Source: Ornithodoros turicata
Taxonomy: Eukaryota > Arthropoda > Arachnida > Ixodida > Argasidae
Assembly: GCF_037126465.1 (NCBI RefSeq)
Contig: NC_088201.1
Location: 83,232,273-83,296,272, forward strand
Length of the DNA stretch: 64,000 bases
Direction of reading: 5' to 3'
In this document: one piece after another, positions 1 through 64,000 of the stretch
How positions within the stretch are numbered: the stretch's first letter is position 1
Layout of the letters: the number at the start of each line of letters is the position of its first letter
Program-made: the position numbers and the translations under genes
The notes under the pieces: generated by a model
The model's database searches: none
What the model was told of the DNA's origin: nothing
The model's input: only the letters and a program-made list of their open reading frames with translations

Positions 1-943
1 TTCGGGGGTCCAAAACCCCTGAAATCGGACCTCTGCTGGTGCATTTTGGAGAGAAGAAATGAGTGTGAAGCCCTCTCCTCCCGAATGTGAAGTTCTCATG
101 CGACCCCTTCCGAAGTGATTTTCTGGCTACGCTAGTGGCGACTGTGCTCAGCAGATGTGCTCAGCAGAAGAACATACTCTCTTCCAAAGGCAGGCTTATA
201 ATCTGAGCCTCCACTCTTAACATATGGGACATGAGGATCAAAATGTACGCCTAAAAAGATGCGTAAGATGTGCAATGTGTCCTATGAGACGGAATCAATG
301 CCGGACTCTTAAAAAAAAGAAAAGACGCAAAGCAAAATGGACCCTCGTCGTGTGCAGCGGCCATTGGAAAAATTTAGGGGGATCTCCCCGTTCGAGAGAT
401 CCGCGAGCTTTCGGCGTGGATTTTAGTTTTTGGTGACTCTTTAAAATCAATCAATCAATCAATGAATCTTACGTTATTTAGCTAAATAATCATTAAATTT
501 GAGTTAATTATATTAGTATTAGTATATATTATATATATATATGTATATATATTAGTATATTAGTATTAGTAATTATTAGTATTAATTATATTAGTAATTA
601 TAATTAATTAGTTTAACTAATTTAACCCTATACAAATGCATAACGCAGAAACGTTCTGTGATATTTCTCAAGTGTGTGCCATATTAAACGACCGGAAAAA
701 AGGTACGTAAATTGAAAAAAAAGAAGAAAAGAAAGAGGAGCAGAAAGATTACAAACGAAATACTGGACAGAGTACGGCGCCACAATTGTTGTTGTTTCTT
801 TTTGTCTTTTCCTTTTTCTGCTTGGCCAGTGTGCTTACAGGTACTGCTCTATTGCTCTGTTGCCCTCCTGTGGCGCACCCCAATTAAATTTATTATTCGT
901 ACAATTTATTATAAGGAGTGTTACCTGCTATTTCACAAAAAAA
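1..943. other. Gene-free leader with simple repeats
   Basis: I see no convincing gene here. There is a short AATC run near 447-465, and an AT-rich stretch at about 490-620 built from TATTAG and TATA motifs. The short open frames have no recognisable motif and low-complexity composition. Confidence 0.6.
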
Positions 944-1066
944 AGGAACGCTATACTAGCGTCGCTACAAATTTGAAAGAGTAACGCGATACCGCTACCG
1001 CTACCAAATACAAGTAGCGTAAATACCATGCCGCTACTTTTCCACTACCGCACCCTTCTCTAGGTA
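944..1066. repeat. GTAGCG-rich terminal repeat, copy 1
   Basis: A dense run of GTAGCG/CGCTAC words ends in CTACCGCACCCTTCTCTA. A second block in the opposite orientation lies at about 5270-5396. Paired GTAGCG-rich ends resemble termini of non-autonomous hAT elements, but I could not place the second terminus or a target duplication, so the element type is an inference. Confidence 0.45.
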
Positions 1067-1203
1067 ACTCCTTACCTTAGACATCTCCTTGCTGATTGTG
1101 CCTAAAAGCGATGAAATATCTATGTTCGCTCGCATATAGCCAGCATATTTATTATATTTTATTGTTTCTTTTATGTACAGCAATACAATATTTATTATAC
1201 AGC

Positions 1204-1443
1204 TTAGACACTTTGGTTGACTTTGAGCAATAGCTGGTATTCAATGTTTTCGCCTGTTATCCTTGTACGCTTTCTTGTAAGCGTGTCTGTTCGGACACTG
1301 AACAAACGTTCCGCTGAAGTACTAGAGCGAACAGCTGTGTTCACTTTTTTTAATACAAGGTAAACGTTGAGAAAGCTGTCCTTGTCACCCGAAGAACTCT
1401 CACCTCCAAGAAGAATAGACAGCCATCTGAGCGATGTTGGCAT
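1204..1443 (-). pseudogene. hAT transposase C-terminal dimerisation remnant
   Basis: The minus-strand frame encodes about 79 residues ending in the hAT C-terminal dimerisation region. The string TSAERLFSVRTDTLTRKR matches the family pattern in which (S/P)(V/A)ERLFS is followed by a K/R-rich segment and then an N-x-E-x-L-L-L-like end (here GENIEYQLLLKVN). The DDE catalytic core and zinc-finger region of a full hAT transposase (usually 600 or more residues) are absent. It is a decayed fragment next to a GTAGCG-rich repeat and upstream of a Penelope-like remnant on the other strand. Confidence 0.75.
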
Positions 1444-1539
1444 ACTGCACCAAAGCTAAGGGCTCACATGAATTAGGAATTGCTGTTGTTGCTTACCTCC
1501 TTTCTTCCATTCCTACAGCCACGCAACCGCAAACGTACC

Positions 1540-1957
1540 GCGAACCGTTCCCCTCAAGCTGTCTCTTGGAAACGTTAGACGTCACGTCCCTTTACACTAA
1601 TATTCCCCACGCAGATGATATAGCAGCGGCGGTTTCAGCATACAAAAATCAATGTGATCAGCTGTATGATCCGACTGTCCTCGCCGAACTGGTAACACTT
1701 ATTTTGACCTCCAATTACTTTGAATTTGATAACCAGCATTATCTGCAAGTTAACGGGACAGCTATGGGTACGAAAATGGCCCCCAACTATGCAAATATCT
1801 TCATGGCATCCCTGGAGGAAACATTTCTCGCAAGTTCCGTATTGAAACCACTTGTGTACAAGCGATTTTTAGATTATATTTTTATCATATGGCCCCATTC
1901 TGAAAGCGACCTTCTCACGTTCATCAACCGGTTCAACCAAATTCACCCTTACATCGT
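1540..1957 (+). pseudogene. Penelope-like reverse transcriptase fragment
   Basis: The frame contains the block LDVTSLYTNIPH, then a stretch ending GTAMGTKMAPNYANIFMASLE, then YKRFLDYIFIIW. These are the A-, B- and C-type motifs of Penelope-like element reverse transcriptases, where the last is normally a YIDD-type catalytic site. Here it reads FLDYIF, so the second catalytic aspartate is replaced by tyrosine and the copy should be inactive. The N-terminal RT region, the thumb and any GIY-YIG endonuclease are missing. Homology stops abruptly near 1957, where LINE-type coding sequence in another frame begins, so the two are fused by insertion or deletion. Confidence 0.82.
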
Positions 1958-2700
1958 TTGACGCAGTTGGTTCATAGCCCAACAAGGATTGTAGACGGTC
2001 ACTCTTCTATTTTGGATCTGTTGTTTGTATCAAGGAGTCTAGCTGCTTCTGTTTGTACAGTTGAGCATGGCATATCTGATCACGAAATTCTTGTGTTTGA
2101 AACTAAGTTAGATTATTCTACCAAGTTATTAGATACACGATTCAAACACGAGATACACGAGATATTCATGTCTTTAAGTTTTGCAAAGTACGGGATAATG
2201 AAATACTATGAATACTGGAAGAATGCTTTGAAAAATTCCAGACAGAATTCGTCCGTGATGCCTCAGTGGATGACCAGTGGATGACCTTTGGAATGAATTT
2301 AAGAGAGTTATATTGCACTGCCTCCAATACGACCCGAAACGTCGCAAGGGTATTGCTATAAACACAGTCAGTGGATAACTAGAACTATCATTCACATAAA
2401 ACGACAAATTGCTCGCTGTCGTAAGCGAGTAAAATCGGATCCCTCGGTTAACCTAAACTCACGACTACGTCATTTAAACGAAATAATAAAAATTGAAGTT
2501 AGAAAGTCGAGATTGTTTTTCTTCAATAATACTCTGTCAAATTTTATGAAAAATGACCCAGCTAAGTCTTGGCGATATTTGGCGTCGAAAAATGAAAAGG
2601 AGATTAAGCTCCGTATCGATGGCGCTATAACTGAGGACCCACATATTGTTGCTTGTAAGTTTAACAATTATTTTCACAGTGTCTTCACTAAAGAAAGCCA
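1958..2700 (+). pseudogene. LINE endonuclease and pre-RT remnant
   Basis: The first frame (about 1958-2284) shows the C-terminal end of a LINE apurinic-type endonuclease: QLVHSPTRIVDGHSSILDL followed by VEHGISDHEILVFE, the SILDL and GISDH signatures of CR1/Jockey-like elements. Further on (2513-2700) another frame encodes KNDPAKSWRYLASKNEKEI and FNNYFHSVFT, typical of the linker before the reverse transcriptase. Frame changes between these blocks and the absence of the RT itself mark it as a broken 5' fragment. Its 5' edge abuts the Penelope-like remnant directly. Confidence 0.75.
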
Positions 2701-2701
2701 T

Positions 2702-2763
2702 CAAAACCATCAGCCAAGCCATGAAAGCCATCAGCCAAGCCATGAAAGCCATCAGCAAGCATC
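2702..2763 (+). repeat. Short minisatellite, about 21-bp unit x3
   Basis: The unit AGCCATCAGCCAAGCCATGAA-like repeats nearly three times at the end of the LINE-like frame, then decays. It looks like local tandem expansion. Confidence 0.8.
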
Positions 2764-3014
2764 AAACGTCGACATACCAGCACTGGACAGCTGTTTCGGC
2801 CTTCTTCGGCCTCTTCCGCAGTGCGCAGGCCGGCAACATTTGAGAGGGTGGCGTCAGAAGGTCACGTAGCACGTGATATCCTCCCGTCAGGGTGAGAGAC
2901 TCACCACTGAAAGCCTTGTGCAAAGCCAGTGATATATGTACGCACTGCGCACTGCTGAATATGTGCGAATAAACTGCTGATATGTGCACACTTTGTCATG
3001 TGTGTGTGTATATA
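2764..3014. other. No gene; possible 3' end of an element
   Basis: No coding signal is seen. An AATAAA at about 2969 and a following GT-rich/TATA run precede the first foldback; it could be the tail of a retroelement, but no terminus is identifiable. Confidence 0.35.
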
Positions 3015-3016
3015 TA

Positions 3017-3227
3017 CAGGGTGTTCAAAATTAAGCTTTTACTAGCACTTTATAAATAGGCGAACAAAAGAAAACTGGTGCTATTTTTCACGTTCCTTCA
3101 GTAAGAAACAGGTGCTACATAATTAGCAGCACCTGTTTCTTACACAAGTAGCGTAAAGTTATCATCCGGTTTCCTGTCATCGCTGTGTTTGCGTAGCGCT
3201 CGTGAAAGCTTAATTTTGAACATCCTG
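3017..3227. mobile_element. Foldback element 1 (CAGGGTGTTC ends, TA flanks)
   Basis: The ends are CAGGGTGTTCAAAATTAAGC and its near-perfect reverse complement, each flanked by TA. A second internal hairpin, centred on an ATAATTA-type loop near 3120, carries GTAAGAAACAGGTGCT and its complement. No coding capacity. It is the first of three abutting elements with related CAGGGTG ends. Confidence 0.8.
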
Positions 3228-3235
3228 TATATATA

Positions 3236-4133
3236 CAGGGTGTCCACGCTAAGTGTGAACAGATTTGTTAAAATATATCAATCACTTTTTCCGAGATGAA
3301 ATCAATTGCAATATAGCATATGCTGAAGGGTACTCCCTAGGGGGGCATTAACAGACTCCTAAGGCAATGTCTTGATTAACTTTCGATAATTAACTTTTTA
3401 ATTATAAAAGCTACGAAGTTGCTCCAATGAGAACATCTGATCTCTTCGGTCACCAGATACCAAAGCCGGTTTCAGAACTAAAATCCGTTCGATAGATCGT
3501 CCGCAAAAATTCGTGAAACAACGCCATTTTTTCTTTATTTTATTCATTGAGCATCTCTAGAGACGCGTCTTTCCTTCGCCCCCAATACGAGAGGATGAAA
3601 GAGCACACCATCGCCTCTTGCGTCCTGGAAAAAGATTAAAAGAAAACAGAAAATGCAGCCCAAGATAAGGGCAGTCGCGATAGAGTCACCCGATAGATTT
3701 GTGTTTTTGTTTTGCTTCCGCAAGTTAAAGCTAATCTTCGACGCATCAGGCGGCACTGTGCTCTTTCACTCTCTCACACTGGGGGTAAAGGAAAGCCGCT
3801 TCTTTGAAGATGCGCAATAAACCAAATAAAGAAAAAAAATGGCGTTCCTTCACGAATTTTTTGCGGACGATCTACCTAACGGATTTTTGTTCTGAAAATG
3901 GTTTTGGTATCTGGTGGCCGAAGAGATCAGATGTTCTCATTGGAGCAACTTCGTAGCATTTATAATTAAACAGTTAATTATTGAAAGTTAATTAAGACAT
4001 TGCCTTAGGAGTCTGTTAATGCCCCCCTAGGGAGTGCCCTTCAGCATATGCTATATTGCAATTGATTCCATCTCGGAAAAAGTGGTTCCTATATTTTTAA
4101 AAAAATCTGTTCACACTTAGCGTGGACACCCTG
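3236..4133. mobile_element. Foldback element 2, arms about 270 bp
   Basis: This element starts CAGGGTGTCCACGCTAAGTG and ends with the inverse, with TA on each side. The two arms (about 3236-3510 and 3865-4133) are long imperfect inverted repeats, so a single strand would fold into a long hairpin with a 350-bp loop. The loop shows no protein motif. It sits 8 bp from element 1 and 4 bp from element 3. Confidence 0.88.
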
Positions 4134-4137
4134 TATA

Positions 4138-4887
4138 CAGGGTGCGTCACGAAGAACTGACCAGAATTTTTATGAAAACCTTATGAGAGCAGCATAGATG
4201 TTGTTTTTGCAGTTGAGTTCTACGGCCAGGCGGACATCCTCTCAAAGAAAGGGTGCAACTTTGAGATGACTAATTACCTAAAATTCATTAGTTAACTTTT
4301 TAATTAGTGGATTTCGTGCAAAAGCAAGATAGCAGATTGGTAGACTATGCTCGTTGAACACCATTCCACGTTTCGCACGTGCGCTAAAATATCCATCCCC
4401 GAATTTTGCTATGCAAATGAGCCGAAACCGAAAAAGCGCACCTGAGAAGCGCATCACCCACGCCGGCGTAAGCTTATCTGGCCAGCTGAGCGGCACCTAC
4501 TCCAATGATCTTCACCGCTCCAAATCACGTGGCCCTGTGACGTGAAATGAGCGCTGTACTCCCCGCGTTCCCGGTCGCCGCGGTTTCGGTTTCGCCTTAT
4601 TTGCATACTGAAATTCGGGGATGGATATTTTAGCGCACGTGCGTGTTTCAGGATTTTTTAAACGTGGAATGGTGTTCAACGAGGATAGTCTATCAATCTG
4701 CTATCTCGCTTTTGCCCGAAATCTCCTAATTAAAAAAATAATTACTGAATTTTAGGTAATTAGTCATCTTGTAGTTGCACACTTTCTTCGAGAGGATGTC
4801 CGGCTGGCCGTAGAACTCAAGTGCAAAACCAACATCTACGCTGCTCTCATAGGGTTTTCATAAAAATTCTGGTCAGTTTTTCGTGAC
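4138..4887. mobile_element. Foldback element 3 (CAGGGTGCGTCACG ends)
   Basis: The left end reads CAGGGTGCGTCACGAA; the right end carries the complement TTCGTGACGCACCCT, with the last bases changed to ACATA. The arms (about 4138-4430 and 4580-4885) pair over nearly their whole length, leaving a loop of about 150 bp. The right terminus is mutated, so the exact end is uncertain by a few bases. No coding signal. Confidence 0.85.
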
Positions 4888-5512
4888 GCACCCTACATAT
4901 ATATTTATCTTGTAGCTCAAACGCTGCATGTCAAAGGCTTTAAAAGTCAATCGCCTGTGAACCACCACCAAGTAAGTGTGCAAAGACCATTAATATGCAT
5001 GTTGGCATACACTGACTCCCCAATAATAACCTGCTTGTGTTTCGCAAATGTGAGCTAAAACAGTTAAAAAATTCACAGTCTAACACAAAATATGTTCCTA
5101 TATATTCCATTGCGCTTCGCTTATGAGAGTTAGTGAAAGTGAGGAAGAGCGTCACGTCAGTCCGCCTGATTAACAAGTAGTAAAAGAAAGAACAAGAGAA
5201 TACTGGGCCGCCCTTATAGCCCTTTTTTTTCTTCTTCTTCTTTTCTGTGTTCCACGTCTTCCATATTATGAAAAGTAGCGGTAGCGATGAAATTGTAGTT
5301 TCGCGCTACCATATTTGTAGCGGAAATACTTTTTCGTTTCGTTGCCAATTTAAACTGTAGTGTATCGCTACTCCGCTACTGAAAACAGACGTTATAAAAA
5401 GAAGACAAAATAAATATTTAAAAAATCCAACTATGCGTATAATCAGTGCTGTACATAGTGCGCTACTCTCAAAAGTTAATGGTCAGTACATAGACATCCC
5501 ATATTTGTTCTA
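4888..5512. other. Gene-free; holds GTAGCG repeat copy 2
   Basis: No gene is supported. A block at about 5270-5396 is rich in GTAGCG/CGCTAC and runs in the opposite orientation to the block at 944-1066. A T-rich, CTT-repeat stretch lies at 5220-5245. Confidence 0.5.
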
Positions 5513-6046
5513 CAGGGTTTTTTTTTTTATCTGCAACAGATTTTCATAAAAAGGGGAGTTGCCTTAGGACACATTTACTTTTGTCATTGGATTACTCGAC
5601 GAAGCTGCTACTAGGAAACCGTATTTTTTCTCAATTAGGGAACTAATTAACAGAGATCTTTTAATCAACTTTTTAATTATAGACTTTAGGGAGCACATTG
5701 GAATTGCGATATTAAAGCCTGATCACCACATGATCCGCTCGAATCACTGATGAAACACAAAAGTAATCGCAGCGCGCGGCACAGATATAACTAATTGAGC
5801 TCTGTCGTCTGCTGCAAACCGCAAATGATCGACAAAAGAGCGACAGTGACGTCGATATCTCCGCCCTCACTTAACGTCACAGAAAAACGTCATACGCGAT
5901 TCAGACAAACCCTTCTCGCGGCATGTTGCGCGATCTTTGTTTTGTGTTTCTTTTTTGCTTGCAAGGAGCTTTGCGCATCATCACTACATATCAGCGCTTA
6001 TCGTAACGGTGAAGGCCAAGAACCGTGCCCAGCAGGATGAAATGAG

Positions 6047-7150
6047 TAAAGCGGTAACCGCATACGACGATTTCTCGACGGAAAAACGGCCAACTAATCC
6101 ACCGGCGCGACACCTCGACGGAAAAACGGCGGGATGAACCGCATGCACAGATTTCCACTGCGGCGGATGGTGGCGCCCTGGCGGGCGTTTCGTTACTCCG
6201 TGTTAAATTTTGACTGCAAATTAATTGATGAATATTTTCCTACATATAGAAAAGTTATAGTGGCACACAAAAGAAATTCGTCCGGTCATAGCATACTCGC
6301 GAAGCGAGCGCTACGAAGGCGCCCTCAGTCAGCAGCGGGCGAGCGACAGCATGCTTCCCACTTCCCAAGTTACCCATACGGGCATTCGAAATGCCCGCCA
6401 CTGGTCCGGCACATCCGCTCGTGGAACGACAGCGCGTGGAGCGGTCCTATTGGCTGCCGTCGAGCGGCCGCTTCCGCTCTTCGACGAATTTTTCTGGCCG
6501 TCGCTGTCGTCGAGAAATCGGTGAAGTTCCCATTGCTCCCGCCAGCTCGCCGGAAAAACGGTGACGGTGGCCGTTTTTCCGCCGAGAATTCGTCGTATGC
6601 GGTTACCGCTTTAAGTGGTAACCGCATACGACGATTTCTCGACGAAAAAACGGCCAACTTTCCCACCGGCACGACAACTCGACGGCAAAACGGCGGGACG
6701 AACCGCATGCACAGATTTCCACTGCGGCGGACGGTGGCGACCTAGCGGGCATTTCGTTAGTCCGTATTAAATTTTGACTTCAAATTAACTGATAAATATT
6801 TTGCTACACATAGAAAAGTTATAGTGGCACACAGAAGAAGTTCTTGAGGTCAAAGCATATTCGCGAAGCAAGCACTTCAAAGGCGCCCTCAGACAGCAGC
6901 GGGCGGGCAACAGCATGCTTCCCAGTTCCCAGGTTGGTCATACGGGCATCCGAAATGACCGCCACGTCCGCTCGTGCAGCGGTCCAATTGGCTGCCGTCG
7001 AGTGCCCGCTTCCGCTCTTCGCCGGACTTTTCTGTCCGCCGCTGTCGTCGAGAAATCGGTGAAGTTCCCATTGCTCGCGTCGGCTTACCGGAAAAACGGT
7101 GACGGTGGCGGTTTTCCGTCGAGAATTCGTCGTATGCGGTTACCGCTTTA
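6047..7150. repeat. Two tandem inverted-repeat units, TAAAGCGGTAACC ends
   Basis: Copy 1 (6047-6613) and copy 2 (6612-7150) each begin TAAAGCGGTAACCGCATACG (or TTAAGTGGTAACC) and end with its inverse, GTATGCGGTTACCGCTTTA. They overlap at a shared TTAA. Both interiors hold a strand of GAAAAACGG and GAGAAATCGG words. A 203-codon open frame crosses copy 1, but it is repeat-encoded with no recognisable domain, so I do not call it a gene. Confidence 0.8.
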
Positions 7151-7246
7151 TACGGCAAGTGCCTGCGAACACACGAAGGGAAAAAAGAAAGCAAAGTGAA
7201 AAACAAAACAAAGATCGTGAAACATACCGCGATAAGTAGATGGGTA

Positions 7247-7399
7247 CCCAAGCAGCACAATGTACTGAAAGTCGAGTGCAATAGGGGTGGCCGGTATGTG
7301 TTTTATCAACGTTCTTTAGTTTCACAAGTCTGTTCAAGGCCTTCCACCTACCCGTCCACCCCTATTGCACTCGGCTTTCAGTACATTGTGCTGCTTGGG
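7247..7399. mobile_element. Short MITE, CCCAAGCAGCACAATG ends, copy 1
   Basis: A 153-bp element with 35- to 37-bp terminal inverted repeats (CCCAAGCAGCACAATGTACT continuing to GTGCAATA), flanked by TA on both sides. A second copy of the same family is at 40662-40809 with its interior in the opposite orientation. Confidence 0.88.
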
Positions 7400-7428
7400 T
7401 AGAAATCCAGCGAACCGGTAGAGATGTA

Positions 7429-7516
7429 GGAAGGGAGTTGCCTCAGGACAGAAGCCGCCGATATTTCGAACGACATTGGAATATCGGCGGCTTCTGTCCT
7501 GAGGCAACTCCCTTCC
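7429..7516. repeat. Perfect 37-bp-arm hairpin
   Basis: Bases 7429-7465 are the exact reverse complement of 7480-7516, leaving a 14-base spacer. The arms start GGAAGGGAGTTGCCTCAGG. A perfect stem of this length in otherwise decayed DNA suggests a recent insertion or gene conversion of the arms. Confidence 0.92.
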
Positions 7517-7933
7517 TATACCGCGATAAGGGTTTGCGAGAATCGCGTATGACGTTTTCCTATGACGTTAAGTGAGGGCGGAGATATCGACGTCACTGTC
7601 GCTCTTTTGCCGATCACTTGCTGTTTACAGCAGACGGCAGAGCTGAAATAGTTAGGCTGGTGGCGCGCGCTGCGATTACTTTTGTACTTCATCAGTGGTT
7701 CGAGCGGATCATGTGGAGATCAGGCTTTAATATCGCAATTGCAATGTGCTCCCTAAAATCAATAATTAAAAAGCTGATTAAAATATCTCTGTTAATTAGT
7801 CCCCTAATTGAAAAAAAAAAAACGGTTGCCTTGTAGCAGCTCCGTCGAGTAATCCAAACACAAAAGTAAAAGCGTCCTAAGGCAACTCCCCTTTTTATGG
7901 AAATTTGTTGCAGCTGAAAAGAAACACTTCGTA

Positions 7934-8844
7934 TATGAACAGCCCTTTAGTTTCAAAACGTTGGGTAGTTGCACCGTTTTACCATAGGATACCAGTAAGC
8001 ATGGTATATGTCTAGTAATGATATGGCTTGTGGAGGAGTTTCATTTTAATTCCCTGACTCTGTTTGCGAAGTCCCGGTTGTTATGCGGAGAAGATAACAA
8101 AACGAACTCACGTTTGTTGAATGTTCAAGGAATGTAGTTTATTCAATTCCTGTAAAGTGTGGGTTTATTTAAATTGGGTATACCTCCGTATGGTTTAATG
8201 AGAGGTTAGGGTGGCATAGAGGGGTATACAGGCTCAAACTTGACAGCGCATTTAAAGGTTGGAGGTTTCACTGAACATTGCCCGTTTGACAAGGGTATTA
8301 GTGTTGACAACAACGAATTCACTCTCCTGAGGCGTGTTGTCCGTCAGGTGGCCACAACGTCACTTCGTGTCGTCTCTAGTTAATCGCTCACCTGCGAGAC
8401 GGAGATCGGGATTCTTTGTTCCTGTTCCTCTACGTCCGAGCAGTCGGTCGGGCAGCATGTGGCGGAGTCCCTAGCAGGCCCCACAGGAGAGTGCTTGCTC
8501 AGTTGCCTGTGGGGCCTGCCTGCGTAGTCGGCCCATGAGATTGTCAGCAACAGGTTTTTAATACATCGTCATCTTAATCCTTCTCGCACCGTGCCTCAGA
8601 GACGCTATGGCAAACGACAGATGGTGAGTGTAAGTGTGTATTTTTCGAGGTAAACGTACTTTATTAGATGCATTGACTTGTATTTGTAGTGGAAGAAACT
8701 ACATGTTTTCCAATGTTGAAAACCTTGGATGGTTCAGAAATGAAACGAACCCTGAGCTGAATTCAAACATGGCAATGAAATGGCAATTTGCTCCTTTTTC
8801 TGTGAATTCTGTGAATATTGAATGCTTTTCGTATTACTACTAGG
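7934..8844. other. No gene recognised
   Basis: Short open frames only. A modest local inverted repeat (CAGGCCCCACAGG/CCTGTGGGGCCTG) lies at about 8477-8520. Confidence 0.5.
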
Positions 8845-9969
8845 TGGGCGACCCCACGCGAAATGATCTAACGGGCCTGCCGGGCCCCCACAAAACGATC
8901 CCAAATTTTAACGAAAATTTTTTCAGCAGTCCCTAATAGTGCAAAACGACACACCACGAAACATTTCTTCCCAAATCTCAATGTGGCGGGTTAAATAAGC
9001 GTTATTTCCCGTCAGCACAAAGGAGCAGAAAAAAGAAAAGAAAAAAAAGCTGTCACCAAACTTCATCCACACGGGCGACTTCCTCTCTCTCGTTCCGACA
9101 GTGAAAACCCCGGAGCTTCATAGCTTTTGTAGCGAGGACAGGTCCTGAGCGTTCATGATGCTACCAAAGGATACACGACAGCAAGTACAGATTTAGCTTC
9201 CAGACCAGAGAAAAATTTAAAATAACAAGAATTAAAACAGGAGCCCAAGAAACAAATATGGCACCCCACTTGGACACATGCAACGTGGGTCAGTGGCCGT
9301 AATACCCTCTACTACAAAAAAATGATTTTCTACCGTATACGAAAAAACACCCTCGATATTCTTTAATATGTTGTAGAGGAACGCTCGTTCTATAAAACTG
9401 CGTTGGTTTCAGGCGTCTCTTCCGACCTCTTCATTGCGTGTTTTACGCTCGATTGTAGCGAATTTTGGAAAAATCGCATACTTCCTCTTTTTTTCCTGCA
9501 ATGACTAGAAGAATCACGTGTCTTGCGATTTTTCCTGTTGAAGTATTCCACGAGACCTTGTCAGGGAAGAATATTCATTAAAATTTAATGGTTTGATTTT
9601 CCACAAAAAAATCGCGAAGTAGGAGGAAAATTGCGAAACTTCCGGCCTTTGTATACCAGCACCGATTACAGCACGACAACCGGGATTTGAACGCTGCGTA
9701 AAGCATGGTTTCCTCTATACGCAAAAGAAAACCGCACAGTTCTGGGTGCTTTCTATGAGCCGCAGCTGCCGTTCACGCCAGGCACGGTTTTCGCCAGTGC
9801 TGCGAACTTTGCTCGTGTGTAGCACCCGCCACATATAGATTTGGGAAGAAATGTTTCGTGGTGTGTCGTTTTGCACTATTAGGGACTGCTAAAAAAAAAT
9901 TCGTAAAAATTCTCGATAGTTTTGTGAGGGCCGAGCAGGTCCGCTGGATCATTTCCGTGGAATCGCCCA
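8845..9969. mobile_element. Long inverted-repeat element, TGGGCGA ends
   Basis: The arms 8845-8995 and about 9823-9969 are reverse complements over about 150 bp with scattered mismatches. They share AGTGCAAAACGACACACCAC and AACATTTCTTCCCAAATCT. Outer ends read TGGGCGAcCCCACG and its inverse. The 830-bp middle has no recognisable coding motif. No target duplication was evident. Confidence 0.82.
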
Positions 9970-10030
9970 GGTGCATTTCGTAGATAACGCACATAATTTT
10001 AATCACTACTTGCAAAACGCATTATTTCAG

Positions 10031-10276
10031 ATCCCGTGGCTTAGTTGTTAGGATGACCGCTTTCCACGCCAAGACCAGGAGGGTTGAAATCCGGCTGTGC
10101 TGTCTGGGGTTTTTCGGCAGTCTTTCCAGACGAATGTCGGCACAGTTCCCTCTGAAGTCGGCCAGGACACATTCTAACAGCATGTCTCCTACTTCTTTCT
10201 CTCTCCATCTGTGCACGTCTTTACGCCGCTCACAGTCATAGTTGCTTCGCGGCGCTAACAGGGAATTTCAAAAAGT
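10031..10276 (+). mobile_element. tRNA-derived SINE, copy 1
   Basis: The 5' part resembles a tRNA with pol III boxes: GTGGCTTAGTTGTTAGGATG near box A and GGGTTGAAATCC near box B. A body follows containing GCTGTGCTGTCTGGGGTTTTT, GGCACAGTTCCCTCTGAAGT and CGGCCAGGACACATTC. Flanks ATTATTTCAG (10021-10030) and ATTATTTCTG (10277-10286) differ at one base and fit a target duplication. The same body occurs at 56680-56864. Tick genomes are known to carry tRNA-derived SINEs; whether this is one of the named families cannot be told here. Confidence 0.82.
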
Positions 10277-10286
10277 ATTATTTCTG

Positions 10287-11075
10287 CAAACATGGAGGTG
10301 CATATAGTCTATTACAGAAATTATTCAACATTTATTTAGATGAAGCACTGTAGTAATTAAGTGCAAGCAATATTGAATATCACTGCACAAACCTTTGTCC
10401 TCATTTGCCGGTTGCCGGTCTCTTGCATTCAAGCATTGGTCTATCTCTTGTCACTGTCCAGCAGTAGCCTCCAAGCATTGATGGGCGTCATTGATCCTGA
10501 TACCTTTTATGTATAGTCGCAATATCCTGGTGAAATCCCTTCCCATGCTCATCGCTCACTGCTCCTGGCATTTGTTGGGTGCTCTCAACATTGCAATTTT
10601 CGTTGCGGTTTCATTTCAACTTTTACTTGCGGTACTGGTTTTAGAAACCACCTTTGCGCCAATGAGGCGCAGTGAAGTGGAGTGGTGGACTTGGCGTCGT
10701 TGTTCCCCGCACCTTTAACAAATCTCCCGCTTTTGAAGGAGCGCATCGGAGAATGAGAGAAGGAGGAGGGTAGGTAGTGACGTAGCATATTCCCCTGGCA
10801 TGTGACTCGTGACGTAGACAGGTGCAGCTCAAGCGGGTACAAGCAGCGCGTGAGCTGAGAAGAGAGCAACAGAGAAGAAAGGCACGGGGACGTGCCGATG
10901 TCAGGCGAGGATCGTGTTGACCGTGCGGGGCAGATTTCTGCGATTGTTTTTGTAAATTTGATCCCTCAGTGGCAATAGACCGCACAACGAAAATATATTT
11001 TATGGTGACTTCTGATGCACAGCTTGACGAATGAGACAGGCTTCGAGCCATGTTAAGTGTCACATCATTGCTCCT
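10287..11075. other. No gene recognised
   Basis: Overlapping short frames at 10490-11060 on both strands show no motif and no splice-supported structure. Confidence 0.45.
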
Positions 11076-11079
11076 TTAA

Positions 11080-11683
11080 AGGGGCACTAAAATGCAAAAA
11101 CAACTTGCTCTCAAATAAAGTCCGTGTTTCAGCTAGTATAATGCAAGCAAAATTGGCTAACAGAGTGCTACCGTTTAGAAGAAAACCCAATGAAAACTGA
11201 GCTGTCTTTGGCGGCATCCAATGAGACACCAGGAGAAGCGCGCGAATACCTATCGTGGGCATGTGGATTTGGAACGGGTCCGATCGTATAGTGTTTCGTA
11301 TATGCGCGGTATGATGCGCACTGCTGCATTTTTCAATGCCGATTCACTGAATTGTAGCCTACAACAGTTCTCGCGAATGTTCCACTGACAACATTTATCT
11401 CCACGTTCTTCGAACAGCGACGCCAGTCCGCTTCGCAACGCGCACTCTATTTTTCACCGGGACTGCTCCATGGTGTGGCACGCGAGTGCACGCGCAGTAT
11501 GGACGGAAAACACCGATGCTCGAGCTGAAACGACATTCACTGCTTAGCACCGAAGCAAGAAAGAGTCCGGTATAATTTCGCTCCGTAACGGAATCAAACT
11601 TTTGAATTATGATATCAAGTACGAAATTGACATAGCGTGTAACGTAATTTGAAGTGAACTTGTTTTTGCATTTTAGTGCCCCT
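11080..11683. mobile_element. TTAA-flanked element, AGGGGCACTAAAATGC ends
   Basis: A 604-bp non-coding element with about 24-bp terminal inverted repeats (AGGGGCACTAAAATGCAAAA at the left, inverse at the right), flanked by TTAA at 11076-11079 and 11684-11687. TTAA target duplication is the signature of piggyBac-type transposition. A single end of the same family, GTGCCCCTTTAA, occurs near 50457-50469. Confidence 0.85.
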
Positions 11684-11980
11684 TTAAGGTAATCGACGAG
11701 CAGCGCATCATCTAACTGAAAAAAAGAAAGAAAGAAAGAGAAACATGAACGTCACCATGCCTGTTGTTGAAGCAGATCTAGCCTTCTTCGGTTGTAATGA
11801 GGACCGATGTTTCCACTGTTTGGACTAGGCTTTGCTCTCCGGTTGGACGTGGTACACTCATATTTCACCCAAAGTCGCAAATCGGACACGGAAGTTCCTG
11901 GGTCCTGCCCTGAGCAGCTGGAGATTCTCCCCAAATGTGGTGCAAATAGGGGCGTTTCTGATCATTCGTGAGACAATCAT

Positions 11981-12037
11981 AATTAGGACTAATATGGAAG
12001 AGACATGCACAATGTCTCTTCCATATTAGTCCTAATT
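11981..12037. repeat. Perfect 26-bp-arm hairpin
   Basis: AATTAGGACTAATATGGAAG (continuing GAGACAT) is followed after a 5-base loop (GCACA) by its exact reverse complement. No gene context. Confidence 0.9.
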
Positions 12038-12289
12038 AAGATAGATATAGGGTCAAGGTGGGTTGAAGTGCGCTTTGTGTGCTTGTGACCTGCGGGTTGA
12101 TCTGGATGTGGCTTTGCATCTGCTATGAAATTATCGTCGATCGGTCACTTCCACGGGCATGCCAAGAACGAGGTCGTCACCGATGCTGTCCCGTCCTCGC
12201 TTGAAACCCGGGACACGCTTCTTTACCCGTCATATTCTCATATTTTCCGTAAATTTCTTCGCAAGTGCCGATTTCGGTACAACGAAATT

Positions 12290-12710
12290 CCGGTAATAGC
12301 TATTAATGTATGCGATGACACAAAATATTTTGTATTTATGATCACGCTGCGTAATCATGATCTGACCATGATGCAAAGGGGTATCTACACAACAGAGTCT
12401 ACGACATAGCAGAAGGGCGCGAGCCCGCGATTTTTATCGTTTTACCGGGGCATGGCAATATTGCTTTCTACAAATAGGGTTGGCCTGCCGATGAAGCCTC
12501 GGAAGGAGGTGTGGCTAACCAGAATCTAGTGTGGCTAACCGGAAATCTAGTGTTGCAGAACTCAGAAATCCAGGTGCGCACTCTACAAGATGAATACATT
12601 TTTCGAAGGACTTTCTTAAATCCCTGGAGATATGCGGATCTCGATGTACTGTGTACACGGGATTCTGAAGCACTTAGACGAAAGAGAGTGCTGACAAAGC
12701 ATAAAGAGCC
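12290..12710. repeat. Left half of a duplicated sequence split by the 17-kb element
   Basis: This stretch matches 31560-31985: both contain TGCAAAGGGGTAT, GCCTCGGAAGGAGGTGTGG and GATATGCGGATCTC followed by the CTGTGTACACGGGATTCTGA block. Homology breaks exactly where CACTG begins at 12711 and resumes after the other end of the element at 30068. Confidence 0.85.
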
Positions 12711-13060
12711 CACTGTTAGAAAGAAAAATATAAATAAGGTAATAATGGGGTTATTATACCTCTTTTATACCTTCTGCTTCAGATGTATACCTTTGGAGGG
12801 TATACAAGAGGTACAAATTTCCGATTTATAAAGAGGTATAAAGGAGGGCTAACGTAACATACTTATACCCGGTACCAGGTATACATCACCGGGGCTATAC
12901 ACTCTAAACCCGGTAACGCTTCTGTACCGCCTCAACAAGAGGTACATTTTTTAAAAAATGTACCTCATTATTTACGCGGTACAGCGAACCTCATAGCAGA
13001 AGCCGCGATGATGGGGTACAGCGCACCCTTTTATTAATAGGGTACATAAAGGTAGCATGC
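12711..13060. repeat. Left subterminal repeat array (GGTATA, GGTAC)
   Basis: Many direct and inverted GGTATA/TATACC words at 12736-12905 give way to GGTAC/GTACC words at 12865-13045. The right arm (28900-30067) has the same two motifs in mirrored order. In plant CACTA elements such arrays are binding sites for the second element-encoded protein; that role here is inferred. Confidence 0.8.
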
Positions 13061-13083
13061 GCGATTCCCGGTCGACTCGCAGC

Positions 13084-13152
13084 CCGGATTGGCACGACCG
13101 AGCAAGGACAAGCAAACATGTTTGCTCGCCCTTGCTCGGTCGTGCCAATCCG
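13084..13152. repeat. Hairpin, 33-bp arms
   Basis: GGATTGGCACGACCGAGCAA is mirrored by TTGCTCGGTCGTGCCAATCC around a short ATG-containing centre. It lies just inside the left subterminal array. Confidence 0.85.
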
Positions 13153-13242
13153 AGCTCCAAGCAGACGGGGAATAATAATAATAATAAAACACGTAGTCTA
13201 GATAGCCGGGTCGCCACACAGACAGACTGCGCCATCCAACAT

Positions 13243-13248
13243 TTTATT
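13243..13248 (-). terminator. AATAAA polyadenylation signal for gene B
   Basis: AATAAA on the minus strand lies about 150 bases past the predicted stop at 13400, in the right orientation and distance to end the gene-B transcript. Confidence 0.55.
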
Positions 13249-13399
13249 ACATCCACATACCGCACATACCTTTAATGATATCCAGCAGCAAACACACAGT
13301 AGCCGCGCACAACACAACATAGTTACTGTGGAGTTTGGAGTCATACAACAGGCAAGAACAAAACGAACAAGCGTTCAGTGCAAGGCAGGCCACACGTCG

Positions 13400-16300
13400 C
13401 TAAGTCACTGTACATTGACGGCAAACTGTGTCCGGGTGCGGGTTGTGAAGTAATTCCGTAGCGCATGTCAAGAAGTGACAGTGCGCCTGGATGACTGCCT
13501 GGACCAGCAGTCTCTCTGAAAAGAAAAAAATAGTTAACATTCCAACTCTGTATAGCAAGCTGCTTCGCCCATCCGCTTACCGTTCTTTTTGCCATCACTC
13601 TGCAAATACACATAGAAGTTCGCATTGCTTTAGCTCGCACAATCTGCTACGTCAATAACTTACCTCTGTCCGAAACTGCAGTATGCTGTGGGTATCACAG
13701 TATTTGAAGTTGATTTTCATGCGCTCAGTGAAAAAAGTTACAACGGCATTAAGTTTTGTCCTTACCTTGGTTCCTGAACTGCCGCTTACCTAACTCGCCG
13801 ATCTTTGTACGCTCAGTGAAACGTCGTCCAGTCACGACGGTACCCAATTTTGTGCTTACCTCGGTTCCCGCACTGCCACTTACCTAACACGCCTCTGTGG
13901 GTATAACATAGAAAGTGGAGGTCAATTTTCGTACGGTCAATGAATCGTCGACTCACAACAGTCATATTTCGTCTTTACCTCGGCTCCCGAACTGCCACCC
14001 ACTTAACGTGCCGACCTGCGGGGTACTACAACAGTAGAAGTTAATTTCCATATGCTCAATGACACATCGAGTCACAATGGTACCCAGTTTTGTCCTTACC
14101 AGTTCCCGAACTGCTACTTAGCTGACACACCGAGCTAAGCCTTGCTCCTTTGTCCGCCTGTGATGATGATGATGATGATGATCATGATTACCGACCGGCG
14201 CTGGCGTGTTTATTCCTGGAGAGAGAGCGCTTCACAAAGAGCAATAAAGGGAAACCAGAGGCTGTCTTTGTGGTAAACTTCAGTTACAAACCTGTTACGG
14301 TTGATATAGTGCCTGTTTGTAGCTCATGTAGCAGGAAAGAGGCGCCCTGTATCCTTTTATTGCTCTCCTTGTGGAGCGCGCATTTTCCAAAAATAAACAC
14401 CCATTATATACGAAGGTCAATGTGTTCAGCATGTCTCTGCTACTACATATTAACAACTGGGGCTGGGAGGGGCAAAGAAAAAAGTATTGGCGTGACTTCT
14501 TCCTTGCCATAAATACTCAAATCCTGCCCTGATGTGCACAAGATCTTGTTGTGTTGTCAACAAACCAAAGTATGACACCTTAGTGGACCCTCACGTTGCT
14601 TACAGACTATGGGAAATGCAAGCGTAGAAAAAAAAAGACAAAAAACTTGAAAGGATGACTTGGTGACTTCCACAACAGTTATGTTCCCTCAGCCACTTAA
14701 TTCCCTTGTGTTTCTGATAGCGAAATGACTGTGAGGCAGCTCCACAAAGTAGGAGAAAGCTTCAAGCACACACAAACAACACTGGACAGTGTGACCATTT
14801 ATTTTGTGTACTGTTTACAATGAGAGCTTTGTACGAGTTGACTATATGTAACAAGAATGAATTGAACTTCAATCCTACGGAACATCCAAGACATCAATGC
14901 AATATCTTAGCCGCGAACCTCAAGTGATATCAATACCACAAATTATCCCAAAAACGGAGTGCCATATTGGTGGAGCCTAACTGCACTCACTTAGACTTTG
15001 TTGGCTACAAACATATTTGAAAATATTGCACTGCACCTTGCGCAAAAATAAATAACGGGCTGCCTTGTGCACAGCCACAAATATATTAACCGTAACATTT
15101 GTATCAAACAACACTGTTATACCAAATACGAGGGTCATTTCATAACTAATGTACCATAATTTGCTACTGGCTGGCAATGTTTCACCCGAGCAATACCTTT
15201 TCACAGTCCAAATTTGTAGTATCCCTGGATGCTATGCGACTGCTGCGTCTCAACGTCGAGGATGCATTTCTATCCCAATGAGAGCTGCACTTTTGCTGGG
15301 TGCTCTTATATCTTGGGTACACACTCTGTTAGGCTCCACTAGCGAACAAAAACGTTGCCCACACATTGATTCTTTCAACTTGGGGAACAGGCCGAAGTCT
15401 GATCGACTTGCGTCTTGGCTGCAGTCCAGGTGAGGTAACAGCCCCCACTCGTACTTACTCAGCAACTAGATCACAGATAACCTCATGCTCACCTCAACCC
15501 AAGCCCACCAAGTTTCGGCCTGCTACCCAAAGTTGAGGGAGCTGATAAGTGGACGTTTTCCATCCCTGGAGGACACTACAGTATAGGAAGCGAGTGTTTA
15601 CCTGAGGTGTAAGGACACTCAACAAATGCGCCCCTCTCAGCGGAATAGAAAACGTTCCTCTATTTTGGGACACAGTAATCGCACAGCAGGAATGCTACAT
15701 AGACTGACTGGGAAAAGGGAGTACTCAAGTGAAAAACTGCCTGCCGTTAAGAAATTACTGTGCGTTATTTATGAAATGACCCTCATATATATATCAGTTA
15801 CATTAAACAAAGGAGCTAAAAGGGACACAAGGAACAGGCACTTTGATGAGCAGACCAGAAGCCGTGAACCGAAAATTGCAGTCTTTGGTTCCTCACTGTG
15901 GGCGTAAAATACGACGAGTGTTTGAGATTACAAGATGAGATCCACTAACCGTCCCTGACGCTGCGAGAAAAAACAGAGTGGTTGACATGTATTTAAGCCA
16001 CTGTGACAGCGCATAAAACAGCTGCTGAAAGCGTGCCCTGTTGTTTATGTCCCTCTTGGCTTTAACACTTTCAACGAATATGCATTCAAGGTAAAATGAA
16101 ATGTCGCCAGCAGCTTCTAGTGATGTCAGTAAGACAGCTGTTAGGAAGGCTTGTTGGCTTTGTACTACGCTTATATCAGCGGGAAAACCACAAGAAGCCC
16201 AGTCATCCACTACGTCATCTCTATGTTATGGCAATGTGGGAAGACTAGCGGATAAGTGAAAGCAGGCTTTGAGCTTTTTGCGGTTCCTGACGGGACACAC

Positions 16301-19300
16301 CGAGATGCTTCAGCAACATAGCAAGGCGTTTTGTCTGCAGAGCAGCGTTGAAATAAGAGTCCTTCACTAGCACGGTTTGAAGGAGACCCAGCGTTTGGCC
16401 ATAAGCTTGAGGGTAGCTGAGGTTTTTCACATAGTACACACAGAGTACAAGAATGAGTGCTTTCTCCATACTGCAGCTACTGCTGAGGTCGATCGCTTCA
16501 TGCCTTGTGCGGATTTCCTTCTTCGCAGTGAAGGATAGGCTGGGACCTGGCACACGCTGACCTTCATTTACGTCCTCCTGCGTGATGGTAAATGTGAATT
16601 AACCAATCATGCAAATGTACAGTCACCACAGTAGCTACCACATCAGCTTACCTAGTTATGGCCAACTACGTACGGGCTATCCAGAGTAACTATAGAAGAG
16701 GTTTGTCTGAACCAGAGCTGTCAAAGAAAAACTGGTGCCTTTGTCACAAGGACTGTGTTGCAAACAGGTGCTCCATTGTGAGACATGCCTCTTTGCAAGA
16801 CAAGTGTTGTGGAAAAGACATTAGTTTCCTTTCGATAGCTCTGTTTGCGACGTCACTTTTATAGTTATGCTGGACACCCTGTATATCAGAAATACAGCCA
16901 GAGGTTTTTGGGTTTTATTTTTTTAGAAATTCATAGCGTAAAACTGAAGTCCCTGAATACTAAAAGTAGCGACAACTCCTCCTTCCCTCTCCCCCCGTAC
17001 ACGCTTCTCTCCCTTCACCTCGACAGTGGCACTGCCTGGATTGCTGCACCGTAGCAGACGACAGCCATGTTATAGCCGTGTTCAGGCAAGCAGAACATTA
17101 CTGTTTGCTTTGTTTGCGCGTTCTGGATATGTCTTCATTGAATGACCTCGTCAAATTTAGTCCCTCTATGAAAAATGAAGTGTCAAGGGAAAAATAATTA
17201 AACGCATGAAATAAAGCACTCACTTGTCTGTGGCAGTGAGCCGATACATTGTAGTGAGGCACCACTCGCGTTGTAGGTGATGACCGTTAGGGGATTACTT
17301 ATCAATTTTTACAAACTTCTCATTAAAAAAATACGACTGATAGGACGCCCTTTACCCCTTTTGCTTCTCAGTTTGTCGTTTCAGAAAGCACATTACTCTG
17401 AAAAATAAAACCTCTCTTTCCCATAGTAGGGACCTATCGATGTAATAAGAATAGATGTAGGAGTAGCTGTCGTAGAACATTGCTTAAGTAAGTTAGGTCG
17501 TGCTTTATTAAAGCTCCGATAAGCCATACTTTGGGTTAATTCGAACTATCTCAAAATTTTGTACGGCCTGCCATGCTTTAACGTATTCAAAAGCCGCTCA
17601 ATCCACACAGCATGAGAGAACTGAAGTTCTGAGGCTGGAACAACATAGAATAGACAAATGCATACAAGGCCCCAAATTGCCTAAGAAATTAACGATTAAA
17701 GATGGAAGTCAAGAGTGAAAGGGGAATGAGTGAGAGAGAGTGGTTGATTTGTCCCTTCAGATGACGTGCCCTTAGAAGTCGCTGGGGAGGTGTGTTAGCT
17801 TAGCTCAATTGGTAGAGCCCTGGACCGGTACTCCCTACGCCTTTCTGCAGCAGGAATGGCGGCCCCGAAGGAGGCTCCGCACCACGTGATAGCGAAAGGC
17901 CAATGAAAAAGGCGAGACGCAGTAGACCACGTGAGGGAGGAGAAAAGCGGCGATCCTCAAAGGTATGCGCTACTTTTACGAAGCATAGGTGCTTTAGGTA
18001 AAACTGGGGAAATCAGTTCATGTTTGAAATACATGCTAATGTGGGTGGAATATTTTGGTACATTTCTTCACAGATCTTTAGCAATTTTTCATGGTCTCAA
18101 GTTTTTAAAGTTTCTGTATACCAATATTATTCCCATCCGACAAACAATGCTAAGAAGCAAACTTATAAACACGCAATCCAGAGGATAAGAAATTAGAACA
18201 TGAAAATTTCCCGCCCTATTTTTGTCATGATGGTGGATTTTGTCACAACAATACTAACCGACAAATATTTTCTGCAATGACCTGAATGCATTAATGCTTA
18301 CTTTCTCAAATTGCCCTTTTTGCACCTGTACCACTATTGCCTGTGAGGCTTTGATTATGGTGGCCCCCATACAAATTCAGGAAAAATTAACATACAAGTG
18401 TGATGAGTGCAGTTTTGCACTTCCTGGACCGTAGGTAGCAGTCTATGTCTGCAAAGCTTTCTCCACCATGCTCCATAATGAACTCTTGACGTACATGGTT
18501 CAACTTCGCCACCATTTCTTCGATCGAGAGCTGGAACCTTAGTTCAGCTTCAACGCAGAGCTGAAAGCAGGGGACCATAAGCTTCGACCTCATATGCAAA
18601 TTCACCACACTTGGCGTGCATTCAATATGTGCTCAAGATCAGCTTTTCACGTGTGTAATTGTGCAAGGTATTTTCAAGTTCCAGTTGGCTAAGGCACATA
18701 CCGCATCCTCGTTTAAGAAGTACACTGGCAGTCTCTCAGGGTATTCAAGTCTTCTCACTTCATAGGATAGACGCAACAGTTGTTTCAAGCGTGCCAGGTT
18801 GAAGCTTACTGTTCCGTGTTCGAAGCTTGCCAGTACCTGCAAAAAATAATGCTGCCATCGGTTGTGGGAACAGTCACCCAAGCAACACGTACACATCCAT
18901 AGAAAAGGACTAGTCCCAAATTAGGAGCAAGATGGTATTTTTAGATAGGATGGAATTAGGAAGAGGAAGACGGGATTACTGCCACATCATCTGGCTTCTG
19001 ATGTTCTATTCTGTGTTTCCACCTGTCCTAGGGGAAATTGATTATATCAATAGTAATTAGTAGATTTAAGCTCCCGCATTGATATTCGACCCGATGCCAT
19101 CACGTCCGCGTCACTATCACAAAAATACAACAAAGATCATCCAATTCCCATCATGAAGATCTTGACAGCACTCACATTCAGCTCATTCTGTGCCTCGTTA
19201 CAGCTCATGGCTGTCCCAAGAATTTCTACAGCGTGCATGCTGTTCTCTGTCGAAGGACACTGGGTATCTACCCCAGCCATGTTCTTGCTCCACTTTGCCC

Positions 19301-19349
19301 TTAGCCGCCGTATCTTTCGCTTGAGCGATAGCCGGTGCATGAATACACT
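13400..19349 (-). CDS. Gene B: unidentified multi-exon gene inside the 17.4-kb element (5' incomplete)
   Basis: Seven minus-strand exons with consensus borders and agreeing phases: 19349-19176, 18836-18651, 18560-18396, 16577-16301, 16209-15950, 13599-13581 and 13515-13400. They join into about 398 residues ending TVCRQCTVT before a TAG. The first listed exon carries a basic helix-like segment, SLKRKIRRLRAKWSKNMAG, that could bind DNA or form a coiled coil. Later exons are mostly helical and end in a Cys/His-containing tail (QAHCHFLTCATELLHNP, then CRQC). Introns range from 65 bp to over 2 kb, with younger mariner and tRNA-like repeats in two of them. I recognise no family. By analogy with two-gene CACTA elements it may be the accessory protein; that is inference. 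The start exon is missing, perhaps the orphan exon at 24402-24520, and the 19-base exon is the weakest call. Confidence 0.55.
13676..14125. repeat. Tandem array, about 115-bp unit, 3-4 diverged copies
   Basis: Each unit carries GCTCA(G/A)TGA, a TCACAACGG/TCACGACGGTACCCA-like segment, TTTTGTCCTTACC and GTTCCCGAACTGCCACTTACC. It lies in the large intron between the fifth and sixth exons of gene B. On the minus strand each unit presents a GGTAAG donor-like word. Confidence 0.75.
15129..15785. mobile_element. mariner-like element with TA duplication
   Basis: Ends are CGAGGGTCATTTCATAA and the inverse TTATGAAATGACCCTCA, flanked by TA at 15127-15128 and 15786-15787. This is the mariner-type terminus. 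Internally only fragments of transposase remain (see 15257-15465). It sits in an intron of gene B and so post-dates the 17.4-kb element, or at least its intron. Confidence 0.88.
15257..15465 (-). pseudogene. mariner transposase remnant
   Basis: The frame includes the decayed block DCSQDASRSDFGLFPKLKES followed by MCGQRFCS. In intact mariner transposases the corresponding block has Y-S-P-D-L-A-P-x-D ahead of the same FPKLKE segment. The catalytic DDD core upstream is missing, and stops follow at once. Too short and mutated to function. Confidence 0.75.
16600..17600. other. Intronic filler with a decayed foldback end
   Basis: No exon is supported here. TGGACACCCTGTA at about 16871-16883 is the right terminus of a CAGGGTGTCCA-type foldback like that at 3236; its left partner is not recognisable. 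Confidence 0.4.
17608..17870 (+). repeat. Composite tRNA-like repeat, rearranged
   Basis: It contains GAGAGAACTGAAGTTCTGAG, ATTAACGATTAAAGATGGAAG and a tRNA-like head GTTAGCTTAGCTCAATTGGTAGAG. The same parts occur at 41479-41912, but there the tRNA-like segment is on the opposite strand relative to the GAGAGAACTGA part, so one copy has suffered an inversion. Confidence 0.7.
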
Positions 19350-20578
19350 CTGGAAGAAAACAGCGTACATTAAAGGGGGCAAGACAGCAGAGGACAATAT
19401 GTAGCATTTGGAAACATTGATGATGCTCTGAAAGAGGGGTTTCAAACGCCGGGCCCGAGGGGAACCACATAGCCTCAATACCTGCCGTGCGGCCCATGAG
19501 CCCACCGCCCTCCCCCAAGGACGTCTACTTGGTTATATATAAATTAACCTTACAACTGCACTGAACTTCCTTCATTTCTTACTTCCGATAAATTGTTTAA
19601 TTGGCGAAACCTCCCCACCTCACTTCATATAGATTTTTGGCCTGCTGGTAGGAACAAGGAAATTCCATTATTGTTACAGTAATGACAAAGGACCAGATAT
19701 ACAGGGTGCATCACTAGAAACGGTTTCATCCCAGTCCGCCTATTCCCATTTTTCATGATCCTGATTGATGTGTAAAAAGTGGGGGACGGGGGAGCACCAT
19801 TTGGCAAAGTGGGGCTACTGTGGAATCACATTATGCGGAATAATAACCCTGCTACACTAGCCGTTTCGATCACGGTTGACCTGAACGCAGTTGAGTTCCA
19901 CCATGGTTGGGGCTGTTACGCCACTGCGCCAACCGTGGTCGAGTTGCAACCGTTGTTGGTTCTTGACTGAGCTCACTGTCCGTGGTTCAGTGCTCAACTG
20001 GCCAACAAGATGGCCGCCTCCCATCTCTCACTCTGCTACTTCGAGTTACTCCAAACTGAGCAGTGTGCAACGATAATATCCCAAAAAACGACAAAAAAAA
20101 CAAAAACGAACAAAATGCAAGGCAGAGAAGCGGTGTAAAGCACAAAACACAAGACTGCGTTACGATTTGTCCCACATGTAACCACGGGAAAGAGGGGAGC
20201 AAAAACATCTGCTGATTTGTAATGTTATGTATTTGAGGCAATAATTTAGCAGATAACATAAATGCTTCAGCCATTCTTGCATCGAGGTGACCAATAAAGA
20301 GCTACAGATTTTCGAAGGAAATTTCTAGCCCTCAGCAGGACGGCACCGATCACCCGAACGTTGGGATCTAGCCGGTGAACGGTCCCTTATACCCGTCAGA
20401 CTGGATGATAGGTTATACACAGTTAGAATTCGACGCAGCGTACACATGCGGGCTTGACCCTATCCCAGGACGAAGCTAAAGCAACGGTAATCTCACAACT
20501 ATGTCCCTAGAGCTCACATTCAACACCTGTTCCTACTGCTCTCCCTTCGTGGTCATCCCTATGAAAACCGAACGTGTT

Positions 20579-20654
20579 ATGGTCGTAGCGTAGTGGTACA
20601 GCGCGACGGTTCTTTGGTGGTGTGAACGTTCATGGGTTCGAATCCTACGGCCAT
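20579..20654 (+). repeat. tRNA-like sequence followed by T-run (SINE head or tRNA pseudogene)
   Basis: The 5' seven bases ATGGTCG pair with CGGCCAT at the 3' end; a box A-like TAGCGTAGTGG and a box B-like GGGTTCGAATCC are present; an eight-T terminator follows. The anticodon arm does not fold canonically (the stem GTTC/GAAC encloses an 11-base loop). It is therefore a tRNA-derived repeat or pseudogene rather than a working tRNA. Confidence 0.6.
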
Positions 20655-22221
20655 TATTTTTTTTCGTTGTATCCTTCTTTTTACTTTTTTTCGTTGCGTT
20701 ACATTAATGTGGATCATAGTGAGCCGGAATTAGGACACACACGGACCCGTGAGAGACCGCGGTAAGTTGCCTCTAGTCCGTTTTGTAGTCCCATCTGCAA
20801 CGGGACCTCATAGCAGAAGGCTCTGTCGTATGCCTTTTTCCAACTAAAGCCTCATTTCGAGAATGCTTCTGCAGCTGTTTTGTTGTTGTAGAAGCCGCAT
20901 GTTTCCTGCCGAACATAGCTGGCGTCGAACGCTGACACAGCAGAACAAAAGCAGTGTTTGCAGATATATCGGGATCACACCAAGCCAAACCTTGCAAAAA
21001 AAAAAAAAAAACGGAGAGAAAGATATTGCATGATCTGATGCAAACTGCATACCACTTGAAAGGTCTGTAATCAGGAGCAGCATGATTACTTTGTTAGATT
21101 AGATGGCGCTATTTCCAACTGAGTTGTAGGGAGCCTCCATGGGTTGCTGCGGCTTCTCCGCTTTTCAGGGAGGAGACACCCTTTAACCGTGCCAACGCCG
21201 CCTTTCCTCCTCGCCCTCGTGCGGAGCGCGCATTTTGACTCCCAACTTGCTACGCGCTGACCATTGCCTGCTGTGTATTTTGCGCGTTCGAGCGGCCATC
21301 CGGCACATGTACACGCAAGTGATTGCATTTCTTCTGTACCTTAACGTCATTGTATGTTTTGGGAACAAATATCGCAGCACATCCCTCCGGAATTTTAAAT
21401 CCAGCGTGCAACAAGCGTGTCAGAACTTCCTCTATTACTGCTGAAATCGGTCGTTCCACGAGTCATTTCCTCGGGTACCAGTGTTCCGACCCATTTTTTC
21501 TGCGTGTACCACGTTCGGGTCACAGTTCTTTTGCATTGGAATTTACGCATGAAAGTGCTCCTCCTTTCTTTCCTCTATTTCTTTGAGAACCACTGCTAGG
21601 GCTCAGTTCATCTCCGTATTGTTGGTATGAGGTCGTTGATCTGTCGGCTAAAGAGCTAGGTCGCGAACCAGCGTTTGCTCTTGTTTGAGCAGTTCCTTTT
21701 TGATTGAGCAAATACATTCGGTTGGTGGACGAAGACCAGCGTGCGTGGAGATCTACAATGCGCGTTGCTCGCATGATACGTCGTGCAGCAAAATGCCAGG
21801 GTGTTGTGTGCCCACTCTCCGAAAGGTGCGCATTTGTATCGCGTCCCAGCATCAAAAAAGCGGAAAGATGTTTGGCTCGCGCAAGTAAAGATAGCAGAAC
21901 GGGAACCAACAAGGAGCTCGTACGTGTGCGATGTAAGCAAGCACCTTTGCAGCGTACAGTGTGTACCGTGTATTCCGGTATTGCTCAGTGGTCGTTTACG
22001 TTAAATTAAATTAAATTACGTTAAGTCTCCGGAAAGCCACAACAAGCTCATGGAGCTTCGTGAACACGTACGTGGTGCAATGAATCTTCGGTATATTTCG
22101 GGCACCGTAGCACATTTCTTCGTACAATGCAATGTGAAGAGGCATTCAGGGCGATATCTGCTTCGAAACGCATTTATGCGATGCACTCACCTTTCAAGAC
22201 TGTGTCGACTTTTATTCATAA
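20655..22221. other. No gene supported inside the large element
   Basis: Several overlapping frames exist on both strands at 21080-22010, none with a recognised motif or consistent splice structure. The stretch could hide missing 5' exons of gene B. Confidence 0.4.
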
Positions 22222-22450
22222 CAGTGGCGTATCTAGAGCTACCGGCGCCCATAGCAACATGGTTAACATGATGTCCTTGGGGATGCGTTTTCGTGTGGTC
22301 CGCACACTGGCGGGTGCTTTAGATCATTTATGAATGTGCCAGGTTGAGTGCCCGACCTGGCACATTCACACCCGACCACATAATGGCGCCCCTGTTCACC
22401 TGGCGCCCATGGCACCTGTCCACACCTGCCACACCCTAGATACGCCACTG
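22222..22450. mobile_element. hAT MITE with perfect 8-bp duplication
   Basis: 229 bp with ends CAGTGGCGTATCTAG and CTAGATACGCCACTG and target duplication ATTCATAA at 22214-22221 and 22451-22458. The length of the duplication and the CAGTG-type ends identify a hAT non-autonomous element. Non-coding. Confidence 0.93.
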
Positions 22451-22459
22451 ATTCATAAT

Positions 22460-23677
22460 AACGTGGACAATAATCCGGCTTGTGACCAACACAAAGAACT
22501 ATATCATGTAATCGTGTACAAATTTGTACAACTCCGATTGAGGGTGCACTTGCGACAGGAGCACATGTTGGTAAAACAACGTCGTCCTCAAGCAAAACGG
22601 CACCAATGCGACCTAATTTCCATTTTTTTCTATTTCTATTCTATTTTATTGAATGAGATGTTGTAATAAAATCTGCTTGCAATTAACATATTTCTGTTGT
22701 CTATACACATTCCCATGTTTACTATTGTAAATCGTTGGTCGATACACGACTGCATGTGCAGGTGCAGTGATGACTTTAGACAAACGTTACAAAGCATTAA
22801 CAACATATTTTACAACCCATGACCAGCTCTACTAGCATATATGACAGTTTCGCTACGCCAGTATCCTTCATTCCGCTTTTACCCTCTTCCTGTCGCGAAA
22901 AATCGAGACAAACGCAACCCCGCCGCTGACGCCCAATGCGATGTGGGAGTCAAGATGCCGGCGCTCGTAGCAGACGACGGAGTTGTCGCCTCCCTGAAAA
23001 GGGGACGCGCATGGAGGCTCCCTACTGAGTTGCACCGCTGCTGTGTAACACATCTGACCCTCTGACTCAGCCTCATATATTTGCTGCGTGACAGTCGAGC
23101 TTGCATTCATGAAAGGCAAAGGAAGGGGGCCCGAGTGAGGAGGGCCACAGGGGCCTCTTGCATCTGGGTGCCGCGGACATAGTTATACTACTGCTCTTCT
23201 GTCCCAAAACACTTTTGTGAGACTGCCCATTCCTGTGCAACTCTACTCTGGTATTGATTACGCTGCAGAAACGAAGACTCACCCAACAGTACTTTGCATT
23301 CCTCTCCGCTTTCGAGCCAGGTTTGGCGCTAGGCCACAGTATGCATGGGTGACACTTCAGCAGGCACCGCCCAAGTGCTTTATATTGCTCTCTCAACTGC
23401 CATGGTGCTTCATTTATTATGAGTTGATTCTCACTGGGATGAAAGAGCATCACAACGTATGCCCACATTATTCACATGTCAGTCTAATCCCAAAAATTTT
23501 ATCCCACAATCTTGCTCTAATATTGTGCCTCATGCATATCGGCGGAAGCCACAGCACAGCCACTTACTCATATAAGAAGCTGAAAAACAAGAACACAAAG
23601 GCAGAAGGGTTTGTTTCGGTCTCAAACACTGACAGATATCTTCAAGCTCTTCAATATTGTTAGTCTGGTGCAAGCAG
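22460..23677. other. No gene recognised
   Basis: A plus-strand AATAAA lies at about 22665, but no upstream plus-strand gene is supported. Frames at 22840-23660 on both strands lack motifs. Confidence 0.4.
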
Positions 23678-24381
23678 TTACTGTAGAAGTGGTTTTTTCC
23701 GCGTGGAAAATATTTTCGCGTTTTCGAGCAGAGCTGCTTTGTGGATTGATTCGCGAGAACTTAAATTCGCGACACCGGTTTCCGGGAGTGCTTTGCTCTT
23801 GCATATCGTGCCGCCGTCAATACTCGGGCATATTTCGGCACGTACTAAGACATCCGTTGTTCACGTGGATTGCGGCATTCTAGGTCTATTCCTTTCTTCT
23901 CCTCACAGAGATGGGAGGAAAGGCCCCGTAGGAGGCCATAGTACTGGCCGCGTGCAAGTTAGCCAGTTTATTTTAGCAGTTCTTATTAATTATCACTCGG
24001 GGCACTGACCAGTTCGGTTGAGATGTGGTACTATCATTCAAGCTGGTTTTGAGAATGCGGGGAAAGGCATGTTCTGGCTTCGTGGTATAGTGGTATATTG
24101 CATGTATAGTGCAAAGCGTTTATAGGAGTAACAAAAGCATGATGAATTTTCATTTCATTTCATCTTGCCTGATGGGATAAATCAATCTTCTGCGCTTGCT
24201 TAAACTGCCTACGCTACATGGAGTAGAAAGGGTCTGGTAGTCGCGGTATAGCGTCGAACGCCGAACGATTTTCGCCCTCATATGGCCAGAGTTATTCGCG
24301 GGAACTTAAATTCGCGATTTTGGAGGTGTGCGCGAAAAACGCGAAAAATAATTCCGCGCGAAAAAACCACTTCTACAGTAA
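23678..24381. mobile_element. Inverted-repeat element, TTACTGTAGAAGTGG ends
   Basis: The left end TTACTGTAGAAGTGGTTTTT is mirrored at 24357-24381. Inside, GGAACTTAAATTCGCGA-like blocks recur (near 23757 and 24299), with CGCGAAAAA-rich arms. No target duplication is evident and there is no coding sequence. Its right end is 20 bp from the orphan exon. Confidence 0.82.
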
Positions 24382-24401
24382 TTTTTCTAATTAATACTCA
24401 C

Positions 24402-24520
24402 TCTAGGTATTCTATAAGCTCATCTTGGAGTTGCTGCTGAAGCATTTTTTCCATCTTCTCGGACAGAGATTTTCCTTTAAGAAGGGGTTGCACCATGGGT
24501 GAAAACTCTGGCAACGTAAA
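24402..24520 (-). CDS. Orphan coding exon between genes A and B
   Basis: A 119-base open segment with acceptor GCCGCCCACAG and donor GTGAGT. Only the frame opening in phase 0 is free of stops: it reads FTLPEFSPMVQPLLKGKSLS, continues helically and ends ELIEYLE in phase 2. A donor-like CCT|GTGAGTGG at 24648, 128 bp upstream, suggests it belongs to a transcript that runs out of gene A's 3' region, but no phase-compatible upstream exon could be fixed. It may be an early exon of gene B. Function unknown. Confidence 0.5.
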
Positions 24521-24655
24521 CTGTGGGCGGCAATAAAGAGAAAAGAAGAAAAAAGAAACAGTCAAACACGTAAAACAGACTACACAGCGATATTTTAATA
24601 TGAGTATAGTATATTCTTAACTGTTGCCGAAATTGTCAACCACTCACAGGGTGGC

Positions 24656-27600
24656 TTAAGGCACAAAATGTAAACATCTGGGTATGCAAATGACTTCAAG
24701 GTTCCGGTTGTAAGAAAAACACGGCCAGGGGTACAGAAGCTTGCCAGGATGCACGATTATATTGTGTTCTGTGAGTTGAAGAACAAACGCATTGATTTTA
24801 CGTTTAAACTCCTTTTGCACCATCAGTTTTGTGAGGAGGTACTGATCTCTGTCACCACGTAACACCTGCACTACTTTCACAAACCGGATTTCTGCTGTTG
24901 GGGAACTAGCAATCAGAATATCTCCTACTCTGATATCAACGTTGTTGATCACCGTGCTAAATGCACCCATCACATCGGCACCAAGTAACTCAGCTGGCAT
25001 GCCTGCTGAGACCATCTGCTCATTTACAGACACAGGAACTGTCAGCTGCTCAACATCTTGCTTGATACAGTAACCCTTCTTTGGTGCACCAGAACTATTC
25101 CACAGAGCCACAGATGAGTGCACTTGGTAAAGCTCACTAACAGAGTATGGCAGGTTCTTAAAGTTACTGAACTTCTTCGATTTTGGGATAGAATTTGTCG
25201 TCTCACAGCTCATTGTTGAGTGATGCTTTAGTGGTCCAAATTGTCTGACTTGCTCTACTAGGTGCACCAGCATGTGCATCTTTGGGATAAAATTGGATGC
25301 ACCATAACATTCAATGAACAGATTACTGTGATCTGCCACTGCTGTTTCTAAATCACTTAAGCAGTCGACGGTCATGACTGGTGAGAAGCACACCTGAACG
25401 ATCTGACACAGCAGCACAAGACATGATGCATGTGTACCTTCAGGTACAAGGTCATCTAGCAAAAAGGGAAGATGCAAAATGAGCACCAAGGCTGCACTTG
25501 CTGACGTGACTAAAGAAAGGTCAGCCTCAAGTGCACGTGGGTGATCGCTAGAGCTAACACTAGAATGAAACTTGAACTTCTGCAGACAGTCATTTAGAGT
25601 CCTACGCGTGAACAGGCAAGCAGTTCGTACACAAAACCTGAAGAAGAGAGACACTTCCCTAATGACAATTCCTTCTAACAGGATGTGCATGGGATCAAAC
25701 AAAATGTCACCTGTCAGTGAAAAGTGCTGAAACCTGTTCAAAACAGAGTCACCGTTTAGACCAAATGTGGCAGAAAGCTTTTTGCGTTCACCTTCTGTTG
25801 ATGCACTTTTGAGCTGGTCAACTTGTTGATGCACCTCACTGTCTGTCCTTAGTGGACATTGTGTGTGGTAGCTGTACCCCGTAATTTCAGAAGAGGGCAC
25901 TTTGCATCGTCGACAACTTAACTGCACATTTGGCCCAAAAGACTCCTTAAAGCCTGCAATATTATGACAGGCAAGGCTGTCGCCCATCAGTGCAATAACT
26001 GCTCCGTTAAACAGTTCCGCACCTCTCACGGTAACAAAAGTCATTCCCTCTGATGACAAACGGTTTACGGTCTCAATGCATTCCGCAAGAAGCACTTCCT
26101 TAGCCGCTGTGGATTTCAAGCTTTTCGCATTGCCAATAGCAAGCAGGAATATATTTGACACTTGGGACCGCACAAAAGGTGGCATATTTGCAAAAATTAT
26201 GTAAAATATTGTCAGTTTTCCTCTGTTTCCTCTTTTCATTCCTAATGGATTTGCTACTTCAATGTCGTCACAGTACAGCAGCATCTTGAGGGTGTTACGT
26301 TCTTTCCCCAGCAGGGCAGGATGCGACTTCACCCGCAAGCCATCATGAAAGTCTTTCAGAATACCAGTAGGACTAATTTCGCTATTTTGCGACAACCAAC
26401 CATACAAATCAGGATGCTTTAACAAGTTACAAAGCAGCTGGCTGACAGGGACATAATATGCTTTTTTCCCATCCGGTAAAATAACCTGTTCTGGTTGAAC
26501 ATAGATGCCACGTCTGATGTACTCACGTTTTCTATGCTTGTCGCAAGACAGTGAAGATAGCTCACAAGGAATACTACAAAAAGCCATAATACTTGCTACA
26601 GATACTACAACTGCATCAATGGCTTTCTTTGATGAACGATGGTTCCCCTCTAAGTTGCGACAGAGGTCTAGAAGAAGTGACTCAACGTCATCACATAGAA
26701 TATTCTCAGCAGTGTTTGAGCTGTCATGACCTGGAGGGCTACTTTGACTGTCACATACATCAGATGTGCCAAATTCTAAATTTAAGACTGGAGCATCAGT
26801 CCTTGCGGATAGGGGCGATGCAGGCACCATTGCACGGCACACAGCTACATGTTCCTTAAAACGTTTAGCGTACCGTATGCTGCTATGGCAGTGCGAGCAA
26901 ATAAATGAGGTGCGACTACACTCTGAGCAATTTTTGGAGTGCACCCTGAAACGCTGATAGTTTGTCGTAGAGAATCCACAGTATCCACAAGTGTTCAGCA
27001 CCTTTTCTCTGGAGGACTGTTCTACCGCGGCACGACAAACATTTTCAACCGCCTGCAGTATCGATGATGTTCCAAGGGGATGCTCCTGAGAAGTGCTTGG
27101 CATTTCTGCAAGTACGACAAGTTTATGTTGTAAGTATATAGCACTGATTTTTGCTTGTGAAAGCAGGTAGCAAAAGTTCACATACATACCTGCCATACCC
27201 GAGCTGTCATCCACCATCATATTACCACCACCAGTTCTGATAGCAGATGTGCAACCTGCAGTTCCTGCGAAATAGACCACTCATTAGAGCACCATCTACG
27301 CACCAAAGTCAGCCGCTGGCTATCTGTGGCGCAGTTCTTTTTTTTTTTTACTTCGAAAACATGGCTGAAAAATTTCACACACATGGTATGGCTGTGATAC
27401 CTTGACATCACTTATCGGTAAAAAAAAGCAGGCTACTCGGGCCTTGGCAAATTTTTGAAGCGGTGGAATATTACTCCTTGTCGTAAGGAAACTAAACGCC
27501 TATTTATCTACAGAATGCTGGACAAACCTGCTGCAGCCGTTGGGCCCTGACATGGTTCTTCTGTGGTGGAACTCTGACTTCCTGCAAAAACAGATGTAAC

Positions 27601-28317
27601 CTCAGCAGAGGCTAAATTTGTGTTTAGTTTAATTTTCACAGAACAAAACAGTTATGATATATCACTCCTTTACCTGAAGTGTTTAGAACAGAGTGAGCAG
27701 AAAAAGGCAGGTCTGGTTGTCTTCGCCCTGAAGTGATCAACTCTAATGTGGACTCTGTTCGCTGGGTGCGTTCTGTGCTTGCAAATATGTCTGAAACAGA
27801 TACTTTAATTATGCAGTGGCGGGTGAGCTCATCATACACAGCCTGTAGCTGTAGCAGAAACATACTTATTACCCACTGTTGATATGTGGCCTAAAACTAC
27901 CAACTTAATTTGAAAGCAATTGAAACTACTTTTTCATTATAAAATAATGAAATAGCACAAACTCAGTAGTTAGATTACAGTATTTAACAAGCTTTCATTT
28001 ACTTTCGATTAAGTAGCTGCTAGCATGTAATTACCTAAAGAGTATTCTAACTAGTAGTTTAACTACATGCAGTTGAACTGCTGCTCATCACTGTTTATAA
28101 CCTTGAACCCCCACTTTGAGGTCTTCTCTACGACAATTCACTTTCAAGACTACTCACCAACCGCGACGTGAGACACAGGGGAGTGTCCACAATATTCGCA
28201 CCATCCTGGCGGGAAAGGCCCTGACGTCCACAGCTCAGTGCTCCTCATGAATGATGTGCACTCACAGGTTGTGCACGCACCCCGGACGGTGCCTCTTACG
28301 TCCTTGTTCGTGCTCAT
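24656..28317 (-). CDS. Gene A: zinc-finger transposase-like protein of the 17.4-kb element
   Basis: Five exons with consensus borders, all introns in phase 1: 28317-28158, 27790-27674, 27581-27528, 27264-27190 and 27105-24656. They encode 951 residues. The 84-base last intron has no stop and keeps frame, so unspliced DNA also reads through it. Residues 15-50 form a cysteine-rich module (CTTCEC ... CEYCGHSPVSH). Two C2HC fingers lie at about 175-195 (CGYC...H...C) and 205-225 (CSHC...H...C). The core has GDSLACHN (Asp about 511), a CRRC pair, and FDPMHILLEG (Asp about 606); an acidic D/H-x-x-LLEG site is seen in TNP2-type CACTA transposases. It likely cuts and joins the element ends. The family is inferred from two motifs and from context; the third acidic residue is not assigned. 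Confidence 0.78.
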
Positions 28318-28899
28318 TGTATGAGGTCCAGGGCGTCTCGGACGTAAGATGCGTCACGAACGCTAAATGGAAACTACGTGTCCCGAAAATGCTCCTAGGA
28401 ATCCCTCATGGCGTAGATAAGCTTTACACTCACTCACCTGAATACCATTAACATGTGTGGGCTAAGACTGCCGATGGGGGAAGCCAATAAGGCAGATCCT
28501 CTGCTTCACACAAAGCAAAACGACGGCAGACGAAACCGCGGAACGCATGCGAAACGTGAAACCACGACGGACGCACGGACGTGAGACGATAGGCCGCATA
28601 AACGATTTTATTACTTTCGACACAGTCAGCATACGTCGTCAGGCAATTCCAGAAAAACAAATTAGAAAAGCAAATTAAAAGTAATGTCGCAGTATAAAAA
28701 GGTTTGTGGGCTCCGTGGAGGTAGGAAAGCCAGGAAAGCTTTCCTACTCCGCAGTCGTCATCCGGTTCCGCCGAGAAAATCTAATCCGAAACCGCACGCA
28801 GTTCACACGTTGTTTCGTTGTTTGTAGGCCGTGTCACTCGCGCATTACAGATCGACGAAAATTTTGTCATCTTCATCAGGTACAGAAGGGCCGCTCTCC

Positions 28900-30067
28900 C
28901 GTTTCATTTAGCAGGTACATGCCTCACTCAGCGGGTACAACGCCCGGTACCTGACTTGTACCCCATGGACTTAGAAGCTTGGAAACTTCTTTTGTGCATG
29001 CGGCTCTGTACCCGTTGCAAAGTTCCCTTCGTGTTCGCGTGTCAGTTGTGTACCTTTTGCGGTGGCGCCTGGTACTACAGGGCCGGTACACGTGCGGTAC
29101 CCAACGGGGGGCCGATTTAGAGTGTACCTCTCACGGTATAGGTGAGGCTGCTTATACCTTCTGCGTTTTGATACATTCATGTTTTTTTATACCTTTACTT
29201 CCGCAACGTGCTCTATAACATCATTCTTTTTTTTCTTGAGACGGTATCAGCTAAGTTAAACCGATATTTAATTAAGAAACACAGACATCAGTACAGTAGT
29301 ATCTGAATCCACATGGTAAGTTTGTGGCTGCATAATATCTGTATTAAACCTGCGATGATTAAATCTAGACGTCCTCACCCTTAGAGCCGCTTACCAGGCG
29401 AAGGCTGCTTCACAACTTGTCAAGTCGCCAGCGGTATATCAGTATTTGTTGCCCTGTAAATGTCTATCTCGCGATACACACTACGATGACTGCGCACTGC
29501 CAAACTCGCGAAGCGGTCTTCCTGCTGGAAACTTTTCTTTTGTTTTTCACTCCATATCTTTTTTTTTTTTTTACATGGGGAGTAATGTGGACGAGTCTTG
29601 CTTTCTACTTCACATCCTTATGCGTCTGCGCGTGTTTGTAGCACGTGTGTGTGTGTGCGTCAAAAGAAAATTTGTTTGCTTTTCTTCCCTCCAGGGGCTA
29701 GATTTTGAACTTTTCGCTATCCCGTAACGCTTGCTAAACGCTCGTGCTCCCCGGTTGACGGCCAATGCGCGTGACGGAATGAGCGCGCAAATTTTGAAAA
29801 ATAGCTATAACGATCGCTATGTGCAGATCAAGATTGAGCCCCAGATATGGTTTTTCTCGTTCCCTCCTCTAAAAATTTGTCGGAAACTGGATTAGAATCT
29901 ACCTTTGTAGCGGTATAGCTTGTGTACCCAAGAGGTATAAATTCTAGACCTCCACTAGGGTATAAACTATTTATACCTTTTCGGAAGGTATAACTTTATA
30001 CCCTAAAAGGTACGAGTTATTGCACGGGCGATTTTTACCTTAAAAGGTAAATTTTTTTCTAACAGTG
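28900..30067. repeat. Right subterminal repeat array
   Basis: GGTAC/GTACC words at 28908-29130 are followed by GGTATA/TATACC words at 29130-29200 and 29905-30060, mirroring the left arm. The segment 29128-30067 matches 39680-40486 in order, including CTTGAGACGGTATCAGCTAA and GTCAAGTCGCCA. Confidence 0.82.
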
Positions 30068-30270
30068 ACTGTGTACTCGCAGTACCAGAATAGCCGTTCC
30101 ATTACCGGAAGCAGTAGCCCAAAGATTGCGGAAATAAATGAGAGTTCAAGGTGGTATCGGAAGCCACAACGGGGATACAATTACTTCAGCAACGAAAATG
30201 GAAACGGTAACAAAAGAAATCGCATTACCCTTCCCTAATTATATTACAAATACCGAAAAGTATAACTGCT
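30068..30270. repeat. Right half of the split duplicated sequence
   Basis: It resumes the homology to 31990-32190 (CAGTACCAGAAT, CATTACCGGAAGCA, CTTCCCTAATTATA, AATACCGAAAAGTAT) that was broken at 12710. Confidence 0.82.
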
Positions 30271-30374
30271 GCCTCTATTTTGCTGGCAACCTGAATTGCG
30301 TTGCCAGCCAGGGATATTTCTTCGGGAAATATTTAAGGCAGAAAAATAGGCGATGTCAAGTTGCCGGTGATGAG

Positions 30375-30844
30375 AGAGTGATATTAAACGGTAAGAGCAA
30401 CTTATTTATTTACACATGGTAACGAGACTTTCGTGCACAAGACGGCACTTCTTCAGGTTACAAAAATATGAACATGGTACAGGAACATATATACAGTTGA
30501 TGCGGCAGTTTTGGCATGAGAGGGTAACAGGGTGATGGAAAGGATGCAAATACAGGTAAAAATGAAAAGAAAAGAAATACAAACGCAGGGTTATCAGAAG
30601 CGCAACATACCGGAGTCCAAGGGATTACACAGGAAACGAGAACGCATGTAGGTGCATTTGTGTAGGTGTATTGTAGGTGTAGGTGTACCTGTATTTGCAT
30701 CCTTTCCATCACTGCCCCATCAACTGTATATATGTTCCTGTACCATGTTCATATTTTTGTAACCTGAAGAAGTGCTGTCTCGTGCACGAAAGTCTCGTTA
30801 CCACGTGTAAATAAATAAGTTGCTCCTACCGTTTAATATCACTC
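30375..30844. mobile_element. Foldback element, arms about 170 bp
   Basis: The left arm begins GAGTGATATTAAACGGTAAG and holds GTAACGAGACTTTCGTGCAC and ACAGGAACATATATACAGTT; the right arm (30685-30844) is its mirror. No coding. Ends are not sharply defined. Confidence 0.8.
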
Positions 30845-30859
30845 TTGGAAATATTTAAG

Positions 30860-31558
30860 GGACATTTCATCCGGGGGCATCTTTTCCGGAGTCTCATCTT
30901 CCGGGGCCATTTTTTCCTACAGCCATTTGACGGCAAAATGGCATAAATGCAGGCAAGCTGGTGGATCATATCCATAATTGGGGAAGTCATTTGACGGCAT
31001 AACTTGCAACGATACAATCAATGACCATACTGCATGGGAGAAAAAACGAAGCCTCGGCATGCTACGGGAGTACCTAGACATCGGCTTCTAGACAATACTG
31101 ATTATCACGTCTTTTGTACACTAGGCTAAATTCTCCTATTCTGGAGATTCTCAACATCTATCTCTGTTCCATTATTTCCCTCCAACCCACGCTTCGCTGA
31201 TGTCACCGGAGAGGCCATCAGACCTGGCCCGCGAAAACCGGTGTGGGATAGGGTGGTAGAACAGCTGTTATATTCCGGAATTATGCCTGCAATGAGACGC
31301 TACTGCATGTTGGGAAACCGGCCCCGTGGGCACAGTCGCACATAACTTCAATCCTAATATTATGCGTGATCAGAGACGCGGAAACACATGATACACGCAT
31401 CGAAGTGTTCGTCAACATGTATTTCTCTCTCTCTCTGTTCGAGAGAGACTCGCGCAGAAGAAGCAGAAAAAAACAAAACAAAAAACAGTTGACATTTCAC
31501 CTCTGTGCAAACAGTTGCACACTACGGAAGTTAGCGGTCGGATTTTTTCAGTTTTGGC
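30860..31558. other. No gene recognised
   Basis: Short frames only; a CATCCGGGGGCATCTTTTCCGG-like degenerate direct repeat is visible near 30868-30915. Confidence 0.45.
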
Positions 31559-31559
31559 A

Positions 31560-32190
31560 AGTTATGCGAAGATACAAGTTATTTTTATTGATCATCACAT
31601 TGCGTAATGATGATATGATCACGATGCTAAGACATGCAAAGGGGTATTTGCACAAGAGATTGTGCGACATAGCACAAGTGCGGCATTTTTGTCGTAACTT
31701 GAGGCTTGTGTTGTGTTTGTCTGTTTCTATGTTCCAGCTTCAGAACAATTACTTTCCATCAGGATTATTTACTACTGATACTGTTCACCCATGGTTGTAG
31801 CCTCGGAAGGAGGTGTGGTTACACGCATCTAGTGTTGATGAACTCAGAAATCCATCTGCCCACTCTATAGGATGAAGACGTGTTTCTGGGGACTTTTTTA
31901 AATCCCTGGAGATATGCGGATCTCTATATACTGTGTACACGGGATTCTGAAGCACTTAGACAAAAGAGAGTGCTGACAGAGTATAAAGGGCCGTCTACCG
32001 TCTACTCACAGTACCAGAATGACTGTTCCATAACCGGAAGCACTAACTGAAACCTAACGGAAATAAGTTCAAGATGGTGTCGGAAACGATAAACGGGAAC
32101 AGGAATATTTCAGGAAAATGGAAACCGTAACAAAAGTACTCCCATTACACTTCCCTAATTATAGTAGAAATACCGAAAAGTATTACAGTA
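31560..32190. repeat. Uninterrupted copy of the sequence hosting the 17.4-kb element
   Basis: It is collinear with 12290-12710 plus 30068-30270. At the position corresponding to the insertion it reads AAAGGGCCGTCTACCGTC, with a small tandem CCGTCTA. It is therefore a paralogous site without the insert, diverged by roughly one base in six to ten by eye. Confidence 0.82.
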
Positions 32191-32199
32191 GGAGCATTA

Positions 32200-33110
32200 T
32201 AATAAAAATAACTCTTACTGTTTATCCCTGACTTTTCGTAGGAAACCTTCAAGCATCTTCCTCCTTCCCAGCACCTTGCTTCCTCTCCCCGTACAAAAAA
32301 AGAAAAAAAAAGAAAAGAAAAGATCTTCTAGAGTAACTGCATAATAATTGAGTTAAGAGAAAAATATGAAAGCTTGTGCAAACAGTGTTTGAAGAATTTT
32401 CGAAATAGCAGACGTAAGCAAGATTTTCCATATCGCATTCTGCACGTCTGAGGTCGGTGTGGAAGTGAAAAAGCAAGCAAGAAAGAAAGAGAATGCCGTT
32501 TGCAGAGCACCTTCTTTCCTGAAGATACACTTTCTTTTTTCATAGAAACCAATGGGCATTGTGCTGCACCTCCGTCCGGTCTCGGGCGGAAAGCCCAACG
32601 CTCTCTTATTGTTGCGAAATAGCGTAATATAACAAATCCGCTCACACGTACTGACCGTTCATGTATTTATTGTCGTCTCTTCTTGTTGTGACGTCATGCA
32701 AGGGAGGATTGGAAAATAGTACTGCTGATGTGTAATTCAAGCCATGGAGGATGTGCCAGTAAGAGGCACATCAAGTGGTATTGCAATACTTCCGCAGACT
32801 CATCTTTTTTTCTCCCAGGCGCTTGGATTTCTGCTGTGTCGATGTCACTGTGACCTCGTGCAGTAGCTAGAGTATGCAGAGTAGATCATAGTCGAGGAGA
32901 AAGTAACACCACGTGGATATGACGTAAGGCTCCTTGTTGCGCTGAACGGGGTAGTAAAATGCGTTTGAAAAATCGCACATATGTTCAAAATTAACGAGGC
33001 CTTTTCACATAATTGCTTTCCAATGCCTGCGAATGCGAGCGCGTGTGGGTTGCCATGGTAACCAACCTGTGCGTCGTCCCGCGTATCATAGATAATCACA
33101 GGCCGCGCTC
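32200..33110. other. No gene recognised
   Basis: An A-rich run (32290-32325) and short minus-strand frames; no motif. Confidence 0.45.
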
Positions 33111-33112
33111 CA

Positions 33113-33245
33113 GGTAGAAGAAGACCAATAATGTCAACGTACGCATTATCAACGCAATAGTGTTGCCCAATTATAGTTCACACTATTGCGTTCCAATGCG
33201 TGCGTGCGGCAGTGTGCGTATGCGTTGACATTCTTCTTCTTCGCA
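33113..33245. repeat. Imperfect inverted repeat
   Basis: AGAAGAAGACCAATAATGTCAACG is mirrored by CGTTGACATTCTTCTTCT, with an inner pair ACGCAATAGTG/CACTATTGCGT. Possibly a decayed MITE. Confidence 0.65.
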
Positions 33246-33249
33246 GTCC

Positions 33250-36145
33250 AATACAGTTGATAGCGTACAACTTTCGCTTTCGCGTGTTAAGGTGCCACTA
33301 CGGACTAAATCTCGTGTCTTCAGAATCCTACCAAACCATGTTACTGAAATATTCTTGTCTCACTTAACATTCCTGTAAAATATTTTGGCTCTACGTGACA
33401 CGAAAGCTAGAGAAAATACATTGTTATTTTTGAGAACTGTGACGTCATGTTAGGCTGCGACGGAGCACCCGGCTCTACATCCGGCAACGTTGTTGCCGTT
33501 CGAGTCTTCCGGGGGGGGGGGGGCGCTCAGTTTTTGCAATCCGTTAGCGGAGCCTCACGTGACATATCATCCGAACGCTCCGACCTTCGGGAAAAAACAC
33601 GGAGGGAGAAGGCTTGTCCACCACGTGACCTTCCCCGGACGCCGGCGTCGTTGCTGGGAGACGAGTGCCCTCTCCAGAACATGACATCATTGCAATTTGT
33701 GGGCTTATGATTACGTCTCCTGCTCCTCGCGTCATCGAAACTTGTGGAAGTTCCGCAGATCTTCAAAAATTGACAGAAATGCACAGCGTTCGTAAACAGG
33801 ATTGATATTTCGCGTATAGAATCCTTGAGGCACCTTCTTTTCACCTAGTAAATAAAATAACGCTGTTTTCCGTGTCCGGAGTGGAACTTTAACGTGTTGT
33901 TTCGGACACAGCTTCAATTCTAGAACACCTATAGTGTTGTGTGTGGATAGTTGGGGTTGCTTCGAATGTAACCAGCAAGGTGCATGTATGCCGCAATTGG
34001 CACACTTTTTGCTAACGTTTGTATGCTACCGTGGTGTACTGGAGTTGGAAAGTCGGACAAAGATCGAGTTTAGCATGACCCAGTAAAGACTAATTCGAAG
34101 CGTTGAGATCGGGATTTACCCGAAAAGTTAGACACTGTGTGAAAATAGTTTGTTCTGGAAAGGAACGAGCAATAATAAAGGGCCATCGGAAAGAAATGCG
34201 GAAATGTTTTATGGGGCACGCGTCAAACACGAAACATGAACACAGAACAGACAATCATTTGGCAACGTGGAACGGATTCGGAAAAGTCCTTGGGCATAGC
34301 CATCCATATGTGCGAGAGCTCATTGACTATCTAGGCCTGGAATCAGCTGCCGTACCTGTCATGAATCCATAAACTTATTTAAAAAATATGGACGTAACTC
34401 GTGGCTGTACACATGTAGGAAGGAAACACAAGAAGCGGCTCTTCGCTCCAGACTAGCGTAGCCACCATCTAGCGGTCGCTCGAGTCAAAATCGCCATTAC
34501 GTCCTGTCCACCACGTGATCCCCTCTAAAGTTTCGGTTTTGCAAGGCTTTGTTTCTCGCGCTGCTCTCCGTGCGATATTGCTTTTCGAAAGTAATTTATT
34601 GTGGAAATGTGAGCACCATCGTAGAAACGACGAATACTAATGTGTTCCTGTCCCGGCTGCGGGTCTCGTTGAACTGGAAGCAGCTCTGTCACGAGAACAC
34701 GTTTTGTTCGTAAGTACACGGTCAGTCGTAGTCGCCTGTGTGTGTTCGAGTCATTTTGAATTGTTCGTTTGGGACCTGACACTGTGCCGCATATTCATTT
34801 CATATCCTCTGTTTTGTACAAATCTGGTTAATAGTGTTCTGAGTGCGGCATTCTTTAAGACTTAATCAAGAAACGTACGTACGTTGGAAGTCACCGTTGC
34901 CACGCGTGATGTTTCCGGTCCCGCGAACTCGTTTTGCGTTCTGCACACTGTGACCGGTCTTCTAACAGAAGAGTAAACATTGGAACATACAGAAATAAAG
35001 TGCAAGCACGCGTTCAACGTAATACTGCTATCTGAACTGTGACACAAATACAGCTCGCGTCGTCTGCTCTGGTGGCGCCGTGCTGTCTGGAGGGTCACGT
35101 GAGTGGTCACGTGGTAGACAGTAGCATCCCAGAGTGCAACGAGAAGCCGGCTACACTCGTCCCGATGGAAAACTGTCGGGAGGGGCCGCTCCTTGTGTTT
35201 CCTCCCGACAAGGAGCGGCAAGAGCGGCCACCTTCAGACAAGGATACCGAATCTGCGGGTGCGAAGCGCTGATCATGAGGAGGCAATGGGACAAGTTCCT
35301 CTAGACATAAGCTTGCAGAATCCGCTTTAATATTTTATGCAGAAAAACTGTGAACACAAATGAACGAAAAAGAAATGTACCTCTCTTAGTTACTGACTAA
35401 TACAACAACGCATTGTAATTTTATTACCTATACGCCTGTCACACGGGCAGTCTTTAATGGTCGTTGAAACTAATGGGAATTGAACATGCTCGTGGCGCCA
35501 CTAAGTGTGTAACCTGTCAACTTCTCAAACAGCATCGGGGTCTGTGCTTCCTGACAGGTTGACACGTTACACGCTTGGTGCCGTCCGAGTGACGCTCTCT
35601 CCGATTTCCAGAGAGGGAATTCCGGCGTACGCTCAACATCCATCTTCTGCTCTTACCATGCATTACATGAAAATTGCACAGAAACTACTCTACTAGTTAG
35701 CGTCCAATTTTCGGCGTTATCGTCAGTGATGAACGAGGAGTAAAACGGCATTGGGTGATTTCAGGCAGAATCAGGCAGCGTGGTCCGGTCGACCTCTCAG
35801 ATTTTTTTCGTTCCAATATATATTGAAGCCTAGTGTTTAGGAAGTACATTGGCGAAGGAAATAGCTGGAAATATGTTACAGTTGTTTTTTAAAAATAATA
35901 ATGTTCAAGACTGACCATTTCGCACACTGCGAATCCTCGCAATTTTGAGGCATCGTATCTTAGTGGCCATTAAGGCCATGCAGTTAATTTTTTTCGCGCT
36001 TATTGCCCATGTGCTGCTGTACTGTTTGCTGTATCTTTGAGGTTCTAGGTTTTGCAGGTGTCCAGATAAAAAATCGCGAAGTCGCCTCATTTGCAAAAAA
36101 AATCACTTTTTGAAATACGATATAAATACGATATATAATAATATG
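33250..36145. other. Long gene-free stretch
   Basis: No gene is supported. It contains a 13-base G run at about 33512-33524 and a short inverted repeat (CCGCTCCTTGTG/CAAGGAGCGG) at 35188-35220. A segment at 35620-35680 (AATTCCGGCGTACGCTCAAC, TTCTGCTCTTACCATG) recurs in similar form at 57340-57400. Open frames near 34103 and 34862 show no known domain. Confidence 0.5.
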
Positions 36146-36149
36146 AAAA

Positions 36150-36425
36150 ATACGCAACCCAAGTTGCGCGTTTTTGCCATACCACCCCTCACTAAACACA
36201 GAACGATGTCACCTATGTTAACCCTCTGGTATTTGCAGAAAAGGAGTGACTCCTTTTCTGCAAATACCAGAGGGTTAACATAGGTGAAATCGTTCTGTTC
36301 GACTTTAAACGCTCTTTCCATTCATATAAAAGAGATTCTTGGAAAACCTCGGACATACTTCCTAACGCCCGTTTAGTGAGGGGTGGTAAGGCAAAAACGC
36401 GCAACTTCGGTTGCGTATTTTTTAT
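36150..36425. mobile_element. Foldback element with nested hairpin
   Basis: Outer arms pair: ATACGCAACCCAAGTTGCGC with TACCACCCCTCACTAAAC on the left, and GTGAGGGGTGGTAAGGCAAA with GCGCAACTTCGGTTGCGTAT on the right. The centre holds the 101-base hairpin listed next. Confidence 0.8.
36198..36298. repeat. 101-base near-perfect palindrome
   Basis: Two 50-base arms around one central base (G at 36248) match at 49 of 50 positions; the arms start ACAGAACGAT(G/T)TCACC and end AAGGAGT. Almost no loop. Transcribed RNA would form a long duplex. Confidence 0.93.
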
Positions 36426-36551
36426 ATTCGCCCACTCGTGACGTGGTACATATTCATCACGCATGTTGTTCATGATAAGCTCGGATAGCGTAGTGAAAGA
36501 AAAAAAAATCACTTCAGAAATGATCGAGGTTCCGTTGCGGACACTCAAAAG

Positions 36552-37317
36552 CAGGGATGGGCATAAATAGATTTTCTGAGTATTTAACTATAAATACAAA
36601 ATACTTTGTTGAAAGGGGTATTTAAATACTCTTCATAAATACTTTTCAATATTAGTAGTTATATACAAAATATAAATACAGTATTTAAATACCGTAACTA
36701 CTGCTATAAATACTTTGAGGAAGATGGCATCTGGAATTACAGAGATAATGATGATCATAACAACAAATCAATAACATTTATTTGTTAGGTTATCATGACG
36801 ATCTTAATATTAGAAGTTTCTCGAAGACTGCATCTTTTAGGCATCTTCCGTTCGGCCGTACAATCAGTTCCGCAAAGGTGAATAGCATCTCCACAGGTGC
36901 CGATGAACAAAGGCTTGTACTAAATTTGACGAAGATGCTTCATACAACAAGGTAGTCGGGTAGACGCGACCGTTGTCCCCAACAACAGTGAAACTCTCGC
37001 CATCTAAATGGTTGTCACATACGTATGCTGGCGCAAACACGGTACAACTGTGCCCCAAACTTGCCCTTCTTCGCGAAAGGTCAAATGCTGGGCAATTTTA
37101 GGATAGGAGTCAGTATATTCTGTATTTATGGGTATTTATAAAGTAATTACAATAATAAATACCCGAAAATTGGCATTTAAATATAATTATACATTTTTCT
37201 AGTTTGTATTTAAATACGAAATATAAATACATGTATTTATATTTTATTTATATTGTATTTATATTATATTTTTAATAGTATTTTAATTACAATGTATTTA
37301 TATACGGCCCATCCCTG
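36552..37317. mobile_element. 766-bp hAT non-autonomous element, TSD CTCAAAAG
   Basis: Ends CAGGGATGGGC and GCCCATCCCTG are typical hAT termini. The 8-bp duplication CTCAAAAG (36544-36551, 37318-37325) is perfect. Both arms are made of many TAAATAC/GTATTTA words, giving subterminal repeats. The 36730-37080 centre is non-coding. The perfect duplication suggests a fairly recent insertion. Confidence 0.95.
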
Positions 37318-37329
37318 CTCAAAAGTAAC

Positions 37330-37764
37330 CCCATCACAGCAACATGTATGGCGCGGTGTCGAAGCCGCGGTAGGGTTTTATGGCGCCTTTTTTTGACGAA
37401 GGTCACACACGAGGTGCGAACTAAGAAGCTGCGCAGTTCCTGCCGGATGGATGAGATCATGTGTCATAAAGCAGTGAAACATAATCCGCTTTCCGAATAG
37501 TTATTGGAGAGGCGATCGACAGAAGCGGAGAAAGCGCCTCTTTCCGTCACTCCTGTTGTCTTCATGCGACTTCGTCTAGGCAGAACACATTCTGTTCCTC
37601 CTATGTCTGGGAACACAAAAACCTCAGTGCTCCTTTGTAAGGGCGTGCAATGAACAGAGCTCATAGCGCAGACCGTGTGACCGTGTGTTCTGTGCGGACT
37701 ACGCTGGTAAGCACTGCAGTGCACTCTAAGCAATTTCTTTGTTGTTTCAACAGGAAATCCTAGA
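37330..37764. other. No gene recognised
   Basis: Only short frames without motifs. Confidence 0.45.
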
Positions 37765-37765
37765 A

Positions 37766-38085
37766 AAAAATAACCCAGGAGCCCCGTTAAATTTTACAGG
37801 ACATTTGTTTTAGGTAATTTACAGGTCCCTCGCCAAAAAAGAAAAACAAAACAGGGCGGGGATGTTAAAATAACAGAACGCTGGGTTTCCCCAAAATAAC
37901 AGGAATCCAAATCACTGGTATGCCTTTAACAGGATGGCGTAAAATTTACAGGGGACCTGTTTTAGGCAATTCACAGGCCGTCGCCCAAAAACTAAATAAC
38001 AGGAAGGGGACGTTAAAATAACAGTAGGTCTGGTTTCCTCGAAATAATGGGGCAATCTAAATCACCCGGTGTGGTCATTTCTTCC
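37766..38085. repeat. Tandem duplication, about 160-bp unit x2
   Basis: Both units hold (A)AATTTTACAGG, CTGTTTTAGGCAATTCACAG or its variant, CTCGCCAAAAA/GTCGCCCAAAAA, GTTAAAATAACAG and a closing CAATCTAAATCAC/AATCCAAATCAC. Copies are clearly diverged. Confidence 0.8.
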
Positions 38086-38540
38086 CTAATTACTAGCTCC
38101 ATGCATCCAGAAGCTCAGTTGAACGACCAGGTGAGTGCTTGAAAACGCTTTAGTTCGTCCACAAAAGAGAGCACGTTTTGGGTGACCGTTCCAGGGCCGT
38201 GTCTCTTGCCTTTTGTTTTTGACCCAGGAGGAGGATTGATGCTCAGGAAGCACCTGAAAACAAAAATAATCATATCAGGCTGAGGTCACAGGGAATGCAA
38301 TCAAATGTTCTGCATGTTACCAAAGGCAATCCCTTTTATACAGAAAGCACCATTGATGTCCAGCTAATCCTCAACTGCGTTCACAGACATGCAAGCAATT
38401 TTAAGGCACCAGAGACAAAGGCTGTTCCTATGTGGGAACACCATGAAAATTTTGAATGAAGCCTTGACATAAGAAACAGAGTGTAAATATGTCATCTGAG
38501 ATGACAGGCTACATAATGTATACATGTGTTGCAACATTTA
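38086..38540. other. No gene recognised
   Basis: No motif or splice-supported frame. Confidence 0.45.
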
Positions 38541-38542
38541 TA

Positions 38543-39288
38543 CAGGGTGTCCTTTTTATTGGAAACATTTTTCATAAAAAAATCTAAAAAGGGCAGGCTA
38601 TTTCTGCTTTTGCATATGACATACACTCCGCGTGGGAAAAAATTAAAAAATAAACTAAAATTCGTTAACTTTTTAATTAGCAGCCTTTGGGAAAACAGCA
38701 GAATTGTAGCCCATCCTAAAAAACATCCATACTATTTGTCAAAAATCTCGAAAACCGCGCGTACCGGCAGATATCAAATGCACAATGATCACATGCAAAT
38801 AAGGTGTAAAGGGAGAAGGCGCTGATCAAACTGCACCAGAAAGGGCGTGCAGACACCACGTGATGAGTCACGCGCTCAAACCTTGCAGAGCGATTGGAGC
38901 TGGAGCGCAGATAAGCCGGTCCGATGTGAAAATAAGCCACGCCTTCGAGCGTTGTCAGCTTTTTTTCCGCGCCTTTTTTTACTCCGTTGAAGGCAGTTTG
39001 CATGTGGGTTTTTGGCAATGAATTTTGAAGATACGCGAGCTTTTTCCCGATCTTTCTTCGAACGTTATGGACGTTTTTGATGATGGGCTACAATTCTGCT
39101 ATCTCAGTTTTTCCCAAAAGCTACTAATTAAAAATTTAACGAATTTTAGTTAATTAGTTGTCCAGCAGGTGCACAATACTGACCATAAAGTTCCCGCCGC
39201 GCCGTGTGTATCATATGCAAAAGCGGAAATAGCCTGCCCTTTAGATTTTTTTCAGAAAGATGCGTTTCCAATAAAAAAAGACACCCTG
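38543..39288. mobile_element. Foldback element (CAGGGTGTCC ends, TA flanks)
   Basis: Left end TA|CAGGGTGTCCTTTTTATTGG; right end CCAATAAAAAAAGACACCCTG|TA. Arms of about 180 bp share GGGCAGGCTATTTCTGCTTT and its mirror. Same end type as the elements at 3.0-4.9 kb and 45.1-46.0 kb. Non-coding. Confidence 0.9.
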
Positions 39289-39441
39289 TATATGTGCCAC
39301 GCCCTGCTCAATGACGTTTGACCAAGTTTTCGCTTCTTCTGCTATCAGGTAGTATTTGAAATAATGCTAACAATGCAGTACATCAGGAGTTCACTCTTGC
39401 CGTTAAAGAAAATGAAGTGTTGCCTCTACTTGACGTGGATA

Positions 39442-40486
39442 CACTGTTAGAAAAAAAGGTATTAATAAGGTATAATAATGTGCTCTTATACCTCTTTTAT
39501 ACCTTCTGCTTCACATATATACCTTTGGAGGGTATAGAAGAGGTACACATTTCCTATTTATACCTTCAACCCTTCTCGAGGGTATGAAAGAGGTATAAAG
39601 GAGAGCTAACGTACCATATTTATACCTCATCACCATGCGTTCATATCCAGTACCAGCAATAGATCACCAGGCTATGCCTTTCACGGATACGATGAGGCTG
39701 CTTATTCCTTCTGTTTCTTTATACCTTTATGGTTTTTTATACCTTTATTTCCGCAACGTGCTGTATCACATCATCATTTTTTCTTGAGACGGTATCAGCT
39801 AAGTTAAACGGATATTTAACTAAGAAACATACACATCAGTACAGTACTATCTAAATCCACATGGTTAGTTTATGGCTGCATAAAATCTTCATTGCTGGAA
39901 TGTTGAATCTAGATGTCCTCACCCTTAGGGTTGCGTACCAGACGAAAGCTGCTCCACAGTTTGTCAAGTCGCCACTAGTATATCAGTATATGTTGCTCTG
40001 TAAATGTCTGTCTCACGATACATCGTGATACACATATGATGACTGCGCAGAGCGTCTTGCTCCTCGAAAATTTTGTTTAGATTTCAACTCCACATCTTTT
40101 TATTTTTTTTAGATGCCGAGTAATGTGCACGAGGTTTTCGTCCTACTTCACAACCATATGCGTTTGCGTGCGTGCCAACCATGCGTTTGCGTGTGTTTGT
40201 AATACGTGTGTGTGTGTGTGTGTCAAAAACTTTTCTTCCCTCCAAAGGTGATTTTTCTAGTTCCTTCCTCTAAAAATACTTATGCCTAGGTGTGATGTAA
40301 CACCATGATGGTACTCGTGCAGACCTTCACAGGGGTATAGAGCTATACCCCTAAAGGTATGGCATATGGCCCTTTGTTGAGGACTATTTTTATACCTGTA
40401 ACCGAGGTATAAAATAATACCTAAGAAGGGCTAAGTTATTGAGCAGGCGACCTATACCTCTAAAGGTATAGATTTTTCTCTGAGTG
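39442..40486. mobile_element. 1.05-kb deletion derivative of the CACTG element
   Basis: Starts CACTGTTAGAAAAAAAGG and ends TTTTTCTCTGAGTG. The first 240 bp match 12711-12900 and the rest matches 29128-30067, so it equals the large element with about 16 kb removed from the middle. TA flanks both sides. It lacks both genes and would need the enzyme supplied in trans. Confidence 0.88.
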
Positions 40487-40661
40487 TAGGAAGTGTTACA
40501 AACGAAATACAGGGCCATGAGAGACGCAAGAGCAGCATTCATATCTGGTACTGCTTTCATGACGACCTGCTGATCTGCAGCAATCATGAATCGCCTAAAA
40601 ACGTAGGGGCTCCCTAACAGAAAAGAAAATATGGTATGACTGTTATTGATACAGGATGCGA

Positions 40662-40809
40662 CCCAAGCAGCACAATGTACTGAAAGTCGAGTGCAATAGC
40701 TGTGGACGGATAGGTGGGAGGCCTTGACAGACTCAGGACACTAAAGAACATTAAGATACATACCGTCCACCCTATTGCACTCGACTTTCAGTACATTGCG
40801 CTGCTTGGG
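40662..40809. mobile_element. Short MITE, CCCAAGCAGCACAATG ends, copy 2
   Basis: 148 bp with the same 37-bp inverted ends as 7247-7399; its interior is the reverse complement of copy 1 (GTGGACGG ... CATACCGTCCAC). Confidence 0.88.
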
Positions 40810-40811
40810 GA

Positions 40812-41478
40812 GGCTCACCAGCTGAAATTATCACAGGGGGCGGAGGCAGCGCAACGTCTTCGATGGTCTTGTCCGCCTGAAAAGGGGCTGAAAGGGAAAA
40901 TACATCGAGGAGTGTCAGATCACTGGAGTTCAAATGGCAAAGAAGCACTCAACAGGTTGTTCACTTTCGTCATGAACGGGAGCGACCTTCCCTTGAGCGG
41001 GACAGCGGATCGTCCCAATCTCGTTTCCAGCTGGCTATCAGCGCCCGATTACAAAGCTCCGCTGTTTAAGATAAGTCTTCGCGCCACTGTGGACCTGGAT
41101 TAGACTAGTTAACCTCAGAACGGAAATTTACGCCTTCCGCTCCAGCAATTTCGTCATATGGTATCCACGTGGTCCTATTCGTTCTTGTTCACAGTTCTTA
41201 TCACCTGTTTGAATGAAATAGGCAGCGGGGTTTGGTTGTTCGCGATAAAACGTCGTGCTGAGAGGTATGGTTCCGTGGTTGAGACGAAATTCACAAAGCT
41301 TCCCACTCCCAATGACCCACCCAGAGAGGCTGCCGAAGGAAGACATCGTGGCAGCCAGAATATCCAGATTAGCCAACTGATGTCGGCTCTTTAGGTAGAC
41401 GCAGCTTTTTCATCCCTCAACATTGTAACATCGGTATGGTGAAGATGCAAGTGTTGTTCTGGAAACATCAATTTAGTA
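40812..41478. other. No gene recognised
   Basis: Frames at 40840-41400 on both strands are open but lack identifiable domains; possibly remnants of a retroelement polyprotein, not supportable. Confidence 0.4.
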
Positions 41479-41912
41479 TGAGAGAACTGATGTTTTGAGG
41501 CTGGAACAACATAGATGTGACAAATACATACAAAGCCTCAACTACCTAAGAAATTAACGATGAAAGATGGAAGTCACTGAAAAGGTTAGCCAGCTGTAGG
41601 AGTCAAACCCACATCTTCAGGATTACCGGTCCAGGGCTCTACCAATTGAGCTAAGCTAACACGCCTTCCGAGCGACTTCCAGGGTGCGTCATCTGAAGGG
41701 ACAAACCAGCCACTCTCTCTCACTCATCCTCCTTTCACTCTTACATTTTTGCTCACTCATACAGACATTCATACGACGGGATCGACGCTAGCGGCAACTG
41801 TTGAACGTGAGAGAACTGATGTTCGGAGGCTGGAACAACATAGAAGGGACAAATACATACAAGGGCCCCAATGGCCTAAGAAATTAACCACCAATCTCTA
41901 CCAATTGAGCTA
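41479..41912 (-). repeat. Composite tRNA-like SINE, about 1.3 units
   Basis: On the minus strand GTTAGCTTAGCTCAATTGGTAGAG, then CTGGACCGGTAATCC and a box B-like GGGTTTGACTCC. The unit (body GAGAGAACTGATGTT, GGCTGGAACAACATAG, AAGAAATTAAC; then the tRNA-like part) starts again at about 41811 and is cut by the LINE at 41922. Related copy at 17608-17870. Confidence 0.78.
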
Positions 41913-41939
41913 AGCTAACACTTTTTTTTCCACCAGGTA

Positions 41940-42181
41940 ATAACGTTTATTTACAAACATTAAAATAAGCTATGACTGTACAGTGTTAATGAGTGATGTA
42001 TGATGAATGAATGATGCACACCGTAGCATCCAAATACACAGGATACAAAAAAATACACGGTACACAAACACAGGTTACACAGGTCACATGCAGAGAGTAA
42101 TAATTTACATACACACAGGATACGAAAAATACATGGTACACAACACACAGGTTAAACACGTCACACACAGAGAGTAATAAT
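41940..42181 (-). repeat. LINE 3' UTR tandem repeats
   Basis: About 90-bp units with CACACAGGTTA, GTCACA, AGAGAGTAATAATTTACAT repeat 2-3 times between the ORF2 stop and the A-rich end. Tandem repeats in 3' UTRs are common in LINEs. Confidence 0.75.
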
Positions 42182-45100
42182 TTACATAGAGGACAGCGAT
42201 TCACACAGATGCTCTAACCACGGTGGTGCTTCCAAATGCTGCATGCAGCATAGCTTCAGCTGCGTTATTTCTACTTTAAAATACTGCATGGGCGACGCCA
42301 ATGGCTCTTCATTTCTGTCTGCCATACGCAGCTTCCACAAGCAATACATAGCTATCAACATGATAATATCGTAACGTATATCTTCATTCGGATGTAAAGG
42401 TAGGAATCTGATTGTATGTGGGTTCAGAGAGAGGCGTTTATTCAGTACTTTAATCTGTATGTCGTCCCAGAAAAACTGTGCTTCCGTACAATCAAGAAAG
42501 ATGTGGTCAACGGTTTCAGGGACTTTGCAAAACCTGCAGTTGGCAGACCATGGAACATATATGCCTTTCTGTTCCAACCATGCTTTCACAGAGAGCGTTG
42601 ATGTATGAAGCTTGAAAAAGAATGTTTTCATATTCGGCTTTATGTGCATGCGTTTGACCCTGTGTAAAACGTCCGCCCCAGGCCACTCAGACGGAATTTG
42701 CCTGTAAATTGGCACGGGAAACAAGGTATCTATCAAATGGGCTGCCAACACTTCCGTTGAAACCGAAAAGAGGTAATCTGGGGTAAAGCTGACTTTTAGA
42801 AAGTTGATGCAGTCCACGACCTCCTGATAAAACCCTGTCAACTGCAAGCCTTGTTCGTGGAAGCCAACATATATATCAGGCATATAGTTGTAGGCTACTG
42901 CTCTCTTCACGGCGTCTAATAGGGGGTGCACAGACTGCCTATAAAACCAGAGTCTCATAATTAGCTGCTTTACAAACAAGTGCTGTAGACCTAAACCTCC
43001 TTCCTTGACTTTCTTGAAAACGTTTTCTCGGCGCAGTCTTTCAAATGTTGAGCACCATGTCGTGGTGGCAAACACGCGATGGCATGCATGTACGATTTTA
43101 CGGGAACACTGAAGTACTTGCAAAATGTATACCATTTTCGCCACCAAAAACACATTGCAAACTGAAGCCCGCTGGAATATTGACAGTTCCTTGCCTCTCC
43201 AAGTGAATGCATGCTTTTTCATCTTATCAATTCTTTCTGACCACATCCTGTTTGTGTTTCTACTTGCGTGTAATGGCACCCCCAGGTAGTCCGGGTTGCT
43301 CGTCTGCCACTTGTTATCGCAAAATATTTCTGGAGTTGAACCCCAAAGCCCACACCATACTCCTAAAGACTTCTCTTTGTTTACTTGAGCTCCAGAAGCT
43401 GCACAAAATAAGTCGATCTGCTCCATTATTTTTTCGACACTTCTCTTATCTTTCACCAAGAACGCAACGTCATCTGCATACGCCACAACTTTAACTTCAA
43501 CACCACCCAGCTGAAAGCCATGAACGTCATACTGACAGATTGCGTGTATACACAACGGTTCTAAGTACAAATCGAAAAGTAAAGGCGATAAAGGACAACC
43601 TTGCCGGACCGAAGCTCCAAGCGCAATCGGGGTGGCAATGAATCTATTCACCACAAGGCTCGTTGCAACAAGTTTGTAGCACAACTGGATGTGATTTACA
43701 AACCTATCTCCTATGTTGACATGACGCAGCAATGCGAACAGGTATGTATGACAAACTCTATCGAAAGCTTTCGAAAGATCCAACTGTAGCCTCGCCACAT
43801 GCCCACACTCACATCTGCACCAATCCAACACCGTACGAACTAGATGTATATTGGTTTATATTCTTCTATTCTTGATGGCACACGTTTGATGTTCCCCTAC
43901 TAGATGGGGCAACACAAATTGCACACGTGCAGCAAGCACTTTAGCAAAAATTTTGTAGTCAACATTGCAGAGGGTAATAGGCCTATAGTCAGTCACTTTC
44001 GGAGTGGACCCCTCAGCTATTTTCTTCGGGATTAATACAGTGTGCGACCTCCGAAAACTAAGAGAAAAAATGCCCTTTTCCTCCGCTTCTGCATAAAGAT
44101 TAAGTAAAACAGGCGTGAGCAGCTCTACGTACTTCTTGTAGAACTCTGCTCCCAAGCCATCCGGCCCGGGAGTGCGGTTGAAAGCTAACTCTTTGATTGC
44201 ACACTGTATGTCTGTTGCTGCAGTGTCCGACCCTAACATTTCTTTCTCCTCCTCACTTAGCTTTGGCATGGTTGCAATGTACCTATTTATCAAACCCTCA
44301 TCGACTTTTCGTGCTGTTTGTCCAAACAAACTCTTATAGTAATCGACGAATATCTCCCTCACTTTCTCAGAGTCACCTACTACTTTACCCCCGTGCTCTA
44401 AACTTTCAATGCGCCTACTACGCGTCTGCTTCCTCTCTGTTGCCAAATAGCTTTTGTTTGGCGTTTCATCCGGCAAATATCTCTTTGTTCGACATCTAAC
44501 TCTTGCGCCTTCATACCTATGTTCGCTGAAAAGGTCGAGCCGGAGCTCGATTTCCTTTATATCGTCAAAACATGTGCCTAGGTTTTTCGCCTCAAGCTGG
44601 TACCAGACTGCGATGAGCTTCTTTCAATTTGGTTTCTTCACACATTCCTTGATATGCTATTATATTACTCCTCTCAATCGCGTAACCTCTAACCTCCTGC
44701 TTGAAGATTTCCCACTTTTCGGCCCAGCCTAAGGGATTCTCGGCAAGACATGCAAGCTTTCGTCGTATGTAATCATCGAAAACAGAGTCCTGTAAAAGCT
44801 TCGAATTCATTTTCCATAGCTTCCACGTCTTTGGAGTGCGTTTTGCCGTTTCGGGACTTCCAATTGTTGCCACTACGAGACAATGATCGCTGAAGTGGAC
44901 TGGGAAGACTTGGTATTTCGTCACCTCTCTGAGTTTGTTGGCGGAATAGTATATGCGATCCAATCTAGCGTGTGAGTTCCTTTGAAAATGTGTGTATTTA
45001 ATTGTGTCTGGTGTACTATATTCTGCAGCATCAATCAAATTATGAGTTTCTACAATGTACAGCGTGTATGCTATAAAAGGTCAGTCACATTTTCGCGCGT

Positions 45101-46497
45101 TGCGCGGTACCTACTTGACAGACAGACTTCCGCTGCCGCAGAGTGAAGAAGTTACGGCAGGAAACCCTACAAAAAATCGTCGATATCAGGCACTGCGTAA
45201 CAAAATAGATACGGCCACGCAAACTTTCGTCTTCATGCATTTCCTATGCGCTATACCGACGTAAACACGCCAGTCTGTCGATAGTTGTTTGTAGCTTCCG
45301 CATGGGGCGCTAGTGACGTTGAATCCGAAACAAACTCATGTGGGCGCGTATTTCTGTTATGCACGGTACGTACCCGTGGTACTCATTGAGATTTACGTTT
45401 AACGGAGCTTGATACGATTTGTTTTAGAGGTTTTCTGCACATGTTGTGGCTCGCATGCCGCTTCCTAGCGAAACATGTCTGCTTGTTCTCTTAGCAGACG
45501 ACAGTCTGTTTGCAATTGCTTTGTTGCGAGAACGACACTTTTAGCCGCCCTTCTAACGTTTTTATTTCATTCATTTTGTGTCTCTATACAGTTTCATTGG
45601 ACTCTATTATTCCTGTTATTATATTTGTTCGTGTTCCATTTGTTTCTGTCGTATTTTGTATCCTTTGTGCCTTGCTGTGCGCCAGTTGACGGTTCAGGAG
45701 CTACACATGTGGATTCAACGTCACTAGCGCCCCATGCGGAAGCTACAAACAACTATCGACAGACTGGCGTGTTTACGTCGGTATAGCGCATAGGAAATGC
45801 ATGAAGACGAAAGTTTGCGTGGCCGTATTTATTTTGTTACGCAGTGCATGATATCGACGATTTTTTGTAGGGTTTCCTGCCGTAACTTCTTCACTCTGCG
45901 GCAGCGGAAGTCTGTCTGTCAAGTAGGTATCGCGCCACACGCGAAAATGTGACTGACCTTTTATAGCATACACCCTGTATTGCAGACACTCGGCACTATC
46001 ATCTTCAAGATTTCGGAACGTGCTTCTGTCACTCGCTGAGAGGACGCAATTAAAATCTCCCAGAAACACCATGTTATATTGGTCATCAAAATATTGTCTG
46101 GTCGATTCGAAGAACGCACAGCGTTGATTCTTGTCATTTGGAGCATATACGACTAAAAACCTCCAAAGTTCCCCCCAATGTCTACATCTAGCATTGCTGA
46201 CCTACCATCTGCATCTACGGCACGGTATACATGGGTATAGGAAAGACTTCTCTTAATGAAAAGCATGACACCAGCAGAATATCCAATGGAATGGCTAACG
46301 AGCACTTCGTATTGATTCATGAAATACTGCGATAGCATTTGTTCGGTGTCCCGCTGCGACTCAATTTTTGTCTCTTGAATAGCAAGAATGTCAATTTGAG
46401 GAAAACCATCCAGTAGCCTTCTGAGTTGGTATTGTTTCTTTTTAGAGTTCAACCCTATAACATTAAGGGTTGCAATGACCAAATGACCCACAGCCAT
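42182..46497 (-). pseudogene. LINE ORF2: endonuclease-reverse transcriptase, broken
   Basis: It would nick target DNA and copy its own RNA. The endonuclease opens ATLNVIGLNSKKKQ, then IQETKIES, LVVYAPNDKNQ, VFLGDFNCV and FSDHCLV. The reverse transcriptase follows: FNRTPGPDG, DYRPITLCNVDYKI, LDLSKAFDRV, RQGCPLSPLLF and the catalytic VVAYADDVAF (intact), then a Cys-His segment, CRFC...H...C. The DYRPITLCNVDYKI and CAIKNRRI blocks resemble L1/Tx1 elements. Breaks: a frameshift in a six-G run at 46171-46176, a 918-bp foldback at 45060-45977, a frameshift near 44612 and a TAA at about 43856. The long 3' part (43831-42182) is uninterrupted. Confidence 0.92.
45060..45977. mobile_element. Foldback element inside LINE ORF2
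   Basis: Ends CAGCGTGTATGC and GCATACACCCTG, each flanked by TA. Arms of about 260 bp (45060-45325, 45715-45977) include GTCAGTCACATTTTCGCG and CGGAAGCTACAAACAACT with mirrors. Deleting the element plus one TA restores an uninterrupted LINE frame (CLQY then IVETHN), so TA is the target duplication. Central 390 bp is non-coding. Confidence 0.93.
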
Positions 46498-46783
46498 GAT
46501 TTCTATGCTTCAATAGTGATTATGTATTTACTTATCAAATCAAATCACTTATGAAATCACTTTAGTGAACTGAGAGAGCAGCTTAAGCTTACCGACTTTG
46601 GAGGAATCTAGTTGCGCATCCTGCTAACACAACACTGAGGTAGCCAATCTCCCCAACACACTATGCTGACAAAAACCCAATATCGTCAAGAACAGAGCGG
46701 TCCACTTCAACAATCTTCGGAGGCATTGTCGCCGGCGCCGACTTCCTTCCCTTCTTCCTCTTTGGTGTGATCCAGAAATCATC

Positions 46784-47752
46784 TTATATCTGTTCGGTCG
46801 CTTCATTTTCAGATCCTTCTAAACCCGACGAGGCTGTATCTTGACGCTCCTGGAGAACGCTTTTCTCCTCTTCTTGTTGAGAGTCACCCATTGCTGGAGC
46901 AATGGGCGTGCCTGCTTGGGAAGCTACTGTCGCCGCAGCAGGTGCAGCAGCAGACGAAGGAACAGGAGCGGCAACAGGTACAGCTCCATCAGCATCGTCG
47001 TCGCATTCCATGTTGTGCTGACTGTCCTGGCTTCCATGTTGTTGACGAACCCTTGACGCGTATGTCACAACGCACTCATCTTCCTCGTGTCCAAAACGGC
47101 GACACGTTTTGCACCAAGGGGTGTGATATTGCTTCCTAATGTGCCCCACGCCTTTACACCGTAGGCACAATGGCGGTCGCCCTGGTATTGCCACAAGAAC
47201 TTGACAGCCGCACACATACATCTGGTGCGGCAAGCTGTCCGCAGTTACACCATTTTTCAGTGTAATTACCACTTGCCGAGTCGTCGACTCAGCTCCTTCA
47301 AAGAATGAGTCCTTCTACTTTTCTCTGACAATGTTTGTCACAACGCCGTATCTTTCAAGCGCTGCTTTGATTGCCTCGTCAGGTACATGTTGAGGGAGCC
47401 AATGCATTTTGATATGAAGCTCTTTCTTATGCGGATCAATGAGCACACATCGTTTCTCTTTCACCGCTACTTCGCTGAGGCTAAGAAACTTATCCTTTGC
47501 ACTCACGCTATTAAAGGTCAGGGCCCAAAGGTGGTTGAACAGAAACGGACCGACCGATGTGACCTCGCTCCAAACAACTTTGTCCTTCAAAGCGTCACTG
47601 AAATGGCCAATGTTGTATGGCCTCCCAGTTGGATCAGCATGTAGAAAAACGGTATTTAAAGCTACAGTACCTGATGGAATCGTTGGCAGAATCATTTTGT
47701 AACCTTCATCCCGGCTAGGCTTAACCGTAGTCGCCGCTCTCAATGAGCTCAT
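46784..47752 (-). pseudogene. LINE ORF1: gag-like nucleic-acid binding protein, one stop
   Basis: About 322 codons from ATG at 47752 (MSSLRAATTVKPSRDEG). The N-terminal half resembles an RNA-recognition-type fold (LHIKMHWLPQHVPDEAIKAA, then LERYGVV). Then two CCHC-type knuckles: CLRCKGVGHIRKQYHTPWC, then CKTCRRFGHEEDEC. The tail is Ala/Pro- and Glu-rich. A TAG at 47315-47317 interrupts an otherwise continuous frame (VREK, stop, KDSFFEG). The protein would package LINE RNA. The start is within the element, 44 bases from its 5' end. Confidence 0.88.
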
Positions 47753-47805
47753 AATTCCTGCGTCCGATCTGTTCAAACAGAACAAGCAGAAAAAAGAGCT
47801 AACAC

Positions 47806-49078
47806 GCCTTCGCTTCATCAATTTAGTCTCTGTATGCAAGAGGGGATAAGTAGACTTATTCTCTGTTTAGTATTTTTGCTGGATTGACATCTACATACCA
47901 CTATGTACCTCTCAAAGAAAATTTAGGACTGTATTGCAATTTACTGGCTCGCTACAGGAGGGTAAGAAACGGGACATGCACATATGCCAGTGGGATGGAC
48001 ACCGAGATCAGACCCATTTTCTACACATGCATACGAATGGTGTAGCTAATATATGATGTGGACAGGAACTTCGACATGCATTCAAGAGACATGTTCTCCC
48101 TATCTTACGTGACTGTGTCAGCACTGTTATTGAGCATTGTAATAAAAAAAAAGTCTGTACTCATGTAATAAGTATGCTCCAGGACACCAATTTCAAGACT
48201 GTGCTGCTTCAGCAGCAATCTTGGCTGCTCCACTGCACAAATGTGACTGCTAGTACTTTGCCCTACCTATCACTATCAAAGTCAGACTCGTGAAAACTGT
48301 TTTTCCTGCATGAAAATCTCCTGTGCCTGTTGTGTTCCATTGAAAAAGGGGATATGTCATGATCCTGGATTTTGTTCAAGTTCTACCATGTCATACACCC
48401 TACAATGATGCTAGCAGGATATGCATGAAGAGTAGAGACATACACACGTTACACATTTTGCATGTACGCTATTCGAAGGAACTGAACTGCACCGCTTTTT
48501 GCAAACTAAGAACGAGTGTGCTAACTGTGCTCCATTATTCGTGCGACACATGATTTTTGGCCTTCGAGAACCACAACAGAAGTGTTATGCAATTGTGGCA
48601 TATTGTCACGAAGCGAAATTGTCCGGCGAGTCGTCGAATAAACAGCAAACGGTTTATTAAACTACTTGTTAGCAAAAACACAAGAGTGAGGATTCTCTGA
48701 ACACAACTGAGTCCAAAGAATCAAAAATGCTCCAGCCTGGAGCGCACATTTAAGCGTCGCGCCGAAAAGTCTAGAAACAGCACGTGCGTTTGCCAGAGAG
48801 CAGGCGATGTGTCTGGAAGCTTCTTGCTGCTGCTTCAGCATGCGCCGGGATGAGATGTACCGTTTCGTGCCTGCCCTGGAAGTTTCGCGATGATGATTCG
48901 TGGCAATATTATGTCTGCACACAAGGATAAAATGCATTGTTGTTTACGCTGTATATGTATATTTGTATACATGCTCACTCCACGTACGTATAGCACGTAG
49001 ACTGGGTATGTATGTAAAGCAAAGGATGTCATGTCAGAAAAAAGAATAAACACATGAAAAGAGGGACGTGCAAATAAA
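47806..49078. other. No gene recognised
   Basis: The first part continues the tRNA-like repeat flank (GCCTTCG). The rest shows only short frames without motif. Confidence 0.45.
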
Positions 49079-49079
49079 T

Positions 49080-50134
49080 TTATTGTGCTGTGCTTTTCTT
49101 GGGGAAACGAAACCCCCTGTATGCTCTTGAAGGGAAACGCCTCCTGATTATGTTTATTGCACATGACGGCATAGGCTTTCGGTTATATTTCACCAAATAT
49201 TCCCACACCCACAGTACAAATTGGCGGTATGCAGTAATATGGTATTGTCTGAAACGAGGCGAGGTGTAAATATTAGTGACAGTGAAGAATCTTGAATGCA
49301 GAAATGGACTAGAAAGAGAAAGAACTCTGCAAAGTTGATTCATAATGCTAAATCTCGCAAAACAAACGACGGAGATTTTGCAGCAAGAAAGAATGTAACA
49401 GCTTGATAAGAAAGGAAACATGCACGCTTGCGTGTTCCAATACAGAAGTACACCATTGGCTGTGCTGAGTCTAACGCACGTAATTTCACGGCGTCCCTAT
49501 ATACTCACTCATTTCTTGCTCTACTAGTCTTTACTCCACGTTGTCGCAGATCTCTGTTTGCAAGGCGCAGAACCACTTCGTTTATACAGGCGGAGGCAAA
49601 CTCATCATGCTCCGTAATACATTTCACCTCGTTTTCTTCAATCATCTCTTCTACGGCAGCGTAATCGTGGCAGCATACCGATTCCATTGATGTTGGCATG
49701 TCAACGCAGTGCCCGCATCGACACGAGCACAAGCATCAAGGTGCCAAAGAACATGATAGAATGAATATGACAATCGGCGAAGACGCAAGACAGCGGCAAG
49801 TACCGAAACCACACGGCTAGGTCACCCGTCAAGTATGCCAACACATCACCTATGACCTGATAGTATGTGGTGATTACGACATAATTCGATAAGCTCTAAG
49901 ACGAGACAATGCCTTGCACCAATGCGATGTAGTAACTTCCACTTACCAGTTTGTGTTTCCGACCCGATCAACGTGGTCCGGGCTCGTTTCGGCGATATTC
50001 TCAGTTGACGCGGTTTCCAATGTTGATGCGAGCGTCCCTGAGCGTTCTGGTGTCATGCCGTATAATGAACTAATTGCCGAAGTGCGCATAATAATCTCAC
50101 GCTCAACATCGCTCAATTCGGTCAGGGACGCCAT
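49080..50134 (-). CDS. P2X7-like C-terminal domain protein, acceptor site damaged
   Basis: Exons: 50134-49947 (MASLTELSDVERE, donor GTAAGT, phase 2), about 49719-49509 (CRCGHCVDMPTSMESVCC ... CITEHDEF, donor GTGAGT, phase 2) and 49248-49080 (YHITAYRQFVLWVWEYL ... CAINIIRRRFP ... YRGF, stop TAA inside an AATAAA). The CxCGxC-x-MPT-x2-ESVCC, C-I-T-E-H and AYRQF...IR..FP..Y.GF blocks match the cysteine-rich cytosolic tail of vertebrate P2X7, found as a stand-alone domain in many invertebrate genes. There are no channel transmembrane segments. The second and third exons agree in phase. The first should splice to GTGTCGATGC, but TC replaces AG there, so splicing may fail. Zinc binding is inferred. 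Confidence 0.72.
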
Positions 50135-50139
50135 GCCGC

Positions 50140-51420
50140 TGGATCCGAAACCTGCACAACGTAGTCCGGCACAACAGCCGGACCACCAGTCACTCCGCGC
50201 TACAACTGATCCTGAGCTGATTGGCTCAGCAATCCGAAACGTCATTACTCTCTGCTGCCATATGATACGCTGGCGAGCCTCCACGTAACCGCATGAGGTC
50301 AGAGGCGAAGGAGAGACGCACGCGGGTTGCTCCTCTTTGATAGCATTGTTTCTAGGTCAATGTGCGCTGTTGAGTTGAACCAAGCGCATACTTGGGTAGT
50401 GTGAGGTGCATTCTTTGATGGAGTCACACTGCTGGAAAATATTTGATGACCTGTTTAGTGCCCCTTTAAGGTAATACAATTAACTCGAATTTAATTATTA
50501 TTCAGTTAAATAACGTAATATTAATTGGCTAACTTCTTTTAGAAAGTCACCAAACTGAGTTTCACGACAAATTTTCTTTCTAAATTTTTCCACTAGCTGG
50601 TATACGCGAGGGTCTATCTTTTGCAGTGCGTTTCTTTAAAGGGATAGGCACAAAGCGTTAGCGCACATTTTAAGCATCTTTTAGGCATACATTTTGGACA
50701 TCATGTCTCATACGTCAAGATTGAAGGCTCAGGTCAAGAGCCTGCCTTTGGAACAGAGTGTGCGTTCTTCTGCTGAGCGTAGTTGGCGAAAAGTCGACGG
50801 TAGCGTAGCCACAAAATCACTTCGGAAGGGTTCCTACGAGAACTTCACATGGGGGAGAGGATGTCGCCCTTGTTTTCTCTCTCCCAAATGCACTAAGAAA
50901 GGTACGATTTCGGGGGCTTTGAACCTACGAAACCCCCTTGTGGCTTGGTCACTGACAGTCACTGTTCGAAATGCCCACTCCTGACCCCAGGCTTTACTCT
51001 AGACATGTGTCATCTGAACGCTCGATCCCTCTTCTGTCATACATAATCTTTTTTTTGTTCTAATTTTTTCTAATACTTCTGGTATAACCTTATGCCACAG
51101 AAGGAGGGGCAAAAACATTAAGAAAGAACAAAAGCTGTAAATGCACGGTAAGTTTTCATGGAAACATTACTAGTGAGACAGTTCGGTTTCAATACAAGTG
51201 AGAAAAGAGTGCACGGGGTTACATTCGACAGCTTGACAATATAACAGATTCCAATCTGCAATAACAGTTGGGAAAAAAGGAACCCTTCAAACAATTAGTG
51301 CGCCCGTATGTACTGTTCACTAAATTACGAAGATCCCCGTTGAGACATGCTAAGGTAGTCTGATTGGTTGATACATGTGTCCGTTTGAATAATGAACCAT
51401 AACGTCGTGAGACGTTGCAA
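50140..51420. other. No gene; one TTAA-type terminus
   Basis: TTTAGTGCCCCTTTAAGG near 50455-50471 is a lone end of the 11080-11683 family. A 96-codon plus frame at 50694 has no recognised domain. Confidence 0.45.
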
Positions 51421-51424
51421 CCTA

Positions 51425-52570
51425 GCTCTACATGCTACAATGTGGAGACATCAGCTACCTCTAACAGGCATCTAACATGTGTGTTGGGGAATCATACCGA
51501 GAATATTTCTTAAAAACAAAACGACGTATGTCTCTTCTTTGAACTGCTATTGGATTAATCTTTGTAACAATATCAGGGAACCAGATTACGGAACCATAAT
51601 CCAGAACAGAGCGCACGAGTGATTTGTAAGCAACTATAGCTTGGTTTTGAAGTCGGCATGTTTTAGGGTTCGCCTTAAGAAGAAAAGTCGTAGTGTTAGC
51701 CTGATGCAGTAAGCTTCTAATGTGGTCGTCCCCTCTGAACTGAAGTCCTAGATATCTCAATTCGTGCACACGAGAAAGTGGGGTGGCATTGTATTATATA
51801 TAGTTTTTCTTTTTCTGCGTAAAAGCCATGCAAACTCTCTTGCAGAGTTGTACGTAACGCGTTACTAGTAATTGCGTTACTAGTAATCAATTACTTTTTC
51901 AGTAATTTTCAACGTAATCGATTAATTTTGTGAGCAAGTAATTTCCAAGTAATCTGATTACAATTTTCGGTAATCGATTACTTTTTAAACATTCTTTCAA
52001 CAATGGCAGCTCTTTTCAGCAAACAAATTTGTAATAAACGCGTGTATGTGTTTTGTATGTTGCTTTCAAATGTATTTGTGTATTTCACTTACCATATATG
52101 TTGGTGTCTCATTTTAGAATTTGCAACAAGAGCTGCATAGTTGCATTCACTGCAGGCTTGTTGGCTTTGCTATGGCCCACAATTTAAAAGTAACGGAAAA
52201 AGTAACGCGTTATATTTTTAATCGGTAACGTATTACATTTTTGATGAAGTAATTTGTAACGTAAAGAGTTAAGAGGTAAAGAGTTACTTTTCGCGCAGTA
52301 GTAACAGTAATTGTAATCAATTACTTTTTCCGAGCAACGTGTACAACTCTGCTCTCTTGTGCTTATCTAGAATCATCTGTAATGTACTACACGAAGAGAT
52401 AACAGCATCAAGAAAGTTTTGTAAGCACACATGATTATTTGACGAATTAATTTCTTGATACGGGACACAATCGTCAGCGAATAATGTGATATTAACGTTA
52501 ACCGCGTCAACTACCATTAATGTATAACAAAAACAGCAGTGGCCCTAAGATCCCTGAGGGATACTTGGGC
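51425..52570 (-). pseudogene. LINE reverse transcriptase fragment split by a hAT MITE
   Basis: Read on the minus strand: SGILGPLLFLLYING (motif B region, frame shifted from what follows), ITLFADDCVPYQEI (FADD catalytic site) and a helical stretch to 52360; then the 509-bp MITE; then LRYLGLQFRGDDHI, SLVRSVLDYGSVIWFP and VQRRDIRRFVF, the RT thumb of CR1/Jockey-like LINEs. Endonuclease and N-terminal RT are absent. Removing the insertion and one 8-bp duplication joins the halves. Confidence 0.82.
51843..52351. mobile_element. 509-bp hAT MITE, TSD CTCTCTTG
   Basis: Ends CAGAGTTGTAC and GTACAACTCTG; the perfect duplication CTCTCTTG lies at 51835-51842 and 52352-52359. Arms are full of GTAATTACTAG-type palindromic words (GTAACGCGTTAC, GTAATCAATTAC). 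Non-coding. Confidence 0.95.
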
Positions 52571-52771
52571 GTGCTAGCGATGATCTTATGCCAGTGACCG
52601 GTCGAGCTGTCCCTTCCATTTTTACGGGATGCGTCGGGTTCCGCCGGTCGTGCTCACTTCAACGAGAGGCTGATATCCGGTGCGAAACCAGTTGCGCCAT
52701 TAGAGTATACCATTCTCTGTCGCTATTGACGGCAGCGCAGAGCAAATGTTTGTTTCCAGGTGACGTTGTGT

Positions 52772-52843
52772 GCGTCGGTGGTATAGTGGTTAGCATAGCT
52801 GCCTTCCAAGCAGTTGACCCGGGTTCGATTCCCGGCCGACGCA
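52772..52843 (+). tRNA. tRNA-Gly (TCC)
   Basis: 72 bases folding as a standard cloverleaf: acceptor GCGTCGG/CCGACGC, discriminator A, D-arm box A GGTATAGTGGTTAGC, anticodon loop CTTCCAA with anticodon TCC, and T-arm CCGGGTTCGATTCCCGG. No intron. The sequence is very close to glycine tRNA genes across animals, which supports function. An identical-core copy is at 59419-59490 on the other strand. Confidence 0.97.
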
Positions 52844-52849
52844 AATGCT

Positions 52850-53460
52850 TCTTTTGCATTTCTCACCACGCTCTCCGGTGTGCCTTTCGGAAGGAACTTT
52901 CCTGCGTCTTTTTTTTATTTTTTAGATTCAGCAAAACGATTCCACTTCGGCTGCCATCATTTAGTATTTCATTCCGCGTAAGCGTATTTCGTATTTCTCG
53001 GCTCTTCTTGAGACGAAAACCCGTTTAACGCGCTTATAGACGAATTTGAGGTTACAAATCGGAGTCATATCAGTCACCGTGTGGAATGCAGTAAGCATGC
53101 GACATAAGGATAAGTCCCCAAAAATTACTCATCCCGAAGAATACGCTCAACGAGAGTTGACATAGATCATTGGAACATATTAGTAATGTTGTCGGTGGAG
53201 GAATACACGGAACAGGCAATAGCAAACCACAACAAACTTTATTTTGGTTGGTTTCGTGTTTCATCTCCACAGGGAGTACTCTACCTGATTCCATATAATT
53301 AATTGATAATTCATTAATAACTGAATTATTAATTTTAATATAAGTTAGTAATATTATAAGTTAATAAGTTGGTTTTACGTTGCGAGACAACTATGATCAT
53401 GAGCGACGCCACAGTGGTGGGTGTGTGGAGTAATTTTGCCCACCTGAATGGAAATATAAT
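52850..53460. other. No gene recognised
   Basis: Short T run soon after the tRNA gene could end pol III transcription. A TTAATAA-rich segment at 53295-53365. No coding signal. Confidence 0.5.
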
Positions 53461-53461
53461 A

Positions 53462-54237
53462 GACCTGTGCGAATATTCGAAATTTCGAATATCAAGCGAA
53501 TGTCTGATGCTATTCGAGTGCTATTCGCAACCTATTTTCAGTATTCGAAATTTTCGAATATTTTTCGAATAGTACTCAAGCGAGGTATCCAAGGTAGATT
53601 TAGCCAGGTAGCGAAGGCGGAGAAAAAAACCAAATCTAACTCGGCAACACTGTCATCTCCGTGACTCGAGCGATCCTGGGTGTTGGTAGCACAGGTACGG
53701 TCGTAAACAAAAATATTTACGATGCGCGCATGGGTCTTATACGTACTAATAGTTCACTCATAATTTAAGTATAGGAAAAGCTATCTGTTGCCTAACTATA
53801 TCCAGTAACAGATGAAAATATGCGCAGTTTCTAAAAAAAGTGCAGGAAATTGACAATCTAAACATAGAGAGGAGGAGATGCACTCAAAGCAGACTGCATG
53901 GAACATGTTGACTAACTCTTAGTACAGTTCATCCCACAAATGCTGTCTACCATACACAACAAAGATAAGGTACCCTTCTCTCACGATATGTTATGCTGGG
54001 TGAAAACGCTCACAAGTTTGGAGCAGAGCATTATCGAAGGAGCACAGCACCACAAAATATTTCACCACGAGGTATTCGAAATTATTCAAATTGGGCCTTT
54101 TCCGATTATTCGAATTCGAACACTTCGAACACTTCGATTCGCCATCTGAAGAAATTATTCGGATTCGATTCGCAGTGCAGGTGAAATATTCGGAAGCTAT
54201 TCGCACTGGAAATTTTGCTATTCGCACAGCTCTAGTA
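53462..54237. mobile_element. hAT-like repeat with GAATA-rich arms
   Basis: Ends are (TAGA)CCTGTGCGAATA and TATTCGCACAGCTCTA. Both arms consist of ATTCGAA/TTCGAAT words. The middle (53580-54060) is non-coding. Termini resemble hAT TAGAGCTGTGCGAATA-type ends, but no clean 8-bp duplication is found. Confidence 0.7.
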
Positions 54238-54239
54238 TT

Positions 54240-55030
54240 TAACGTGCTCTGTAACCTCAGCACACAACACATATAAGCGGCACCCTCGGCCTATCTACTT
54301 AACCCTACAATTGTACCCTACCACTCAGTGCCGTGTATTAAAAGGCAGTCTGGCCATTAAAGGGAGCCTAATAAAGAAGCTTGAACTGGCAATCAAAGGT
54401 GAGCGTTTTTCATTGTCTGCTGTTTACCATTGGGGTCGCCATGACACCGAAATTTTCCCGGATATGGTAACGTAGCTTGGATCGGCGAAGCGAGAATTTC
54501 ATGCCAAAAATGTACATAAATATATATTACTTTAATTTTGCTCTGTACGCATATATTATCTTGTCATTATCTTGGAAATCCCCTTTAAATTACGCTCCAG
54601 TGTCCATGTTCACGTGAAAAGTATATGTTACGTCGTCCTTGTTAGGCCTAAAGACAGCGATCGCAAGAAAATAGCAAGAAAAACGGTCTGGATGCCTAAA
54701 AATTTGCATTTTATGACGGACTTTTATGTGTAATGATTAAATATAATACCCGCAGTCTGTTCCAACAAGCGGTTCTGCCAGCCAATAAGTATTGCTAGCA
54801 AGTCGCAAGCAGTTCTGTCGTTCTGCTGTTCTCCGTCTTCTCGACACGCCTCTCTCAATCCAGATGACGCCGATAAAAGTGTGGCAAACTCCATTATGTT
54901 GGTAGGTCGCTAAGGGATATCCTATTCAATCTAATCCAATCCAGTCTACTGAAAATGGTGGCACGCAACGAATACAGGTGAAATTTAGCTCGGATAGCCA
55001 GAGAGTAATAGCGAACTCTATTTTGGCTCG
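54240..55030. other. No gene recognised
   Basis: No motif; one AATAAA-like signal and AT-rich stretches. Confidence 0.45.
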
Positions 55031-55077
55031 TGATTGGTCAGAGAGCTCTTTAAGCTCTTTTACCCCTATCCCCCGAG

Positions 55078-56649
55078 CAGTGGTGGGGAAATTACTTTTA
55101 TTTTGTAATGCATTACCATTACTCATTACTTGTATAAAAAAACTAATGCATTACACTACTCATTACTTTTTCTATGTTAGTAATGCATTAGTAATGCCAT
55201 TACTTCAACGAAGTAATGACATTACTCTGGCATTACGTTTTCATTTTAGGGCATAAGCCTCAAAGATGCTATGCATAAGTTTTCCTCCTCGCTTTTTTTG
55301 TTATAGGCAATAGCCACCCGAGTATCCCCCAAGTCGGTGCTACTAAATCCCGACAAAAGCGAGGCTGATAGGCAAAAACTATTGATAAGATTGATTGCAG
55401 CATAGTAGGAGTTAACGCTCAAAGTTGTCATCCGCTAGCCTTGCCCGCTTCGGCGACAGGACAGGGGAGTAATGCATTACAAAGTAATGCATTACCGGTA
55501 ATGCATTACTTTTGAGTAATGAGTAATGGTAATGAATTGCATTTTGCCAGCAAGTAATGAGTAATGGTAATGCATTACATTTCGACTCAGTAATGCAGTG
55601 TGGCATTACTCATTACTTTTGTCGAATGTTCATTGCGCCACGTGAGGATTGGGAACACATCCAGGTTTCAGAGCAACAATGAGAAGTGCCCAGTTCAACA
55701 GACGGCGGTGTGTGTCACAAGTGTCCATGATGGTATCACCGATTTTCTCCTGTACGCATTTGGAGTAAAGGATAATCAACTAAAAAGAAACATAGCCTCT
55801 ATTAGGGTAACAAGTGACAATTGCACTAGTGATTCCCTGTTTTGATGTGGTACCGTGTTAGTTTCTCTTGTGCTGTCAGAGGTCGTTTTTCTGCAAGGAC
55901 AGAATTTTAGGGCTGGGCATAGCGAAAAGGCATCATGGAGCCGGCGGGTGAAGACTTGTCCCATTCGTAGGTCGAATTTAGTGCGAATATCGAGCCAGTT
56001 AGTTGCGATGGGAGACATGTTAAAGTTCGGTGCAAGCTATAAGGATCGCAGCCTAGAATCGCTAGATGGGTTCCCGAAAATGAAGAGACTATTCGTGCAG
56101 TACAACACAGAAATTCAGTCATTCGCTTCCGCTGAACGAGTGTTCAGTACGACAAAAGATGTCCTGTCGCCGAAGCGGGCAAGGCTAGCGGATGACAACT
56201 TTGAGCGTTAACTCCTACTATGCTGCAATCAATCTTATCAATAGTTTTTGCCCATCAGCCTCGCTTTTGTCGGGATTTAGTAGCACCGACTTGGGGGATA
56301 CTCGGGTGGCTATTGCCTATAACAAAAAAAGCGAGGAGGAAAACTTATGCATAGCATCTTTGAGGCTTATGCCCTAAAATGTAAATGTAATGCCAGAGTA
56401 ATGTCATTACTTCGTTGAAGTAATGGCATTACTAATGCATTACTAACATAGAAAAAGTAATGAGTAGTGTAATGCATTAGTTTTTTATACAAGTAATGAG
56501 TAATGGTAATGCATTACAAAATAAAAGTAATTTCCCCACCTCTGCTCATTACTTGCTGGCAAAATGTAATTCATTACCATTACTCATTACTCAAAAGTAA
56601 TGCATTACCGGTAATGCATTACTTTGTAATGCATTACTCCCCACCTCTG
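55078..56649. mobile_element. Composite hAT element, TSD CCCCCGAG
   Basis: Ends CAGTGGTGGGG and CCCCACCTCTG; the perfect 8-bp duplication CCCCCGAG is at 55070-55077 and 56650-56657. The arms are a long inverted repeat (55078-55465 against about 56160-56546) built of GTAATGCATTAC words plus a copied end of transposase coding sequence. The right side bears a second complete-looking terminus (CCCCACCTCTGC at about 56535-56547) before the true end. So it is a hAT with duplicated, inverted ends. Confidence 0.92.
55855..56211 (+). pseudogene. hAT transposase C-terminal fragment
   Basis: The frame ends FPKMKRLFVQYNTEIQSFAS followed by AERVFSTTKDVLSPKRARLADDNFER, the hAT dimerisation region (FP.mk.LF..YN..., S.A..ERVFS, P.R..L.d.nfE). 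The N-terminal catalytic domain is missing. The last 15 residues plus following sequence occur again, inverted, at 55412-55465. Confidence 0.85.
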
Positions 56650-56882
56650 CCCCCGAGGTACCTCGGTTCGAATCCCGGTGCCAGCTGTGCTGTCTAGGGT
56701 TTTTCCTATGTTCTCTTCAGACGCTTTCAGACATATGTTGGCACAGTTCCCTTAGAAGTCGGCCCAGGACGCACATTCCCCCAGGGCGGCAGTCGTGACG
56801 TTGCCCACCTCTGTGAGGTCGACAACGGCGAGCCCTTTCACCATCACCACCACCACCACCCATATGAATGGTCAGAGAGCTC

Positions 56883-57705
56883 AAACCTTTTCCTTATAGA
56901 CGACTCTGCTATTGCTAAGTTACTGGCGTCCTCTGTCAGGATAGAACCCGCAACTTTGAGAGCTACTGGGCACACTAAACGGATCCACCAAGGCCGGTTT
57001 TGTAACAAACTGAGTATCAATATAGAAAAGGAGACAAAACCCAAACGTTGTATACTGTGTTTAATTTAGATAAACCACATTCTGTGGCTACCGTGTAGAA
57101 ATACTGTATAGCACCTGGCTACTTTCTCTAGCCTTCGGTCACATGTTCTCTACGGACAAAAGATGTGTACCAGATGCCTACAGAAAGGACGCAGAGGGTG
57201 ACAGAAAGGATACAGAAAGTGTGCGTAAATTCTGAGGACCGGGGCATCAGGAGGTATACAGACTTTCTGCAGAAAGTGCTGAAATTTTTTGTACAGGAGA
57301 AAGGCGCCGTTCAGACGCCCCGCAACGGCAAACCGTAATTCCGGCATGCTCTCAACATCCGGCTTCTGCTCTTGTCATGTATTCCATCGAATAGCAGTCA
57401 AACTACGCCATTGTTTCGTGTGGGATTTTCGATACCGCGGTCCGTTGTCCACGCGGAATAAAATGACACTACAGTTTCGAAATCGACTGGAACAGATGCG
57501 ACCGTCCCTTTAAGAGTTCAAAATCACATCGTCCCTAGGTATTATTTATTTTTTATTTATTTTCAAATACTGTTGGCCTCTGCTCAGGGGCCGTTACAGG
57601 AATTGGCACAACATAGGAGGTTCACACACACTACCACTCAAAATATAACCAGAAAAAAACATATGAAGAGCAGAAAATGCTCATACATGAGGTCACGCAT
57701 GGCAC
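56883..57705. other. No gene; lone TTAA-type end
   Basis: CGACCGTCCCTTTAA near 57497-57512 resembles the inverse of TTAAAGGGACGGTC at 60645-60658, two ends of one TTAA-type family. The stretch 57340-57400 resembles 35620-35680. No gene. Confidence 0.5.
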
Positions 57706-57709
57706 AAAA

Positions 57710-58453
57710 TCACTCAGCTAATGAACATATGTCATTAATACGCTGACAAAACTCGTCATAAGTAGCAGAGGAGACGCATTCTTCGGGTAACCGATTCCAA
57801 TCATGGATAGTCCTGGGGGAAAATGAATACTTAAAAGAATTCATTTTCATGCGGTATGGCCGCAAGTGCTTGGGGTTCTTATGTCTGGAAGGGCACGTTT
57901 CGCTTTTGTTGATATATATATCACTTTCGAGTTTCAATTTGCCGCTGAATAAGACAAATAAGAATCTCAATCGTTTCGCTTTCCTGCGATTAGATAAAGC
58001 GCAAAGTCCCGCTGAGCGACAAAGAAGCGAGGGAGAATCAGTTCGCCTGTACTTATTGTAAATAAAACGAGCGGCCTGTTTTTATACCTTTTAAATTTTC
58101 TCTATGGCAGCAGAAGAATAGGGATCCCAAACCTCACAACCATACTGAAACACACACATAGTGTATGGGGCCGGTTGGTACATATCCCTTGGCCAGGCGA
58201 CAAAAGAAACGAACGAGACAAAGGCATACTCTAAGATTGGTCTAACCAGGGTCTTGTAGGCAGTTAGTTTGGTTTGTTGAGTAGAACTTCTGAGCTTTCT
58301 TTTTAAAAGACCTAGTTTCATTTTCCCGTTATTGCATATCTTATCAATGTGGACATTCCAAGATAGAGACTTGGTGATATGAATTCCTAAGTATTTATAA
58401 TTATGCACCCTAGGGAAGTTAAAATTGTTCACGTTATAGCTATACTTCATCAT
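57710..58453 (-). pseudogene. LINE 3' end (reverse transcriptase C-terminus)
   Basis: The frame gives YKYLGIHITKSLSWNVHIDK, KLGLLKRKL, LTAYKTLVRPILEYA, then after a roughly 75-base insert YGCEVWDPYS; further 3' in another frame, RHKNPKHLRPYR, FKYSFSPRTIHDWNRLPEE and DEFCQRI. These are the thumb and C-terminal blocks of CR1/Jockey-type LINEs. The insert between LEYA and VWDPYS is unusual and disrupts the motif. No 5' part present. Confidence 0.82.
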
Positions 58454-58605
58454 CTTTTTCTATACACGACAACGGCGGTGTTCGAGCGACAGCGGTACAG
58501 CAGGAAACGACAGCGTATACTGCATTGTTTTCATTTGGTAGCGCTGAAGCTACCTCGTGTGTTGCTCAGATTAGCTGCGGAGCAGGGCATTATGTGTAGT
58601 GCCTA

Positions 58606-58843
58606 CACTCTTAGAAATGAACTTCACCACATAGCACGCTCCTGGCCAACCATCATCTCGAATGACAACGTTCTCGCCCCTGATTTGTTGAAAACGGGAG
58701 GAGGAGCCTATTTTGTGCCGTGCATAATGGGCACAGAATAGGCTCCTCCTCCCGTTTTCAACAAATCAGGGGTGAGAACGTTGTCATTCGGGATGATGGT
58801 TGGCCAGGAGCGTGCTATGTGGTGAAGTTCATTTCTAAGAGTG
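58606..58843. mobile_element. MITE-like palindrome, CACTCTTAGAAATGAAC ends, TA TSD
   Basis: 238 bp in which each arm of about 115 bases is the near-exact complement of the other (few mismatches), around a centre near 58724. TA flanks both ends (58604-58605 and 58844-58845). Includes AGGAGGAGCCTATTTTGTGC and its mirror. Non-coding. Confidence 0.92.
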
Positions 58844-58849
58844 TAGGGC

Positions 58850-59416
58850 TACCTAATTTCTACAGCGGACACGACACTGTCAAAGATTTTGTTTCCTTTT
58901 CCGTGTGCAAACTGAGCCTTTAGAATTCTTCCTGTTTTCGTCTATTTCTCCTCCAACTACCTCACTAATATTCTGTTCTCCTATTTTTTAACGCTCTATC
59001 TAAAAAAGTACTGTGTGTGTTCTTTCCAATTTGCCCTTTTTTTCTATCATGTGTCGAATGTTTGCGTGTACGTCAAGCTTACTGGATGTGACAGCCATTG
59101 TTTTCATGACTCTCTATGACAGGTTTGTAAGGTTAAATTGATTGACGATCTTGGGGCAAACCATGCAATACGAGTATGATAGCTAAACAGCGCACAAACA
59201 AGACGGGGACGCAGAACCGACGAGCGCAAGCAGCAACTTCCATCTCAATTTTATTTAGAAAACCTACATTAAGTTAATCATACACCCGCACAGAAGCACG
59301 TGCAATATGATATTGTATTTTGGCATCTCAAGTGGAATTGTTTGGCACAGTGTCAATAAATTTGGAGTTGCCCATGCAAGATATGGCGGATAACGAGTGG
59401 TGAATGAAAATAAAAG
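58850..59416. other. No gene recognised
   Basis: No coding motif. Confidence 0.5.
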
Positions 59417-59418
59417 TA

Positions 59419-59490
59419 TGCGTCGGCCGGGAATCGAACCCGGGTCAACTGCTTGGAAGGCAGCTATGCTAACCACTATACCACCGACGC
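59419..59490 (-). tRNA. tRNA-Gly (TCC), second copy
   Basis: Same 72-base sequence as 52772-52843 on the opposite strand, with intact acceptor stem, anticodon TCC, T-arm and discriminator A. The flanks differ from the first copy, so this is not a recent large duplication of the region. Confidence 0.97.
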
Positions 59491-59494
59491 GACG

Positions 59495-60640
59495 GTAACG
59501 TGGAGGAAGAGAAAATTGGCATAAGTTTCGGTTAATAGTGATACGTAGGGCGCGGATTTTAATCCCCCCAAATACATGTTTTTTTTTCCTCTCTCTCTCT
59601 CGATATGGCTTCGTATCTGGACGATGGAAAAACAATTTTGGACATGGCTTGGGACTGATTAGAAGGGATCTATAACGGATATAAATGAATGCTTTGCACT
59701 TTATGGCATATTCCACATGAAAATGCACGCGTAACGCATATCTTGCCATATTTCCTTCTTCTCCAATTACCTTTTTCTGCCATCTTTCCGGATAGCGAGC
59801 TGTGAGAGCTTTCTGCTTCTTTTTTCATTGGACGTTTTGCTGACTTCGAGAACACTTTAGGTCCTATTTCACGAGAAATCGTGTCTGAATATAATATTTT
59901 CGATGTTTCGATGGGATGTGGTGTTCAGCCCCCACCCTGGCTGATCCACTGCGCGAAATACTACCCGCAATTGTTCGAGATCTTTTCTTACAGTGGCGGC
60001 TCTAGCTTTACGCCTTTTGATGGCGTGCGGAGTGCGTTCGCTGCGCGTGTATGGTCGGTGGGCCGTGCTTCGCCTTCTCCACTTTCTTTACCGATAGGAA
60101 GATGGGCGGCGTTCGCATTTCAGTCTGCACTCTGGTGCAGTGCTGAAAGCAAAGGCTTTAGCTGCATGATTTATATGTGTGACTCAAGCCTTCTTTATTG
60201 TGGGCCCCTGAACGAAGGCGGCTTTACTTTATCGTGTGATCTAACTAGAACTAGACTCTAATGCACAAATTTTGTCAAATATTCAGGAGATGTATTGCCT
60301 TCCTACTAAAAACGATTAAAAACATCACACATATTCAGTTTTTAGTGCATGTTTCGAAGATTTTAGGCGCATAGATACATGCATATTTCGGGAGTTTTTA
60401 GTGCATATTTATCCGCGCTTTAGAAGGAAAGTCTTCTATATGAAGAACCTATAGGTTCTTCATAGAAGCCCTCCTGCCGTCCAAGCGGGGAGAAGGAAAA
60501 TGCTATCCAGCGATTCGAGATATATGTCAAGAGTGAAGCTTCGAGTCAGGAATTGGATATTTCGAATAAAGACCTCTCTTCTGCAGTTAGCAGTATAAGA
60601 ACAGCCCCTTTCCGAAAGTAGGGTTCTTACCTCAGGCTTC
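59495..60640. other. No gene recognised
   Basis: A 126-codon plus frame at 59881 has no recognisable domain. A small palindrome AGAAGAACC/GGTTCTTC lies near 60430-60467, and a TTAAAGGGACGGTC terminus at about 60645. Confidence 0.45.
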
Positions 60641-60939
60641 ATTCTTAAAGGGACGGTCTCGTACAGATCGAGTGATTCGGAAACTTAGCTGAAACTACAT
60701 TCACGAGTGCTACAGAGACTCAGTCCTGAAAATTTCATCCACAACAACGAAGTGGTTTTCGAGAAATTTACAGAAATATGCCGTAACAGCAGACGACGGA
60801 AGTTGCAGCTGGATTCACTCCCTCTCATGCAACGTCAGGCGTGACATCGTTACGGTGGTCACGGCGGAAGGTCGCCCATTGGGCAACCGAAGAACGAAAC
60901 AGTTGTTTGCGGTTGGAAGTTGTCATGCGCGACGTCGCA

Positions 60940-61939
60940 ATGTCTGACAGCGATCGAATTTAGCGATAGTGACGGGTCCCTGTCACTGAGCGCGGAACAT
61001 GAGTTCATCGGCGCCGACCGATTGAATTACGGGTACGTCGATGATCCTTACGCTGCTGACCCTTTGTCACGACAACGTGGTCAGCCAGTGTAAGTATTGG
61101 ATGATCCTGATTGGGTTAGACTCTTCAATAAATGTGCACTGTTTTGCGTATATATGTTCCGCCTTATCGTGACACCGCTTCTCAATTGTACAAACCGTTG
61201 CAGGTGTGTGTGTAGCCACTGCTCGCCGAAGGAGGCTGACGAGTACATATGCTGCACGGCTGTAGACAGGGCAGCGGTTGTCGTAGACGAGGCCGGGGTA
61301 CACTGCGTCACGCAACATCTGCTGTTCCTTGATTTTTGCACACGTCGGGAACATTTAATCGTAAACGGCCCTCCGTATCGGTGATACAGCCGTCAACTAG
61401 ACGGCCACTGGATCCGAACGATAACACGTGTGTTGCGATTCTGAACTTTCACTATTGTTTATAGAATGGCGCGTTTTCATTTATTGCGACGCAACGAAAC
61501 CGACGCGGAATTGACATGCATCTGCATTACTTCTGAAAGTGCATCAGATATGCAGCGTATGCATGGTTTACAAACTGGATCTGGGGATATCTTGGTCCAA
61601 AGAATAGGCGCCAGATACCAGGATGTGTTGTTCGCACAATACGGAACCTGTTCCCATCCGTCACGTACACAGGCTACTTCCCCTGAAATGTGTTGTAAGG
61701 TTTGATTTAGTTGCTCAGCTTTTCATTTGCATATAAAAATGTGTATTTGGTGGTACATTATGCAAAATTTCAGGGCTTGGGCACTTCGTCATAAGCATCA
61801 CAACTTGGATGGTCTTCTGAAGGAAGCTGCTCTCAGTATCCATTCCAGCAAGCGGCAGGAGGTTGTCAACGTGATAAGCGAAGGCATTCCATCCACGTCA
61901 TTGCACCTGGAGCAAATGACAAAATCAAGGAGAATCTGA
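60940..61939 (+). pseudogene. P2X7-like domain gene, frameshifted after start
   Basis: Exon 1, 60940-61089: MSDSDR, then a one-base shift, then FSDSDGSLSLSAEHEFIG to RQRGQPV; donor GTAAGT, phase 2. Exon 2, 61204-61380: acceptor TTGCAG, then VCVCSHCSPKEADEYICC, VVVDEAGVHCVTQH and FCTRREHL; donor GTGATA, phase 2. A possible exon 3 at 61774-61939 (acceptor TTTCAG, AWALRHKHHNLDGLLKEA) is phase-compatible but unrelated to the family's usual AYRQF block. The Cys-x-C-x2-C, E-x2-x-CC and C-V-T-Q-H pattern matches the P2X7 tail domain as in the 49-kb gene. No membrane segments. The frameshift suggests a pseudogene, unless translation starts elsewhere. Confidence 0.62.
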
Positions 61940-62159
61940 TACGTCAGCCTTCAATTATACCCCTGGCCTATGGCAAAAAGGCCCTTCTCAGGGCTATCCC
62001 ACATGTCTGCATCAAAGACCGCGCCTCTGCATAGAATAAGCCCTTGTCGTCATTGTTGATGATATTATTTATTATTTATTTATTTATGTGCATTCCTCAA
62101 GGGCCACACAAGGGCGTTACGTTTCTTCAACGTTTCTCAACGTAAGACAGGAGCCGCTG

Positions 62160-62838
62160 GGTCAGCTCACAAATATGACGTCATCCAACTGTTTTTTCCA
62201 AAGCTTTGTCCGACACATTTTAGAATATGCGTCCTCAGTCTGGGATCCTAGGACACAGTCTAACTCTGCTCGAGCGTGTAGAACGTCTGGCACTTCGATT
62301 TATATTTAATAAGTATCAACGTAACACATCTGTCACATCCATTTATGCCTTAGCTGACATCGAACCACTAACTGCTCGGCGCTCACGCGACAGACTTAAA
62401 CTTATTTATCTCATGGTCAATGGAAAACTTCGTATCGACATCAACAAATATATATCGCGTAACGAAAATAAGCCAGTGCGATCCGGGCATAACAACACGT
62501 TTGTTGCCCCTTTTTCTCGAATAAATGCATTCAGGTTTTCCTTTTTCCGCGCACAATAACAGACTGGGATGCACTAACGTACGAGATAACAAATGCTTCA
62601 TCATTACATGCGTTCTCATCAGCCATCGTCCCACAGTAGCTGTTAAGCCCTTCCTCTTTATATGTTCTGGTGCTTGTTATAGGTTTTCATTGAGCTCTAT
62701 TCTATGTATTACTGTGTTTGAATCTTTTTTGTTGTTGTTGTTTACTCTTCATTTATTCATCCAAAACATTGTAGCCTATTCCTGCTACGGTCGCCAAACG
62801 GCGATTAGCAGTATATAATAAATAATAAATAAGTAAAT
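62160..62838 (+). pseudogene. LINE 3' end with (AATAAAT)n tail
   Basis: The block QSFVRHILEYASSVWDPRTQSN, then in the next frame LERVERLALRFIFNKY and SIYALADIEPLTARRSRDRL, KLIYLMVNGKL: the RT C-terminus of CR1/Jockey-like LINEs, with one frame change near 62260. The 3' side ends in ATAATAAATAATAAATAAG at about 62815-62835, a microsatellite-type LINE end. 5' truncated. Confidence 0.82.
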
Positions 62839-62849
62839 TTTCAGCCTTG

Positions 62850-64000
62850 TCGGATACTGTGCAGCTGTATGGCAGGCAGGGTACGAGGGATGTCAACAAC
62901 ATATTTCAGACATCAATTTAACAAATACGTAGTTGTGCGTGATAAATGTGCAAGATGGAACACCCTTGTTTGTCGGGCACCTTATGTTTGCTCATATCAC
63001 ACCGGCGTGTTCATGAGTCCATACTGGCTCACATTTTGATTCGGTGTCAAGGGTTGCGAATTAACATGTCCAGCATGTTGAATATAAAAGATGTGGAAAT
63101 GTTTACAAAACTTTGAAAATAAAAACACCTAGATGTGCATGACAAATGTACAAGAGAGAACAGTGGTTTCTGTTTTTGTGGCAGGTTGGTCGCAACTTGT
63201 TGACATGTCGTGCGCCTTATTTTTGCTCATATCACACCGGCGTGTTCATGAGTCCATACTGGCTCACATTTTAATTCGGTGTCAAGGGTTGCGAATTAAC
63301 GTGTCCAGCATGTTGAATATAAAAGATGTGGAAATGTTTACAAAACTTTGAAAATAAAAATACCTAGATGTGCATGACAAATGTACAAGAGAGAACAGCG
63401 GTTTCTGTTTTTGTCGCAGGTGGGTTGCAACTTGTTGACATGTCGTGCGCCTTATTTTTGCTCATATCACACCGGCGTGTTCATGAGCCCATACTGGCTC
63501 ACATTTTGATTCGGTGTCAAGAGTTGCGAGTTGACATGTCCAGCATGTTGAATATAAAAGATGTGGAAATGTTTGCAGAATTTTGACAATATCAAAAATA
63601 CCTAGATGTGCATGACAAATATGCAAGAGAGAACTGCGGCTTTTGTACTTGTGGCATGTGGTTCGCAACTTCTTGACACGTCGTCTGCCTATTTTTGCTG
63701 ATGCCACACCGGTGTGTTCATGAGCCCATACTGGCATGCATTTTGATTCGATATCAGGGGTTGCACACTAACATGTGCAGCACGTTGAATATAAAAGATG
63801 TGGAATTGTTTAAAAATTTTCAGAAATATCAAAAATACCTAGATGTGCATGACAAATATGCAAAAGGGAACAGCGGTTTGTGTTCTTGTGGCAGGTGGTT
63901 CGCAACTTGTTTGCATGTCGTGCGCCTTATTTTTGCTCATATCACACCGGTGTGTTCATGAGCCTATATACTAGCACACATTTTGATTCGATGTCAGAGG
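62850..64000. repeat. Satellite array, 235-238-bp unit, extends off the window
   Basis: The landmark ACCGG(C/T)GTGTTCATGAG recurs at 63001, 63236, 63471, 63708 and 63946, giving periods of 235, 235, 237 and 238. Other shared words are AATATAAAAGATGTGGAA and CCTAGATGTGCATGAC. The first three units are the most alike. Open frames up to 90 codons arise from the repeat itself and I do not call genes. The left edge is about 62850, just after the LINE tail. Confidence 0.93.

Follow-up and report, generated by a model that had tools for sequence, protein, structure and literature searches.

The window, by which we mean the whole 64,000-bp stretch analysed (C1:83232273-83296272 of the assembly of the soft tick Ornithodoros turicata, Argasidae), contains a gene-bearing transposon of 16,225 bp with CACTCTAAA at both ends and its gene content on the minus strand, inserted into a non-autonomous element of 1,130 bp with CACTGTTAGAAA ends (Table 1). 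A zinc-finger transposase-like gene, as had been predicted from the sequence, is present as a long open frame on the minus strand that encodes C2H2-like fingers (24656-27280). An annotated protein of 528 aa (P0014, 'uncharacterized protein LOC135388598 isoform X2 [Ornithodoros turicata]') maps exactly onto the window in 11 minus-strand exons, with one mapping solution and with every intron GT-AG. By eye, tRNA-like stretches, perhaps SINEs, also seem to be present around 17800-17860 and 20560-20660 within the inner element. Further along the window are a strong inverted repeat just right of the outer element (30375-30845; 140-bp arms, 95% complementary), two abutting minus-strand open frames of 557 and 255 aa (42182-44623) that by eye resemble a LINE-type reverse transcriptase broken at 43855/43856, tRNA-like genes found with bacterial settings (Thr, 41588-41660; Gly, 52771-52844 and 59419-59490), and a tandem array of 4.3 copies of a 235-bp unit that reaches the window end (62971-63996).

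Table 1. Positions in the window of the two nested elements, their exons and later insertions.
Feature	Position	Strand	Remark
Outer non-autonomous CACTG-ended element, left part	12711..12899	+	Hosts the insertion
Left TA target duplication	12898..12899	.	One of two TAs in GGGGCTATA
Inner transposon, assigned to CMC/EnSpm (CACTA-type)	12900..29124	-	Full C3 and C19 copies have the same ends, TA/TA and other surroundings
Left subterminal region of inner element	12900..13299	.	6 GGTAC (both strands counted)
Exon 11 and stop codon	16245..16577	-	TnpA-like product
Exon 10	18396..18560	-	TnpA-like product
Exon 9	18702..18836	-	TnpA-like product
Exon 8	19176..19349	-	TnpA-like product
Intron insertion, TAGGGAGCC..GGCTCCCTA ends	21127..23024	.	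8-bp duplication CTGAGTTG; absent in older C2 and C9 copies; edges by eye
Exon 7	23283..23433	-	TnpA-like product
Intron insertion, CTGTAGAAGTGG..CCACTTCTACAG (CTGTAG..CTACAG) ends	23681..24378	.	TA duplication; absent in older C2 and C9 copies; edges by eye
Exon 6	24402..24520	-	TnpA-like product only
Exon 5, read through	24656..27105	-	C2H2-like fingers and putative catalytic region; with exons 1-4, predicted 951-aa transposase
Exon 5, short form	27002..27105	-	Donor AAG/gtgctga at 27002; annotated 528-aa product
Exon 4	27190..27264	-	Shared
Exon 3	27528..27581	-	Shared
Exon 2	27674..27790	-	Shared
Exon 1	28158..28317	-	Start codon and CxxCxC...CxxCxxH zinc-type module; common to both products
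Right subterminal region of inner element	28725..29124	.	12 GGTAC
Right TA target duplication	29125..29126	.	
Outer CACTG-ended element, right part	29125..30067	+	

The original prediction took the two CACTGTTAGAAA termini for the bounds of one 17.4-kb element. These termini are real: they are exact at 12711 (+) and 30056-30067 (-), and with at most one mismatch the motif occurs seven times in the window as compared to 0.53 expected, a count reached by none of 100 shuffles. That they match exactly on either side of the genes, with GGTATA motifs on both outer sides, would suit a single element. However, the outer 189 and 943 bp are missing from the near-identical gene-bearing copies on C3 and C19; their match to the window ends at 12892-12898 and 29127-29128, and all three copies terminate in CACTCTAAA, oppositely oriented at the two ends (in the window, at 12900 and 29124), directly bordered by TA and then by surroundings that differ from copy to copy. 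The genes are thus bounded by CACTCTAAA, the true size is 16.2 kb, and the C3 and C19 copies rule out the 17.4-kb unit, to which we leave practically no probability. The 16.2-kb element sits at a TA within the short outer element, whose two parts make up 1,130 bp once one TA is removed, and when one element inserts into another whose ends look alike, the two can pass for a single giant element. The arrays read as a single set of mirrored ends are dense motifs, as predicted, but belong mostly to different elements: GGTATA is dense in the outer 1.1-kb element, with eight copies in the interior of the inner element and none in its terminal 400 bp, whereas GGTAC is mostly inner, with 18 copies in the terminal 800 bp as compared to 24 in the 15,425-bp interior and five more in the outer element.

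The relatives of the outer element also speak against a single unit. When rejoined, the outer 1,130 bp aligns across the junction, without a break at the insertion point, with 15 of 21 distinct outer-type places (17 names, L005/L043 and L008/L045 each being the same place), several of these alignments having small gaps close to the junction; the other six are L044, L049 and L059-L062, the last four of which were chosen by their right ends. Across the junction, the copy in C1:58724900-58726700 reads GAGGCTATACCTCTCACGGTATAGGTGAGGCTGC as compared to GGGGCTATA/CCTCTCACGGTATAGGTGAGGCTGC in the window. Among the 15 is an empty-site paralogue in the window itself (39442-40486, plus strand; TA at 39440-39441 and 40487-40488), which is probably the sequence that had been taken for a deletion derivative of the large element; we rejected that description because it is of the outer type and runs uninterrupted through the insertion point. 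In a genome search with the two outer 300-bp ends (best 40 of 600 and best 40 of 557 candidates scored), the ends paired at a spacing of about 1 kb in C1:58725306-58726290, C2:58341780-58342756 and, where the right end is incomplete, C2:92912865-92913832. As for target duplications, whose length had been proposed as a check, the inner element has a 2-bp TA, but the outer ends in the window, contrary to what a single element would lead one to expect, have none visible (CC/CACTG..CAGTG/AC; 12709-12722 and 30056-30069). Ten outer-type elements had both ends readable, the window's own counted in and fetched copies with one end only left out; a matching 2-bp duplication is present in seven (TA in four, CA in three) and absent in L051, L055 and the window's element. 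No autonomous partner of the outer element was found among the matches listed in the outer-end and transposase-relative genome searches.

Full copies of the inner element measure 16,225 bp (C1, the window), 16,216 bp (C3) and 16,237 bp (C19), the latter two being 99.8-99.9% identical to the first by blast, gaps included. Pairwise, C1/C3, C1/C19 and C3/C19 differ by 12, 6 and 18 substitutions in 16,208-16,224 sites (0.04-0.11%) and by 5, 3 and 3 indels, and the reading frames are intact in all three. Because the three copies differ by only 6-18 substitutions in about 16.2 kb, the element has evidently transposed very recently, and it may be active at present. Two further copies are about 95% identical to the window element, one on C2 with both ends (26 kb, with further insertions) and one on C9 with the right end and most of the body; as both carry further insertions, the argument for mobility rests on the three close copies. 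C4:41210498 and C2:61765254 were picked up through the left end alone, C1:212246259 and C1:206009622 through pieces of the right end alone; these copy numbers are lower bounds, the transposase-relative genome search having scored the best 52 of 1438 candidates. TA adjoins 21 of the 22 ends read in related copies and CA the remaining one (CACTC strings inside copies, or not continuing like the element, were left out), and all five elements with both ends read have a 2-bp TA on both sides. Neither of the intron insertions listed in Table 1 is present in the C2 and C9 copies, so later nested insertions account for about 2.6 kb of the element's 16.2 kb, and without them it would measure about 13.6 kb. 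Size was rejected as a sign of novelty on this ground and because a distant paralogue is only 9.4 kb long.

Exons 1-4 followed by unspliced exon 5 encode an in-frame product of 951 aa ending at 24656. Taken with the exon map, this read-through makes the transposase body the intron that separates exon 6 from short exon 5 in the annotated form, whose exon map is that of an accessory product with the transposase ORF spliced out. Two spliced genes had been predicted; there are indeed further spliced exons, but the picture of two separate genes is not supported, since the first five exons are shared in the annotated model. The 528-aa product is identical in C3, C19 and the window; the 951-aa product has two changes in C3 and none in C19, with no premature stop and with splice dinucleotides kept. 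Measured over codons in locally alignable stretches against the approximately 70% identical C63 copy, dN/dS for the transposase is 0.135 (785 codons), and for the TnpA-like exons dN is 0.18 with dS saturated (343 codons), so that the latter ratio can only be called low. Ratios against the close C9 and C2 copies (0.41-0.65) are as expected for decaying copies; the argument for selection thus rests on the distant C63 copy, where low dN/dS points to selection on both products. In the protein database, the 528-aa protein returned only itself (7,992 candidates scored), there was no annotated transposase-form protein among the scored candidates, and in Pfam the 528-aa protein had no match at E<=10; exons 6-8 may resemble fish SAMD3-like proteins.

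The same gene order is found in the 9,440-bp paralogue (C3:6330773-6340212; ends CACTCTAAATTTGGTAAC / CACTCTAAATCTGGTAAC, TA on both sides), which has a 42%-identical transposase, a zinc-type exon upstream of it (matched weakly, with E 2e-4 in a search of just two sequences) and colinear, partly weak homologues of exons 6-11 downstream. Single-sequence and profile searches found relatives of the transposase in hard ticks, a springtail, Hydra and a brittle star; homologous tick, Hydra, brittle-star and springtail proteins include P0013, from the single-sequence search, and P0006, P0011, P0015, P0018, P0023, P0024 and P0026, from both searches.

Two other arrangements of these exons could be envisioned. 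The transposase could be an independent gene with its own promoter in an intron of the 528-aa gene, as its ORF is long, with a possible start at M (27103) or further in, and the annotated model shows the spliced-out form only. We regard this as unlikely, because the transposase ORF continues the reading frame of exons 1-4, because the distant paralogue also has a zinc-type exon upstream of its transposase, and because SmTRC1 is alternatively spliced, as Spm is said to be in the same account (PMC1636069). A fusion of the transposase to the TnpA-like exons, of up to 1,307 aa and using a donor immediately ahead of the stop of the transposase (24665), finds a parallel in annotated Ixodes scapularis P0006, in which the transposase continues directly into homologues of exons 6-7, and the join is in frame in the window element. 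However, the same bases encode F-V-P ahead of the stop, the C9 copy, L029 and L030 have lost the G-T, and the donor, GTGCCT, is far from the splice consensus, so we hold a fusion to be slightly less likely still. One unit with two alternative products is the reading we retain, and the exon map and frames suggest that both splice forms may be in use.

The transposase has candidate catalytic residues at D (26269-26267), D (25981-25979), C(2)C (codons from 25915 and 25906), H(3)H (codons from 25276 and 25264) and E (25204-25202). In the aligned family of 26 members, among rows with letters, these are kept in 25/25 (first D), 25/26 (second D, one N), 26/26 (both C), 22/22 and 21/21 (H) and 22/22 (E), and we infer that their role is catalytic. 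Among 23 aligned rows, several loci being repeated, the acidic E position holds D in L029 and K in the broken C2 copy. Around it the tick subfamily reads HHSTMSCETTN, as compared to HHWTMRFEGKN or close in most aligned relatives, and these departures count against the reading favoured here. A pattern of D, D, C(2)C, H(3)H and E is given for EnSpm, Mirage, Chapaev, Transib and relatives (PMC12730594). Its annotation as an uncharacterized tick gene could suggest a host gene, captured or domesticated, that happens to be repeated. This is very improbable given the residue pattern, the different flanks at each copy and the many places with relatives of the transposase and CACTC-type ends.

Comparison with TNP2/CMC models, which had been proposed as a check, gave a divided answer. 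The window transposase matches no Pfam family at E<=1, and among PDB sequences it hits a single zinc-finger protein, weakly (E 0.46), but at E<=1 12 of the 26 family members match DUF4218 (best 2.2e-5 in P0010, below the curated cut-off) and one matches Transposase_21 (3.3e-4); single members also weakly match other families, e.g., Mutator at 0.0023. Searched with the two models (best 150 of 169 and best 150 of 705 candidates), the genome holds at least 63 matches to Transposase_21 and at least 20 to DUF4218, and among those listed none lies in the window's transposase gene. Several are in open frames of 700-830 aa and probably represent other CACTA-like lineages. The family profiles match one Transposase_21-positive tick ORF (1 of the 63 listed matches, 640 aa of frame) at 9.1e-9 and 2.9e-12, and neither its reverse nor any of 200 shuffles is reported as a match.

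The residue pattern, the profile match to this ORF, the DUF4218/Transposase_21 matches of relatives and the 2-bp duplications together support placement of the inner element in CMC/EnSpm (CACTA-type), as originally predicted. EnSpm duplicates 2-3 bp of its target. Termini of the type CA(CT)..(AG)TG are present (CACTCTAAA at both ends in C1, C3, C19 and the 9,440-bp paralogue), as are subterminal repeats in the form of the GGTAC arrays; homology to Transposase_21 (tnp2)/DUF4218 is found via the relatives and not in the window protein itself. The 2-bp TA, accompanied by empty sites, falls within the 2-5 bp given for CMCT (PMC12730594); TA duplication alone does not decide between EnSpm and Mirage, Chapaev or ESTA.

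We thus regard the inner element, with a probability of roughly 80%, as a potentially autonomous and very recently transposed CMC/EnSpm element of 16,225 bp, nested in a CACTG-ended element and organized as one two-product unit. Under such a scheme, use of the exon-5 donor would remove the transposase body as an intron and yield the 11-exon, 528-aa TnpA-like protein; when the donor is left unused, exons 1-4 would run into long exon 5 and yield the 951-aa DDE transposase, both products beginning with the same 170-aa N-terminus including the zinc-type module. By analogy to Spm, the transposase would cut at the CACTC ends and most likely act by cut-and-paste into TA, and the TnpA-like protein, presumably DNA-binding, would bind the GGTAC-rich subterminal regions and help bring the ends together. 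A more far-reaching version, which we offer tentatively and at less than even odds, is that this is an active animal CACTA element with a splice switch at exon 5, in which the short form both helps and restrains the transposase, and that the arrangement is old and shared by soft and hard ticks.

Word searches of the open-access literature, which cannot show absence from print, found no tick CACTA element, and by title no literature on tick EnSpm or O. turicata transposons; one animal CACTA element described with splice forms, SmTRC1, was found. It resembles the tick element as an animal CACTA relative with alternative splicing and a 2-bp target duplication (in 7 of 14 copies), most of its ESTs omit the transposase ORF, and there, too, accessory proteins are dissimilar outside the transposase (PMC1636069, 2006). 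In contrast, SmTRC1 is described there as 4.5 kb long with a 54-bp terminal repeat starting CCC. The tick element measures 16.2 kb and ends in CACTCTAAA, its transposase extends the shared exons in frame, and three near-identical copies of it keep their frames intact. An unusually large size had been claimed, but with elements of 20.5 kb in soybean (Tgmt*; PMC2613891) and of 16-20 kb in a red alga (PMC6431247), 16.2 kb is not exceptional.

Like maize En/Spm and soybean Tgmt* (PMC2613891), the tick element has CACT ends, asymmetric subterminal repeats and, in its annotated form, a transposase ORF in the intron region of the transcript for the putative subterminal-binding protein; in arrangement, its two products may be compared to TnpA and TnpD of maize Spm. 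The same account gives Tgmt* a 3-bp duplication, as compared to the 2-bp TA of the tick element, and its passages on Spm and Tgmt* make no mention of an N-terminal module common to both products, a feature of the tick element. Both Spm proteins are needed (PMC2613891), and three near-identical intact copies offer a concrete candidate for testing this two-protein scheme in animals; the inner element might also serve for gene transfer in ticks. Alternative splicing in an animal CACTA relative and sizes of 16-20.5 kb are thus known already, and the tick element stands out for how recent and how intact it is and for the N-terminal module that its two predicted products share.
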